From positions 124,001-188,000 of the forward strand of contig WFMF01000174.1 of NCBI GenBank assembly GCA_011033025.1: a DNA stretch of 64,000 nt, in the 5' to 3' direction. This document shows positions 1 to 64,000 of the stretch, one piece after another. This DNA is from Beroe forskalii. Taxonomy: Eukaryota; Ctenophora; Nuda; Beroida; Beroidae. The notes beneath the pieces were generated by a model. The model ran no database searches. It had not been told where the DNA came from and saw only the letters and a list, made by a program, of their open reading frames with translations. Each line of letters begins with the position of its first letter. The stretch's first letter is position 1. The position numbers were made by a program, and so were the translations under genes.

Positions 1-224
1 TTGTTCTAAAAATTTTACATTTCTGAAATGGCTGTTAATACCCCAGTTCACTGTACAAAAGAGAGACCATTTTTAGTTTGGTACTGGTAGATTTGGGCCT
101 TTCTAAAAATTCTTGTTTTATTAATTCTTGTTTTATTAAAAGGGTGTCCTTTTTGTTGATGAAATTTTGCACATGCTTGAATGGCTTAAATATCTCTCTT
201 GTAGTGGTGTTTAAAGGCTACATT

Positions 225-600
225 TGTGCTAAAGGTCAACTCAGTCACTCTCTACGACATGATAAAGACTTCTTCCTTCTAGATCACCCTCCTCTTCCTC
301 GCCTGAAACAGACACTTCGATCTTTCTCTCATGCTGCCCCATCAATTTGGAACTCAATCCCATATGATATCAGATGTTCAAATGAAATTTCTTTATTCAA
401 GAAGAACTTGAAAACTCACCTATTTTCTATTGCATTTTGTAACTGGATGTAATGTTTGACTTTGATAATTTATGACATGTTTGTAAGAGACGCTTTAGAT
501 AGTGGAGTTAGGTTTTAAGATACTCTCTTTAAACTTTGAATTCTAGAGAACTATAAAGCGTATTATAAGTATTTAACATTTATTTATTTATTATTTTAAC
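225..600 (+). mobile_element. 3' end of a non-LTR retrotransposon (C-terminal ORF tail)
   Basis: A reading frame running to the stop at 450-452 ends in a signature typical of the C-terminus of CR1/Jockey/L2-type LINE reverse transcriptases: 'RSFSHAAPSIWNSIP', then 'IR', then 'FKKNLKTHLF'. It is followed by an AT-rich tail with TTTATTTATTTATT runs, as expected of a 3' UTR. Only the last ~65 residues are recognisable, so this is a 5'-truncated copy. Clade assignment is not possible from this piece alone. Confidence 0.7.
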
Positions 601-689
601 GATGTTAAAGTGTGGAATAAGTGTTTTGTATTTATTTATTTACATTTCTAAGTTATCACAAATTTGGAACCCAATTCAATTCAATTATG

Positions 690-2470
690 ATTTTTTTTAC
701 AGCACAGAACTTGAAATACTGAATTAAGACCTGAAGCAGATTTTCTATGCTGATGATGCAGCCTCAGCTGGGAAACTAGAAAACATCAAGAAATGGTGGT
801 CTAGCCTCCAAAATGATGGCCCTATATATGGCTATCATCCAAAACCCAGTAAAACTTGGTTAATTGTAAAACCAGAGTTTCATGATGCAGCCTCAAAACT
901 GTTTCCTGACATAAATGTTACTGCAGAAGGACATAGGTACTTAGGCTCATACATTGGCTCTGAAGAAGGGAAAGCTAACTTTGTCAATAAGGAGGTTGAT
1001 GAATGGATCAAAGACATTACTGGGCTAGCAGAAATAGCATCATCAGAGCCACAGCTTGCATATGCTGGATTTGTGTATGGTGCTTCAAAAGGTGGAATTT
1101 TCTAGCAAGAACTACACCAGGAGTGTCAGAACTGTTGAGTAGGCTAGAATACCACATTAAAGATGTATTCATTCCAGTAATCCTCGGAAAACTGCATGTC
1201 TCTGAGCAGTTAAGAAAGATATTTGCTTTACCTGCTAGAATGGGTGGTCTCAGCATTGCAAACATTTGTCAAACAGCAGAGTTGGAATATGGAAATTCTA
1301 CACTAGCAATGGAAGATCTGACAAATGCCATATATAACCAAGACAGGGCATTCAAATTTGATGAATCCAACCAAAAATAAAGTCATCACACAGGTCAAGA
1401 AGAATAGACAAACCTTCTATGATCAATATAAGAATGATTTGGAGAAAGAGATCAGTCCTCTTGTACAGCGACAACTAGAACTACTCTCAGAGAAAGGGGC
1501 CTCATCTTGGCTTACATCACTACCCTTGAAAGAATATGGTTTTCTATTGAATAAACAAGAGTTCCAAGATGCCATCAGCTTGAGGTATAACTTGACTTTA
1601 AGCTCATTGAACAGGCCACATTTATGTGTATGTGGTTAGACCACTGTCTAACCTGCAAGCTTGGTGGCTATGTTTCCCTGAGACATGACTCACTGAAAGG
1701 TACCATTGCAAAATTACTAGAACAGGTATGCAAGGACACAGTTGTTGAACCAAGCCTGATACCTATAACCACTGAACAGCTACAAAGGGGTACTGATGTG
1801 AGTGATGGGGCTCGACTTGATGTATGCACAAGAGGTTTCTGGACGCCTTTGGACAGAGCATTTATGGGAGTTGAGTAAATTGAGTCTGATGTTTATTATA
1901 GACTGGAATATTTTGGATATTTTAATTTTTAAGGCACAAACTGAAGTTGGATTTAATGTTTAATATAAGACTAAAATCTTGTGTTCGTATATCTTTCATA
2001 TAGACTGAATAATTTGGATATTGATTCATGGTCACGCTTGAATGGCAAAATATTGCCTCGTGTAATATTAGTGATTGTCTAAGCGTGTTATAAGTATTTT
2101 GAATTTATTTTTATTTATATAAGGGTATTGCACCCACAAGCTCAATCCAATGCAAACACTAGCCTCTTTCAGATGTACAGGAGACACGAGAATGAGAAGA
2201 AAAGCAAATACAATGACAGGGTACTGCAGGTCAGAAAAGGCCACTTTTACACCTCTAGTTTTCAGCACAACTGGAGCATGGGCAACGAAGCAGCTAGGTT
2301 CCTAAAGCACTTGGCGGTGAAATTGAGCAATAAGAGTGGGCAATCCTACAGTGACACTGTTGCCTTCGTGAGGAGGCATAAGATTCGACCTTCTCAAGAC
2401 ATGTGTCATTTCACTCCGGGCTATAGAGGCAAACCCAAGGAAAAACATCAGAAATGGACACACACTTGAT
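690..2470 (+). mobile_element. Decayed reverse-transcriptase element, C-terminal half, interrupted
   Basis: Conceptual translation across several frames shows an RT tail: 'FYADDAASAG' (YADD catalytic box, about 738-770), then 'GYHPKPSKTWLIVKPE', 'RYLGSYIGSEEG' and 'LPARMGGLSI' (about 1228-1257). Next come a Cys/His-containing stretch with 'GGYVSLRHDSL' and 'DGARLDV' (1660-1830). The tail resumes at 2128 with 'YRRHENEKKSKY'. This order is familiar from an invertebrate RT family whose C-terminus carries a possible nuclease-like ARLD/DVRV segment; I cannot name the clade. The reading frame shifts at least three times and is split by an insertion at about 1879-2125, so the copy is dead. The protein is not viral in character. 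Confidence 0.65.
1879..2125 (+). mobile_element. Short insertion inside the RT element, LINE-tail-like
   Basis: The RT-element protein stops at 'DRAFMGVE' and its expected continuation reappears at 2126 ('HPQAQSN'). The intervening ~245 bp is AT-rich and ends in 'AAGCGTGTTATAAGTATTT' followed by TTTATTTTTATTTAT, very like the LINE 3' tail at 550-600. I read it as a 5'-truncated LINE 3' end inserted into the older element. Boundaries are approximate. Confidence 0.5.
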
Positions 2471-3190
2471 CTGAATCTCATACCAAAAAACTGATTACTA
2501 ATTGATTGGGGGACATTTACTCCCATATCTTGTTGTTGAGATAAAAATACAATTTGAAATTTGATTTTTACCCATAAGGCCAGTTCTTATATTCAAACTT
2601 TGCTTTCACCCTTTAGTTTCAGGAGTTTCGATAATTTTTTTATTCATCAGTAATTTATCAAAGTTGTTTTACACTCAGTTTATTCTATAATCAGATTTGT
2701 AATCATGTTTCTCGGTGCTCTGGGATTCCCCAACATCAAATTACATTATATGACATTCATATACATTGCTTTTATATATTGATATTCGTCAGACTGTTGA
2801 AAATATTTTGATTTATTGTTATTTATTGTTATTGCGATACACCATTCATTATGAATGTCTGGTGCTTACTCGAGCTATATAATATTTTACTCTCTTCGGA
2901 GATTTTTTACACAATTAATATATTGGGTTACAGAGGTATTGCCACTTCGAGAAATCAAAAGATTTGTATGATGTCATTTAAAATAAGAATGCACCACATT
3001 AAATCATACATTCTGGAACTTATTCATTGCAGTATTCAATATAAATTTTTTTGAAATATATAATCCAACAATAATTTTCCCACAATATACCGAACTGCAA
3101 AAATGCATGCCTTAATAACCCTTCAAACAACAAGATCACACAATGAAAATCAGAATTTAAGATGCGAGATATCCCCTGATAAACCATCGG
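2471..3190. other. AT-rich spacer, no gene seen
   Basis: No coding signature or clear repeat structure was found here; the sequence is AT-rich and contains short simple runs only. Confidence 0.5.
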
Positions 3191-3193
3191 GTA

Positions 3194-3447
3194 TCAAATT
3201 GAAGGATATGGCAGAAACTGGGAGCTCTGGCACACGAAAAGATTTGCCCCAGTATCCCCTGAAATCAGCACACTCTTGAGCAATGCAAACGACAGTTTTG
3301 TTCTCATTGTACTGATTACATCCCTATATTCCTCATTAGTCTTCTCTGCAATGAGTTCAGCCAGTCTCTTATGAAACACCATTGCTTGAGGTGCCATCCC
3401 TCCTGAAGTGCTGTAAACTAAAGGCGTGAAACTACATTTCTCCACTT
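3194..3447 (-). mobile_element. Second fragment of the same RT-element family
   Basis: On the minus strand this encodes 'CSFTPLVYSTSGGM', then 'LAELIAEKTNEEYRDVI' and 'RTKLSFALLKSVL'. This aligns with the extreme C-terminus of the RT element at 2128-2450 (its 'GHFYTSSFQHNWSMGN', 'HLAVKLSNKSGQSYSD'). It is a separate, oppositely oriented copy of which only ~80 residues remain. It is cut off at about 3447, where the AAATGGTACCATTT repeat block begins. Confidence 0.6.
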
Positions 3448-3449
3448 CG

Positions 3450-4240
3450 AGAAATGAGTTTCATTTGGCAATTTTTTTGCAATTTTTTTGAAATACGACC
3501 ATTTTTTATTCATGATTTTTCAGCAATTTTTTGAAATGGTACCATTTCTGTTTCCAGTTTATGAGAGACATTTTTTTGATTTTTCGCACCATTTCAAAAT
3601 GGTACCATTTATGTTTCTGGTTTCTGCTATTTATGTTCATGAGGTTTTGGGATAGGGAAGTGGGAACACTTAACCATGGCAAACAAACACAACCAAAATA
3701 TGTACTTTGTATAGTTTGAATATAACTTTCATTCATACTATTCAAATTCAAATTCAAATTCAACTTTCATTTCAATGATAGAAAAAGTTGGATCAATGTA
3801 AAAATGATAAATGACTGATTTTTTCAACATTTTGTTTGTCCCAATTGTCACAAAAACCAGTCCAAAACTCAAAAAAAGTATATTGGGACAGGGACATTTG
3901 GGACAATTAGGACTGTGAGTTGTGACACTCCCTCCAATGGTACCATTTTTATGATTTTTGGCACTTTTCTGAAATGGCACAGTTTTTTGTTTCTGGTTTT
4001 TGCATCCTTCTTAAAATGGTACTACCGTTTTTGTTTCAGGCTTTCAGCCCTCATTAAATGGCACCAACTTTGTTTTTTTATTTTTGATTGTTGGCATCAT
4101 TTTCAATTATTACCATTTTCGTTTCCAATTTTTCAGACGTACCCTTTTGACTTGGTACCAAATTTGTGTCCTATTTTTGTGCTTTTTCGAAATGGTACCT
4201 TTTTTGTTCGTGATTTTTGGCAATTTTTTAATATGCTTAA
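3450..4240. repeat. Degenerate 'AAATGGTACCATTT' repeat block
   Basis: The near-palindrome AAATGGTACCATTTTTG recurs at irregular 60-90 bp spacing, separated by 'TTTCTG' and 'ATTTTTGGCA' pieces. The same repeat in a more regular form makes up 16080-17040, so the two blocks are related. It directly precedes the left arm of the inverted-repeat element at 4300 and may be part of it. A gene-like reading through the block is an artefact of the repeat. Confidence 0.6.
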
Positions 4241-4295
4241 ATTTTGGTGCTTTATTGAATCATGCTATGGATGGTTGCCCATCTGGACTCATTTT

Positions 4296-7200
4296 TGCTG
4301 TCAATAGGGGGTTTATATTTAGTCCAACGGATTTTTGCATCGAAATTAAAATCGAAAATAACAAGCTGATTTTACCTGGATAAGTTCCCATTGGGTCCCC
4401 TGAGGTCACACAAAAAAGTCTACTAAATACTAAAATCTGAGTGGGGCAAATATGATTTTTTTCAAATTTCCCTCAGGCACGTAGGCGCATATATTCAAAA
4501 TAGGATATCTCAGCTTCTGAATGAGATACGGACCTCCATGAGCACCTCAAAATGACCGCAATAGTCGAATTATGTTGGGCGGACGAGGTTTATTCAAATT
4601 GAGAAGCCATCACATTTATCACCTCAACAGCAGAGGATTGAAGGGGTTTCCAAATGCTGACAGTAGCTGACAGGATGAAGGGGGTCCAGGTTATGTCAGC
4701 AAAAATTTGGAGATTTTTCATCTACAATATTTCTAACCCAAGTAGTACATTTTTGGGCAGGGGGTAAGCCAACACCAGGGGGAGGCTTGTCAATACCCAA
4801 TGCTGACAGAGGAGAGGGAGGGGGTATGAAATTGTCAACAATTACTTGAACAATATATGTGAGTATATGACAGCTCCCAGATTAATTGGCACATGAACTA
4901 AAGCATTCAGTGAACTAGTGAATAATAACTTATGAACCAGAAACTGTTTTTGGATGCAAAAAATTTGAGCTACCTCTTTGTACTGGATGTGGTATCTTAT
5001 CTTATGATAATGCACTCTTTGAAACTATGAAAATTTATCCAACTTATTGTGCACTTTTGGTAAAACGTGCTGCACTTGCCCAGTTGCACAACATGAATAA
5101 CCACATTGTGTACTCTTATCTCGGAATGGATTATGGACTCTTCAACCCTTCAATAACCAAAACCTTAATAGCCTTGAAAGCTTTAATAGGTCATCAATAC
5201 TAATGTGAATCAGGAGTGAAAAGATTCAGGGCAGTCACAGCCTTGATAAACTCTTAGATTGGGGTGTTGATGTAGGCATCATGTCTGCGAAAGTGACATC
5301 TAAAATTCATTTGGAGTTTTTTAAAGGACGAGTAAAGCGAAATTTAAGGTATACAAAATATTTCATATTATGATAGGTATCATAATTAAAAGCACTTTAG
5401 TCAAAGTCCGATGTTTCTATTCACTTCCTACCGCACGCTATAGCTAAATCAAAGAGCAATTCTAGGCGCAAAATATGATGCATTATGGTCCCCAGTATCA
5501 AATTACATCCTGAGTTCACTATGTAAACACAGTATATATTCCACTGTTTTTGACGGTTTTGATTGATCTTTTTCACGTTTCGATTACTAATTAGATGGAT
5601 TTGTTGGTTTTATTATTGACTCATAGAATTGAGAATTCCGCTAGACGAAGCAAAACAGTGTTTAACCACTCATATGGGATGGATAATTATATCAAAACGC
5701 AAGATTAATAACATACAAAATACATAACATGCAAGGTCGCGTGGATAGGAAGGGGACCAAATTCCGACATCAACTGCATGTTATGTATGATAAATATATG
5801 GAAGGGAATATCTCGTCTTGTAGGTGTGGTAGAATCTTCGTTTTTTAACGATTAGATTAGAGAATTGCCCTAGATTCTGTGTACAACGTCTCAGAACGAT
5901 ATTTGAACAAAATTTCTTCGCTTTACTCGTCCTTTAAGTCTTTTCATGATTTGTAGGAATTCTAGGGGTGCAGAATACTGTATCACATTGATATCAACAC
6001 TTGCAAGTGCTGAGCTCACTGATTACAATCTGCAACCTACTCACTCAATAAATTTATCCATGCAGGTATATTTCTAGCTGCACAGTAATCATTTATAACT
6101 TATAATGGCTTATACTTTCTGGACTTTGCCCATTAAGTCCAGCTGAACCTCAATCAATATCATGAACATATTTATACATTTATTATAAAGTTTAACTGGG
6201 ATGAGTCAGTAGTTTGCTGAGTGAAATAGCCAGGCAATTTGGGAGATGGCTCATAGCCATCTTTGGCTCATTTTTGACTAATCTGCTAAAAAGCCTACAC
6301 TGTACTTGTTCAACAGTATGATTGAAATCATGATGCACATGCTCATTTGTGGATTGCAAAATATGTGTGGCTCATGAATGGTGAAAGTCTTGAATTGTGC
6401 AAGCATCTCAGTCACTTGATTAAAGCAACTCAAATGAAATAACAAGAGTATAAGAGCATCACCAGTGATCTTCGATGATGCTATATATGATTTCCTGGCC
6501 CAAATGGATAGTGGATATTGAGCAAACTTCTTGAAATAGTTTACTAGTTTAATTACCATTCATGCATTCATGGTTGATGAATATTGCATATGATCTAGTT
6601 CTGTTGAAAAATTGAAGCATAACACCCCAGTTATATATGATTGGGATAATGAGCATCACAACTTCATAAATGCAAATATCTATTTCTATGATCTTATTTC
6701 ATAACTTAGATTTTATTTCACAATCAGTGTGTGCCAACTGCAGCTGCCACGAAAATCTCAAAAATTTTGCTGATGTAACCTTGACCCCCTTCCTCCTGTC
6801 AGCTACTGTCAGCATTTGGAAACCCCTTCAATCCTCTGCTGTTGAGGTGATAAATGTGATGGCTTCTCAATTTGAATAAATCATGGTCATAGCAAAAAAT
6901 TGAGCTGCAATGATGAATTCTGCATGATCTTACTAAGCTAAAATATACAAGTTTTCCATACTTTGGAATTACATGGCATTGCATGGTTGTGTTCTAGGGA
7001 AAATTGTAAAAACACATTTTACCTCACTTGGTTGATTGTTGAACTTTTTCAAGGCCTCAGGGGCCATTGTTACTTAAAAATGTGGAATAAGCTCATTATT
7101 TTCTATTCTTAGGAGTAAAGGTAAGAATCTCTGGGCCTGAAATGCACATTTTCACCTGCATCACTCAAATACGCTAGCCGCGTATTGGTTTTTTGACCAT

Positions 7201-7612
7201 ATCTCAAAAAATAAAGGTTTTGGGACCCTAGAAACCTCGTCCGCCCAACATAATTCGACTATTGCGGTCATTTTGAGGTGCTCATGGAGGTCCGTATCTC
7301 ATTCAGAAGCTGAGATATCCTATTTTGAATATATGCGCCTAAGCGCCTGAGGGAAATTTGAAAAAAATCATATTTGCCCCACTCAGATTTTAGTATACTT
7401 TTTTGTGTGACCTCAGGGGACCCAATGGGAACTTATCCAGGTGAAATCAGCTTGTTATTTTCGATTTTAATTTCAGCCCATTTTTATGCGAAAATCCGTT
7501 GGACTAATTAGGGGGATTTAATTTCGGAGGGTTTAATTTAACCCCCCAGTTGGATATAACAAATTGCCAATAGGGGGCTTTCAAGGGGGTTGCCCCCCCT
7601 CTATTGTGGTAT
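4296..7612. mobile_element. Large nested inverted-repeat (foldback) element
   Basis: The left arm at 4300-4591 is repeated in inverted orientation at 7237-7530. Shared landmarks are the CCGTTGGACTAA end, 'TTATCCAGGT', 'GACCTCAGGGGACCC' and 'TGAGATATCCTATTTTG'. A second paired block, 4592-4735 against 6744-6880, continues the arms, and the right arm has about 355 bp extra (6881-7236). The loop holds a TTAA-flanked MITE (5325-5933). The right end (7540-7612) carries 'GTTGGATATAACAAATTGCC' and a CCCCC-rich terminus resembling the ends of the element at 15968-17118. No transposase reading frame was seen, so it is presumably non-autonomous. Confidence 0.65.
5325..5933. mobile_element. MITE with TTAA target duplication
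   Basis: The terminal inverted repeat AGGACGAGTAAAGCGAA starts at 5325 and its reverse complement ends at 5933. Both are flanked immediately by TTAA (5321-5324 and 5934-5937). TTAA duplication is the hallmark of piggyBac-type insertion, although these termini do not begin with the usual CCC. The 609-bp interior has no coding capacity. Its termini share the AGGAC start with the TTAA element at 47072-48573. Confidence 0.75.
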
Positions 7613-7736
7613 TATGGAGTAAATAAGAAAAAAATTTGTTAATCCAAAAAATATTGTTTAAAATGACCAAAAATTCTTATCAAATTTCAAAATATCCCTG
7701 TTCTGCACTCCTTACTCAGTAATTATTCGAATAGAA

Positions 7737-8443
7737 ATGTCAGAAGCGCCTCAGATCAAGTCTGGGCCGACAAGTGCCAGTGGCAAGCATGTTGGAAAGG
7801 TGAAGAACAAGCTCCCTGCAGCTATACAAATCACAGGTATAAGGTATATAAAGCTTTAAAATTAAAACCATGTGGTATCCTTTCCTGTTTTTTCTGTTTA
7901 CTTCCCTTATCAGAATCACTCATTTACCTATGAATAATCAATAAATGTCGTGAATTTTAGATTGTAATCATCGCCCTGAAAATTTCAAATTTTTCCTTGT
8001 CAGTTCTTCATCAGGTTTTTCAAGTCTTCACATGATCCCGTTTAATGTTTGTTGATATATGATAATAAAACATGGCATTTTCAGCGGAGCAGCTCCTCAG
8101 AGAAGCAAAGGAGCGCCAGTTAGAGATAGTTGCTCCCCCGCCTCGACAGAAGATAACAGACCCCACAGAGTTAGCTGAGTATCGCATGAGGAAGAGAAAG
8201 AGCTTTGAAGATAATATCCGGAAAAATAGGTGACTCACTTGTACGTTTTGTCGGAATGTCTACTGCCTAGGTTGGGTTGATGAAAGCACCAACATTGTGG
8301 TATTCTACATTTCAATGGCTGATATTAGTAAAATTCATTTTTCTTCATGTATCCATCAATCCATGCTTTACTCCATGATACTGATCATTAATCCATCACC
8401 CAGATGAATCACGATATTGACTATGATGATGTGGTGAAGCATT

Positions 8444-8496
<53 letters not shown>

Positions 8497-11400
8497 CTCA
8501 GTGTCCCAAAATCACTATCAGAACCTAGATGCCCACTCTGCCCATGAGAAAACAGGACCCTGCCGATAAGCTCTACCAAACAGAGGTTCTGTTTCCCATG
8601 GAGCAGCGTGGGATGTGGCCAGAAGGCCCCCATCCCAGATCTGGTGATTTTTTAATAGGACAAAGTATTCCACGCTACCAGCAAATGACTCATGGCCCGG
8701 CTCGGGCCAACCTTAACTTGTAATAACGAGTCAGGTCAGGGTCATTTCTGGTACTGTTCTTACAGAAGTGGATGACCCGGTCACCTGCGTGGGGATACTC
8801 TCATGGAATTAAAGGTGATTAAAGACAGCTGAGGAAAAGGTAAGATGTTAACGTTATTGCTAGTCAGGATTGTAAATAATAATGTACATAAACGGAAAAT
8901 ATATTGAAAAAAAGAATGAAATGGTAGAATTAAAAATAAACACAGGGAAATTTATTAGGCGTAATTTCCCAAACACTAGGGATTGCATGGTGAGTGCTTG
9001 AGCCTCTACCAAAAGTGGTGGAACACATGGGAGATAAGAGGTATCCTGATTCATGAAAAGAACTGAAATAGAGAAGCCACCAGAATTGGAGGTGGGGAGT
9101 ATGGGTTAATTAAGAGAAAAGAGCAACGACTAGGTTCCTGAGTGCTAGAACATTGTGCCACGCAGAGCACTTTCAATGTTCTGCTTTTCCCCAGTTAGAG
9201 CCAACCGAATAAGCCCTCACAAAACCTTGCCATATCAACTTGGTTTTTCAAGCTGGAACTGTTTGCTGATATACCATTTCGCAGCTAGATTTAGGTAGTT
9301 AACAATATCGTTACTATGATTCAATAAGATAAATGGACTAGGTTATTGTCCCTATATAGGGGTCAATTTTCAAAATAAAAGTCTTAAGCTGCTTTAAGAA
9401 AGAAATGGTGTGAGGATAGTGGATAAAAATGTGTGGAAGTGTTTCAATAGCGAGATTACACTTCAGACAGTTTGAGCTATCAGTAACAATATTCATTTTA
9501 AATCTACTATACCTACAAGTTGAGATTCTCAACAGAAGTTTGTACTGAAACTGGATGGAGCTTGTAATTGTTGGGTTAATGTATACAGATTATTAAAACT
9601 GACACCCAGTTTATAGAACTCGTATTGAGATCTCTACACCATTCCTGGAGGGGCGCCAGGGTCTCAGGGTCAATGTAAGGCATCATTAATCTTCTCAGCC
9701 CCTTGTTTTGATTGGTGAACCTGAGTTTTCTGCTAATATAGTGGAAATATTGACCCGTTCATCGATCGTTAAATATTGGTTACCGACGCCTATGCCCTCA
9801 CAATAGTGTTTGATTGCAACATGAATCATGGAAAATTCAGTTTCCGACATTTCATGAATCAATGTCCCATCTAGTACAGAATTGACCATGGGACAGTAGG
9901 GAATTAGAATCACTGGAGAGGAAATGCGAAATATATAAAATACCCTTGCTAATGAGGCTGTCCTCCCAGAGTTTCCTACCCCATAACCCTGTTATGTCTG
10001 TACTGCCCCACACACACCTATCAACAAAACCAGCATACCCTCGTTGCTGCCCTATTCTTCCATTCCGCTGTAGCAGTCTTTAGCAGGTCTTGAAGGTAAT
10101 CACATCCCTTCTGTGCCACCCCGCTTTCTATGGAGATAAGAGTATTAGTAGGGTATTTAAGCTGTTGTAAGAGAATATCTTTCAAGAGTGATGATAGTTG
10201 GCATCGAAGATCTTAAGGAAGGGTTAATTTGAGACCAATTATGAAATCTGTAGGATAGATCATATCTAAACCTCCTTCTTCCTGGACCTCGTAACTATAT
10301 CCTGCTTGATTTTGTCTCTCTTACAGCCCCAGAGGAAGTGGAAACAAGAGTGTTGAGACGCTGAATAATCAGATTGCTAGGTTTCAGCAGCGGTATAGCT
10401 ATATACGTAAATTGGGGAAAGAATTAATGTCTTAATAATATTTACTTTCCGAGCAATGTTAGGTCTCGCTTGCTCCAAATATCGGTGATATTCTTTGCCT
10501 TTTCCAGCTTAGACTCATAGTTAAGGCGACTTATGTCAGTCAAAGACATGTTGTTATTAAACTCCACGCCCAGGGCAGTGAAGGAATGCTTAACAAAATC
10601 AGAGCCATACTTATTAGTAATACAGTCAGCAGCTCTTGTTATGTTCAGCCTTTACCAAGTGGGGTACACCTTGTCTTAGTAACGTTAGCCCTACACCCCG
10701 AGTGCACCCCAAAACTCCGTGAACTCCTGCACCAACGCGTCTATACACTGAATGCCAGCCTGGGTAAAATATCCGTATCATCTGCAAACAGGCTGAGGAA
10801 AAATATCAGCACCATGGATGTTTATGCCCTTTGTTTCGGGCCTTAAAGATAACTTTGAGGAGCACATCTGAGCCACCAAAAGAAATAGGATTGGGGAAAG
10901 AGGACTGCCCTGATGCAGCCCACGAAAGATATAAATAGGGGGCACTTTAAATAGCCATTCACATTTGCGAAACATACAACCAAAAAAAAAGCTACTTTAA
11001 CCAACTTAATTATATAATTGCCAAAACCTAAGTTTTCCATTGTTTTAATCAAGAATCTGTGCTCCAGAAATCGAAAGCCTTTTCCAGATCCACTTGCAGG
11101 AGAAAACCCTCATCCTCCGGGTTTTTGTTGAAGTACTCAAGCGTAAGACTCATGAGAATAAGGTTATCACATGTACCTTACCCGCCTGAAACCCTGTTTG
11201 GACCTTGTTGATAATAGAGGGTAGAGCTTTGATAATTCTATTTTTGATGATATGAGTAAAAATTTATAATCAACGTTTAATAGAGTAATTGGCCTCCAAT
11301 TCTTTATATAAGACAACTCCATTGAGTCTTGGGTTTAGGGAGAAGAGTAATAATACCGATACGCTGGGAAGGTGACATACAGTTCGTCTCTATTGCTTCT

Positions 11401-14400
11401 AAGAATGTATTGAACAATATCGGACGAACCTCTTCCCAGAATTCTTTGTAAAACTCCGCAGATAACCCGTCCCATCCTGGGGACTTGTTGTTCTTCAGTT
11501 TAGTCACTATTGCATCCATCTCGAGATAGAAATCCCTCGTCAAGCTCATCTGATAGGGCGCTATCTAGTGTGTTAGACAACAGTTAATCAAATAGTTATC
11601 AATGTCTTGATTAGTAGGGTTGGTCGAACGGTAAAGAGCTTGATAGAACTCAACTACGTGGTTTGAGATCTCGTTCTGATCATACAGAATCTCACTGTTA
11701 TGATTAATTAGCTTATTGATAGATTTCTTCTTACCATTAGACTTCTAAACCATAAAAGTACTTAGTAGAGCGCTCCCTTCCTCCACCCACTGGATACGTG
11801 ACCTGGTTATAATACCCTTTACTTCTTGGTCAATAATAGAGTTTAATTTAATCTCATTGTCAAAGTATTGCTTACGCAGCCTACTGTCCGTCATAAAATC
11901 TGGGATACGCTTGATCCGCTCAATTTCGGACTCTATAGCTGATTTCTCCTCCGCGCACCTTATTTAATTTACCAAATCTAATAGCATAATCTTAACCTTA
12001 AACTTGATAGTGTCCCAAACTCCTCGATAGGAATCAAAACTGCTATTCATTGTATCAGAAATGATATTCCTGATATCATTCTTGAATTCGTCCTGAAGGA
12101 GATGGGAATTGTTAAGTTTCCAGTACCCTTTGCCAGGTGTAATAGAAGTTCCTTGTATAGTTAAGGATACATAACTATGGTCTGATCTGAAACCATGGGA
12201 TATATCAGAGGAACATACAGGAAAATTAATAAGGGTATCATTAATGAGAAAGAAATCTAAACGTGAAGCAGTATTACATTTTTTATTAAAGTGGGTGAAG
12301 ATACGCTCATTGTCATGGGTTAAACGGAACACATCACTCATACCGTAGTCGCTAATAATATTATTTATTATATCTTGAGTTTTACGGTTAGCATGAGCCG
12401 GCGAACCCCCCATTTTGTCAAGTGTATTATCTAAAACAGTGTTCCAATCGCCCGCCATAATGACGTAGTCGTCGCGGGCGCGACCTAAGGTCTCCATAAA
12501 CACCGTTTGCATGAAATTTGCATCATCATTATTAGGTGCATAAACATTGACAAGACAATAGTTAATATCATCCCATTCTGCTTCTATCAGAATTGCACGA
12601 CCCTGACAGATACTCTTATGAGAAGTTATCTTAATGGATGAGTTACGTTTGACCAAAACCGCCACACCAGTAGAGTTTGAAGTGCCGTGATTAAAGTAAA
12701 TATCACCTCCCAATCCTTCCTCCACAGAGCCTCAGAACTCTGGGTGGAATGTGTCTCCGCACAAAAATAACTTCTTCAGGCTTGGCTTTCAGCCAAGTGA
12801 GAACCGACTTACGTTTTTGCGCGTCTCCCAGACCATTACAATTATAAGTAGCTATTCTAGGACCTAGCGCCACTCTAGATTCCCTATTTGATAACATAAG
12901 TAAACAATCGCCCACGATCCAACAAAGGGTGGCAGTTGTCATAAATACCTTAGTTCAGCTCCTGCACCATGTATCACCACATTTGCATAGCTGTTAATTT
13001 TTCCAAAATAAAATAAAAAATATAAACACACAACACACGAAAATAAAGGAGAGAGAAGGGCATGGGAAAAAGGCTAGATAGAAATGTAGATTGCCAAAAT
13101 TTGAATTCCATGGTCCTAGCTATAAGGGTGATTATCATTCACTGGACCAAGCATCCAGGTATAAAAAATGAAGATTATAATACCATCTTAAATGTGTTAA
13201 ATCTCAATTTTTGCTAAAGGATAATGTAAGATCGAATGAGGGGCATCGAACCGTGAGAAACAAAAATGGGAGCGTTTTAACGCAGTGCACCCAATAGTAC
13301 ATATTACAGTTAAAAACTGTATCTGACATCACCTAATGAATCTATTTACATTGTTTGTTTGTGACGATTTTCCTTCTTTTTTTCTTTTTCTTTTTTTCTT
13401 TTTTTCTTTTTTTCTTTTTTTTCCCTTTATTTATTTATTTATTTTTTTTTTCTCTTTTTTTTTCTTTTTACGGTTTTAAAAACTTTTTCCTTCCTCTTTT
13501 CATTGATTTCGAAAGATATGCTTTTAAAATCATTGTACCGGTACTGTACGTGATGATTAAACTGAATCCGTACCTCTGTTAGTGTTAGGAAAAATCTTGC
13601 GTAGTTAACAGAGAGTCCGGCACTCGGCAGAGTCCTTCCTTTCTGAGACCCGACACAGCAAAGGATCTGTTAACACTCTAGAAAACACCCACTGTCACGG
13701 CAAGCACCCTCTGAAGTGAGTCATTAGTACCTAGTAAGAAGACTGCTGGCATGACAATAGGTACCTAGATACCAAAAGCATGAGATTGAGAGGAACCTTC
13801 AGAGTGAGGGTTGTAGGAGAGTAATAAAAGTGTAATAATGGAGATCTTATATGTTGTCATCTCGATTAGACCAGTATTTATAACGTGTGTTTTTAGGACA
13901 CATAATTGTGCTTAAGTGAAAGGTCAACACATTGTCACATTGAATACACATTAAATGCGAAGTTAAAAAAACATTTATGACATGTATACACGAAGTCACA
14001 TAATAAAGACACTCACCAATGTCTGAGCATAAACTATGTACATGAATACACACGCAAACAAGCATTGAAACTTGATAATGATCACTTTGACACAGTTATG
14101 AATTATGAATGATATCTCAAAAACGTGACCGCTTTAAGCATGTGACCACTGACCAATTACTCACTTAGCATTAAAATCAATTTCCAGTTGTACTAAAACT
14201 AGTTTCATATTTTAAATTATAATTCCTAACCCTGAATCTTTGATAACTCCGTGTCACGTAAACTTACATAATCGTTACTTTACTTTTAGTGCCTGCAGCC
14301 AGCCATGTATTTGTGAATTACAAATTTTGAGGAATTGAAAATGAGTGGAGCTTGAACCATAGAGAATTTATTGGGCTCCGGACATCAGTACATATCGGGT

Positions 14401-15528
14401 AACATAATACTCCCTCCAGGTCTGTCATGGTAAACTGGATAAAGTATGCTCGTTGGGAGGAAGAACAGCAAGAATACCCACGAGCGAGGTATTTCAATCT
14501 TATCAATCCACATTTAATCCTCATACAGTACTGTATCTCAGAAGTTGCGACTTCTTCAAGTGACTTGACATGCTGAATTTTCTGCAGTTACCCGTAGTTA
14601 CTGTAACATAGCCATCTTTCATCGCGATTTTACCGCTACATCATATGTATTCTAGTAATCAACTATATATGCTTAGACCAACCATACTGTGTAGTTGAAT
14701 ATGAAGCGACCATGTTTCAAGTCATTATGACCTTAAGATTCCAAGTTTCGGCGAATAGAATAAAAATGAGTACTAAGAGATACCATGACTCACGGAACTC
14801 TGCCAATTCTTTTATATGTCTGGGCTATTAGAGACTTCTTTCGCGAATTTGGTTCGCAAGATCCACTGACCTTTACATCTCTATTTTACTTAAGTCAGTG
14901 TTTGCACGATGAAATTTATTCATTTGCAAACACTATTTCTTTTCGTAGTGCGCTTCTGCGCTTCTAAGCCGGTCAGATTGATCGATGATGTGCGTTTTTA
15001 GTCAAGCCAAGCACTTAATTAATTGCTGCATCTACCTTAGTACACCTAAGAACGGCATCACGTAATTGGCGCGCACTTTAAGATCGGCGCACTTTATTAG
15101 TGCGGTTTTTATGACTTGAGATCGAAAACGATAATCGATATGGAATTGAGAACCGAAATATGTATAAAAACGAATTCGAAAACGCAAAATTCAATGAAAT
15201 TGTTCACTTAATTTCATGTGCACTTAATTACTGTACACTTAATTAGTGCGGTTTTTCCCAAACCGCACTAATTAAGTGACGCCGTTCTTAAGTGTACTAA
15301 GGTACTCACTACTTCGACTCACAGTAGTACTTACAGTCTTACACTTACAGTGTACTTACAATTTACTTACAGTCTAATTACAGTACACTGTACAGACTAC
15401 ATGCACACGAATAGTATGAGCAATAAGTACTCTTTGTCAGGTCAGTGTACGAGCGAGCGTTGGACGTAGATCACAGGTGTCTGCCTATCTGGTTGAAGTA
15501 CACAGAGATGGAAATGAGACACAAGCAG
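7737..15528 (+). CDS. CRNKL1: Crooked neck-like protein 1 (splicing factor), exons 1-4 only
   Basis: Four exons splice in frame: 7737-7836, 8085-8229, 14420-14488 and 15441-15528 (402 nt, 134 residues). Recognisable segments in order are '[13 protein letters not shown]', '[15 protein letters not shown]', '[14 protein letters not shown]', '[20 protein letters not shown]' and '[12 protein letters not shown]' with '[14 protein letters not shown]'. These match the N-terminus and first HAT repeats of CRNKL1/Clf1, a scaffold of the NineTeen-related spliceosome complex in the nucleus. Exon joins are phase 1, 2, 2 and 0 with GT-AG borders (for example CTCCCTCCAG before exon 3 and TCTTTGTCAG before exon 4). 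Intron 2 (6.2 kb) hosts a 44-nt poly-T and an L1/Tx1 LINE. Exon 4 runs straight into a 25-bp minisatellite built from its own 3' end. The family normally continues for more than 500 further residues, none of which I find downstream. This is either a truncated copy, a gene broken by the insertions, or an assembly misjoin. Confidence 0.88.
8449..8492. repeat. Poly-T tract of 44 bases
   Basis: An uninterrupted run of 44 T lies in CRNKL1 intron 2. It could be the reverse of a poly-A tail from a minus-strand retroelement; the following 8493-8720 sequence is unrecognised and non-repetitive within the window. Confidence 0.9.
9120..12945 (-). mobile_element. Degenerate L1/Tx1-type LINE, ORF2, in CRNKL1 intron 2
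   Basis: Read on the minus strand, an endonuclease/exonuclease/phosphatase domain starts near 12870 ('[17 protein letters not shown]') and continues to 11964 with 'VNVYAPNND', '[10 protein letters not shown]', '[11 protein letters not shown]' and '[10 protein letters not shown]'. The RT follows with '[20 protein letters not shown]' (about 11510-11445) and '[15 protein letters not shown]' (about 10930-10880). A C-terminal Cys/His knuckle, '[19 protein letters not shown]', lies near 9475-9420. This domain order and the 'KSPGWDG..EFYK' wording are characteristic of L1/Tx1 elements. At least one frameshift splits the endonuclease near 12725, and several stops and frameshifts break the RT, so it is inactive. 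It lies opposite to the host gene. Confidence 0.85.
13360..13470. repeat. T/C-rich low-complexity tract
   Basis: TTTTC and TTTA repeats dominate. The apparent Phe-rich reading frame here is only a consequence of the composition. It lies in CRNKL1 intron 2, beyond the 5' end of the LINE. Confidence 0.85.
13580..14410. other. Unique intronic sequence of CRNKL1 intron 2
   Basis: No coding or repeat signal was found apart from the acceptor TACTCCCTCCAG that ends the intron at 14419. Confidence 0.5.
15035..15302. mobile_element. 268-bp MITE with TA target site, in CRNKL1 intron 3
   Basis: Terminal inverted repeats CCTTAGTACACCTAAGAACG (left) and its near complement ending GTGTACTAAGG (right) are flanked by TA on both sides, suggesting a Tc1/mariner-type insertion. 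The interior holds a second perfect palindrome around 15236-15278 (CACTTAATTAGTGCGG and its complement). There is no coding capacity. Confidence 0.75.
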
Positions 15529-15967
15529 GTGGGTGGAAATGAGACACAAGCAGGTGGGTGGAAATGAGACACTAGCAGGTGGGTGGAAATGAGACACAAG
15601 CAGGTTGGTGGAAATGAGACACAATCAGGTGAGTGGAAATGAGACACAAGCAGGTGGGTGGAAATGAGACACAATCAGGTGGGTGGATTGAGACACAAGC
15701 AGTTGGGTGGGAATGAGACACAAGCAGGTAGGTGGAAATGAGACACAATCAGGTGAGTGGAAATGAGACACAAGCAGGTGGGTGGAAATGAGACACAAGC
15801 AGGTGGGGGGAAATGAGACACAAACAGGTGGGTGGAAATGAGACACAATCAGGTGGGTGGAAATGAGACACAATCAGGTGGGTGGAAATGAGACACAAGC
15901 AGGTGGGTCGAAATGAGACACAAGCAGGTGGGTCGAAATGAGACACAAGCAGGTGGGTGGAAATGAG
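15529..15967 (+). repeat. 25-bp junction minisatellite at the CRNKL1 exon 4 donor
   Basis: About 17 units follow exon 4 without any spacer. Each unit is GTGGG followed by TGGAAATGAGACACAAGCAG. The latter 20 nt are identical to the last 20 nt of exon 4 (15509-15528), and GTGGG is the start of the intron. Every unit thus recreates the exon end plus a CAG|GTGGGT splice donor on the sense strand. A few units vary (AATCAG, GGTGAGTGG, GGTGGGTCG). The array ends in a G-run that merges with the next element. Repeated open frames across it are repeat artefacts. Confidence 0.95.
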
Positions 15968-17118
15968 GGGGGGGGGCCAACCTCGAAAAACCCCGGGTGG
16001 ATATAAAAATTGGCAAATGGGGGTTTAATTTTTCGGGGTTTATGAGGGTTTAAGGAGGCTAAACTGATAAAAATAGCCGTTTTTCGGTCGGAAAATTCGA
16101 TTTTCTCTCAAAATGGTACTACTTTAGTTGTGGATTTTCGGCTCTTCTCTCAAATGGTACCATATTTGTTGAGGATTTTGGCACTTTTCTGAAATGGTAC
16201 CATTTTTGTTGAGGATATTCGACCCTTTTCTGAAATGGTACCATTTTTGTTGAGGTATTTTGGTCCTTTTCTGAAATGGTGCCATTTTTGTTGACGATTT
16301 TCGACCCTAATCTGAAATGGTACCATTTTTTTCTTAGGTATTTTCAACCCTTTTCTGAAATGGTACCATTTTTGCTGAAGATTTTGAGCACTTCTCTGAA
16401 ATGGTACCATTTTTTGTTGACGATTTTCGACCCTTTTCTGAAATGGTACCATTTTTGATGACGATTTTCGACCTTAATCTGAAATGGTACCATTTTGTTG
16501 AGGATTTTCAACCCGTTTCTAAAATGGTACCATTTTTGCTGGGGAATTTTGGCCCTTTTCTGAAATGGTACCATTTTTATTTTTTGTTGAGGATTTTCGA
16601 CCCTAATCTGAAATGGTACCATTTTTTAAAGATTTTCAACCCTTTTCTGAAATGGTACCATTTTTGCTGGAAATTTTTTTCTGGGCACTTTTCTGAAATG
16701 GTACCATTATTGTTGACGATTTTCGACCCTTTTCTGAAATGGTACCATTTTTGTTGAGGATTTTCAACCCTTTTCTGAAATGGTACAATTTTTGCTGAAA
16801 ATTTTTGGCAGTTTTCTGAAATGGTACCATTTTTGTTGAGGATTTTCGAACCTTTTCTAAAATGGTACCATTTTTTGTTGAGAAATTTTAAGATTCATTC
16901 AGAAACAGTACCATTTTATAGAAAATATTTTTCAAATGGTACCACTTTTGATGATGATTTTCGACCCTTTTCAGAAATGGTACCATTTTAGTTGTGGATT
17001 TTTGGCCCTATTTTGAAATGGTACCCATTTAAACCCCCAAAAACCCCAAAGTGGATATAAAAAAGCCAATTAGGGGTTTAATTTTTCGGGGTTTATGGGG
17101 GTTTTTCGAGGTTAGCCC
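15968..17118. mobile_element. Foldback-like element with AAATGGTACCATTT tandem repeats
   Basis: The ends are inverted: GGGGGCCAACCTCGAAAAAC on the left and its complement GTTTTTCGAGGTTAGCCCCC on the right. Just inside each end is a direct copy of 'GTGGATATAAAA', 'GGGGTTTAATTTTTCGGGG'. The body (16100-17030) consists of ~60-bp tandem units centred on TTTTCTGAAATGGTACCATT followed by 'GAGGATTTTCGACCC'. The repeat core is palindromic (AAATGGTACCATTT), so both strands show similar open frames. No transposase was found. Similar repeats occupy 3450-4240 and a similar terminus lies at 7540-7612. Confidence 0.75.
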
Positions 17119-17213
17119 CCTGTATCAGCTGTCACTGGGACTTGCATCAAAGACTGATCAAACTTTTGTAATTTGTTTTTGGACTTTGTATTTGGATGGT
17201 TATTTATATGGGG

Positions 17214-20200
17214 TTAATGGTTATGGATAGATCTCTCGTTTTTAAGGGGCGTCTTTTTGGGAATCAATCTCAAGCATACCAGAATTTTGTTGCATTCATC
17301 ACGATGTATCTTCTTGCGATCTGTCTTGATAGGTTTTGCGTAAATTGGTTCCTCGCCATCTTCGCTTGCTCCCTGATCAAGGACTCGAATAAGTATCCTT
17401 CCAAATCCTGTGAAATTTTCAAGAAGGTTTTGTTTCTGCAATCCCCACCCCACTCACCTGAATCCTTTTTCTCCACTCATTTACCTGATTCTCCACTCAC
17501 TCACCTGATTCCCCGCTCACCTGATTCTCCCACACTCACCTGATTCTCCACTCACCTGATTCCCCACTCACCTGATTCTCCACTCACCTGATTCTCCACT
17601 CACCTGATTCACCACTCACCTGATTCTCCACTCACCTGAATCCCCACTCACCTGATTCCCCACTCACCTGATTCCCCCGCTCACCTGATTCACCACTCAC
17701 CTGATTCTCCACTCACCTGATTCTCCACTCACCTGATTCACCACTCACCTGATTCTCCACTCACCTGAATCCCCACTCACCTGATTCCCCACTCACCTGA
17801 TTCCCCACTCACCTGATTCACCACTCACCTGATTCTCCACTCACCTGAATCCCCACTCACCTGATTCCCCACTCGTCTGATTCCCCGCTCACCTGATTCA
17901 CCACTCACCTGAATCCCCACTCACCTGATTCCCCACTCACCTGATTCTCCACTCACCTGATTCTCCATTCACCTGATTCTCCACTCACCTGATTCTCCAC
18001 TCACCTGATTCTCCACTCACCTGAATCCCCACTCACCTGATTCCCCACTCACCTGATTCTCCACTCACCTGATTCTCCACTCACCTGATTCTCCACTCAC
18101 CTGATTCTCCACTCACCTGATTCCCCACTCACCTGATTCCCCGCTCACCTGATTCACCACTCACCTGATTCTCCACTCACCTGATTCTCCACTCACCTGA
18201 TTCACCACTCACCTGATTCTCCACTCACCTGATTCCCCACTCACCTGATTCACCACTCACCTGATTCTCCACTCACCTGAATCCCCACTCACCTGATTCC
18301 CCACTCGCCTGATTCCCCGCTCACCTGATTCACCACGCTCACCTGAATCCCCACTCACCTGATTCCCCACTCACCTGATTCTCTACTCACCTGATTCTCC
18401 ACTCACCTGATTCTCCATTCACCTGATTCTCCACTCACCTGATTCTCCACTCACCTGATTCTCCACTCACCTGATTCTCCACTCACCTGATTCTCCACTC
18501 ACCTGATTCCCCACTCACCTGATTCTCCACTCACCTGATTCTCCACTCACCTGATTCACCACTCACCTGATTCTCCACTCACCTGAATCCCCACTCACCT
18601 GATTCCCCACTCACCTGATTCCCCGCTCACCTGATTCACCACTCACCTGATTCTCCACTCACCTGATTCTCCACTCACCTGATTCACCACTCACCTGATT
18701 CTCCACTCACCTGAATCCCCACTCACCTGATTCCCCACTCACCTGATTCCCCACTCACCTGATTCACCACTCACCTGAATCCCCACTCACCTGATTCCCC
18801 ACTCGCCTGATTCCCCGCTCACCTGATTCTCCACTCACCTGAATCCCCGCTCACCTGATTCTCCACTCACCTGAATCCCCACTCACCTGATTCTCCACTC
18901 ACCTGATTCCCCACTCACCTGATTCTCCACTCACCTGATTCTCCACTCACCTGATTCACCACTCACCTGATTCTCCACTCACCTGAATCCCCACTCACCT
19001 GATTCCCCACTCGCCTGATTCCCCGCTCACCTGATTCACCACTCACCTGAATCCCCACTCACCTGATTCCCCACTCACCTGATTCTCCACTCACCTGATT
19101 CTCCACTCACCTGATTCTCCATTCACCTGATTCCCCACTCACCTGATTCTCCACTCACCTGATTCTCCACTCACCTGATTCTCCACTCACCTGATTCCCC
19201 ACTCACCTGATTGCCCACTCACCTGATTCACCACTCACCTGATTCTCCACTCACCTGAATCCCCACTCACCTGATTCCCCACTCGCCTGATTCCCCGCTC
19301 ACCTGATTCTCCACTCACCTGATTCTCCACTCACCTGATTCTCCATTCACCTGATTCTCCACTCACCTGATTCTCCACTCACCTGATTCTCCACTCACCT
19401 GATTCTCCACTCACCTGATTCTCCACTCACCTGATTCACCACTCACCTGATTACCCACTCACCTGATTCTCCATTCCCCCCCCCCACTCACCTGGTTCTC
19501 CTCATCTTGTATTCCTCTGATGATCACTTCGCTCCTAGGAGCTGTTCTGCCCAGTGTCCTGACTAAGTGTCCAGTGTTCTCGTAGACAGCACTGCTAAGT
19601 GATATTTGGGGGGAGGGTATGAGGTGGGACTCCACCAGCACAGGAACACTTTTACCAAGAGTCGAGGGGGGACTAGGCGACATGTCATAGAACTTGGATT
19701 TACCCAGCTTCTTTTTACTTGCTTTTTGTTTGGGAACTTTGTCCATCAACTCGTTCAGCACCTTGATACTGCAAGAGAATCTGTTATTGCCCGATTTGTC
19801 AGCCTCTAGCAGGGATTTCTGAATTGACCTTTAATTTATGGTACTGAGGCCGAGTGAAATGCTTGAACTCACCCGTGGTCTTGCTCGTGGTTGTATCTCA
19901 GAACCTCAATGCCGTTTCCACTCAAGGTCCTTGATCTGATAGCCCGGGCACTCTTCATGGCTTGTGAGCCGGCTGCTTCCAGTCTAAAGCGTGGCAACTC
20001 CTCCAACTCCTCCTCACTCTCACTTTCACTGTCCCACCTCTGTAAGGAAGTGAACAATGAATAAAGCCAGGAAGTGAACAATGGAGTCATAATATTATGC
20101 ACAGTTACAATGCTATTACATTGGCGTCATTTTATTGTACTTGTCTTCGTAAAGCATTATCGCTTTTGAAACTCAGCCAGCGCGTCATATTATGGGACTT

Positions 20201-23200
20201 ATTTAGAATTCAAATAGTTTGCGCGGTTTCTTGAATTTCTACGAATTAAGCATATTTTAGAAAATAGTTTCAGTTGTTGTAAAGGGTGTGGTACCTTCGC
20301 AATTATTCAATCACATGGAATTCATCAATCAATTTTGCTTAGCCCGGTTTAGAATTAGATTGTTATTAATTAATTATAAGTTACCGTTACGTACCACTGA
20401 CTCCCTGTTTTGCAGTAACCGAATGTGGTCAATAGCCACGTCATAATGGTCATCATTGTGTGGACCAGACTGAAATTATTTGCACTGCTAGCTTGGTGGT
20501 TAGAAAATAACATCGCCTTTTGCTCCAGTCATCTCAATGTGTAAGGGAATAGAAAGAATCAATCACTCAATATAAATTGTACATTGGTCTCTTGAAGTTG
20601 AAGTGTTGGGTTGGTCTAATGAACCTTATTGTCAATCTTTGAAAGTTTGACGTGGAATAAAAGAGCTGAGATCGATTTAATCAGTTCTTCAAATTTGTAA
20701 CTGAAAAGTTGTTGAACTATTGAAGAAACGTGCTTCAAATGACGATCGGACCTGACGATTGCCAGATCCGATGCGATCTTAGCGAATAATTTACCGGTAC
20801 ACCACTAAAACATACCCTCTTGAAGTTGGGGAACGTATAAGTGTAGTCGGGGTTGCTTGGTTCTACGGTCACTCTACATGCCGGCTCTAAGGTGATGTGA
20901 GTAGGTTCCAAGGTGATGTGAGTAGGCTCTAAGGTGATGTGAGTAGGTTCCTCTATCCTCACTGCATCACTGTGCGATCCTTCTTCCAGCTCTTCGCTGT
21001 GCAATACTTCCTCCACTTCTCCGTCATCAGCTGTAGTACCTGCCACCAATCTGTCTACAGCAGCTGACCCATTGTCTCCAAGTCCCGCCTTCACCTGAGA
21101 TTCCGCTGTCTGTGCAAGCACTCCTCGGTTCAAAGTTAGGCTTGGATGGTGGATGTTCCCCGTTGCGTTTCTTCTGCTCGATTCTGAGCAAATTAACTAA
21201 TTAATGATAACCAATGACGATATCGGCTTCCCATCATGACTTCACGATAGCAGTTAGCACCAGCATGTTTGAAGTGTTAAAGTTAAAAAAGTGTTATGGC
21301 TGGTAGTCTCACTGCATCTCACTGCATTATGCCTGTAATCTTACTGCGTTATAACTGTAGTCTCACTGCATTGTACCTGTAGTCTCACTGCATTGTACCT
21401 GTAGTCTCACTGCATTGTACCTGTAGTCTCACTGCTCTTTACCTGTAGTCTCACTGCATCGTACCTGTAGTCTCGCTGCATTGTACCTGTAGTCTCACTG
21501 CACTGTACCTGTAGTCTCACTGCATTGTAATTGTAGTCTCACTGCACTGTACCTGTAGTCTCACTGCACTGTACCTGTAGTCTCACTGCATTGTACCTGT
21601 AGTCTCACTGCATTGTACCTGTAGTCTCACTGCACTGTACCAGCTGTAGTCTCACTGCATTGTACCTGTAGTCTCACTGCATTGTACATGTAGTCTCACT
21701 GCATTGTACCTGTAGTCTCACTGCATTGTACCTGTAGTCTCACTGCATTGTACCTGTAGTCTCACTGCATTGTACCTGTAGTCTCACTGCACTGTACCAG
21801 CTGTAGTCTCACTGCATTGTACCTGTAGTCTCACTGCATTGTACATGTAGTCTCACTGCATTGTACCTGTAGTCTCACTGCACTGTACCAGTAATCTCAC
21901 TGCATTGTACATGTAGTCTCACTGCATTGTACCTGTAGTCTCACTGCATTGTACCTGTAGTCTCACTGCATTGTACCTGTAGTCTCACTGCAATGTACCT
22001 GTAGTCTCACTGCATTGTACCTGTAGTCTCACTGCATTGTACCTGTAGTCTCACTGTATTGTACCTGTAGTTTCACTCCTTATTTCAAGCTTTCGAGCTC
22101 GTAATTTCATTATTTCTATCATTCACGAATTACGTGATTTTCTCATTGGTATTGTGTGAACATAGCACAGTAGCCTAAACACGGATGAGTTCATTTGGAA
22201 GACGGTGTTAAAACAGATAACATGACAGATCATCACGGGTTAAACAGATACCGAGGACACAACACTAATGGATGTGATTCGTTGTTTTGACTTATGAATT
22301 TGTATTTAAGTGTACAATGAAATTGTAAAGAGGAGACTATTTCGTACATGAGTTAGAAGTGCTTTTCTCTTGTGGAAACTCATTCAATCAAGACGAAGTT
22401 ATCTCAAATCTACCTGGAATTCTACCTGAATTATAACTGAAGTTCCATCTAAATTATCTCTATATAAATTGAAATATAAAGAACTCTTATTTAAAACAAA
22501 TGGAGCCTGATAAAAATTGGATTATGATCCTCGACTCGATGATGGAGATTGGAGCTACTGAAGTTCTGGATGTTTTGGACTTTCAATGAAGTGTGGATAA
22601 AGTTCTACTGCTGCTGGTACTGGTGTTCTTGATGAAGTTCTACTGCTGCTGGTGTTCTTGATGAAATTCTATCAGGAAGAATCAAATCTTGATCAAGCTG
22701 AATCAGATTGAATGGTGCCAAAAAGGCATATTCACTGTTCAGGTATGGCAAATCTATTCTGATTTGAAGCAAAATCGAAACCAGAAACGACCTAGTTTCA
22801 ATGAAGGCAAAATAATTTTGCTTGATTCTATGAACAATCTAAGAATCAAATTGAAACCACAAATATTGTGGATGAGCACTGGACAGCTAAATCTGCTGTT
22901 TCTTCAGAATATACCGATTTTGCGTGTAACAATCAAATTCTCGATTGAAACTTTACAGACGTGATCAAGAATAATGGTCACAGTTATGAATGTTATAGCC
23001 GACCATGATACAGCAGACGTGATATATTTCATCACATATTGGTCGAATGAACATCAAAGATTTGATGATCACTTGCCTTAATAAAAGAGTGTAAAAGATT
23101 ACACAAAGAGTATAAGGTGTGGTGTAACAAGACAGTTACAATTCCTGCAAATTTAACAGGCTAATTGTTAGCTTCAATTTCCATAAACATAATTGAAAAA

Positions 23201-26200
23201 ACAATTATGAATCCTTCAAAAAACTTGGAAATGAAACAAGTGAACAAGTGCTTTCTTTACTGGAGCTCTATTGTATTCAAATCAAAATATGATTCTCGTA
23301 CATTATGTTACTGTAATGCCAAATGATGTCATAGTAATTTGCAGACTGAATGGAGTTGTTGCATTCATTAAACCACTAAATATGTGTGTTTTGGTGTGTT
23401 ATGAAAAACAGTAACACAATACAAGGTTTAAATCGTGTTAAACATCACTGAATGTCAGTGACCCGCAGAATAACTGCCAACTGGTTGAGTAGACAACCAG
23501 ATGCAGACGGAAATAATGAATTACATCAAAAAGCCGTGGGCATTTCAACTTTGGAAATAATTGTTATTCATGCAAATTGTGCAGGTGTAGGTGTACTAGT
23601 TCACAGTAAAATTTGTGAGCATTACGAATAATTGTAATGTTGAAAAACAGTCACAAACGATGTCACAAAAATGTGATGAATGCCGACGTGGGTGGCAGAC
23701 TCTTCAGGAATTACCTGTTTGGAGTTCGTAGATGATTCAGGATTTGTGGTTATCCCACCTGTCTAGCTAAAGCTTTGACACCCCTGGTTCAAGTAGTAGT
23801 ACTTAAACAGTACAGGGACTACAGTGTGCTTCTGTGGAATAAAGACCCACCTAAGTCACACGGATGGATCTCGATAACATGGGCAAGGTTCGCAGCTCAC
23901 GAATCCTCCAGTTCCAGGGACAAATTGGGTCCACATTTTCAGATCAGTCTATGATGACTGAAGTGTCTCGCAGTTATCATCCACAAGGATGATACCACCG
24001 ATGGTCTATCTTCTCTAACTCCCGATAAAAAGAAGTGGATGGATTCTGCTTTAACAATGTCCTTAGCTCAGTTGGTTAAATGGAATTCGAATTCAAAGTG
24101 ACCTAGCAAGGTAAGTGGTTAATAAGTGAATGAAGTGATGTTGATGATGATATGATGACGTGTTGAAATTGAAATAAAGTTGATTACTTACGCAAGGACG
24201 ACAGGGAGTGCGAAGGAGAGTACTAAAATAGCAAGTGTGGTATCTTCTTATCTTAGGCAATGAAATTGTTCATTATGTGTTTGGTGCAATGGTGCATGAA
24301 AATATTATGCACGATAAAGAATGCAAAAAGTGCACACTGGGACTTGGTACACCGCAGACCGCAGTGTTATTAATGGCAGCATGAAATATTCATTGAATTG
24401 AATGCATGAAATCGAATGCATAAATGCATGAAAGCAATGCATAAATTAAATAAATAAATTGAATGCATAAAATGAATGCATCAATTGAGTGCATTAACTT
24501 AATGCATGAATTTATTGCGTTAATTTAATGCATGAATTTAATGCATGAATTTTATGCATGAATTTAATACATGAATTGAATGCATAAATTAAATGCATGT
24601 AATTGTATGCATGGATTGACTGTATATAATTGATTGCATAAAATTGAATGCATAGAAATCTAATGTATGAAATTGAATATGAGTGATAATGAATCGATAC
24701 ATCATCAACATGGAATAGAAATTCGAGATAAGGAGGCCATGCATGCAGCAGTTCATCATGCATTGGTGTACAAAACCCAGCCGATAAACGCAGAACATTT
24801 TAGTTTTACTAAAATGTCCTCAAAGTTTGTTGTGGGATTTGTTTCACTCCTTATTTCAGCTTTCCAGGCTCGTAATTTCATTATTTCTATCATTCACGAA
24901 TTACGTGATTTTCTCATTGGTATTGTGTGAACATAGCACAGTAGCCTAAACACGGATGAGTTCATTTGGAAGACAGTGTTAAAACAGATAACATGACAGA
25001 TGTCACGGGTTAAACAGATACCGAGGACACAACACTAATGGATGTAGATTCGTTGTTTTAACTTATGAATTTGTATTTAAGTGTACAATATAAATTGTAA
25101 AGAGGAGACTATTTCGTACATGAGTTAGAAGTGCTTTTCTCTTGTGGAAACTCATTCAATCAAGACGAAGTTATCTCAAATCTACCTGGAATTCTACCTG
25201 AATTATAACTGAAGTTCCATCTAAATTATCTATTACATAAAGTAAAGTCACACGTGAATAATGTTTGTCTGTAATTCCGTATACAATTAAATTTGAGCTT
25301 GCCAAGAAGATATCAAGAGAAACGAGGGCAAAAGCGAGAAAAGAGGTGCCGTTGCTATGGAAACCGATTTTGGTGCACGTGCAGATTATGATCAGTTCTA
25401 TGCAAGTGCTTTCTATTAAGCTACTACTGTTAAATGCTGAGCTGTAATTTTTGAAAATTTGACGTTTTCTTTACTTCAAATTCAAGATCTCAAGATAGGT
25501 GTAGCACTGTAGCAGATACGAGGACGGTACCTGTTCTGGATCAACGTGAACGAAACAAATTTGTCCAATTTAAGTATGAGAAATAGTTGTAAGAACTGAA
25601 ATCATCTTGCAATCAAAACGGATCAAAATTCACATGGTTTAGCACGACTAAAAGTAACCAACGAAGTTCTATTTTCCAATCTGCTCCTTCATAAAATCTG
25701 ATATTTGATTTATTTGATTTGATAGGGATATTTTGATGCGGTAAAATTAAAAACTATCCAATCAATTTGAATGGTACTGTTTAAAATTTGCGAAAGAGGT
25801 GCTGCATATTAGTGCCGAGTGAGCTGTGGTTTAGCAGGTCCAACGGGCCGGCTAGTCTCTATATAAATTGAAATATAAAGAACTCTTGTTTAAAACATAG
25901 TCTCACTGCATTGTACCTGTAGTCTCACTGCATTGTACATGTAGTCTCACTGCATTGTACCTGTAGTCTCACTGCACTGTACCAGTAATCTCACTGCATT
26001 GTACATGTAGTCTCACTGCATTGTACCTGTAGTCTCACTGCATTGTACCTGTAGTCTCACTGCATTGTACCTGTAGTCTCACTGCAATGTACCTGTAGTC
26101 TCACTGCATTGTACCTGTAGTCTCACTGCATTGTACCTGTAGTCTCACTGTATTGTACCTGTAGTCTCACTGCACTGTACCTGTAGTCTCACTGCACTGT

Positions 26201-26582
26201 ACCTGTAGTCTCACTGCATTGTACCTTTAGTCTCACTGCATTGTACCTTTAGTCTCACTGCATTGTACCTGTAGTCTCACTGCACTGTACCTGTAGTCTC
26301 ACTGCACTGTACCTGTAGTCTCACTGCACTGTACCTGTAGTCTCACTGCTCTTTACCTGTAGTCTCACTGCACTGTACCTCTAGTCTCACTGCATTGTAC
26401 CTGAAGTCTCCGTGAAGAGGGTTCTGTTCCAACTGAATAGCAGCGGAGTGTGATATGACAGTGTCCACATAGCTGGTGTTAGGGGCTCCTGGCACTACCT
26501 GGACTTCTTCCACCACACTGGCCAGCAGGGAGTCCACTAGGAGGTCTTCTGTGCCACCAGCTTTTAGTGTTACTTCGCCCAT
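17214..26582 (-). CDS. Unrecognised five-exon acidic protein
   Basis: A five-exon minus-strand model is phase-consistent: 26401-26582 (ATG at 26582), about 20816-21140, 19873-20039, 19492-19768 and 17214-17435 (stop). It totals 1173 nt, 390 residues. Splice borders include CTTCAG|GTACAA, AAGAGG|GTATGT, CACGG|GTGAGT, GAACCAG|GTGAGT, and acceptors CTTCCTTACAG, TTCTCTTGCAG and GGGGATTGCAG. The 5' edge of exon 2 is the weakest point, since the proposed acceptor ATCCAAG is poor and an extra exon is possible. Visible features are an acidic N-terminal half, three tandem copies of 'THITLEP' near residue 105, a Ser/Glu tract 'DSESESEEELEELP', a basic 'KQKASKKKLGKSK', and a C-terminal 'AKPIKTDRKKIHRDE'. 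There is no signal peptide, membrane segment or domain I recognise, and no function is proposed. Introns 1 and 4 are minisatellite arrays. Confidence 0.6.
17436..19491 (-). repeat. 16-bp junction minisatellite filling an entire intron
   Basis: About 128 units span intron 4 of the minus-strand gene from the donor (19491) to within a few bases of the acceptor (17436). On the sense strand the unit is GTGAGTGGAGAATCAG. Its first 6 nt equal the intron start, and its last 10 nt (GGAGAATCAG) match the exon end GGAGAACCAG at 9 of 10 positions. Each unit therefore contains a consensus CAG|GTGAGT donor. Variant units (GGGAATCAG, GGTGAATCAG, GGGGATTCAG) recur in blocks, showing higher-order duplication. 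Confidence 0.95.
20878..20952 (-). repeat. 24-bp tandem repeat inside coding exon 2
   Basis: Three consecutive 24-bp units in the minus-strand exon encode the octapeptide series E/P-THITLEP. Unit differences are mainly synonymous (TTAGAG versus TTGGAA for Leu-Glu), which suggests the repeat is translated and constrained rather than junk read-through. Confidence 0.85.
21299..22069 (-). repeat. 22-bp junction minisatellite, distal block of intron 1
   Basis: About 34 copies of a unit reading on the gene's sense strand as GTACAATGCAGT followed by GAGACTACAG. The block is the continuation of the array at 25898-26400 on the other side of a 3.8-kb insertion. Variants such as GTACATG, ACCAGTAATC, CAATG and TGTATTG mark individual units. 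Confidence 0.92.
24390..24680. repeat. AT-rich 'GAATGCATAAATT' tandem repeat
   Basis: Around twenty irregular units of AATGCATGAATTT / AATGCATAAATTG occur inside the direct-repeat element. The palindromic ATGCAT core is in most units. Confidence 0.85.
25232..25853. mobile_element. Secondary insertion in the right direct repeat
   Basis: Comparison with the intact left copy (22455-22465, ATTATCTCTATATAAATT) shows that ~620 bp beginning ATTACATAAAG and ending GGGCCGGCTAG was inserted here in the right copy. It has no recognisable ends or coding content. Confidence 0.6.
25898..26400 (-). repeat. 22-bp junction minisatellite starting at the exon 1 donor
   Basis: The array begins at the donor of exon 1 (CTTCAG|GTACAATG, junction at 26401/26400) without spacer. 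The unit is 12 nt of intron start (GTACAATGCAGT) plus 10 nt (GAGACTACAG) matching the exon end GAGACTTCAG at 9 of 10. There are about 23 units here. The first ~265 bp (25899-26165) repeat the same order of variant units as 21805-22069. Confidence 0.93.
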
Positions 26583-27110
26583 CTAGGCTGGCACTTGACC
26601 TCTTGTTGTTATTTGGAATTTAAGCGGTGATTGCATATTAATTATACCCTGCCTGCTTTACCCATGCTAATTCTATTCTTAAAGTCTTGATCGTATAGAC
26701 GAAAATGGCTATCATTTTGATTAAAGGGGGACCATTAGAGAGAAAATCGACAATTCAGAACAATTATAGGTGATTCAGTTATTCAGATGAATCAATTAGG
26801 CGATTCGAATCATTCCATCATGCCTATTGCATGATATACATTTGGTATATTCTACATAAATCCTTACTCAGTCTAAAGCCTCGGTCTAACAGCAAAACAA
26901 AAGAAACGATAAATCAAGTTTATTAGATAAAATTTGGTACGAAATATGATAGTCTGAATTTAAAAACCACTTGCACTTCTCATATTCATTATTACGATGA
27001 AGTTAAGCTTGAATATAAGAATATTGTAGAAGACGGGAAAGTGGAAATGATGATATTCTCATCCCATGTTCTTTGATTGAATTCCCTTAAATTAGCCTGT
27101 TGATTGTATT
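26583..27110. other. 5' flank of the minus-strand gene, nothing recognised
   Basis: AT-rich unique sequence upstream of the ATG at 26582; the promoter of the minus-strand gene presumably lies here, but no motif is clear. Confidence 0.4.
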
Positions 27111-27111
27111 C

Positions 27112-27312
27112 CTTCCTTTGATTGGAACCCAATCAAATTTCTTTGATTGGAACCCAATCAAAGCACATTAATTAAAAGCCAATCAGAGCACATTGATTGG
27201 AATCCGATCACAATCGTAGGTATTATTGATTGGAATCCGATCAGGGTACATTGATTTGAATCAAATCACAGAGCATTGATTGGGATCCAATCAAAGCACA
27301 TGGATTGGGAAT
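27112..27312. repeat. Cluster of 'GATTGGAATCC' / CCAAT palindromes
   Basis: Seven irregular units such as TTTGATTGGAACCCAATCAA and TTGATTGGAATCCGATCA lie 600-800 bp upstream of the first sulfotransferase copy. Each unit is a small palindrome with ATTGG and often CCAAT, the NF-Y core in both orientations. It may be a regulatory cluster or just a short repeat; the sequence alone does not decide. Confidence 0.5.
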
Positions 27313-27910
27313 ATTGTCAAATCCCCCCCTCCCTGACACCACTCATTTCATTTATAAGCATCCTCTCACCTTCCATCTTGATCTTCAGCTGACGACGATA
27401 ATCACATGATTTTCGAAAGCTCCTGATTTAAAGTTTATCGTATCATTTAAACGTTTTAACTTGCTCTCTACAGTTGTCAAATCCCGTTGATTGGAATCAT
27501 GTTAACCTACTTTGATAACAACAATCCAGATTCATTGGATTCAAATTTGTCAGATGTTGTCAGACAGCGTCTGACAAATCACATTGGATAATTGGACTTT
27601 AGTGGCTTTTGTTGATTTTTTTTTCAATTCACGCGTGTTTGATTTTCACGACTGTTGATCGGATTCAAATCATGTACCAGTGACGTAAAGCAATCACAAT
27701 ATGTACCATTTGTTGTAGCCTCTTCCAGCAAGCAGGTGTTGTAATTGTATTAATCGTGTAGTGTATCATCGTAAGTTTCATGAGGCTCTGCACACCAACT
27801 TGCCTGCCACCAATACACGTTTTATACATGTCTCCAAAGTACCAGATCTAACAGAGACAATGGCTTGGAATCTAGATATGTTGCAATCATTGCTATAGTT
27901 GCTGTTTCAT

Positions 27911-29059
27911 ATGTTTCGTCAGTACGTTGCCTGTTCCTTTCAAAAAGGTATCCTCTCAGGCATCCTTCTTTTTAGCCTGAAATGTTTGATCCTAATTTGG
28001 TCCATGAACTGGGACCTTTGGCGGTCATCAGTGAGTGGTTCGTTTGTCCTTTATTTCGTCCATCAAAATGTCCTCATGACTCGAGTGAAGCATTTATCAT
28101 ACTACGATGAAATGCAGAGTATGATCAACACGGAGGCCGAGTATCGGAACAAGATTACAGCTCACATCAACACAGAATGTCTGAGGAATCATGCCTCGTA
28201 CGATATCCGCCAAGCAGGCGTTGTCAAAACCTTCAAATCCTTGCCTGATCATGCTCTGGGTAACATGATAGCTGACAAGAAAAGGAGATTCCTCTACACT
28301 CGGATCTTAGGAGCTCTTGGGGCGAAGTGGTCGTCTTACATGTCCATTCTCAACAAGAATGACGGTGGGCGGGACAATCTGTTGAAACTTTCGACACTTC
28401 TCACTACAGCTAATGGGCAGGAATATCTGGAACAGAATTATTCGAACTTCTTCAAATTCTATTTCGTGAGAAATCCCTTGGACCGTGTGATCAGCGGCTA
28501 TTTCTACTACTTTGCCGACTTGAAGTACGCACAGCGGTATCTGAACGGCACAGCACTTGCAGAACTACTTACGATCAATCAGCTCGACCCTGCTTCCGTT
28601 CGAAACATCACATTCGAGGAGTACCTGAGGTGGGTTACCCGTGGGGAGACCGCCCTCACACACTTCGGAGTGCAATCCGAGGTGGTGTTCCCATGTGAGC
28701 TGCAGTACAACCTCCACGGTCTATTCGAGATGATGCACCGGGAAGAGACTATCGTGCGGAACAGAGTGCCAGGCCTGGCGATAGATCCCCGGCCGGCTGA
28801 GTTCACTACACAGCGAGACTTGGAGTTGCTCACTCGAGAGGCTAGGGAATTGCTAGTGAGTGTCAATGACAAGCAGGTCATAGCGCAGTTTTACGCGAAG
28901 TTCAGTGAGGATTACAGGATCTGGAACTACAGCAAGCCGTGGGATTGGTGGTATCCGTTTCCCAGCATCATTAAGATGCACAGACACCCTCAACCTAACA
29001 TGAGCAATGCTCGCTGGCCAAAAGTCAGCGATCCGACTGAGGAATATGACGTTCCATAG
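27911..29059 (+). CDS. Carbohydrate (Golgi-type) sulfotransferase, copy 1
   Basis: Single-exon frame of 382 residues from the ATG at 27911. Residues ~13-32 (GILSGILLFSLKCLILIW) form a hydrophobic segment fitting a type II signal anchor. The 3'-phosphate-binding box is clear at 'FKFYFVRNPLDRVISGYFYY', with the Arg and Ser spaced as in the Sulfotransfer_2/CHST8-14 group, and 'FEEYLRWV' follows. The upstream 5'-phosphosulfate loop, normally PKxGxTNWK, reads 'TRILGALGAKWSSYM': the Trp is kept but Pro-Lys is lost. The C-terminus ends 'NYSKPWDWWYPFPSI'. A good acceptor-like CCTTCTTTTTAG ends at 27975, so the N-terminal 22 codons could instead be intronic with translation from ATG 28004. The family transfers sulfate from PAPS to glycans in the Golgi lumen. 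Activity is uncertain with this loop. Confidence 0.75.
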   Translation: MFRQYVACSFQKGILSGILLFSLKCLILIWSMNWDLWRSSVSGSFVLYFVHQNVLMTRVKHLSYYDEMQSMINTEAEYRNKITAHINTECLRNHASYDIRQAGVVKTFKSLPDHALGNMIADKKRRFLYTRILGALGAKWSSYMSILNKNDGGRDNLLKLSTLLTTANGQEYLEQNYSNFFKFYFVRNPLDRVISGYFYYFADLKYAQRYLNGTALAELLTINQLDPASVRNITFEEYLRWVTRGETALTHFGVQSEVVFPCELQYNLHGLFEMMHREETIVRNRVPGLAIDPRPAEFTTQRDLELLTREARELLVSVNDKQVIAQFYAKFSEDYRIWNYSKPWDWWYPFPSIIKMHRHPQPNMSNARWPKVSDPTEEYDVP

Positions 29060-29589
29060 TCACACTTGCTCTAATAAGGTTAATATCATTTATCAGTATC
29101 ATGATTACTCGAGCGAGATTCATACAGTCATCGCTCATGCTCAGAGCTGCAGTTTTGCTTTTCAATTTCACAGATACCTTTCGTGATTTTGGTGGAAATA
29201 AGCGCTCTTACTCTCTTAGTCTTAGTCTACAAATAATAACAATAAGTAGATAAGTATTATGGAGAGAAAACAAGCTGAAGCACAATTCTTGATTCAGATT
29301 GAATTTATCTAATTAACTGAACTCGACTGACTTTTTAAAATTGAGTGATTACAAATTTGAAGAAGCGTCTATAGAAATAAAAGTGTATAAGTAAACGATA
29401 AAAGTTTCTATCGGCTATGATCGGGTTCCATCGGTGTTCGGCGCGTGTGGTTGTGAAACTGAAAAACTATGATTTTATGTATCTGCACTGGTAACTATTA
29501 TTAAACTATCAGACATCAATAGCTGAAAATGATGTTTTAATGTTTTAATCTAATGTCATATTGAGAAGGAATATTTCAATTGAATAACA

Positions 29590-30207
29590 ATCAATAGTTC
29601 TTGCGTCTCACCCAATCTCATGCCTATCGCGCCGCCCATTTTTTTTAGGCCGTCTCATATTTGGTCTAAAATCAACTTTTTTGAGATAATCAACTTGGTG
29701 GTATTTCAGTATCCCCCACTTGCCATAAAAAGATGTGACAACTTTATTTTTGATCAAAACTGAAATTTCACGTTTGCACCGGCCACACCCTTTTTCAGCT
29801 GAAAAAGCATTAGGATTTACGCCAACACCATCAAATAGCTTTTGGGTACAAACGAAATGCTATGGAGTCTTCCTACAGTCACTATCGTTTTTTCCCACTC
29901 TAGAGAATGGTATAGAAGAAGAAATTAGGTGAAAACATAGCTCAGAAGCCGAGTTATGACGATTTTAAGTTGCCAATTGTACACGATTTGTTGTCTGTGA
30001 TAATAACTTTGCAGATGAAGCATCTTAAAATCCCCTTTTAATACTTATAATTATACTTCTTGGCACCTGTCTTCATTTCTATCATGGTCTTGGGTCTCAG
30101 GAAATGGAATGGGTGAAAAATTGTAGAGGAGTCGTCAATATAAAAGTCGATTTTAGAATTATTCCGCTGCAAAGTTATTATCAAATGCAACACATCGTGT
30201 ACAATTG
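29590..30207 (+). mobile_element. Dispersed repeat between the sulfotransferase copies
   Basis: From about 29640 this matches 34540-34912 (same strand) and 45838-46330 (opposite strand); a diverged part lies at 38180-38400. Landmarks are GCCGTCTCATATTTGGTCTA, GCACCGGCCACACCC, CAGTCACTATCGTTTTT and TTGCCAATTGTACACGAT. The last ~230 bp (29975-30207) are an imperfect inverted repeat: GATAATAACTTTGCAG and its complement, with TTGCCAATTGTACACGAT at the outer ends. Inside is 'TGGCACCTGTCTTCATTTC', which is also present in the CR1-like LINE at 45845-45865. Confidence 0.65.
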
Positions 30208-30240
30208 GCAACAAAAACGTCGTCGATTCTTATTTGGTCC

Positions 30241-31296
30241 ATGAACTGGGACCTTTTGCGGTCATCAGTGAGTGGTTCGTTTGTTCTTTATTTCGTCCAT
30301 CAAAATGTCCTCATGACTCGAGTGAAGCATTTGTCATACTACGATGAAATGCAGAGCATGATCAACACGGAGGCTGAGTATCGTAACAAGATTACCGCTC
30401 ACATCAACACAGAATGTCTGAGGAATCACGCCACGCATGATACCAGCCAAGCAGGCGTTGTCAAAACCTTCAAATCCTTGCCTGATCATGCTCTGGGTAA
30501 CATGATAGCTGACAAGAAAAGGCGGTTCCTCTACACTCGGATCTTAGGAGCTCTTGGAGCTAAGTGGTCGTCTTACATGTCCATTCTCAACAAGAATGAC
30601 GGTGGGCGGGACAATCTGTTGAAACTTTCGACGCTTCTCACTACAGCTAATGGGCAGGAATATCTGGAACAGAATTATTCGAACTTCTTCAAATTCTATT
30701 TCGTGAGAAATCCCCTGGACCGTGTGATCAGCGGCTATTTCTACTACTTTGCCGACTTGAAGTACGCACAGCGGTATCTGAACGGCACGGCACTTGCAGA
30801 ACTACTTACGATCAATCAGCTCGACCCTGCTTCCGTTCGAAACATCACATTTGAGGAGTATCTGAGGTGGGTTACCCGTGGGGAGACCGCCCTCACACAC
30901 TTCGGAGTGCAATCCGAGGTCGTGTTCCCATGTGAGCTGCAGTACAACCTCCACGGTGTATTCGAGATGATGCACCGGGAGGAGACTATCGTGCGGAACA
31001 GAGTGCCAGGCCTGGCGATAGATCCCCGGCCGGCTGAGTTCACTACACAGCGAGACTTGGAGTTGCTCACTCGAGAGGCTAGGGAATTGCTAGTGAGTGT
31101 CAATGACAAGCAGGTCATAGCACAGTTTTACGAGAAGTTCAGTGAGGATTACAGGATCTGGAACTACAGCAAGCCGTGGGATTGGTGGTATCCGTTTCCC
31201 AGCATCATTAAGATGCACAGACACCCTCAACCTAACATGAGCAATGCTCGCTGGCCAAAAGTCAGCGATCCGACTGAGGAATATGACGTTCTATAG
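30241..31296 (+). CDS. Carbohydrate sulfotransferase, copy 2 (5'-truncated duplicate)
   Basis: A tandem duplicate of copy 1 with about 95% or higher nucleotide identity from roughly 30222. Differences in the protein are few, such as 'DTSQ' for 'DIRQ', 'GVFEM' for 'GLFEM' and 'YEKF' for 'YAKF'. The frame is intact for 351 residues from ATG 30241 to the stop at 31294-31296. Identity starts just upstream of that ATG, so the hydrophobic N-terminal segment of copy 1 (27911-28003) is absent and replaced by the dispersed repeat. The same degenerate 5'-PAPS loop and the good 'RNPLDRVIS' box are present. Without an anchor it should not reach the Golgi unless an upstream exon supplies one. It may be a young pseudogene despite its open frame. 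Confidence 0.7.
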   Translation: MNWDLLRSSVSGSFVLYFVHQNVLMTRVKHLSYYDEMQSMINTEAEYRNKITAHINTECLRNHATHDTSQAGVVKTFKSLPDHALGNMIADKKRRFLYTRILGALGAKWSSYMSILNKNDGGRDNLLKLSTLLTTANGQEYLEQNYSNFFKFYFVRNPLDRVISGYFYYFADLKYAQRYLNGTALAELLTINQLDPASVRNITFEEYLRWVTRGETALTHFGVQSEVVFPCELQYNLHGVFEMMHREETIVRNRVPGLAIDPRPAEFTTQRDLELLTREARELLVSVNDKQVIAQFYEKFSEDYRIWNYSKPWDWWYPFPSIIKMHRHPQPNMSNARWPKVSDPTEEYDVL

Positions 31297-31809
31297 TCAC
31301 ACTTGCTATCATTATCTATCAGTATCATGATTACTCGAGCGAGATTCATACAGTCATAGCTCATACTCAGAGCTGCAGTTTTGCTTTTCAATTTCACAGA
31401 TACCTTTTGTGGTGGAAATAAGCGCTCTTACTTTCTTAGTCTACAAATAATAACAATAAGAATTATGGAGAGAAAACAAGCTGAAGCACAATTCTTGATT
31501 CAGATTGAATTTATCTAATTAACTGAACTCGACTGACTTTTTTAAATTCAGTGATTGCAAATTTGAAGAAGCGTCTATAAAAATTACAGTGTATAAGTAA
31601 ACGATAAAAGTTTCTATCGGCTATGATCGGGTTCCATCGGTGTTCGGCGCGTGTGGTTGTGAAACTGAAAAATTATGTGCACTGGTAACTATAATTATAA
31701 ACTTTAACTATCAGACATCAATAGCTGAAAATGATGTTTTAATGTTTTAATCTAATTTCATATTGAGAAGGAATATTTCAATTGAATAACATTAACAATC
31801 AATAGTTCT

Positions 31810-34399
31810 GGCAAATGAACACATTGCAAAATCGCCGACTCGGCGCCGATCGGCGCCCGTCCGGCGCCGATCGGCGCTGATCGGCGCCGATGGGAAATCG
31901 GCATCTTTTCATCGGCGGTCGTCGGCGCTGATCGGCGCCGATCAGCGCCGGCCAGCCCCCGATCGGCGCCGACAGCGCCGATCTGCCCCCGATCGGCGCC
32001 GATCAGCGCCGATAAAAACACCTGTATAAGGGAAACTGTCTGGTGCATTTTATTCCAGATTTCCCCGTGATTTTCCCATCGGCGCCGATCGGCGCCGATG
32101 GGGAATTTTTTTAAAATTTCAACCTTGGACAAGAAAATGAGATATCCGCGGATTTTATCGCATTTGACCGACTCTAACGATCAGGATTATGTTATGGTTT
32201 GTAATTATATATGTTTTATATGCTTGGACGTCATTGTCATACTCATAGATAATATAATGAAGGCTCCCGTTTACATGGGAGGCCGACCTTATTAACTTAA
32301 AATGTAAGAATACCTGATGATAATATTAATACGTCGATGATTTCAAATAAAAAGACATACAATGGACGCAGAACGGAAACACTGTAGTGATGAATGATTT
32401 TTGCACGTGTTGCTTTGCACGTGTAACCATAGTAACGGCGGGTAGTACAAGTAATAGTTTAGTATTGTTTAGATGGAGCCGATTTTAGCGTTCGCACTTT
32501 TACAGAAAAAACTTTTGGTTGGATGGACTTTTAAACAAGCGCTATCCCCGGGCACCTCTCGGACACCGCACGGACTTCGGCGGACTTCAGCGGTCTCCGC
32601 CAAAATTTTTGGTATCTGTCCTATATAACTCCGGCCGAGTGACGCCACAGATCAACACCTCGATCTTTATGAGTTTATGTATCCTAAACCTTATTTTTGC
32701 CCTAACCATAACCATAACCTCAATCCTGGCCCTAAACCTAACAAATGCTGACCCTAATCCTGATCCTTTAGCCCAAACACTTTTGGGTTAGGGTTAGGGG
32801 TTTGGGCTTAGGGCTTGGGTTAGGGGTTGGGGTTTGGTTTGGGCTTGGGTTTGGGTTTGGGTTTTGTTAGGGTTCCGGTTAGGGGTTGAGTTTGGGTTAG
32901 GGTTTTGGTTAGGGTTTGGGTTCGGGTTTGGGCTTAGGTTTGGGTTAGGGTTAGGGTTTGGTTAGTGTTTGGGTTAAGGTTTGGGTTAGGGTTCGGATAG
33001 ATTTTGGGTTAGGGTTTGATAAGGGTTAACTCAACCCCTGAAACCGTAACCCAAACTCCCAAACCGTCACCCAATCACCCAAACCCTAAACCAAATCCTA
33101 AACCAAACCCTAACCCAAACTCTAACCCAAATCCAACCCAATCTAAACCCAAACCAAACCCTAACCCAAAAGCTAACCCAAACCCAAACCCGAACCCAAA
33201 CCCTAACCAAAACCCTGACCCAAACCCAAGCCCAAACCCAAACCCTAACCCAAACCCTAGCCCAAACCCTAACCCTAACCCAAGAAGTGTTTGGGCTAAA
33301 GGATCAGGATTAGGGTCAGCATTTGTTAGGTTTAGGGCCAGGATTGAGGTTATGGTTATGGTTAGGGCAAAAATAAGGTTTAGGATACATAAACTCATAA
33401 AGATCGAGGTGTTGATCTGTGGCGTCACTCGGCCGGAGTTATATAGGACAGATACCAAAAATTTTGGCGGAGACCGCTGAAGTCCGCCGAAGTCCGTGCG
33501 GTGTCCGAGAGGTGCCCGGGGATAGCGCTTGTTTAAAAGTCCATCCAACCAAAAGTTTTTTCTGTAAAAGTGCGAACGCTAAAATCGGCTCCATCTAAAC
33601 AATACTAAACTATTACTTGTACTACCCGCCGTTACTATGGTTACACGTGCAAAGCAACACGTGCAAAAATCATTCATCACTACAGTGTTTCCGTTCTGCG
33701 TCCATTGTATGTCTTTTTATTTGAAATCATCGACGTATTAATATTATCATCAGGTATTCTTACATTTTAAGTTAATGAGGTCGGCCTCCCATGTAAACGG
33801 GAGCCTTCATTATCTATGAGTATGACAATGACGTCCAAGCATAGAAAACATATATAATTACAAACCATAACATAATCCTGATCGTTAGAGTCGGTCAAAT
33901 GCGATAAAATCCGCGGATATCTCATTTTCTTGTCCAAGGTTGAAATTTTTTAAAAATTCCCCATCGGCGCCGATCGGCGCCGATCAGCGCCGATCGGCGC
34001 CGATGGGAAAATCACGGGGAAATCTGGAATAAAATGCACCAGACAGCTTCCCTTATACAGGTGTTTTTATCGGCGCTGATCGGCGCCGATCGGGGGCAGA
34101 TCGGCGCCGTCGGCGCCGATCGGGGGCTGGCCGGCGCTGATCGGCGCCGATCGGCGCTGATCGGCGCTGATCGGCGCCGATCAGCGCCTACGACCGCCGA
34201 TGAAAAGATGCCGATTTCCCATCGGCGCCGATCGGCGCCGATCAGCGCCGATCGGCGGTACCGCCGATCGGCGCCTAGCCGGCGCTGATCGGCGCCGACC
34301 AGCGCCGATCAGCGCCGATCGGCGCCGATCAGCGCTGATCGGCGCCGGACGGGCGCCGATCGGCGCCGAGTCGGCGATTTTGCAATGTGGTCATTTGCC
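31810..34399. mobile_element. 2.6-kb foldback element FB-A with 8-bp target duplication
   Basis: Terminal inverted repeats GGCAAATGAACACATTG and complement are flanked by ATAGTTCT at 31802-31809 and 34400-34407. The paralogous 3' flank of sulfotransferase copy 1 (29594-29601) has a single ATAGTTCT and no insertion, so the ends are certain. The arms (31810-~32790 and ~33290-34399) are nearly identical inverted copies. Outer parts consist of GATCGGCGCC repeats, middle parts are unique, and inner parts meet at a hairpin of telomere-like G-rich (32785-33025) and C-rich (33035-33290) sequence (GGGTTTGGGTTAGGG and complement). The right arm has extra GATCGGCGCC copies. There is no transposase; open frames in the arms are repeat artefacts. 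Confidence 0.92.
32785..33290. repeat. Telomere-like G-rich/C-rich hairpin core of FB-A
   Basis: About 240 bp of degenerate GGGTTAGGG/GGGTTTGGG is followed immediately by a similar length of its complement, CCCAAACCCTAACCC. It can fold into one long hairpin or G-quadruplexes. It is degenerate and internal to a mobile element, hence not a chromosome end. Confidence 0.9.
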
Positions 34400-34407
34400 A
34401 TAGTTCT

Positions 34408-34515
34408 TGCGTCTCACCCAATCTCATGGTTTGCGTCTCACCCAATCTCATGGTTTGCGTCTCACCCAATCTCATGGTTTGCGTCTCACCCAATCTCATG
34501 GTTTGCGTCTCACCC
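34408..34515. repeat. 24-bp tandem repeat, expanded in one duplicate only
   Basis: About five units of TGCGTCTCACCCAATCTCAT plus GGTT. The equivalent place beside copy 1 (29602-29625) has a single unit, so the array expanded after the gene duplication, directly next to the FB-A insertion. Confidence 0.9.
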
Positions 34516-34539
34516 TATCGCGCCTCCCATTACTCCATT

Positions 34540-34912
34540 AGGCCGTCTCATATTTGGTCTAAAATCAATTTTTTGAGATAATCAACTTGGTGGTATTTCA
34601 GTATCCCCCATTTGCCATAAAAAGATGTGTGACAACTTTATTTTTGATCAAAACGTTTGCACCGGCCACACCCTTTTTTCAGCTGAAAAAGCATTAGGAT
34701 TTACGCCAACACCATCAAATAGATTTTTTGGGTACAAACGAAATGCTTTGGAGTGTTCCTACAGTCACTATCGTTTTTCCCACTCTAGAGAATGGTATAG
34801 AAGAAGAAATTAGGTGAAAACATAGCTCAGAAGCCGAGTTATGACGATTTTAAGTTGCCAATTGTACACGATGTGTTGTCTGTGATAATAACTTTGCAGA
34901 TGAAGCATCTTG
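34540..34912 (+). mobile_element. Dispersed repeat, second tandem copy (truncated)
   Basis: The sequence matches 29650-30020 closely up to CAGATGAAGCATCTT and then diverges. That point (about 34912) is the right-hand breakpoint of the tandem duplication that also copied the sulfotransferase gene. Confidence 0.75.
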
Positions 34913-35600
34913 AAGAAAACAAGATATTTGAAGAAAACAAGATATTTAAATTTCATGCCATTTTTACAAACATAGAGATCGTACAAGTAAAATAAAATTA
35001 TCAAGGATGGGAATATCATGGTTAGTTGCTGCCTTGTTATCCTGAGAACAGATTTTGGGACCAATAAATGTTAATTTCCGAGTAATTCAGGCTGAGTGGT
35101 CAACAACTACCCCATGGTGTAATCTCACATGCAGCCAATAATAGCATATTCCGGGGCATAGGAATCATACTTGCTGGGGCTATTGTATGAACCAAAACAA
35201 AATATGCCTGAGGTTTGAGAAGCCAGCAGATAAATTAAGAATGAAGAGTTGAAGATAAGTGGCTGCTCTGTCAGATTAACCTTAAAGAATATTTATTTAC
35301 ATGGGATTATTATGCAGCTTGTGGGTATAAACCATAAGTTCCAAATTTAATTAAATTCAATAAAATTATGATTGGCCTTTACAACAGCTACCTAGTTATG
35401 GATGCAACTTCCAATACAGTGCTATTGTATGAACAAATAGCACAGTATATTAACAAACAAGAACACCACCTGGACCTGGAAAGAAGTTAAAAAGCCTCTA
35501 GGCTTGAAATTAATCGAGAATAGTTATATTGTAAATTTAGCGACTGCTACAATGTTAACATTTTGGGAAGACCTACTCTAATCAGTATGGACTTGGAGCT
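34913..35600. other. Spacer, nothing recognised
   Basis: AT-rich unique sequence between the duplicated block and the 3' end of the LINE; no coding signal. Confidence 0.4.
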
Positions 35601-37501
35601 TCAAAGCTTTATTAACTTGAAGTTGAAGTCATGGGAGGGGAGCCATTCAACTTCTTCATGCTTATGCTGGTTTTTGAGTATGGCATCTTTGAGCCTTGTT
35701 TTTACCTGACCTAGGCTAGAAGTGGAATCAAGCTGCAACTTTTGATGAAGTGTATTCCAGAGAACAGAAGATTGGTAAACGAAGTGTTTAGATAGGGTGG
35801 GGGGTTATAATAGAATTTGATGAAGATCTTTTGAGAAATTAAAAGTGAGTGTAAGGCAATGGGACTTTGAAATTTGATTATCTTAAATATTTCCATAAAA
35901 CAGTGGTAACTATGGAGGTTTTTAACAGTAAGGATGTGATATTTTTTAAAGAGGGGTTTAGTGTGTTCCTTGCAGTAGAATTTGACTCCAAGTACTTGGG
36001 ATCCAATAGGCCTGGCTCTAGAGCAGGTTTTAAACTTATCAATGAATGCATTATAGTCTCCAAATAGAACTCTAATGCATTTTTTCTGTATAACAGAGAG
36101 CTCCGATATTTTTGTATCAGGAATACCACCCCAGACAGATATACAATACGCTAGGTGAGACTCAAATAGCGTATGATAAAGGCTTGGGTGGGAGTACCTC
36201 TGGAATACACTTTTTGATTCTTGATAGAGTTGCAATAGCATAGTTGAGTTTACGCTTACATTCTTTGATATGAGTGTCCCAGTTTAGATTTTCATCAATA
36301 TTGATACCTAGAATTTAGTGCTACTTACTTTTTTGACTTTATCCTTGTTGATAAATAGATTAAGATTACCATCATGTGTGGTGCCAGCCTCACTTTTTCT
36401 CCTAGGGTTGAAGTACATGTAACAGCATTTGGATTGATTGATATGGAGTTTATTAAGAATCATATACTGATGTACTGACTTAAGTAGTAAGTTTGCTTTT
36501 GAATAGGCATCCTTTGCAGTTTTTCCTGTAACAAAGATGTTGGTGTCATCTGCAAAAAGTACGAACTCACCCAGTTTAGAGCAGTTATATATATCATTTA
36601 TGTAAATTAAGAAAAGCAAGGGGCCAAGGACAGAGCCCTGTGGTACTCCATATTGTATTTTTAGTTTCGAGGAATCGAGGATTGGTGGCTCAGCACATCA
36701 GTATATTGACTTCTATATGACAGATATGACTTAATGAGTGAGTGAGTGGTTCCGCGAACTCCATAGTGGGATAGTTTATGCAGGAGAGTCTCGTGATCAA
36801 TAGTATCAAAGGCCTTACTCAAGTCAATAAATATGCCAAGTATGTGTTCCTTCTTTTGAAGGGCAGATTCTATATATGATACTGAATAATTCAATGCATG
36901 ACTGGTTGAATGAGATTTTCTGAAGCCATACTGGTTATGATGGAGAATGTTCTGGGAGATGAAAAAGTTGTACAGGCGTGAATAGATAAGTTTTTCAAAT
37001 ATCTTGCCAAATATTGGGAGTGTTGAGATAGGTCTATAGTTTTCTATGAGGTCTGGACTTCCTTTCTTATATACTGGTGTTATTTTTACCAACTTTCAGT
37101 TCATCAGGAAATGAGCCCAGGGACATAAGATCATTGAAAATTGTTGATAGAGGCTTAGCAATGATATGGAAAGACTTTTAATAACTTTTTGATAGGGATA
37201 TCACTTGATTTTCCATTTTGGAACTCAGCAATAATTTCATTGATTTCAAGGTCTGTGCACTCTTCCAGAATATGGAATTTATGTTTGCTGGCATGAGGAA
37301 TTCAGAGAAAGATTGGAAGTGGGATCCGTTAAGGTTTATTCCAAGCAATTCAGAGTTGAGCTCTGAGGCAATTGAGATGAAGTATTTATTAAAGGCATTG
37401 GCAATTTTTCGCCGGTCAAGAATTTTCTCATTATTGATGATAAAGGGGGGCTTTATTTGCTTTTTGTTAGAGCCCCTGAGCTCATTAATTAAACGTCAAG
37501 T
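35600..37501 (-). mobile_element. CR1-like LINE, reverse transcriptase and 3' end
   Basis: On the minus strand, from 37500 downwards, the RT reads 'ITPVYKKGSPDLIENYRPIS' (37085-37028), 'QYGFRKSHSTSHALN' (about 36930-36890), 'FIDLSKAFDTIDHETLLHKL' (36830-36770), 'FLIYINDIYN' (36613-36585), 'FADDTNIFVTGK' (about 36560-36525) and the C-terminal domain to 35711 ('HTLFESHLAYCISVWGG', 'IQKKCIRVLFGD'). The palm motifs including FADD are intact, but the frame is shifted near 36640 and 36300. It belongs with the segments at 39650-40419, 43965-44440 and 45300-45870; two foldback elements lie between them. The catalytic chemistry would be target-primed reverse transcription, but this copy is dead. Confidence 0.85.
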
Positions 37502-37509
37502 TTTCTTAG

Positions 37510-39641
37510 GGCTAAAAAATGGGTAGACTTAACTCCGCCGCGGACCCGCTGCGGACCCGGTGGACCCGCTGCGGGTCCGCCGTGGACTCCACTAAAGTCC
37601 ACCATAAAAATTTTTTGGTGGACTTTGGTGGACCCGCAGCGGACTTTTCGAAACTCCGCCGCGGAGTGGTGGGTCCGCTGCGGGTCCGCTCGGGCTCTGC
37701 CGCGCACTGGTGCCTGGTGGACAGTCCACCGAAAAAGTCCACCAAAAAAGTCCACCGTGGACTAGAATAATTGTGGAGGTAAGTCCGCCGCGGAGTCAGT
37801 GGACTCCACCGGCGGAGTCCACTGGTGGACTCGACTCCGCCAGTGCCCAGTGGACTCAACTCCGCCTGTGGACTCGAATCCGCCAGTGGACTCTACTCCG
37901 CCAGTGGAGTCCACCAGTAAACTCCACTAGTGGAATCCTCCAGTGGACTCTGCCAGTGGACTCCGCCATTAGGGCTGTGTGGTTTTTGGAAAGGAGTGCC
38001 ATGTGTACGCATAGCTTTCTCAGATTCGATCGATATTTCAAAGGGTCCATCCATAAAGGGCGTCGCAATGAGGGGGGAGGGGTGAGTAGACCCTCTCAGA
38101 TTTGATTGATATTTCAAAATCAACTTGGGGGCCATCCATAAAGGACGTCCGCAAAATTTTGGCCATTTCAGACCCCTCCCTCCTCCTTGTCCGCAAACTT
38201 CCGCAATCCAGAAACCCTTAATTTCAATGCTTTTTCCAGCTGGAATTGGAAAAAGGGTGTGTCTGGTGCGAACGTGAAATTAAGGATTTGACCAAAAATA
38301 AACATGTCACACCTCTTTTTAAGACAAATGGGGGATAATTAGATTACCACCAAAAAGTTGATATTAGCCCAAATTTGAGAGGGTCCTGGGGGATTCTGGC
38401 CAATACGTCTCCCATGTAAACGAGAGCCTTCATTTTCCATGACAATGACGTCACTCAGAAAAATTTAAATATAATCAAGCGCATCTAGCGCTTTGAAGGT
38501 TATGGTCGGGATTAGGGTCAGGATTTGTTAGGTTTAGGGTCAGGATTAAGGTAAGGGTTTTGGTAAGAGTTTCGGTAAGGTTTAGGATAGAGGAAAATTG
38601 ACCTTCGGATCTGTGACGTCACTCAGCCCCGTTTACCTTATCGGACATAATTATCACGGACATTAAATTCACGCTGAGCACCTCAGCGTGAATATTAATG
38701 TCCGCGAAAATTTTGTCCGTGATACTAATGTCCGTAATATTCAGGTCCGTGAAAATTAAGTCCGGCATTTCGTCCTAAAATTTATAGGGTAGAGACGCAA
38801 AATTTCTGACCTCCTCTCTTGAAATGCATAAATAATAGAATTTGTAAGGTAATTGTGCTTTTTTTTTTAATGCTTAGTACCTGCAATATGGAAATTTATC
38901 ATATTTATTAAAGAAAAATATTGAAAAAATCTTCAATTCAAGCATTCAAGTGGGGGAAAAATGGGAGCAATCGAGCCGATAATTTTGAAGATTTTTTGAA
39001 ATTTGAAGTGGCTGGATCGAGCGTGAATATTAATGTCCGTGAAGTTTTATGTCCGTGAAACTAAAGTCCGTGATAATTATGTCCGATAGATAAGGTATAT
39101 CGGACATAATGCGGACGTCCGCAATTCTTGGAAATTTTGAGCGATTTGACGGCTATTTCACCAGAAAATCATGGAATTTCGGGGCCAAAAATGTTATCCG
39201 CGAGTTGGACTCCACCTGTGGACTCCACCTGTGGACTCCACCTGTGGAATCCACCTGTGGACTCCGCTGGTGGACTCCACCTGTGGACTCCACCTGTGGA
39301 CTCCGCCGGTGGACCAAAGTCCGCTGGTGGAGTCCACCTGGGGAGTCCACCGGTGGACAAAAACTCCGCGGTGGACTCCAATCCACGGCGGACTTTTTTC
39401 CCCGGTGGAATTTTTTGGTGGACTTTTTCGGTGGACTGTCCACCAGTGCGCGGCGGAGCCCGAGCGGACCCGCAGCGGACCCACCACTCCCCGGCGGAGT
39501 TTTGAAAAGTCCGCTGCGGGTCCACCAAAGTCCACCAAAAAAATTATGGTGGACTTTAGTGGAGTCTGCGGCGGACCCGCAGCGGGTCCACCGGGTCCGC
39601 AGCGGGTCCGCGGCGGAATTAAGTCCACCCATTTTTTAGCC
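37510..39641. mobile_element. 2.1-kb foldback element FB-B inside the LINE
   Basis: Terminal inverted repeats GGCTAAAAAATGGGT and complement are flanked by TTTCTTAG at 37502-37509 and 39642-39649. Removing the element and one TTTCTTAG makes the LINE frame continuous ('ECREDPKK' then 'RLINELRG', with one stop codon at the join region). The arms consist of GTCCGCGGCGG / GTGGACTCCACC type repeats, about 480 bp on the left and 440 bp on the right. The middle (38020-39120) contains sequence shared with FB-A: CCATGTAAACGAGAGCCTTC, GACAATGACGTC, ATTTGTTAGGTTTAGGG and GATCTGTGACGTCACTC. It also has 'TGTCCGTGA' repeats around 38640-39090. There is no transposase. Confidence 0.9.
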
Positions 39642-39649
39642 TTTCTTAG

Positions 39650-40419
39650 GGTCCTCCCTGCATTCCTGGAACTGAGAGCATTTGTAAGATTGTTTAGCCT
39701 GATATATAACATGTTTGAGGGTTCTACGATAATTACTAAATATTCTATATAATTCACCATTACCATCTGGACTACTTTTAGTGATAGTGTTTTTTAATTC
39801 ATACTTTCGATTGATTGATTCAATTATGCCTTCAGTTATCCAAGGATTATTAAGAATTGTTCTTTTTGTTGTCTTAGGTGTGGATAACTTACAGTTTTTG
39901 TCAAGGCAAAGGTTGTATTTCTTAAAAAAGTCACTGAAATTTGTTGGTTCATTGTCCAGAATTTTTTCATGCTCACTTACGAAATTGTTTACATTTTTGT
40001 TACTGAAGTCATAATATTGGGTTTGCTTTTCAGTTCCACTATGTATTTTTGGGGTTATATCGGAAAAATGGAATGCAGGGAGGTGGTGGCTCATTTTATC
40101 ACTTATAGTACCAGAGACAAGAATATTATGGATACCATTTGTGAAGATGTTATCAATACATGACTTGCTAGTGCCTGGTCTTTCGTGTGTGTATGTGGAT
40201 ATGAGTGGAGTAAAGCCTGCAGATAAGAAAGTGTCCTCATATTTGCTAAAAATCTTTTTATTGATCAGATCTAAATTGAAGTCCCCCATGATAAATACAT
40301 TATCATTGGGCAAAAATTCAAAAATTTTTTCAAGTTTGTCGCAGAAGTTATCCTTGTTGCCATCATTGGGACGGTATACTACTCCAAATGTAATAGGGGT
40401 ATCTGTGCTTGTGGACGGC
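39650..40419 (-). mobile_element. CR1-like LINE, endonuclease C-terminus and linker
   Basis: Minus strand, following on from FB-C: 'TDTPITFGVVYRPNDGNK' (about 40408-40355), 'FIMGDFNLDL' (about 40295-40265), 'SKSCIDNIFTNG' (about 40170-40135) and 'MSHHLPAFHF' are the late motifs of the AP-endonuclease domain, including the GDFN and SxH boxes. A linker to the RT follows, ending 'QECREDPKK' at 39650. The segment ends exactly at the FB-B target duplication. Confidence 0.85.
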
Positions 40420-41038
40420 TATATACTGGGTGAACTGCAGTTCATATGAAGTCGCCGCGCACTTCATATGAATTCATATGAATTCATATGAGTTCATATG
40501 AATGCGTTTACCAGTTCAATAAATTTTTATATGAATGAACTTCATATAACTTACATGAATTATATGAACTTCATATGAACTCCACCAAGTTCATATGAAC
40601 TTCATATGAATTCATATGAATTCATTAAACACGGATGAACTAGTTCACCAAAATTTAGTGAACTGAGATGCATATGAATTCATATGAATGAACTAGTTCA
40701 TTCATATGAACTGCGTTGAACTGGAGTTCACCTGAATTCATTGAACTGCGTTGAACTGCGTTGAACTGCGTTGAACTGCGTTGAACTGCGTTGAACTGGA
40801 GTTCACCTGAGTTCATTTGAGTTCACCTGAGTTCATGTCACTCAATAAGAATAACATATGTTATTTTGGAAAAACTTAGCTTTGCAACAGAATAGACCTA
40901 AACGACTGTATGTAACTGTTAGTGTTACCCTACCCTCCACTGCGAGCACTTATTTTACGCAACACGTCCTTCCAAATTTCCAATTCCATTTGCTCATTTG
41001 AAGGTTTACTTAATTCCATGTAGCCAAATGACAGGAAT

Positions 41039-41280
41039 CGAAGGGGATTCAAGTAATCAAGCCAGTGACGGTTAAGGAAATGTTATCGTCGACTCGAGAC
41101 TTCGAGGGCAGCTCATTTAACCCTCCCGCACAGTTTCTTGTACGCTCGGCTGAGTGAACCGACCGTGTGGCTGCTTAGGTGAGAGTTCTCACCCTTAGCA
41201 CGGTAGGCAAGGCCGGGAATCGAACCACCAACCTCGCGATTGAAAGTCAGACGCCCTAACCACTGCGCTACCTGGCCACC
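41039..41280 (-). mobile_element. tRNA-derived SINE
   Basis: On the minus strand the head (41280 down to about 41208) reads as a degenerate tRNA, starting GGTGGCCAGGTAGCGCAGTG, with box A TAGCGCAGTGG (41260-41270) and box B GGTTCGATTCC (41216-41226), the RNA polymerase III internal promoter. A non-tRNA body of ~165 bp follows to about 41039. CAGGAAT occurs at both ends (41032-41038, 41280-41286), a candidate target duplication. It is not a functional tRNA gene because the acceptor-stem halves do not pair and the sequence continues as the SINE body. Confidence 0.8.
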
Positions 41281-41344
41281 AGGAATGAGAAAATAATAAT
41301 GTAGATAGAAATGTTATCTGACAGCGGAGGTAGTCAATGACTTG

Positions 41345-43175
41345 ACTCAATGACTGGACTTCATGACTTGACTCGACTCGAAGACTCGACTCGACGACGC
41401 GACTCGACGACTTGACTTGACGACTCGACTCGACTCGACGACTCGACGACTCGAAGCGACGACTCGACGACTCGACTCGACTCGACTCGACGACTCGACT
41501 CGACTCGACGACTCAACTCGACGACTCGACTCGACCTCGACTCGACGACTCGACGACTCGACTCGACTCGACGACGAGTCGACTCGACGAATCGACGACT
41601 CGACTCGACTCGACGACTCGACTAGACGACTCGACTCGACGACGCGACTCGACGACTGACTCGACTTGACGACTCGACGACTCGGCTCGACGCGACGACT
41701 CGACTCGACGACTCGCTCGAGCGACTCGACTCGACTCAGCTCGACTCGACTCGACGACTCGACGACTCGACTCGAGACGACGACTCGACGACTCGACGAC
41801 TCGACGACTCGACTCGACGACGTCGACTCGACGAGTCGTCGAGTCGACGACTCGAGTCGACTCGACTCGAGCCGACGAGTCGAGACGACGAGTCGTCGAG
41901 TCGTCGACTCGACTCGTCGAGTCGAGTCGTCGACGTCTCGAGTCGAGTCGCCGAGTCGACGACTCGACTCGTCGAGTCGAGTCGTCGACGACTCGACGAG
42001 TCGACGACTCGACGACTCGACGAGCCTCGACTCGACGACTCGACGAGTCGACGAGTCGTCGACGACTCGACGAGTCGACGACTCGACGACTCGACGACTC
42101 GACTCGACGAGTCGAGTCGTCGAGTCGAGTCGAGTCGAGTCGTCGAGTCGAGTCGAGTCGAGTCGAGTCGTTGAGTCGTCGAGTCGAGTCGAGTCGAGTC
42201 GAGTCGAGTCGAGTCGTCGAGTCGAGTCGAGTCGTCGAGTCGAGTCGTCGAGTCGTCGAGTCGTCGAGTCGAGTCGTCGAGTCGAGTCGTCGAGTCGAGT
42301 CGTCGAGTCGTCGAGTCGTCGAGTCGTCGAGTCGAGTCGTCGAGTCGTCGAGTCGTCGAGTCGTCGAGTCGAGTCGTCGAGTCGTCGAGTCGTCGAGTCG
42401 AGTCGTCGAGTCGAGAGTCGAGTCGTCGAGTCAAGTCGTCGAGTCGAGTCGTCGAGTCGAGTCGTCGAGTCGTCAAGTCGAGTCGTCGAGTCGAGTCGAG
42501 TCGAGTCGTCGAGTCGTCGAGTCGAGTCGTCGAGTCGAGTCGTCGAGTCGAGTCGTCGAGTCGTCGAGTCGTCGAGTCGAGTCGTCGAGTCGAGTCGTCG
42601 AGTCGAGTCGTCGAGTCGAGTCGTCGAGTCGAGTCGAGTCGTCGAGTCGTCGAGTCGAGTCGAGTCGTCGAGTCGTCGAGTCGTCGAGTCGTCGAGTCGA
42701 GTCGTCGAGTCGAGTCGTCGAGTCGAGTCGTCGAGTCGAGTCGTCGAGTCGAGTCGAGTCTTCGAGTCGAGTCGAGTCGTCGAGTCGAGTCGAGTCGAGT
42801 CGTCGAGTCGAGTCGTCGAGTCGAGTCGTCGAGTCGAGTCGTCGAGTCGAGTCGTCGAGTCGAGTCGAGTCGAGTCGAGTCGAGTCGTCGAGTCGAGTCG
42901 AGTCGTCGAGTCAAGTCGTCGGGTCAAGTCGTCGAGTCGAGTCGTCGAGTCGTCGAGTCGAGTCGAGTCGAGTCGAGTCGAGTCGTCGAGTCGCCGAGTC
43001 AAGTCGTCGAGTCGAGTCGAGTCGTCGAGTCGAGTTGAGTCGTCGAGTCGAGTCGTTGAGTCGAGTCGTCGAGTCGAGTCGTTGAGACGAGTCGTCGAGA
43101 CAAGTCAGAGAGTCGTCAAATCAATTCGTCGAGTTGAGGCATCGAGTCGATTTGAGTCGTCGAGTCACTGAGTGG
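41345..43175. repeat. CGACT/CGAGT pentamer satellite, inverted halves
   Basis: The first part (41345-41870) is GACTC/GACTCGAC repeats. The part from about 42050 to 43150 is the complementary orientation (GAGTC/GTCGAGTC), with a mixed centre. The 5-mer and 8-mer units lack stop codons in several frames, producing frames of 300-550 codons on both strands that encode only Ser, Arg, Asp, Thr, Leu, Val and Glu repeats. These are not genes. Confidence 0.95.
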
Positions 43176-43964
43176 TCGTAGAGTGACTAGAGTTAATTCA
43201 TGACGTAAGTGAAATTTTTAGTTGTCACGTGACTGTACACTTAACAAGAGTACGAAAATCGTTTATGGAAGAGCTCAAGACTTGAGTCTGATTTAACTAT
43301 TTGATTTTGGAAGCCCTTTTAGTGAAATGGATCAAGATGCAGCTAATTTGGTGAAGTTTAACAGCCTCTTTAAAATTGAAAAAAGCCTTTCAATAGGTGA
43401 CGTCACTCAGCAGTCAACCGGAATGAGAGACTCATCGGGCATAGATCAGAGCAGCGTCACCGCGGCACTGCGGTGCGGCTCTCGTGGCGCCGCTGATCCA
43501 TGTTTTGATCCATCCCCGAAATATCTGTTAAATTATCATTTTGACCTTCTAGATGAACTTCGAGATGAATTCGTTGAACTCCGTTGAACTGCGTTGAACT
43601 CCGTTGAACTGCGTTGAACTCCGTTGAACTGGAGTCCGCGAGATGAACTTCCTAGTTCATATGAATTCAAGGCGAACTGGAATGCATATGAGTTCATATG
43701 AGTTCATATGCATCTCAGTTCACTAAATTTTGGTGAACTAGTTCATCCGTGTTTAATGAATTCATATGAATTCATATGAAGTTCATATGAACTTGGTGGA
43801 GTTCATATGAAGTTCATATGAATTCATATGAAGTTCATATGGAAGTTCATTCATATAAAAAATTTATTGAACTGGTAAACGCATTCAAATGAACTCATAT
43901 GAATTATATGAATTCATATGAAGTGCTGGCGACTTCATATGAACTGCAGTTCACCCAGTATATA

Positions 43965-44440
43965 CAGACTTTTTACTTTCATTTATGTCTTGATAAAATG
44001 CATTGTAGTTTGGCATTTGATATGTTGCACTGACATTTGGAGTAGTATTGGTTTCAGCGATCCCTATGGCAGAAAATTTGTGGTTTATGCATTTCAACTC
44101 TGCACAAAGGAGGTCAAAGTTTGTGAAATTTCCATCAACATTGAGGAAGTATGTTGATAGCAATTTATCACATTCAGCAGCTTTTGCTGATATTTTGTTT
44201 TCAGAAAGCAGTTTGTTTACTTCTTTGATACTGAAGGCTTTACATGCATCTAAAATTTCGGATATTTTGTTTGCATTTTCATCCATGCAATCATCATAAT
44301 GTTTATTTTCATCAGAGTCTTGCCAGGAGGAGAATGGATTATAACGTGGTTCAAGCTCAATTTCACAACCCTGACAAACCCATTGGTTTGATTTATAGAC
44401 AAACTTTGATCTATTGAAACATCTACTATAGAACTATAGG
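43965..44440 (-). mobile_element. CR1-like LINE, start of the endonuclease ORF
   Basis: Minus strand: 'NQWVCQGCEIELEPRYNPF' (about 44390-44330), a Cys-containing N-terminal segment, then 'LSTYFLNVDGNFTNFDLLCA' and 'INHKFSAIGIAETNT' (44165-44040), the first strands of the AP-endonuclease domain (the E of 'AETNT' corresponds to the catalytic Glu). The reading stops at FB-C. The MITE at 44445 lies just upstream. Confidence 0.75.
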
Positions 44441-44444
44441 TCGA

Positions 44445-44593
44445 AGGAGTAACCTAATACCACATATATGTAGTGAGCGCGAAGCGCGAACTATATATAA
44501 ACGCATTATTGGCCGAAGCGAAGCTGAGGTCAATAATGGTTTGTTTGGACGAGGCGAAGCCGAGTTCAAAACAATGTGGTATTAGGTACTCCT
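44445..44593. mobile_element. 149-bp MITE in the LINE
   Basis: Terminal inverted repeats AGGAGTAACCTAATACCACA and TGTGGTATTAGGTACTCCT enclose short palindromic pieces (GCGCGAAGCGCG, GCCGAAGCGAAGC). No target duplication is obvious. Confidence 0.7.
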
Positions 44594-45039
44594 GACCCAT
44601 ATGGTGATATTACATGGCGAAATTACATAAAATTATGTGGTGGAAACTCATAAGAAATATGAAACATGACGTCTCATAGTTGTACTTGTATCAGGCGTCA
44701 TGGTTAGAATGCTCTCGCTGGTAATTGCATTTTGTCGGGCCTCAAGACTTGTAGACATATGTCGATGGAATGCATATTGTGATGCCATGTAGCAATTTAC
44801 CAGTGAAGCAAGATAACGGCGTCATTTGAACAGCCTGTTGATCATTGGAGTCTCAAAATACCACAAAAATTGAATATCTGCGTTCCAACCAAATTATTCA
44901 AATTGAATTGGCACTTGAGGCGGCAGGTATCGTTACTCGTGTAATGGTCCGCAAACAAATGTAGACAACTCACGTCATAAACTTGCTTATTGAATCTAAG
45001 ACGATGCATCATTGTAAATACCCTCTATCAACTTCTTGG

Positions 45040-45255
45040 AAAAATCCTATAACATGGGGTTATAGGATCCGAACGACTCTAAAAAGATATGTAGGCGACT
45101 CACGTCATAAACTTTCATATTGAATCTACGTCGGAGTCATCATTGTAGCTCGGGCTTATAGGGTCAGAAACGACCACATAACATGGGGTTACAGGATCCC
45201 AACCGACCACATAACATGGGGTTACAGGATCCGACCGACCCTATACTAAAGAAAT
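45040..45255. repeat. Short direct repeat 'ATAACATGGGGTTA-AGGATCC'
   Basis: Four copies of ATAACATGGGGTTAYAGGATC, two to four tens of bases apart, with interspersed GACTCACGTCATAAACTT repeats (44965 and 45095). It lies in a non-coding part of the LINE or an insertion into it. Confidence 0.6.
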
Positions 45256-45299
45256 TCCCCGATGTATATGGTGGCGAATAAGGGCTTATGAGCCATGTA

Positions 45300-45870
45300 A
45301 TATGAATTATTATCCCACATTTTCCACAATCTGTAGTAGATTGGCCAATATTAACATTTTTATTACAACAGTCACATTTTTCTTTGATGAGCTGATTGAA
45401 TTCAAGCTAATGAGGGCCACTAGGGAGGCCTTGCATGGCCCCTGCGCAGTGTCCTGTGGTGTTCTTGTCCTGACCGAAAGATTGCTTCTTTTATGATACG
45501 AACAAACATACAGATTCCCTTACTACCAAGATGTATAGAGTCACCATCACGAGTTAAATTAAGTGCAAGTAAGTTTTTCTTATCAAGAAAACTGTAAAGG
45601 GGTGGCATTTTTATCTGGAGACGGCGAGTGAATTCACTACTGAATACCATAGAATTAAACTTACGAATATGATTGTTCATCTTGGAATCTCTACTTGGCA
45701 GCACGGGCATAAGGATGATATTTGTTGAGGGGTTGAGGATCTTGATGTCTTCTACCTTCTTCTTCAGGGATACCACCAGTTGATTAATGTAGTGGTCAGG
45801 ATTGGCCCTACCAATGCGGAGATCATTGACTTTTTGATACTTCTCGGCACCTGTCTTCATTTCTATCAAG
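45300..45870 (-). mobile_element. CR1-like LINE, esterase (SGNH-like) and zinc-finger region
   Basis: Minus strand: 'DLRIGRANPDHYINQLVV', 'ILNPSTNIILMPVLPSRD', 'HIRKFNSMV' and 'DGDSIHLGSKG' form an SGNH/GDSL-esterase-like domain whose last box has the D-x-x-H arrangement. It is followed by Cys pairs ('KCDCCNKN' and 'DCGKCGIII' near 45385-45310, in a shifted frame) resembling a PHD-type finger. Esterase and PHD domains are known in CR1-like non-LTR elements. This supports assigning the whole broken element from here to 35600 to that group. Confidence 0.7.
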
Positions 45871-46330
45871 TATCATGGTCTTGGGTCTCTGGAAATGAAA
45901 TGAGTGAAAAATTGTAGAGGAGTCGTCAATAAAGTCGATTTTAGAATTATTCCGCTGCAAAGTTATTATCAAATACAACATATCGTGTACAATTGGCAAC
46001 TTAAAATCGTCATAACTCGGCTTCTGAGCTATGTTTTTACCTAATTTCTTCTTCTATACCATTCTCTTGAGTGGGAAAAACGATAGTGACTGTAGGAACA
46101 ATCCAATGCATTCCGTTTGTCCCCAAAAATTTATTTAATGGTGTTGGCGTAAATTCTAGTGTTTTTTCAGCTGAAAAAAGGGTGTGGCCGGTGCAAACGT
46201 GAAATTTCGGTTTTGATCAAAAATAAAGATGTCACACATCTTTTTATGGCAAATGGGGGATAATTAAATACCCCCAAGTTGATTTTGAAATATCGACCAA
46301 ATATAGAAATATGAGACGGCCTACTTCCCA
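45838..46330 (-). mobile_element. Dispersed repeat, inverted copy
   Basis: Matches 29650-30207 in reverse: GTGTACAATTGGCAACTTAA, CTTCTGAGCTATGTTTTTAC, GGGTGTGGCCGGTGCAAACG and ATGAGACGGCC appear in the expected order. It overlaps the 5' end of the esterase segment, suggesting that the dispersed repeat family carries a piece of this LINE. Confidence 0.7.
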
Positions 46331-46499
46331 TATTCATATAAATCTTGCTCGCGAATCTCAGTCGAATTAATTGTTGATTAATTGTGAATTAAATATTATG
46401 AAATTGAAAGCGTTGAAACATGCAATGATTCCATTTTCCAAGATTTGCGTGGATAAAGTTCCTGTCATGTTTAACTTTATGGTATCAATATCAACAAAA

Positions 46500-46575
46500 A
46501 TGCTTCAAATTTGAAATGCTATCTGAGATTGCATTTCAAATTTGAAGCATTTTTGTGCTGTGTTCATCCCAAAAT
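46500..46575. repeat. Short inverted repeat, GCTTCAAATTTGAAATGC
   Basis: AATGCTTCAAATTTGAAATG near 46500 is mirrored by CATTTCAAATTTGAAGCATT 20 bp later, forming a strong hairpin just outside FB-D. It has no recognised role. Confidence 0.7.
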
Positions 46576-47071
46576 TTGCGAACCCAGCCGGCAAGAAACG
46601 TTTTAAATACGTTTAAAAAAAACCATAACGAAACGAAGTAACGTTTAATAAACGTTTATTAAACGTTCTTTTGCGTAACGGATAAAACGATTAAACTGGT
46701 TTGAATTTAACGTTTAATTAACGTTTCTTGGGAAACGTTCCTTAAACGTCATACAGAAACGGTAACTAAACAGAAAATTAGGTCTTGCAATTTGGTTTAT
46801 TTTTGGTTTATAAATCGTTCTCAAAAAAACGTTTTTGATTGGTTTCCCCGAAACGATAAATAAACCAACTAATTAATAATTTAATCATTTAAGCATTTAA
46901 TTATTTCTTAATTCTCGACAGACTCTGCGAGTCCTCCGTCGACCATATGTATGCAGTTTACACATGGTTGTACCAAAAAGTATATAACCAGGGATGTTAT
47001 CCACTGTAGCACTGTGTTCGCCTTGCAAGGCAAATATTGCTGAGGCTGGCAGGACCAGGGATTATACTTAA

Positions 47072-48573
47072 AGGACCAATACACTATAGAATCGAGTTTA
47101 AAAAATTAAATGATTAATCATCCAATATTAAGCAGCAATTTATTACACACACTTTAGTGAAATTCCGATCTCTACGTGATCTAATTTCTGAGATACAAGC
47201 GTGTAAAGTGTAACTCTGTATTCCGCTATGATACGTCACGAATCACTGATATCGATTACAATTAGTGCTGCTACGCCTCTGAGCTGTATAAACACTGTAT
47301 AATGATGTGTTTTGTGTTGTTTTGTTTTGGTTCAGGGTGCATTGTTTACTCAAATTGGTGACTATGGATGATATCAACTGGTTTCTATTATTGTGCTAAT
47401 TATCTAATTTGGTAAAATTTTTAAAAAAATGATGAAGCAAATGCTTCTGGATCATACATATTAAAAGCGGTAAAAAATTAGCAAATCTTGTCTTTTATAT
47501 TGAAGGTATCATTAAATATTGATCTTTAAGTCACTTCCAGGAGTCGTCGGTCGAAACATCCGATGATCATAGATGGTATTGTCCAATTGTGCCCATCTGA
47601 CACCCCAAATTCCCAAAAAATTTGGTCCGATTAAGTATAGTAATGGGTTGACAATGCTTAATTGATTTATTGACAATATTCATTGCAATATTAAGATGTT
47701 TCTAACTTTTTTAACTTCTTAAACAAACGCAATGTATGTTCTGGGCAAATCTAACTGGGCTAAGAAAATTCAGCTAATGTTGCTGTGATTATGGTAATTG
47801 TGGTCCGATGAACATCATAAGTCCTATAATCTAAAATTTCTGATGGGCCCAAGTACGTAATCATAAAACCATCTGATAGGATTGAAAACTAACAGTTAAT
47901 GATCAAATCCAATGAGGGATATTCGAAATCATAAGTTCAATAGTCCAATGACGATGAACTTGACATGTCCATTGACCATTCTGATGAATGAATCTAAGTG
48001 GATTCCATGGACTCCAGACCAGTACCTACAGTGTTCATACTCTAGTTCATACTCTAGGAAACTGAGTTCTGAACTGATTTTAGAAGTGGAGACAGTAAAA
48101 CACTAGAGCAGTAGGAGTTAATTTCCTATCTGTACGGTGCTATTCATAAAGCTAATGTGTTCAGTTGCTCACTTCCCTTGATTTGATATACCATATTAAT
48201 CAGTAATGCAAATAATATACTGTTAGCTTATTAGTTAGTTGATCCCTAGTAATTAATATCAATTCCAAACTATGTAATTATTGTCCCTCAAAAATATTAG
48301 TAAACAGGGTGAACAATACACGACAAGCAAACAATGATTTCCGACTACGTTCTAATGTAAACTATGATATTACGCAGTGCGTGATACATTCCTCTTCCTG
48401 CGAATCAGTGATTTATGACGTAGCAGCATGATCAAATTACGTACACTTAATATCGCTGTAACTCAGTGTAGAAAGCAGATAGAGAGCTCGGGTTTTCACT
48501 AATCTGCATAATTTTATGAAATGAAGCTGGTAGTAAAATAAAATCGGCAACTTCAGTATAGTGTATTGGTCCT
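47072..48573. mobile_element. 1.5-kb MITE-like element with TTAA duplication
   Basis: The inverted termini AGGACCAATACACTATA are flanked by TTAA at 47068-47071 and 48574-48577. Subterminal pieces are also roughly inverted (ATACGTCACGAATCACTGAT and GAATCAGTGATTTATGACGT). There is no transposase frame. It shares the AGGAC start and the TTAA target with the element at 5325-5933. Confidence 0.85.
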
Positions 48574-48857
48574 TTAACAGAATAAAATGTTTCATTGAAA
48601 CCTCGTTAACTTCGTTTTCAAAAGGTTTATTTTTGGTTTGAAAAAAACCGTTTGTAATTGTATCAAACCAAAAATAAACGTTTAATTTTAAAAACGTTTA
48701 TTTTTGGTTTGCAGTAAACGTTTCTCGCCAACCAAAAATAAACTTTTTAGAAACGTTTATTGTTGGCCTTCAAGAAACGTTTCCAGAGAACCTCAAATAA
48801 ACGTTTCTGTAACGTTTATTCTCGGTTTTAGGAAAACGTTTTTGTGGACCAAAAATT

Positions 48858-48954
48858 TTGTCATACGTTGTCTGACCCCTACGCCTTCGGCAGGCGCGCG
48901 CGAAGCGCGTGCGTCCGCCGTTCACTGAAATAATGGTCAGACAATGTCTGACAA
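48858..48954. mobile_element. 97-bp palindromic MITE with 8-bp duplication, copy 1
   Basis: Begins TTGTCATACGTTGTCTGAC and ends GTCAGACAATGTCTGACAA, with a GC-rich GGCGCGCGCGAAGCGCG centre. CAAAAATT flanks it on both sides (48850-48857 and 48955-48962). The 8-bp duplication suggests a hAT-type transposase in trans. Confidence 0.88.
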
Positions 48955-49506
48955 CAAAAATTAAAGTTTTTGAAACGTTTATTTTTGGTTCTGTGCGAAG
49001 CGTTTCGTGAATACCAACAATAAACTTTTCGAAAAAGTTTATTTTGGTTGGCGAGAAACGTTTACTGCAAACCAAAAATAAACGTATTTTAAACGTTTAT
49101 CTGAGGTTTCCAAATTCCAATTCCAATCCGAAAATTTAAATTGTTATTATGTAAACCAAAAATAAACGTTTTTTAAACGTTTATAAATATAATTGGTTTC
49201 ATATAAACGTTTTGGATGAACCTAAATTAAACGTATCAGAAACGTTTATTTTTGGGATTTCAATAAACGTTTCTACAGAAACGTTTATTAAACGTATCAA
49301 AATCGATTATCCATATCGTTTGACGGAAACCAAATTTAAACCAAATCTAAACGTTTATTTTTGGTTTGGTTTGAAAATGCCGGCTGGGAAGATGGAGTCG
49401 AGCATATTCTCGAAATGGACTCGAGCATATTCTCGAAATTGCTATAAATTTATCCAGATTCCTTGGTTAAATAGTTTTTTGTCGACGGACGTTGCGCGTC
49501 TATTTC

Positions 49507-49605
49507 TTGTCAGACGTTGCCTGACCCCTTCGGCGGGCGCGCGCGCGAAGCGCGCTCGTCCGCCGAAGGCGCGAAATGAAATAATGGTCAAACAACGTCT
49601 GACAA
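49507..49605. mobile_element. 99-bp palindromic MITE with 8-bp duplication, copy 2
   Basis: Same family as 48858-48954 (TTGTCAGACGTTGCCTGAC to ACGTCTGACAA, with the CGCGCGCGAAGCGCG centre). It is flanked by TCTATTTC at 49499-49506 and 49606-49613. Confidence 0.9.
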
Positions 49606-49659
49606 TCTATTTCTTGATCTTCTGGCAGTGGCCATGGCGTCCAATTGTGGAACTTCGTG

Positions 49660-50430
49660 CCGCGAGGGTTGCCCTAACCAGGACCCTGCAGTTTCGCGAT
49701 GCCCCTTGTTAGGGGAAGCGCGAAGGTAGGTTAGTTAAAGTCCTGCGAGTTTTTTGATGAACGGGTGCGCGTGCGGCGTTTAAGCCGCGATCCGAGCGTG
49801 CAGCGTAAACAGTAAAACTTCACCTAACGGCCGTTGAGGGGCGAGACAACGGTACGCGCCGCGCGCAAAAGAGGGCTTTCCTAAACCTGCATAGGTGCAG
49901 TGTGTACGCGCTCGCGCTTCCCTACTTGCTAAACACGTATATCCCTGTCTGCGTTGCGCGCGCGTACACACACTTATGCGGGCTTAGGCATTAGGAACTT
50001 CCCTACGGAAGCGCGCAACGCAAACAGGGGTATACGTATCTAAAGGGCTTTTCGAGGCTGGGCGCATGGAGGGCGCCAAGCAACGCCTGGCAAGGGCGTC
50101 GCGTTGTCGAAAAACGAGCAAGGCGCAGCGCGTGCGTAAAACTAGGGATCTGGTAAGAGCAAATCACCAGGCAAAAACCATTTAAAACGTTTTACCCCGG
50201 TTTGTTGATCTAACGCGCAGCGTCTTGATCTAATTCGACGCAACGCCCTGGTTAGGGGAACCCTGTCGCATTGCCCAGTTGTGCGGCCCGATGCCTCGTA
50301 AATGAAGTCTCTCAATTTATATTGGACACTAGCGACTAGCCTTGCCCTAACCAGGACCCTGGTTACGCGCACGGAGTGCGCGGCGCCCCTGGTTAGGGGA
50401 ACGACTAGGTTAGGGGAACGACTAGCCAGT
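49660..50430. repeat. GC-rich block with CCCTAACCAGG / CCTGGTTAGGG repeats
   Basis: CCCTAACCAGGACCCTG occurs at about 49672 and 50344, and its inverted forms CCTGGTTAGGGGAA at 50247 and 50388 plus GTTAGGGGAACGACTAG at the right end. The composition (many CGCG and GCGC) contrasts with the AT-rich flanks. It is probably another short inverted-repeat element. No coding signal was seen, and the short Arg-rich frames are not credible. Confidence 0.5.
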
Positions 50431-50714
50431 TTAAGAAGATCGTGAGGACGATAGGAATTGAAGGTGTAATGTCATTTATCTGATGAAACCTAGTAGATTT
50501 TTGTGGCGTGAACTGTTGCCACATGCTATGTGCCCCTGTTTGTTCGCGCGCGCGCGCGCCTTTTCTTCGTGTTCTCTGCGCGCGCAAAATAGGTCCTACA
50601 ACGTAGGACAAGTGAACTGACTCTTTGTGTTTCACTCGACTAAAGTGCAATACTCTCAAATCATCAACAAAGTTTAACAAATACAATACAGAAAATTTTC
50701 CCGAACAATTGTAG

Positions 50715-51868
50715 CTAGGTTATAAATTTTTGAATTAAACTATGTGGAAGTTCTTTATCTGACTTTTTATCAAATAACTCAATTTGTTTCTTTGAGAAAA
50801 AGTTCACATAATCTCCACAAATGCCCTTCCTCCAAAAGTTTTGGCAATGTCCCATACTTGATTGACTATCAGCTTTCATGTTAGTGAAAAGACACTGATT
50901 TGCAATTTCTTTAATTTTTTGCAATTCAAGATGTTTCCCAAGGAAGTGTGATATCTTCATAATTTCCTTTTCCTGGCTGTTGCTAAGTTCTTCGTATGTA
51001 AGGAAAAGGATATTGTTGTTTGCTTGTGATGCTTGATACCACTCAGAAACATGTTTCCACCAACACCCATAAAGAACTCTACCATCTAGAAATAAGTCAA
51101 TAAACTTTTCCATCTGAATATTATTTTCTCTTTTGCAGCCTAGAACCTGGTGCTGAATATTTTCAATGAAATAGTAAAAACTTATGGCAACATCTTTAGG
51201 ATTTCTTGCTATGTAAATGTATCTAGCATTGCCATTATATGGGAGCCAAGAAAATGGTACATGGGTTTTGAAATACCGTTTTGATTTGACTGGTTTACTG
51301 CAACAATGTGGATCACAGTCAATCCACGGAATCATATCATCAGCAGTTTGGGACATAGAACTACCATCCATGATATGATAAACCATATTTAAAAGCCATG
51401 TTGTCCCACTTTTTGGAAAAGATACTAGAAATGTATCATCATTTGATAGCTCCATATTTTTGATCATATCATATGATCTTGAACTGCCTGAGAGATAATT
51501 GCATTTGAAACATAATAAAATTTAAAAGAAGAATGTCAGAATTAACTGATCAATCAAATCAAATCACAATCAATGTGCCCCACATCTGGTTTGTGTCCTT
51601 TGTGAGTGTTCACTGTTTATTAAGATTGGACCTGAGGTATGAACTGTGTAGTGTACCCTGTTTCCTGCCCTAGGACCTAGGTATAATATGTTGATTGAAA
51701 TCAAAATTGCCCAGATTGATTTCATGATAAGAACCTGCCATAATATATATTATATTGATGATATTCCATACCTGTCAGTAAACTCATAGGGATGCCATTC
51801 ACCTCAACATGTTCATAGGGTATTTCAAGTGGCTTGAATAGCTTTATATCTTCTTCTTGATATGCCAT
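50715..51868 (-). CDS. Cytosolic sulfotransferase (SULT1-like)
   Basis: Two exons, 51772-51868 and 50715-51487, join in phase 1 (CTGACAG|GTATGG and TCTCTCAG|GC) to give 289 residues, the normal SULT length. The PAPS 5'-phosphosulfate loop is 'FPKSGTTW' (56-63). The catalytic base is His108 in 'KTHVPF', the same number as in human SULT1A1. The 3'-phosphate box is 'RNPKDVAIS' (127-135), and the C-terminal P-loop-like motif is 'RKGICGD' (252-258). The enzyme would transfer sulfate from PAPS to small hydroxyl or amine acceptors in the cytosol; the substrate cannot be told from sequence. All catalytic residues are present, so it is likely functional. The ATG at 51868 is 383 bp from the oppositely transcribed DXO start. 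The last residues (KFIT) end at a clean stop. Confidence 0.92.
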
Positions 51869-52251
51869 CTCACTTTAAAGGCAATGTAAGTTAACACTCA
51901 TAAATGAAAGTTGAACTTTTGTTATGAAGAATTGAATGTGCATGAATGCTGTCAGATGCAAAGAGCAGTTTTTTTCTGAAAATTGATTTATCAGCACTTT
52001 CAATAACTTGATTGTATTTAGTAGTGCTGTAAAGTTTAAAACATTTAACATATCAATTAATTATTACCAAATGTTATATCTGGCATCTATACTTCTAAAT
52101 GGTCTTGCAGCAACATTACAGTTTGACAGCAACACTTACCAGAATTTCAGACTTCGCATATAATTGTGATAATGCATCACATTCATTCACTGAGGTAGCT
52201 CAGATTCTTGCTTAATTATTGAATTGAATATATAACAATTTCAATTCAGGA
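51869..52251. promoter_or_regulatory. Shared intergenic region of the divergent SULT/DXO pair
   Basis: The 383-bp AT-rich gap separates two divergently transcribed start codons. CAATTTCAATTCAG right before the DXO ATG also looks like a 3' splice site, so the DXO transcript may have an upstream non-coding exon. No TATA box or other core element is convincing. Confidence 0.45.
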
Positions 52252-53286
52252 ATGATTAGGAACAGTAAAATTTATGACATCAAAGGAATTTCTCACTATT
52301 CCAGTCTACAAAACTATTCAGACTATCAACCAATTCAAGTGGGAAATTTTTCTATTGACACAGAAGGAGAATTTGTTCAGTGTGACTCATCAGCATTTCC
52401 TCATCTGAATAGTTTCAAGCTGCCACTAGATTTAAATGAAAGCTATGATCCAAGTTATATTGATCACGCTTATCATGATGAAACAAATTTTCCACAGTCA
52501 GAAAAAGTAATGAAATGGATTCATAAAAGCAAAATTGGTTACCAGTCACTGTCTGATGCTGATGTCATAACCCAGCGTGGTCTTCTTAAAGATATAGGGT
52601 ACACAAACCTTAATAAATTTAAAAATCCATGGAAATTTGAAGTTTGTAAATTGAACAAAAAGCTCTACATGAGAAAACCTGACAATGAAGGAGATGATGG
52701 TGATGCCTGGTGTATCCAGAATACTTACTGGGGCAGAAAGTTTGAATCATCAATCATAAATCAAAAACCTGGAATAAAGTCCAGCTACACCATGTTAAAG
52801 GGTAGAATTGGAAACAAAAATGTCTTGCTGAGTGCTGAGATAGATGCTATATCATCTAAAGGAAAATTTATTGAGATAAAAACATGCTTTCCTAATAAAT
52901 TTAGAGATAAGGTTCCATTTACATGGTTACAATCTTACTTGGGAAGAGTTGATACCCTTTATTTTGGGATGAAAGACAAACATGGCTTGATTACAAGTGA
53001 GCCAAGTTGGGTTCCTATGGCACATGTAGTTGGCAAATATTTAAAAGTCCAGGAGGCAAATGCTATGTTTGGTTTCCTTTATGATGTCATTGATTGGATC
53101 TTCACCTCTATACCTGATGCAAATAAAACATGGGTATTGGAATACAAAGGCAGTAACAATTTAACCTTAACTAAGAGTCAGGAAAAATATTTACCCATCT
53201 GGTATGAGGAGTTTTTAAATAGCACAGAGGAAAATGAATTAATTGGAAAAGTCAAGACCCTGCGCTTAAAGCATCCAGCAAAATAG
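52252..53286 (+). CDS. DXO: Decapping and exoribonuclease protein (DXO/Rai1 family)
   Basis: Uninterrupted 344-residue frame from ATG 52252. The N-terminal 'IQVGNFSIDTEGEF' is typical of the family. Active-site motifs occur in order: Arg109 in 'TQRGLL', 'YWGRKFE' (Glu165), 'LLSAEIDAI' (Glu196, Asp198) and 'FIEIKT' (Glu208, Lys210), matching the metal-binding and catalytic residues of DXO. 'FTWLQSYLGRVDTLYFGMKD' follows. The family removes incomplete or NAD caps from RNA and degrades it 5'-3' as mRNA quality control, mostly in the nucleus. The length is a little short of the vertebrate protein (about 396) but the core is complete. It is intron-less within the coding region. It is divergent to the cytosolic sulfotransferase and has no other obvious partner here. 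Confidence 0.93.
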   Translation: MIRNSKIYDIKGISHYSSLQNYSDYQPIQVGNFSIDTEGEFVQCDSSAFPHLNSFKLPLDLNESYDPSYIDHAYHDETNFPQSEKVMKWIHKSKIGYQSLSDADVITQRGLLKDIGYTNLNKFKNPWKFEVCKLNKKLYMRKPDNEGDDGDAWCIQNTYWGRKFESSIINQKPGIKSSYTMLKGRIGNKNVLLSAEIDAISSKGKFIEIKTCFPNKFRDKVPFTWLQSYLGRVDTLYFGMKDKHGLITSEPSWVPMAHVVGKYLKVQEANAMFGFLYDVIDWIFTSIPDANKTWVLEYKGSNNLTLTKSQEKYLPIWYEEFLNSTEENELIGKVKTLRLKHPAK

Positions 53287-53289
53287 AGG

Positions 53290-54190
53290 TGAAACATTGC
53301 TTAGATTGGTGATTTTATTAATTACTAGCGTTTGCCCGCGAAATTCGTGGAAACAATCAACCTGTCGATCATCTTTTATCCAGCAGATAACAGCTTGCAT
53401 AATATTCATCTAAATGCTTCATGACGTCATCTTGGAATGTGTAAAGTAATTGGATCACCTAGGTATCACCTTAACATGCTACCGCTTCCGGAGGATTACA
53501 AAAACCAGCAGACATATTCGCGGAAATGCAACGCACAACATACTTTGTAATTTGAGATCACCAGCTATATAATATTGCCTCTACATAGTATATATTAGCA
53601 TTAGTAAACCCATGATATTAATTATGCAAATAACTAATCAATGGAAGGTCCAATAAAAATTTATTTTAGATATGTAGATGCCCCTTTGTCAGATGAAGGT
53701 GTTCCAGCCCAGTGACAGAACACAGTCAGCAACTCGCCGATCCCAAATTTCAGGAGTACCAAATCACGTCTTCCATTGGCGGCATATTTTTTTTCAATTT
53801 TCCCGAAATTTTACCTTATATTTTTACCTTATATCAAGTTGTACCTTATATCAAGTTTGTAATGTGTTTTGATCATTGATTTGTTTATGGTCATTACACG
53901 TTGCAGTCTATGGTTCACATGCCATGACATCAAAATTCAAAAGCCAAGGTATTTTCAGTGACAGCCTTGCTGAAAATACTGGAGCAAGCATTTGCTTCAT
54001 AAATACAACACCTGGCAGCGCAACAAGATGATAATTTTAGATGTACTTTTAAACATTTTCCTTGTGTTTGAATAATGTGTGTAATTAAGCAAAGATTTAT
54101 AAACAAATGAAATCAAAATACCGTTGAAATGTCATGGTCAATCGCACCAAAAAGTTTTGCAGCCATCAGGTAATGTCTTCAAACTCAGAT
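53290..54190. other. 3' flank of DXO, nothing recognised
   Basis: Non-coding sequence with no clear gene. 'GGTGTTCCAGC' at 53698 recurs at 54648, possibly marking a repeat around the palindrome. Confidence 0.4.
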
Positions 54191-54194
54191 CAGT

Positions 54195-54365
54195 GTTTTC
54201 TCACTTTCAAAGCGTAGACGTGATTTCAGATCACGTCTGCACGCTCAGATCAGCATTTTGCCACGCTCAGCGCGGAGACGTGATTTCCAAATCACGTCTC
54301 CGCGCTGAGAGTGTTAAAACGCTGATTTGAGAGTGCAGACGTGATCTGAAATCACGTCCTCACTC
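54195..54365. repeat. 170-bp imperfect palindrome with ACGTGATTT hairpins
   Basis: The centre, 54266-54309, is a perfect 21-bp stem (CTCAGCGCGGAGACGTGATTT) with a 2-nt loop. It is flanked by GATCAGCATTTTG against AAAACGCTGAT. Outside these, two further hairpins (GACGTGATTTCAGATCACGTC and GACGTGATCTGAAATCACGTC) mirror each other. The whole is one large MITE-like palindrome. A related fragment (AAATCACGTCTTGAG, CACGCTGAGCGTGGC) is at 54578-54625. Confidence 0.85.
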
Positions 54366-54369
54366 TAAT

Positions 54370-56060
54370 AACGATTTCAGTCACTGTTTGAGCAATGACG
54401 ACATTTTCAGACCCAACTTCGATTCCATGGCCACGTCGTGCCTTTTAAAATTGTGTATTTATATAACGACGAAATTTGGTGAAATTGCCAATTTCATGAA
54501 TGTTGTATCTAACTTTTGCGTCCAAAGCTTTAGTGATTATAATCAATTTTGATTAATTTCACCTTTCTTCTTTCCCCAAAATCACGTCTTGAGAAGCCGA
54601 CTTGTCGCCACGCTGAGCGTGGCAGATCAGCAGTGTTCTGCCACAGGGTGTTCCAGCAAAAACCGAACAAAAATATTAAATACGCTTCCTGTAAATTTTG
54701 CACGGACACAAAGACGCATGAACACTTTGAAATTATTAATATAGATAATTTGCTTCGAGCTATATACCTTGATAACAAAAAAGGTGCCAAATTAGAAATC
54801 TACTGGTATATTTAGTAAAACAAAATATGTCTTATGGAATGACAGTACCACATTGAAACGGGAGTAATCTCACAAAGGACTTGCCATATTGCAGAGGTGA
54901 GCAAATCTAGAGCTTAATTCTGTCAAGCCTGTAATAGCATAACAATAGAGCATCACTATGGCTCCATGTGCTCTTTTGTGCTCTGAAGCACATGATCAAA
55001 ATGTATCGCTATGTTTAGATTATATTGGCCATGCCAATTATATTAATCAAATCTACATTTTTGCTCTACAGTATGAATTGCAATGTTATTATTGTGTAAC
55101 CATACAGTAGCTGTATTATGTACAATTCTTTTGTTAATAGTGTGCACTGTGCTGATGTTTTTATTTGATAAGGTATTGCACAGATTTCAATAATGCAAGA
55201 AATTATTCAATGCCTGCTGCAAGATATAATTCAAAGATCTAAAAATGAGCATTACTGATCTATTCTTCAAATACATACTTTTACTTATCAAATCTATTTT
55301 ATATTATTCATTCATTGATTGGCTAAATTTGCATTGATTTTTTTCATTGATGATTACAGTAAAGAATAAAGATTTGTTTTTTTTTAAATTTTTTGTTTCA
55401 TAAGATGCTGGTTTTTAATCTTGATAAGCTGATAATTTAATAAGTCCTGATTATTCTTGGAATTGGTTTCCGAAAATTCGAGTACCTTTTTTTCTTTATC
55501 TCCTATAAATCTTCAATGAGTTTTACTGAAGTGAATGGCATTAAAAACTCATGGGTACTGACTTCTTGGCTGCACAAAATATGCCTAATATTCTAATATT
55601 GATTCTTGAACTTTCTTATCAAGATTATGTTTTTCTTATTAAGATTTTGTCCAATGCATGCTTCCATCCAACATTTTGAGACAGCAATATCTGCAGACAA
55701 TGGCAGAGCTACTCTTAATACACGATGATAACTTGAAAAGTTGAAATACGAATTGTCTTCCTCAAGACGGCTGTGTTGGAAAACCAAAGCTCCTCTGTGG
55801 TATTATGGATGCTGCTATGGTTAAGAGCGTTCTCGCGAATGTGTTTTATTCTGACATTTGGTGGAATGGTTTGTCTGATAGTCCTCTTTATACATCCCAT
55901 GGCACAAGGTGAGATGGCGGTTTTAGGAACAATGTCCCATAAATGCAAATGATGATTAAAATGAAAAATGATGATTTATTATTTTTTATAAATTTATTCT
56001 TTCATACATTTATTGTTTCATAAATTCATTGTTTCCATTTGGGTACAGACTTGGGACACT
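54370..56060. other. Intergenic, nothing recognised
   Basis: AT-rich sequence without a coding signature. Upstream exons of the THEG-like gene were looked for here and not found, but short exons could be missed. Confidence 0.35.
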
Positions 56061-56064
56061 TCCC

Positions 56065-56295
56065 GGAACTCCGCGGAGTTCCGGAAATACCGCGGTATTT
56101 CCGGAAACCGCGGAGTTCCGCGCCTACCTTTCCATACTGCTGGAGGTGCCTTTCCAATCGGGTTTCCGCGACCACGGTATTTCCGGAAACCGCGGAGTTC
56201 CGTGCCTACCTTTCCATACTGCTGGAGGTGCCTTTCCAATCGGGTTTCCGCGACCGCGGTATTTCCGGAAACTCCGCGGTTTCCGGAAATACCGC
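56065..56295. repeat. ~95-bp tandem repeat with CCGCGGTATTTCCGG palindromes
   Basis: Two copies of a unit containing CCTACCTTTCCATACTGCTG, GAGGTGCCTTTCCAATCGGG and CGCGGTATTTCCGGAAAC are bordered by overlapping palindromes (ATACCGCGGTAT, CCGGAAATACCG). It abuts the acceptor of the THEG-like exon (CGCTGTCAG at about 56301), so it is the 3' part of that intron. Reading frames across it are artefacts. Confidence 0.8.
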
Positions 56296-56301
56296 TGTCA
56301 G

Positions 56302-56723
56302 CCTCAGCAACAGAGAGACTGGGAGTCCTAGCTACTCCCAAGAGACGCATGTTGGTGACCGAGGATAACTCTGATTGGGACTACAGCGAAGTGTCCTCTA
56401 AGATCAGTCCAGCTGCCCTCAAAGGAGCAGCCTCGCAGAGGGTGGAGCAGCTGGCCCAGGAGAAACAAACCCATCCCGCCTACCAGCCCCCTTGCCCCGT
56501 GCAGAGCATTGTCAACCCCAAGACCATGAAAGCTAAAGCTTCCGCTCACATCTCAACCCTAGCTCGACCTAAAGACAGGAAGGAGCTGGAAGAAAACCCG
56601 AACGTCTGGAAGGTGTCGTCAGGCGCCAAAGCAGCCCAGGCTTCCCAGAGAGTATCTGAGTTGGCAGAACCTATCCCGAGGAAAGTCAGGACAAAGAAAG
56701 CGGTAGCTGGGGCTCCTGCGTAA
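56302..56723 (+). CDS. THEG/SPMAP2-like sperm protein, last exon
   Basis: After an acceptor CCGCTGTCAG, an exon runs to a stop at 56721-56723. It contains three to four copies of the THEG repeat pattern A-x-x-R-(L/V/I)-x-x-LA-x-P(K): 'ASATERLGVLATPKRR', 'AASQRVEQLAQEKQ', 'KASAHISTLARPKDRK' and 'QASQRVSELAEPIPRK'. The protein family is expressed in haploid germ cells and is now regarded as sperm-microtubule associated. The C-terminus is basic (PRKVRTKKAVAG). Upstream exons are not identified, so the gene is partial in my annotation. It lies 4 kb upstream of tektin-1 on the same strand, both being axonemal or flagellar proteins. The name is from repeat pattern only. Confidence 0.72.
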
Positions 56724-59700
56724 CTCACAGAGGTATGTTTCCATCGGGTGTCGTGGGGTCAGTATTTGTGTCTTGTTCCGTGTAGGTATCAACTTACTAA
56801 TTTATCAATGTACCTACTGTATTGTGTATATAAATGTATTTATGTACGATTCGTAAGTTGTACAATAAGTGCTACGGTATTCATTTTTGAGAAAATGTCA
56901 TTTTTGTAATGAATGTAATGTAATGAAACTGAGGTGGCCAGTTACATCAGTATGGAGCAAATATTATCGATTGACTGGTCTAATAAATATATGGCGAACC
57001 TTAATAGCTTAATTAAATCTTTGTTGTTTGAATCCACAAAACATGATCCTGCAGTTAAGTCAGAGTCTAAAATGTATGATCAGCTTAATTCAATTTGCAC
57101 TTGCATGTTTACAGTTTCGTCATAAGTCTCATCAATAAACCTGCGAGTATACATTTCGGCTATTCATGTTTGCGCGGAATTGCCACTTTCAGTCACAATT
57201 TTATCATCTTGTGTGCGTACGCGTAGCGCGCGACAACAAAAAGCTGATTTTGCAGATCTCTGTTGCTAGGAGACGCGCTTATAATTTGCAAAAGAGAGCC
57301 TCAGATCTATTCTTAGCTGCCGCTTTTCTGTGTTGTTTTCCGTATCCGTGGTAAGTAATGACTAATGAAGTAATGGGTCCAGTTACCCTATTTTCCGACC
57401 ACATTAACCGGTATTGTGTTCCTATTGAATAATGCAGTTATAGAATCTAATTCCCATAAAATGAGTAAGTTTTAGAACTTCTATTGTCATTAATTTACAT
57501 TTACAATAAAGCCGAAAGAATACCACTTGACATGCTTCTGTTCTTACAAAGGGCCGGATACTGTTTGACTTGAATGGTTTGTGTTTGCAACTGCATAACA
57601 TGATTAAAAATACATGAACAATTAACTGTAGCATAAGTGCAGTCAACACAGTGGAACTGGAGCTAAGGATCGCAAATCGTATCAAAATGGTGAAACTTGG
57701 ATTATCTTGTGACAAATATCTGGAGCTATCTACATTGAATGCATGATAGGGATCAATTATCGTATAGAAATCCACCAATCCCAATCTTCATAATCTTGCG
57801 AACTATCGCACTAGTATAAGTTAAGTCATATGATTAATTGAATTGTTTCCCTGTTAATGAAGCTAATTGAGTAATTTGTCATAGTTCAACATGAAGGACC
57901 GTTCATCTATCATCATTGAATTTCAAAATATGACAAATAAACTGAGTTAACGTTTTTGCTCTTCATTCACGAATTATAGCAGCTTACATTGAAGAAGTAA
58001 AGAAATAAGACTATGGTCATTTGATAGGGTACTCAGGTTGGTTCTCTGAGTTTGTTCAGGTGATAATAAAGGAAGTGAGGACTTGAAGTAAAGATCAGAT
58101 TACAGTTCATTCGATTACCACACGTTAATATGACCTGAAGTTATGAACTACTGAATGAATTCTAGTAATGAGACACTGTGTCCCAACATACCTACGACAT
58201 TTCAATTTTAACAAAAGGAGGCGTGAAATAAGGGACTTATCGACTGAATGGCCTGCGTTAACCAGCCGAATTGTTAATTGGCACGATTAATGCATTAACT
58301 TCGGTCCATTGTTATGATTCATATAATCATTCATGACCCAGGCCAAAACCGCGCTATTTTGCTTACGATTGAATGAATAATATAAGTTTATTATTTTTAG
58401 CCCCCAGATTTATGATTACCTACTTTGTTCCTGCTACTTTGTCTGTTTCTTCGAGTATCTATGTTTGTTTTGTGTACCTACTTGTATCTGTGTAGTGTGT
58501 CCTGTTACATACAATAGTACTTTACTGACCCTACGCACTGGCAGCGATTAAGAAACTGTGTGTTAATTATGTGCTGGATTCATTTAACTCTTCTTCTTAA
58601 AATAGATTATTTATCGGTTTGCGTAGCTTTGATTTATTAAGGTATTTAATTTAAAGATTTATCAAACCACTTTGGACTTTGAGTTTTTGCACTTTTGGCA
58701 TGTTCTGTCTTAATGGTAATGAGTGATTGTTGGGTTAATTCACTGATCATGGTTTAATATCATCATCTTAGAATCTTCAATCTGGGGAACAGGAAAATTT
58801 CACCAGGAGGATGTTTCCTATATAGTTATGTTGAGTACTCTGTGTGAGCAAATAATCCAGATGAAACTTACAGAACGTGCCAAAAATGTCATCATTTTGT
58901 CGTTTCAAGAGAGCTTGATCATACCATAGGTGTGTTTTACCTGATATTTTTATTTTACATCGATGCGACAAAGTAATGTAGATTTTATTAATTTATTAGG
59001 GTTTTGAGATTAGAAAAAGGGTGTTAAGTTATATGTATTTAATCTCATTCTTTATGTAAATAAATACACTCATGTGTGATGTGTAAAATGGTTTGTACAA
59101 ACAATAATGTATAAAGTGTACATGAGTTTAAAATGAGTTGAATGCATTTTACTCATTTAAATGGTGTAATCATTGTGACTATGAATGGTATGATAAAAGC
59201 AAAGGTTATTAATAAGTTAATAGCTTAATAGATGCCAATATGCCATCGCTAACATATTATATCATGTGGAATAATGGATTGTCGTAACTGGTAATGACAT
59301 AACCCTTGTCATGGCAACGACACACTTAGTAGGTCATGAGAGATACAACGCCGGCCACAGCGATCTTCTACATTGGTTTCCTATGATGTGTCACCCAAGT
59401 TTTATGTTTTGTAGTTTAGAGGATTTCTACAGCAAAACGCAATATTTGATTTTCTTTTTTAATTAAGTCCAGCATTCATTTCCTCCCATCGTATATTTCA
59501 AATCATCTCCATTATATCCTTCTGCACGAGATATAATTAATTGCACCTCCCCTATAAAGTGATATAAGACGTAGCCTGGAGTAAGCTGTGTCAGTAGGAG
59601 GGAGTCATGATAGCTGCATGTTAGAGCACTCCACTGATATAATCACAGTTCGCTGGGGTCACTGCCCATCGTTACGTTCTGTTCGGTATAAGTCAAGCAG

Positions 59701-60080
59701 GCCTTGAATACTTATCAGTTTTATGTAGGCTTGCGATGTGCTTATTGGTCATCAATTTATTTGATGAAAAACAAAATGACGTGGTATCTGAGTATTGAGT
59801 GTTTCAATCTAATTTTGTTATCTTTTAATGGTCATTTAATGACCCCCTCACTCACCACTCACTCACTCCATGATGTCTTCATTTCCTTGCTATTCACTCA
59901 CTATCTCTGCTATCCATTCACTCCCTTTCCCACATGATGATGATAGGATGCCTCAGATACCACTCCGCTATTCACTCACTCCCTCCCTATGATAGGATGT
60001 CTCAGCCCCAGGTATCACTCTGCTATTCACTTATTCACTCACTATCTTTCTGCTACCTTACAAGACAAAATAACATGGGA
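56724..60080. other. Intergenic, no gene seen
   Basis: 3.3 kb of AT-rich sequence between the THEG-like stop and tektin-1. A 120-codon minus-strand frame at 57422-57784 has no recognisable feature and no supporting context. Confidence 0.4.
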
Positions 60081-60082
60081 CA

Positions 60083-60535
60083 ATAATTCCGGGGATCGAA
60101 ATTTTGGGGGTTCGAAAATATGGGGATTTTTTTCAAAAATCCCCAAATTTCGTACCCCAAATTAAATCAGGTGATTTTCGCCTTTTTTCAAATTCGAAAA
60201 AAATAAGGTAACTTTTGGGAATTAATCAGAACTTCAGAAAGGCCAATATTACTGAGGTGATCGAAGTAGTAGAATTTCCAGTACAAGATCCCTTTTATCG
60301 AGTCGAGTGTAGGAGGTTTTATTTGAAATAACTGCATTTTAGATATTTTGAACTCTTCTACACTGATAAACTTATTGAAATTTGTCTGGGAATTCCATAT
60401 TTTATGCACTGTTAGTCAAATCACAAACCCGCATTTAACTAATTTGGGGGAAATAATTTTGGGGATCGAAATTTTGGGGGAACGAAAATATGGTGATTTT
60501 TTCGAAAAATCCCCAAATTTCGTACCTTTTAAATA
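60083..60535. repeat. Two copies of a GGGGATCGAAATTTTGGGGG hairpin
   Basis: The ~75-bp unit at 60093-60165 (GGGGATCGAAATTTTGGGGG, then TCGAAAATATGGGGATTTTT and AAATCCCCAAATTTCGTACC) is repeated at 60461-60527. Each folds on its AAATCCCC/GGGGATTT halves. They may be the ends of one ~440-bp element located upstream of tektin-1. Confidence 0.65.
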
Positions 60536-60698
60536 TGTCTCGTAAGGTATCCACTCACCCTCTTCCCATATGAAATTGATAGGATGTCCCAGATATCGAA
60601 CCCTATATCTCTTTTATCCACTCACTTCCTCCCCATATAATGATGAGATGCCTCAGATATCACTCTGCTATCCACTCACTCCCTTCCACTATTTGAGG

Positions 60699-63673
60699 AT
60701 GTCCCAGCTGGTGAAGCCTCCTCCCAAGTTCTCTCCCTTCGAATGGCAGCAGAGCAATAACAAGAACTACAGCAGTGCTGAGATCGAGCGAGCAGGCGCT
60801 GAGCGGCTGCAGAGCGAGAGTAAGCGACTCACGGACGAGACGGACGAGATTACTCGCTTTACGCAGGAGGATGTCAACAAGAAACTCGCTCAGCGACTCA
60901 AAGAACTCAGCTTCTGGAAAGATGAGGTAGGACATCAACCATGTACCTTATTGGCCTTTATTTAGCCGGCCTTTTTTAACCAGCCCTTTTTTTACCCGGC
61001 CCTATGGACAAAAATCGAATCATTTTTGAACCATTTTAACCGGCCCCTTGGACAAAATTTTTTGAGGTAGTTGCCAAAACAAGAAAATTTTGCTCAAAAA
61101 TAGTCACAAAAACCAACTTACACTAAGTAAATTGTATCAAAAAACTCAAATACTGGTCTAATATCATGATTTAGGTCATTATCTGTATTATATTATGACG
61201 CTCAAATGAATTTGCCAGTACATAAGCCAAGTTAAAAAGTTTCATCTGACCTCAATCAACTGGCCTTTAATTTAATTGGCTCCATTTTAACCGGCCATTT
61301 TTTTAACCGGCCCTTTGGACAAAAATCTCAAAGTCGTTTTTGTCCTAAAGGGCCGGTTAAATAAGGGCCAATAAGGTCCTGATTAATCTACATAAATCAG
61401 GACCAGGTGTTATTTTTTCGGTGGCGTCAGTTGAGTGTTGGTATTAAGTCCGATACGGATAATCATCTTATAAATCGTGTATGGATCTTATGATCGTTAT
61501 GATGCCTTTCGTAGTTTTAGATGATTACCATAACATGGTTTTATTGTAAGGTAAACTGTCAACTGCAAGCAGTGGACGATGAGATTGACACGTTGCTGAA
61601 GTTTAAAGCTAAGCTAGAGAGGAGTCTGGAAGCCACTGAGCACCCGAAAAGCGTGACGAACAGCTGTCTAACTTACAGACAGGGGAGGGAAGGGATTGAC
61701 ATGGTCCACGATGATGTTGAGATTAATCTCCTCAAGGTGAGTGTCACCAGGAAATGGTAGAATGATAATTATAAATCATGAATTAAGTCTTTATAAATGA
61801 CAAGCATTATCAAAAAAGCAAAAACGGGTATCGGAAACATGCGAAATATTTTTCCAGTGGCAGTGAACTTTTTACGGTGTCAGTGAGTTATTGATAAACT
61901 CTGTAATGATCATTTAGTTATTCTATATCTGATCTTATGATTTCTCAGGAAGTGGAGGTTATTGAGGGTGTACGGTCTGTCCTGGTCAGGACCTTGGAGC
62001 AGACCATCGAGCAGATTAGGAGGCTCCGATCAGCCAAGTACTTCCTGCAGAAGGATGTGGCGGACAAAAAGTCTGCCATCTCCATTGACAACACCTGTCA
62101 TACTCTCAACAACAAAGACTCTGAGATCAACCTCTATGAGAATGTCACTCAGGACTTGGTAAGGTAAGTGTACGCAGGTATTTGTTACATCGAGTATTCT
62201 ACATCGAGTAATTTTAGAATATTGTAGATATTTACAATGGTGATTCGGGTCTCCAAATCACCGCTTTTATTTGAAAATTGGACTCATTCTCCAATTCACA
62301 TCTACTCCCACTAACCTTCCTGAATTTCCAGCCCTTCTACTCCCCCATTTCCACTCTGAAACCTCTCTCACTCTAAAAACCCCTCCAACTCTGAAACCCC
62401 TCCAACTCTGAAACCCCTCCAACTCTGAAACCCCTCCAACTCTGAAACCCTTCCCACTCTAAAACCCTTAACACTCTTAAACCCCTCCCACTCTGAAACC
62501 CCTCCCACTCTGAAGCCCCTCCCAATCTGAAACCCCTCCAACTCTGAAACCCCTCCAACTCTGAAACCCCTCCAACTCTGAAACCCTTCCCACTCTAAAA
62601 CCCCTAACACTCTTAAACCCCTCCTCCTCTGAAACCCCTCCCACTCTGAAACCCCTCCAACTCTGAAACCCCTCCCACTCTGAAACCACTCCCACTCTGA
62701 AACCCCTCCCACTCTGAAACCCCTCCCACTCTGAAACCCCTCCAACTCTGAAACCCCTCCGACTCTGAAACCCCCCCACTCTGAAACCCCTCCCACTCTG
62801 AAACCCCTCCCACTCTGAAACCACTCCCACTCTGAAACCCCTCCAACTCTGAAACCCCTCCCACTCTGAAACCACTCCCACTCTGAAACCCCTCCCACTC
62901 TGAAACCCCTCCTACTCTGAAACCCCTCCTACTCTGAAACCCCTCCCACTCTAAAACCCATCCCACTCTGAAACCCCTCCCACTTTGAAACTCCTCTCAC
63001 TCTGAAACCCCTCCCACTCTGGAACCACTCCCACTCTGAAACCCCTCCCACTCCCAGTTCTGTAACGCCCGCTGATTGGAGCAACTACTCGGACGCTAAC
63101 ATCAAGAAGGCCGAATGTGAGAAGCAAGCGTCCGTTGCCCTGCGGTCTGTGATCGGAGGGGTCATTGAGCAGACGTGCAACGACCTGTTGACTCAATGCC
63201 GGACTGTGGACCTGGCCCTCAAGAAGCGGGTGGAGGAGTGCTTCAATGCCAAGGAGCGCCTTACTGTGCACCTCGACAAGGTTTGTTTGGTGGAGAGCAC
63301 GTGTGGTATCATGCCAATTCCATTTTATATGGTTTAGGGGGGCTTCAAATCAGGGGGATGAGCGGCTGCCTGGAACTATCCACAGAAACTGAATTACACA
63401 ATTATTGTAATGAATTACCTAGACTTTGAAATCGAAGTAACTTGCGCAGGTTACATTACGCCAATGCAATTCAATCAGGTGAACTCTGAGATTGAGAGTA
63501 TGGAGAGCAACATCTGCAAGTTGAAGGAAGCAATCGAGGCTAAGTTGCCGCCTCTGAAAGTGGCTCACACGAGGCTTGCCCAGAGGAGTCAGCGTCCCAA
63601 CGTTGAGCTCACCCGCGACCCAGCTCAATTCCAACTCGTCAGCGAAGTCAACCTCATCGAACAATCCATTTCT
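60699..63673 (+). CDS. TEKT1: Tektin-1, exons 1-5 (3' end beyond window)
   Basis: Exons 60699-60926, 61551-61736, 61949-62163, 63058-63280 and 63479-63673 splice in frame to 349 residues; phases are 0, 0, 2, 0 and 0, with GT-AG borders. The N-terminus 'MSQLVKPPPKFSPFEWQ' and 'DVNKKLAQRLKELSFWKDE' match tektin-1 rather than tektin-2 or tektin-4. Later segments 'LTYRQGREGIDMVHDDVE', 'VIEGVRSVLVRTLEQTIEQI' and 'SVTPADWSNYSDANI' follow. The nonapeptide tektin signature appears as 'RPNVELTRD', where the usual Cys is Thr, just before 'PAQFQLVSEVNLIE'. Tektins are coiled-coil filaments lining the A-tubule of ciliary and flagellar doublets. About 65-70 C-terminal residues are expected downstream. Intron 1 contains a MITE, and intron 3 a 700-bp minisatellite that touches exon 4. 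Confidence 0.95.
60945..61377. mobile_element. 433-bp MITE in tektin-1 intron 1
   Basis: The ends ACCTTATTGGCCTTTATTTA and its complement TAAATAAGGGCCAATAAGGT are inverted. Internally, AACCGGCCCTTTGGACAAAAA recurs in both orientations (60975-61055, 61300-61360). There is no coding capacity and no clear target duplication. Confidence 0.8.
62350..63056 (+). repeat. 17-bp minisatellite abutting the tektin-1 exon 4 acceptor
   Basis: About 40 units of CTCTGAAACCCCTCCCA, pyrimidine- and C-rich on the sense strand, run directly into the acceptor CCCACTCCCAG of exon 4. The CTCTGAAACCCC half of the unit resembles the exon start TTCTGTAACGCC (9 of 12 positions), so the unit may derive from the intron-exon junction. 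Variant units (AACTCTG, TAAAACCCTTAACACTC) repeat in blocks. Gly/Phe/Arg-rich minus-strand frames are artefacts. Confidence 0.93.
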
Positions 63674-64000
63674 GTAAGTAGAAGTTAATCAATCAAGTGT
63701 CTTCAATTATTATGAGTCAAGATATGAGTTAAGTTGAAGGTAAAAATGTTTCTGATGGCCATCCTCTACCTCAAAGTCCAACTGGTCTTTCAAATTGTAT
63801 GTATGAACTAACAATAAGGAAATGCGGAAATTTGCAGTTTCTACTTTCTTAAATTTTGTTTTGAGCATATATAACGGTCCTACAATAATCGTGAAAACGA
63901 AATACCCTCCTGCTTGGCTGTCAAATTTCCATAAATTTTGTCATTCATTTGTCAATTGCTCTGCTTTTTAGCACTTTAAAAAATCACTAGCTTGGCCAAT
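63674..64000. other. Tektin-1 intron 5, incomplete
   Basis: Starts with the donor GTAAGTAG after exon 5; the remainder is AT-rich with no further exon before the end of the window. Confidence 0.6.

Follow-up and report, generated by a model that had tools for sequence, protein, structure and literature searches.

Minisatellites spanning exon-intron junctions at both ends of introns in a likely ctenophore genome

The window, by which we mean the whole 64,000-nucleotide stretch of DNA analyzed here (C219:124001-188000, from a genome of 216 Mb on 1134 contigs), contains three introns that begin with a tandem array whose repeat unit joins the end of the exon to the start of the intron. Arrays of this anatomy recur in unrelated genes and at both intron ends; in one gene, CRNKL1, the array differs in length between two copies, and donors beyond the first disrupt the reading frame. 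We judge, with a probability of about 0.68, that these are junction-spanning minisatellites, or "mirages", which arose by ordinary tandem duplication, were tolerated through use of the exon-proximal splice site, and then grew as minisatellites do.

Donor-side arrays in two genes of the window

CRNKL1 exon 4 (15436..15528, plus strand) was identified and placed by tblastn with a sequence that we take to be the human CRNKL1 protein, and a peptide from these exons, 3 and 4, has Pfam matches to HAT repeat families. The exon ends in ..MEMRHKQ|GTGGGTGG, and intron 4 starts at 15529. A 25-bp array of 18.4 copies (15509..15967, plus strand), located like the other arrays of the window by TRF and followed through a listing of its units, has the unit GTGGG + TGGAAATGAGACACAAGCAG, in which the 20-nt exon part is the last 20 nt of exon 4.

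For a null test, the tail of each exon was compared with the tail of the unit, leaving out the obligatory AG, and the match was set against 1311 array-free AG|GT sites. Thirteen arrays were taken in, three from the window and ten from other contigs, with consensus units written by eye. A first version, whose control pool included the arrays' own copies, was discarded and the test redone with the array-free pool; the unit of the C77 array is 37 bp in the final test (36 bp in the discarded one), one copy was picked for C110:121k, whose copies are irregular, and a second copy of the C77 array (L036) was judged by reading alone. A unit-shuffle score for donors, by which 7 of 60 arrays reached p<0.05, was dropped, the sample being partly selected and the donor matrix an assumed one. 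In the null test, the CRNKL1 unit matches the exon tail at 20 of 20 positions, equalled by 0 of the 1311 controls, which bears out the original observation of an array starting at the donor with a unit made up of the beginning of the intron and the end of the exon.

The neighboring gene on the minus strand carries two such arrays. Its exon 4 (19492..19800, an open frame whose upstream limit is approximate) ends ..IQDEENQ at 19492, and its exon 5 (17214..17435, phase 0 by joined reading) runs from KQNLLENFTGF to SIHNH and a stop. Between them, intron 4 (17436..19491, 2056 bp, defined by the splice coordinates and their joint) holds 123.1 copies of a 16-bp unit (17498-19473), GTGAGTGGAGAATCAG, which reads as GTGAGT + GGAGAATCAG; the intron is thus array nearly all the way from donor to acceptor, with 105 copies of AGGTRAGT. 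At the donor of intron 1, a 22-bp array of 23.3 copies (25898..26410, minus strand, by TRF and unit listing) starts directly at the end of exon 1 (26401), with the unit GTACAATGCAGT + GAGACTACAG. Both donor-start arrays had been noted before, and in both the unit agrees with the exon tail at 9 of 10 positions, a match reached by 2 of the 1311 control sites for intron 4 and by 0 for intron 1. The three units are mutually unrelated and each straddles a donor, as had also been noted. The number of potential donors first given, well over 200, proved too high: the arrays hold 17 (25-bp), 121 (16-bp), and 20 (22-bp, at the intron 1 donor) AGGT sites, 158 together, or 183 with a further array of the 22-bp unit.

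This further array lies in the same intron 1 (21317..22077, minus strand, 34.3 copies, by TRF and self-BLAST), and its positions 21804-22077 are 99.6% identical over 274 bp to 25898-26171. A 400-bp duplication of 96.8% identity (22070-22468 and 24841-25241) adjoins both arrays; what was a single array may have been divided by a recent duplication or insertion. The boundaries of the minus-strand gene are less secure, since the two of its peptides that were scanned had no Pfam match: they are drawn from open frames and, for exons 4 and 5, also from the agreement in phase between the exon 4 end (19492) and the exon 5 start (17435). Exon 2 of this gene contains three in-frame 21-bp repeats encoding EPTHITL (20889-20951). 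Elsewhere in the window, two near-identical sulfotransferase-like open frames lie in tandem (27899-31296), the first matching Pfam Sulfotransfer_2, and open frames at 11964-12731, 35711-37095, and 39636-40418 resemble, by eye, LINE endonuclease and reverse transcriptase.

The window holds only part of CRNKL1 intron 4; tblastn with the presumed human protein found no convincing later exon there, and the gene copy breaks off inside the array at 15967. That point is also where a G run starts, as does an element with inverted ends (15960-17125); the ends of the element are identical at 22 of 23 nt, it has an internal 41-bp array, and it may mark a mis-join or a rearrangement. The same gene start is found on C142, in collinear blocks of at least 200 bp at about 86-99% identity with large indels between them, in the order gene start, array of about 44 units (43.7), exon 5 (VNHARN..), and later exons. 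The array thus has 18.4 units in the window and 43.7 on C142, the window copy being cut off inside the array and the two copies presumably allelic. Because the window copy ends in its array with no later exon, and because 1.3 kb of sequence from the minus-strand gene (20000-21316) has a single match in the genome, either the assembly is mis-joined here or one chromosome is rearranged.

The C142 copy allows the donors to be compared. Joining the first donor of exon 4 to exon 5 gives KQ|VNHARN, in frame and matching KQVNHARN, which we take to be the corresponding joint of the human protein; no leftover unit copy is present at the joint. Splicing from any of the 39 later AGGT sites of the array would spoil the frame, in 38 cases through a stop before the donor and in one through a frameshift. 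In CRNKL1, the one gene tested in this way, the frame admits the first donor alone. It had been proposed that the arrays are tolerated since each of their units can serve for splicing; this is doubtful, because the later donors break the frame, and tolerance must come instead from use of the first donor.

Recurrence at donors and acceptors across the genome

The same pattern is seen in further genes of the genome, with more donor-side arrays on other contigs. Eleven of the 13 arrays in the donor-side null test show a match reached by just 0-2 of the 1311 controls, and in most arrays tested the exon-derived part of the unit is 9-39 nt long. The two exceptions, C1:25k (64/1311 controls) and C88 (320/1311), start at the donor and have 4 and 3 exon nt in common with the unit. 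As first placed, the C1:25k acceptor does not share the phase of the donor exon; a site 2 nt downstream would.

Arrays also occur at acceptors, where the unit ends with the last bases of the intron and begins with the start of the exon. The acceptor-side null test, with 10317 controls, has three valid rows of four: the exon part is 26 nt on C1 (25 identical), 12 nt on C506 (12 identical), and 39 nt on C110 (38 identical), each equalled by 0/10317 controls. The fourth row (L017) is void, an exon head having been given as the unit; on reading, this 40-bp array adjoins the acceptor with no visible exon overlap. Two introns, one on C506 and one on C1, have arrays at both ends, and on C110 one exon is flanked by arrays on both sides. 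C506 was found by its similarity to the CRNKL1 array and is therefore not an unbiased case.

Some arrays merely adjoin a junction. In the window, a 17-bp array (62351..63053, plus strand, by TRF) abuts the acceptor of an exon from about 63058 that matches Pfam Tektin; on reading, the array provides the pyrimidine tract, and no overlap with the exon was seen. A pyrimidine array without visible exon overlap likewise stands at the acceptor of a Rep_fac_C exon (Pfam) on C44. Since acceptor-side and merely abutting arrays exist, the composition of the unit is not a rule of donors, as had been supposed, and a donor-only rule was rejected.

The generality of the pattern was approached in two ways. 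The first was a 90-kb sample not picked for arrays, made up of nine 10-kb stretches (L025-L032 and L040), some on contigs met in earlier searches. It contains 12 arrays (period 10-80, at least 5 copies), of which three touch a splice junction: one on the donor side of an exon on C2 called iPGM (Pfam Metalloenzyme), and one at each end of a single C1 intron, the donor-end array there sharing 4 nt with the exon. For the other nine, no exon was found at the edges read, the left edge of L028, an array that runs nearly to the end of its stretch, lying outside the reading. By our estimate, which was not computed, neutral placement would put about one array in ten on a junction, and tolerance alone might or might not suffice to account for three in twelve.

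The second approach took 13 donor-consensus clusters, defined as triple AGGTRAGT among those listed of the 744 matches, and examined the edge upstream of each; five of the 13 had been chosen earlier through CAGGTRAGT. An exon end of at least 9 nt is present in 7/13, or in 6/12 if the C77 pair, inverted copies of one gene, is counted once. These clusters are C2:850k, the two on C77, C110:121k, C110:243k, one at a Peptidase_M1_N exon on C1, and one at a QLQ exon on C165. The array at the M1-peptidase exon has three copies only and plausibly represents an early stage. Another cluster, on C88, has its start at a donor and includes just 3 nt of exon. Two more prove, on the opposite strand, to be acceptor-side arrays, namely the C44 array described above and one at a JTB exon (Pfam) on C153, where a second copy of the junction includes, by eye, about 18 nt of exon. 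The two clusters on C159 show no junction in the part read, and one on C1 is without class. Several exons next to junction arrays rest on open frames, since those at C506, C1:25k, C77, C110, C2:850k, and C88 have no Pfam family match above cut-off.

Raw counts of triple donors were dropped as proof, because they point in opposite directions: triple CAGGTRAGT occurs 395 times against 53 for a reversed control, and triple AGGTRAGT 744 times against 2774 with the reversed motif as control. A few large arrays supply many of the matches, and the raw counts decide nothing. L023 was rejected as a junction array, being an in-frame coding repeat (GGNETSE). Two other repeats are of note in their own right: a 62-bp array at L040:4221-5331, with no exon at its edges, belongs to a dispersed satellite family with relatives on C110, C325, C201, and C2, and L042 (C1:1.947 Mb) holds degenerate nested arrays whose units resemble short exons between TTGCAG and GTACAG.

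Origin of the arrays

The composition "exon end plus intron start", put forward as a rule, is real, and is in part automatic. Any array whose first unit overlaps a junction must have such a unit, and the composition is therefore no independent sign of a special mechanism. What it does convey is how often an array has its start within an exon.

The sequence of events that we favor begins with a short tandem duplication, through slippage or microhomology, that would happen to cover a splice junction and would be nearly neutral there. The spliceosome would stay with the exon-proximal copy of the site and further copies would become intron; for that reason duplications over junctions would be nearly silent, while those inside exons would not. 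From two copies, ordinary minisatellite turnover would presumably carry the array to tens or more than a hundred, and an array so formed would begin, on the donor side, or end, on the acceptor side, at the exon.

Under a junction-targeted mutational process, tandem duplications would start preferentially at junctions, owing to some property of splice-site sequence itself or of splicing during transcription (R-loops, paused polymerase, template switching at AG|GT). Unrelated units that straddle junctions in several genes, the exon tail at the start of 7 of the 13 donor-consensus clusters, and introns affected at both ends all speak for such targeting. However, survivorship predicts the same anatomy, because selection removes duplications internal to exons, and 9 of the 12 arrays of the 90-kb sample are minisatellites without a visible junction. 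We regard targeting as improbable, though it is the foremost of the alternatives.

A rather less probable origin is that of the Rogers model, in which an intron is gained when a segment of exon containing AGGT is duplicated in tandem; the array would then be the intron's birth certificate. At C77:417k, and there alone, the exon match covers 36 nt of the 37-bp unit, nearly its whole length, so that the donor itself looks copied from the exon; birth of this intron by duplication may have occurred. The minus-strand intron 4, almost entirely array, would also suit the model, and passages of PMC4974935 mention introns of fission yeast that lie across 24-bp AGGT duplicates. Most units, however, hold intron sequence that is absent from the exon tail, and in those cases the intron probably existed already; nor does the CRNKL1 joint of exons 4 and 5 retain a copy of the unit.

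A function of the copied donors, whether as decoys that bind U1, as alternative donors under regulation, or as a switch for intron retention, is very improbable: the abundance of AGGTRAGT in the minus-strand intron 4 and a GT better conserved than other positions in 6 of 9 arrays (two related pairs among them) would fit, but GT is worse conserved in the remaining 3, which leaves no clear selection on copied donors, downstream donors spoil the CRNKL1 frame, and units and lengths vary between genes.

Known systems and implications

Ordinary minisatellites, intronic or intergenic, have units of 10-60 bp, high copy number, and variation in copy number. The arrays described here differ in being anchored on an exon end, and unanchored ones are present in the same genome (L026:1-449, L040:4221-5331).

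The suggested parallel in amphioxus is real. Passages of PMC3087553 and PMC3902484 describe "mirages" in amphioxus genes such as Adh3, globin, and PGBD5: exon-intron boundaries, the 5' as well as the 3' ones, are duplicated in tandem in the manner of a minisatellite, AG/GT stands in many of the copies, splicing is apparently normal, and the repeat number varies between haplotypes. Unit lengths of 10-72 bp in Adh3 and 150-160 bp in globin genes are cited in PMC3087553, and the amphioxus globin paper ties mirages to intron gain. The likeness extends to units that span the exon-intron boundary, in the three window arrays and on other contigs, and to AG/GT in many copies (AGGT counts in the window are given above). 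In contrast to the amphioxus cases, arrays here have up to 123 copies, and an intron may be filled by its array or carry one at each end, with units of 15-62 bp in the cases read. The host also differs: both mirage papers concern cephalochordates, which is no part of the definition, and the host here is not a cephalochordate. A search of the open-licence literature, at the level of titles and abstract openings, found no report of mirages outside amphioxus.

The exclusion of a cephalochordate follows from the mitochondrial code. C1134 (13,339 bp) encodes a COX1 that is 59% identical to the query and has TGA codons where Trp is conserved and AGA/AGG codons where Arg is (for example DLDTRFYF and FDRN), which is code 4 and neither the invertebrate code nor that of amphioxus; given the assignment of mitochondrial codes to phyla, AGR read as Arg is incompatible with a cephalochordate. 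ARAGORN, run with the bacterial code, found no tRNA in 2.5 kb of C1134. Ctenophore mitochondria are thought, according to passages of PMC6991124, to use code 4, to be without tRNAs, and to evolve fast, and a ctenophore host is likely from the COX1 code.

That introns can arise from AGGT segments duplicated in tandem is discussed in passages of PMC4974935 for the potato RdRp gene, ATP2A1, and fission yeast. Those systems resemble the present one in that AGGT-bearing segments are tandemly duplicated next to exons; they differ in that the duplication there creates the intron, whereas most units here contain intron sequence that seemingly existed before.

It is conceivable, though we hold it as a tentative proposal, that in this ctenophore-like lineage introns owe much of their sequence and growth to splice-junction-anchored duplication at both of their ends, independently of amphioxus. 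If so, splicing must reliably pick the exon-proximal donor among up to about 100 near-identical ones. The arrays, with dozens of near-identical competing donors, are natural experiments in splice-site choice. If mirages are common beyond cephalochordates, tandem duplication across junctions would be a general way for introns to grow, and perhaps to be born.
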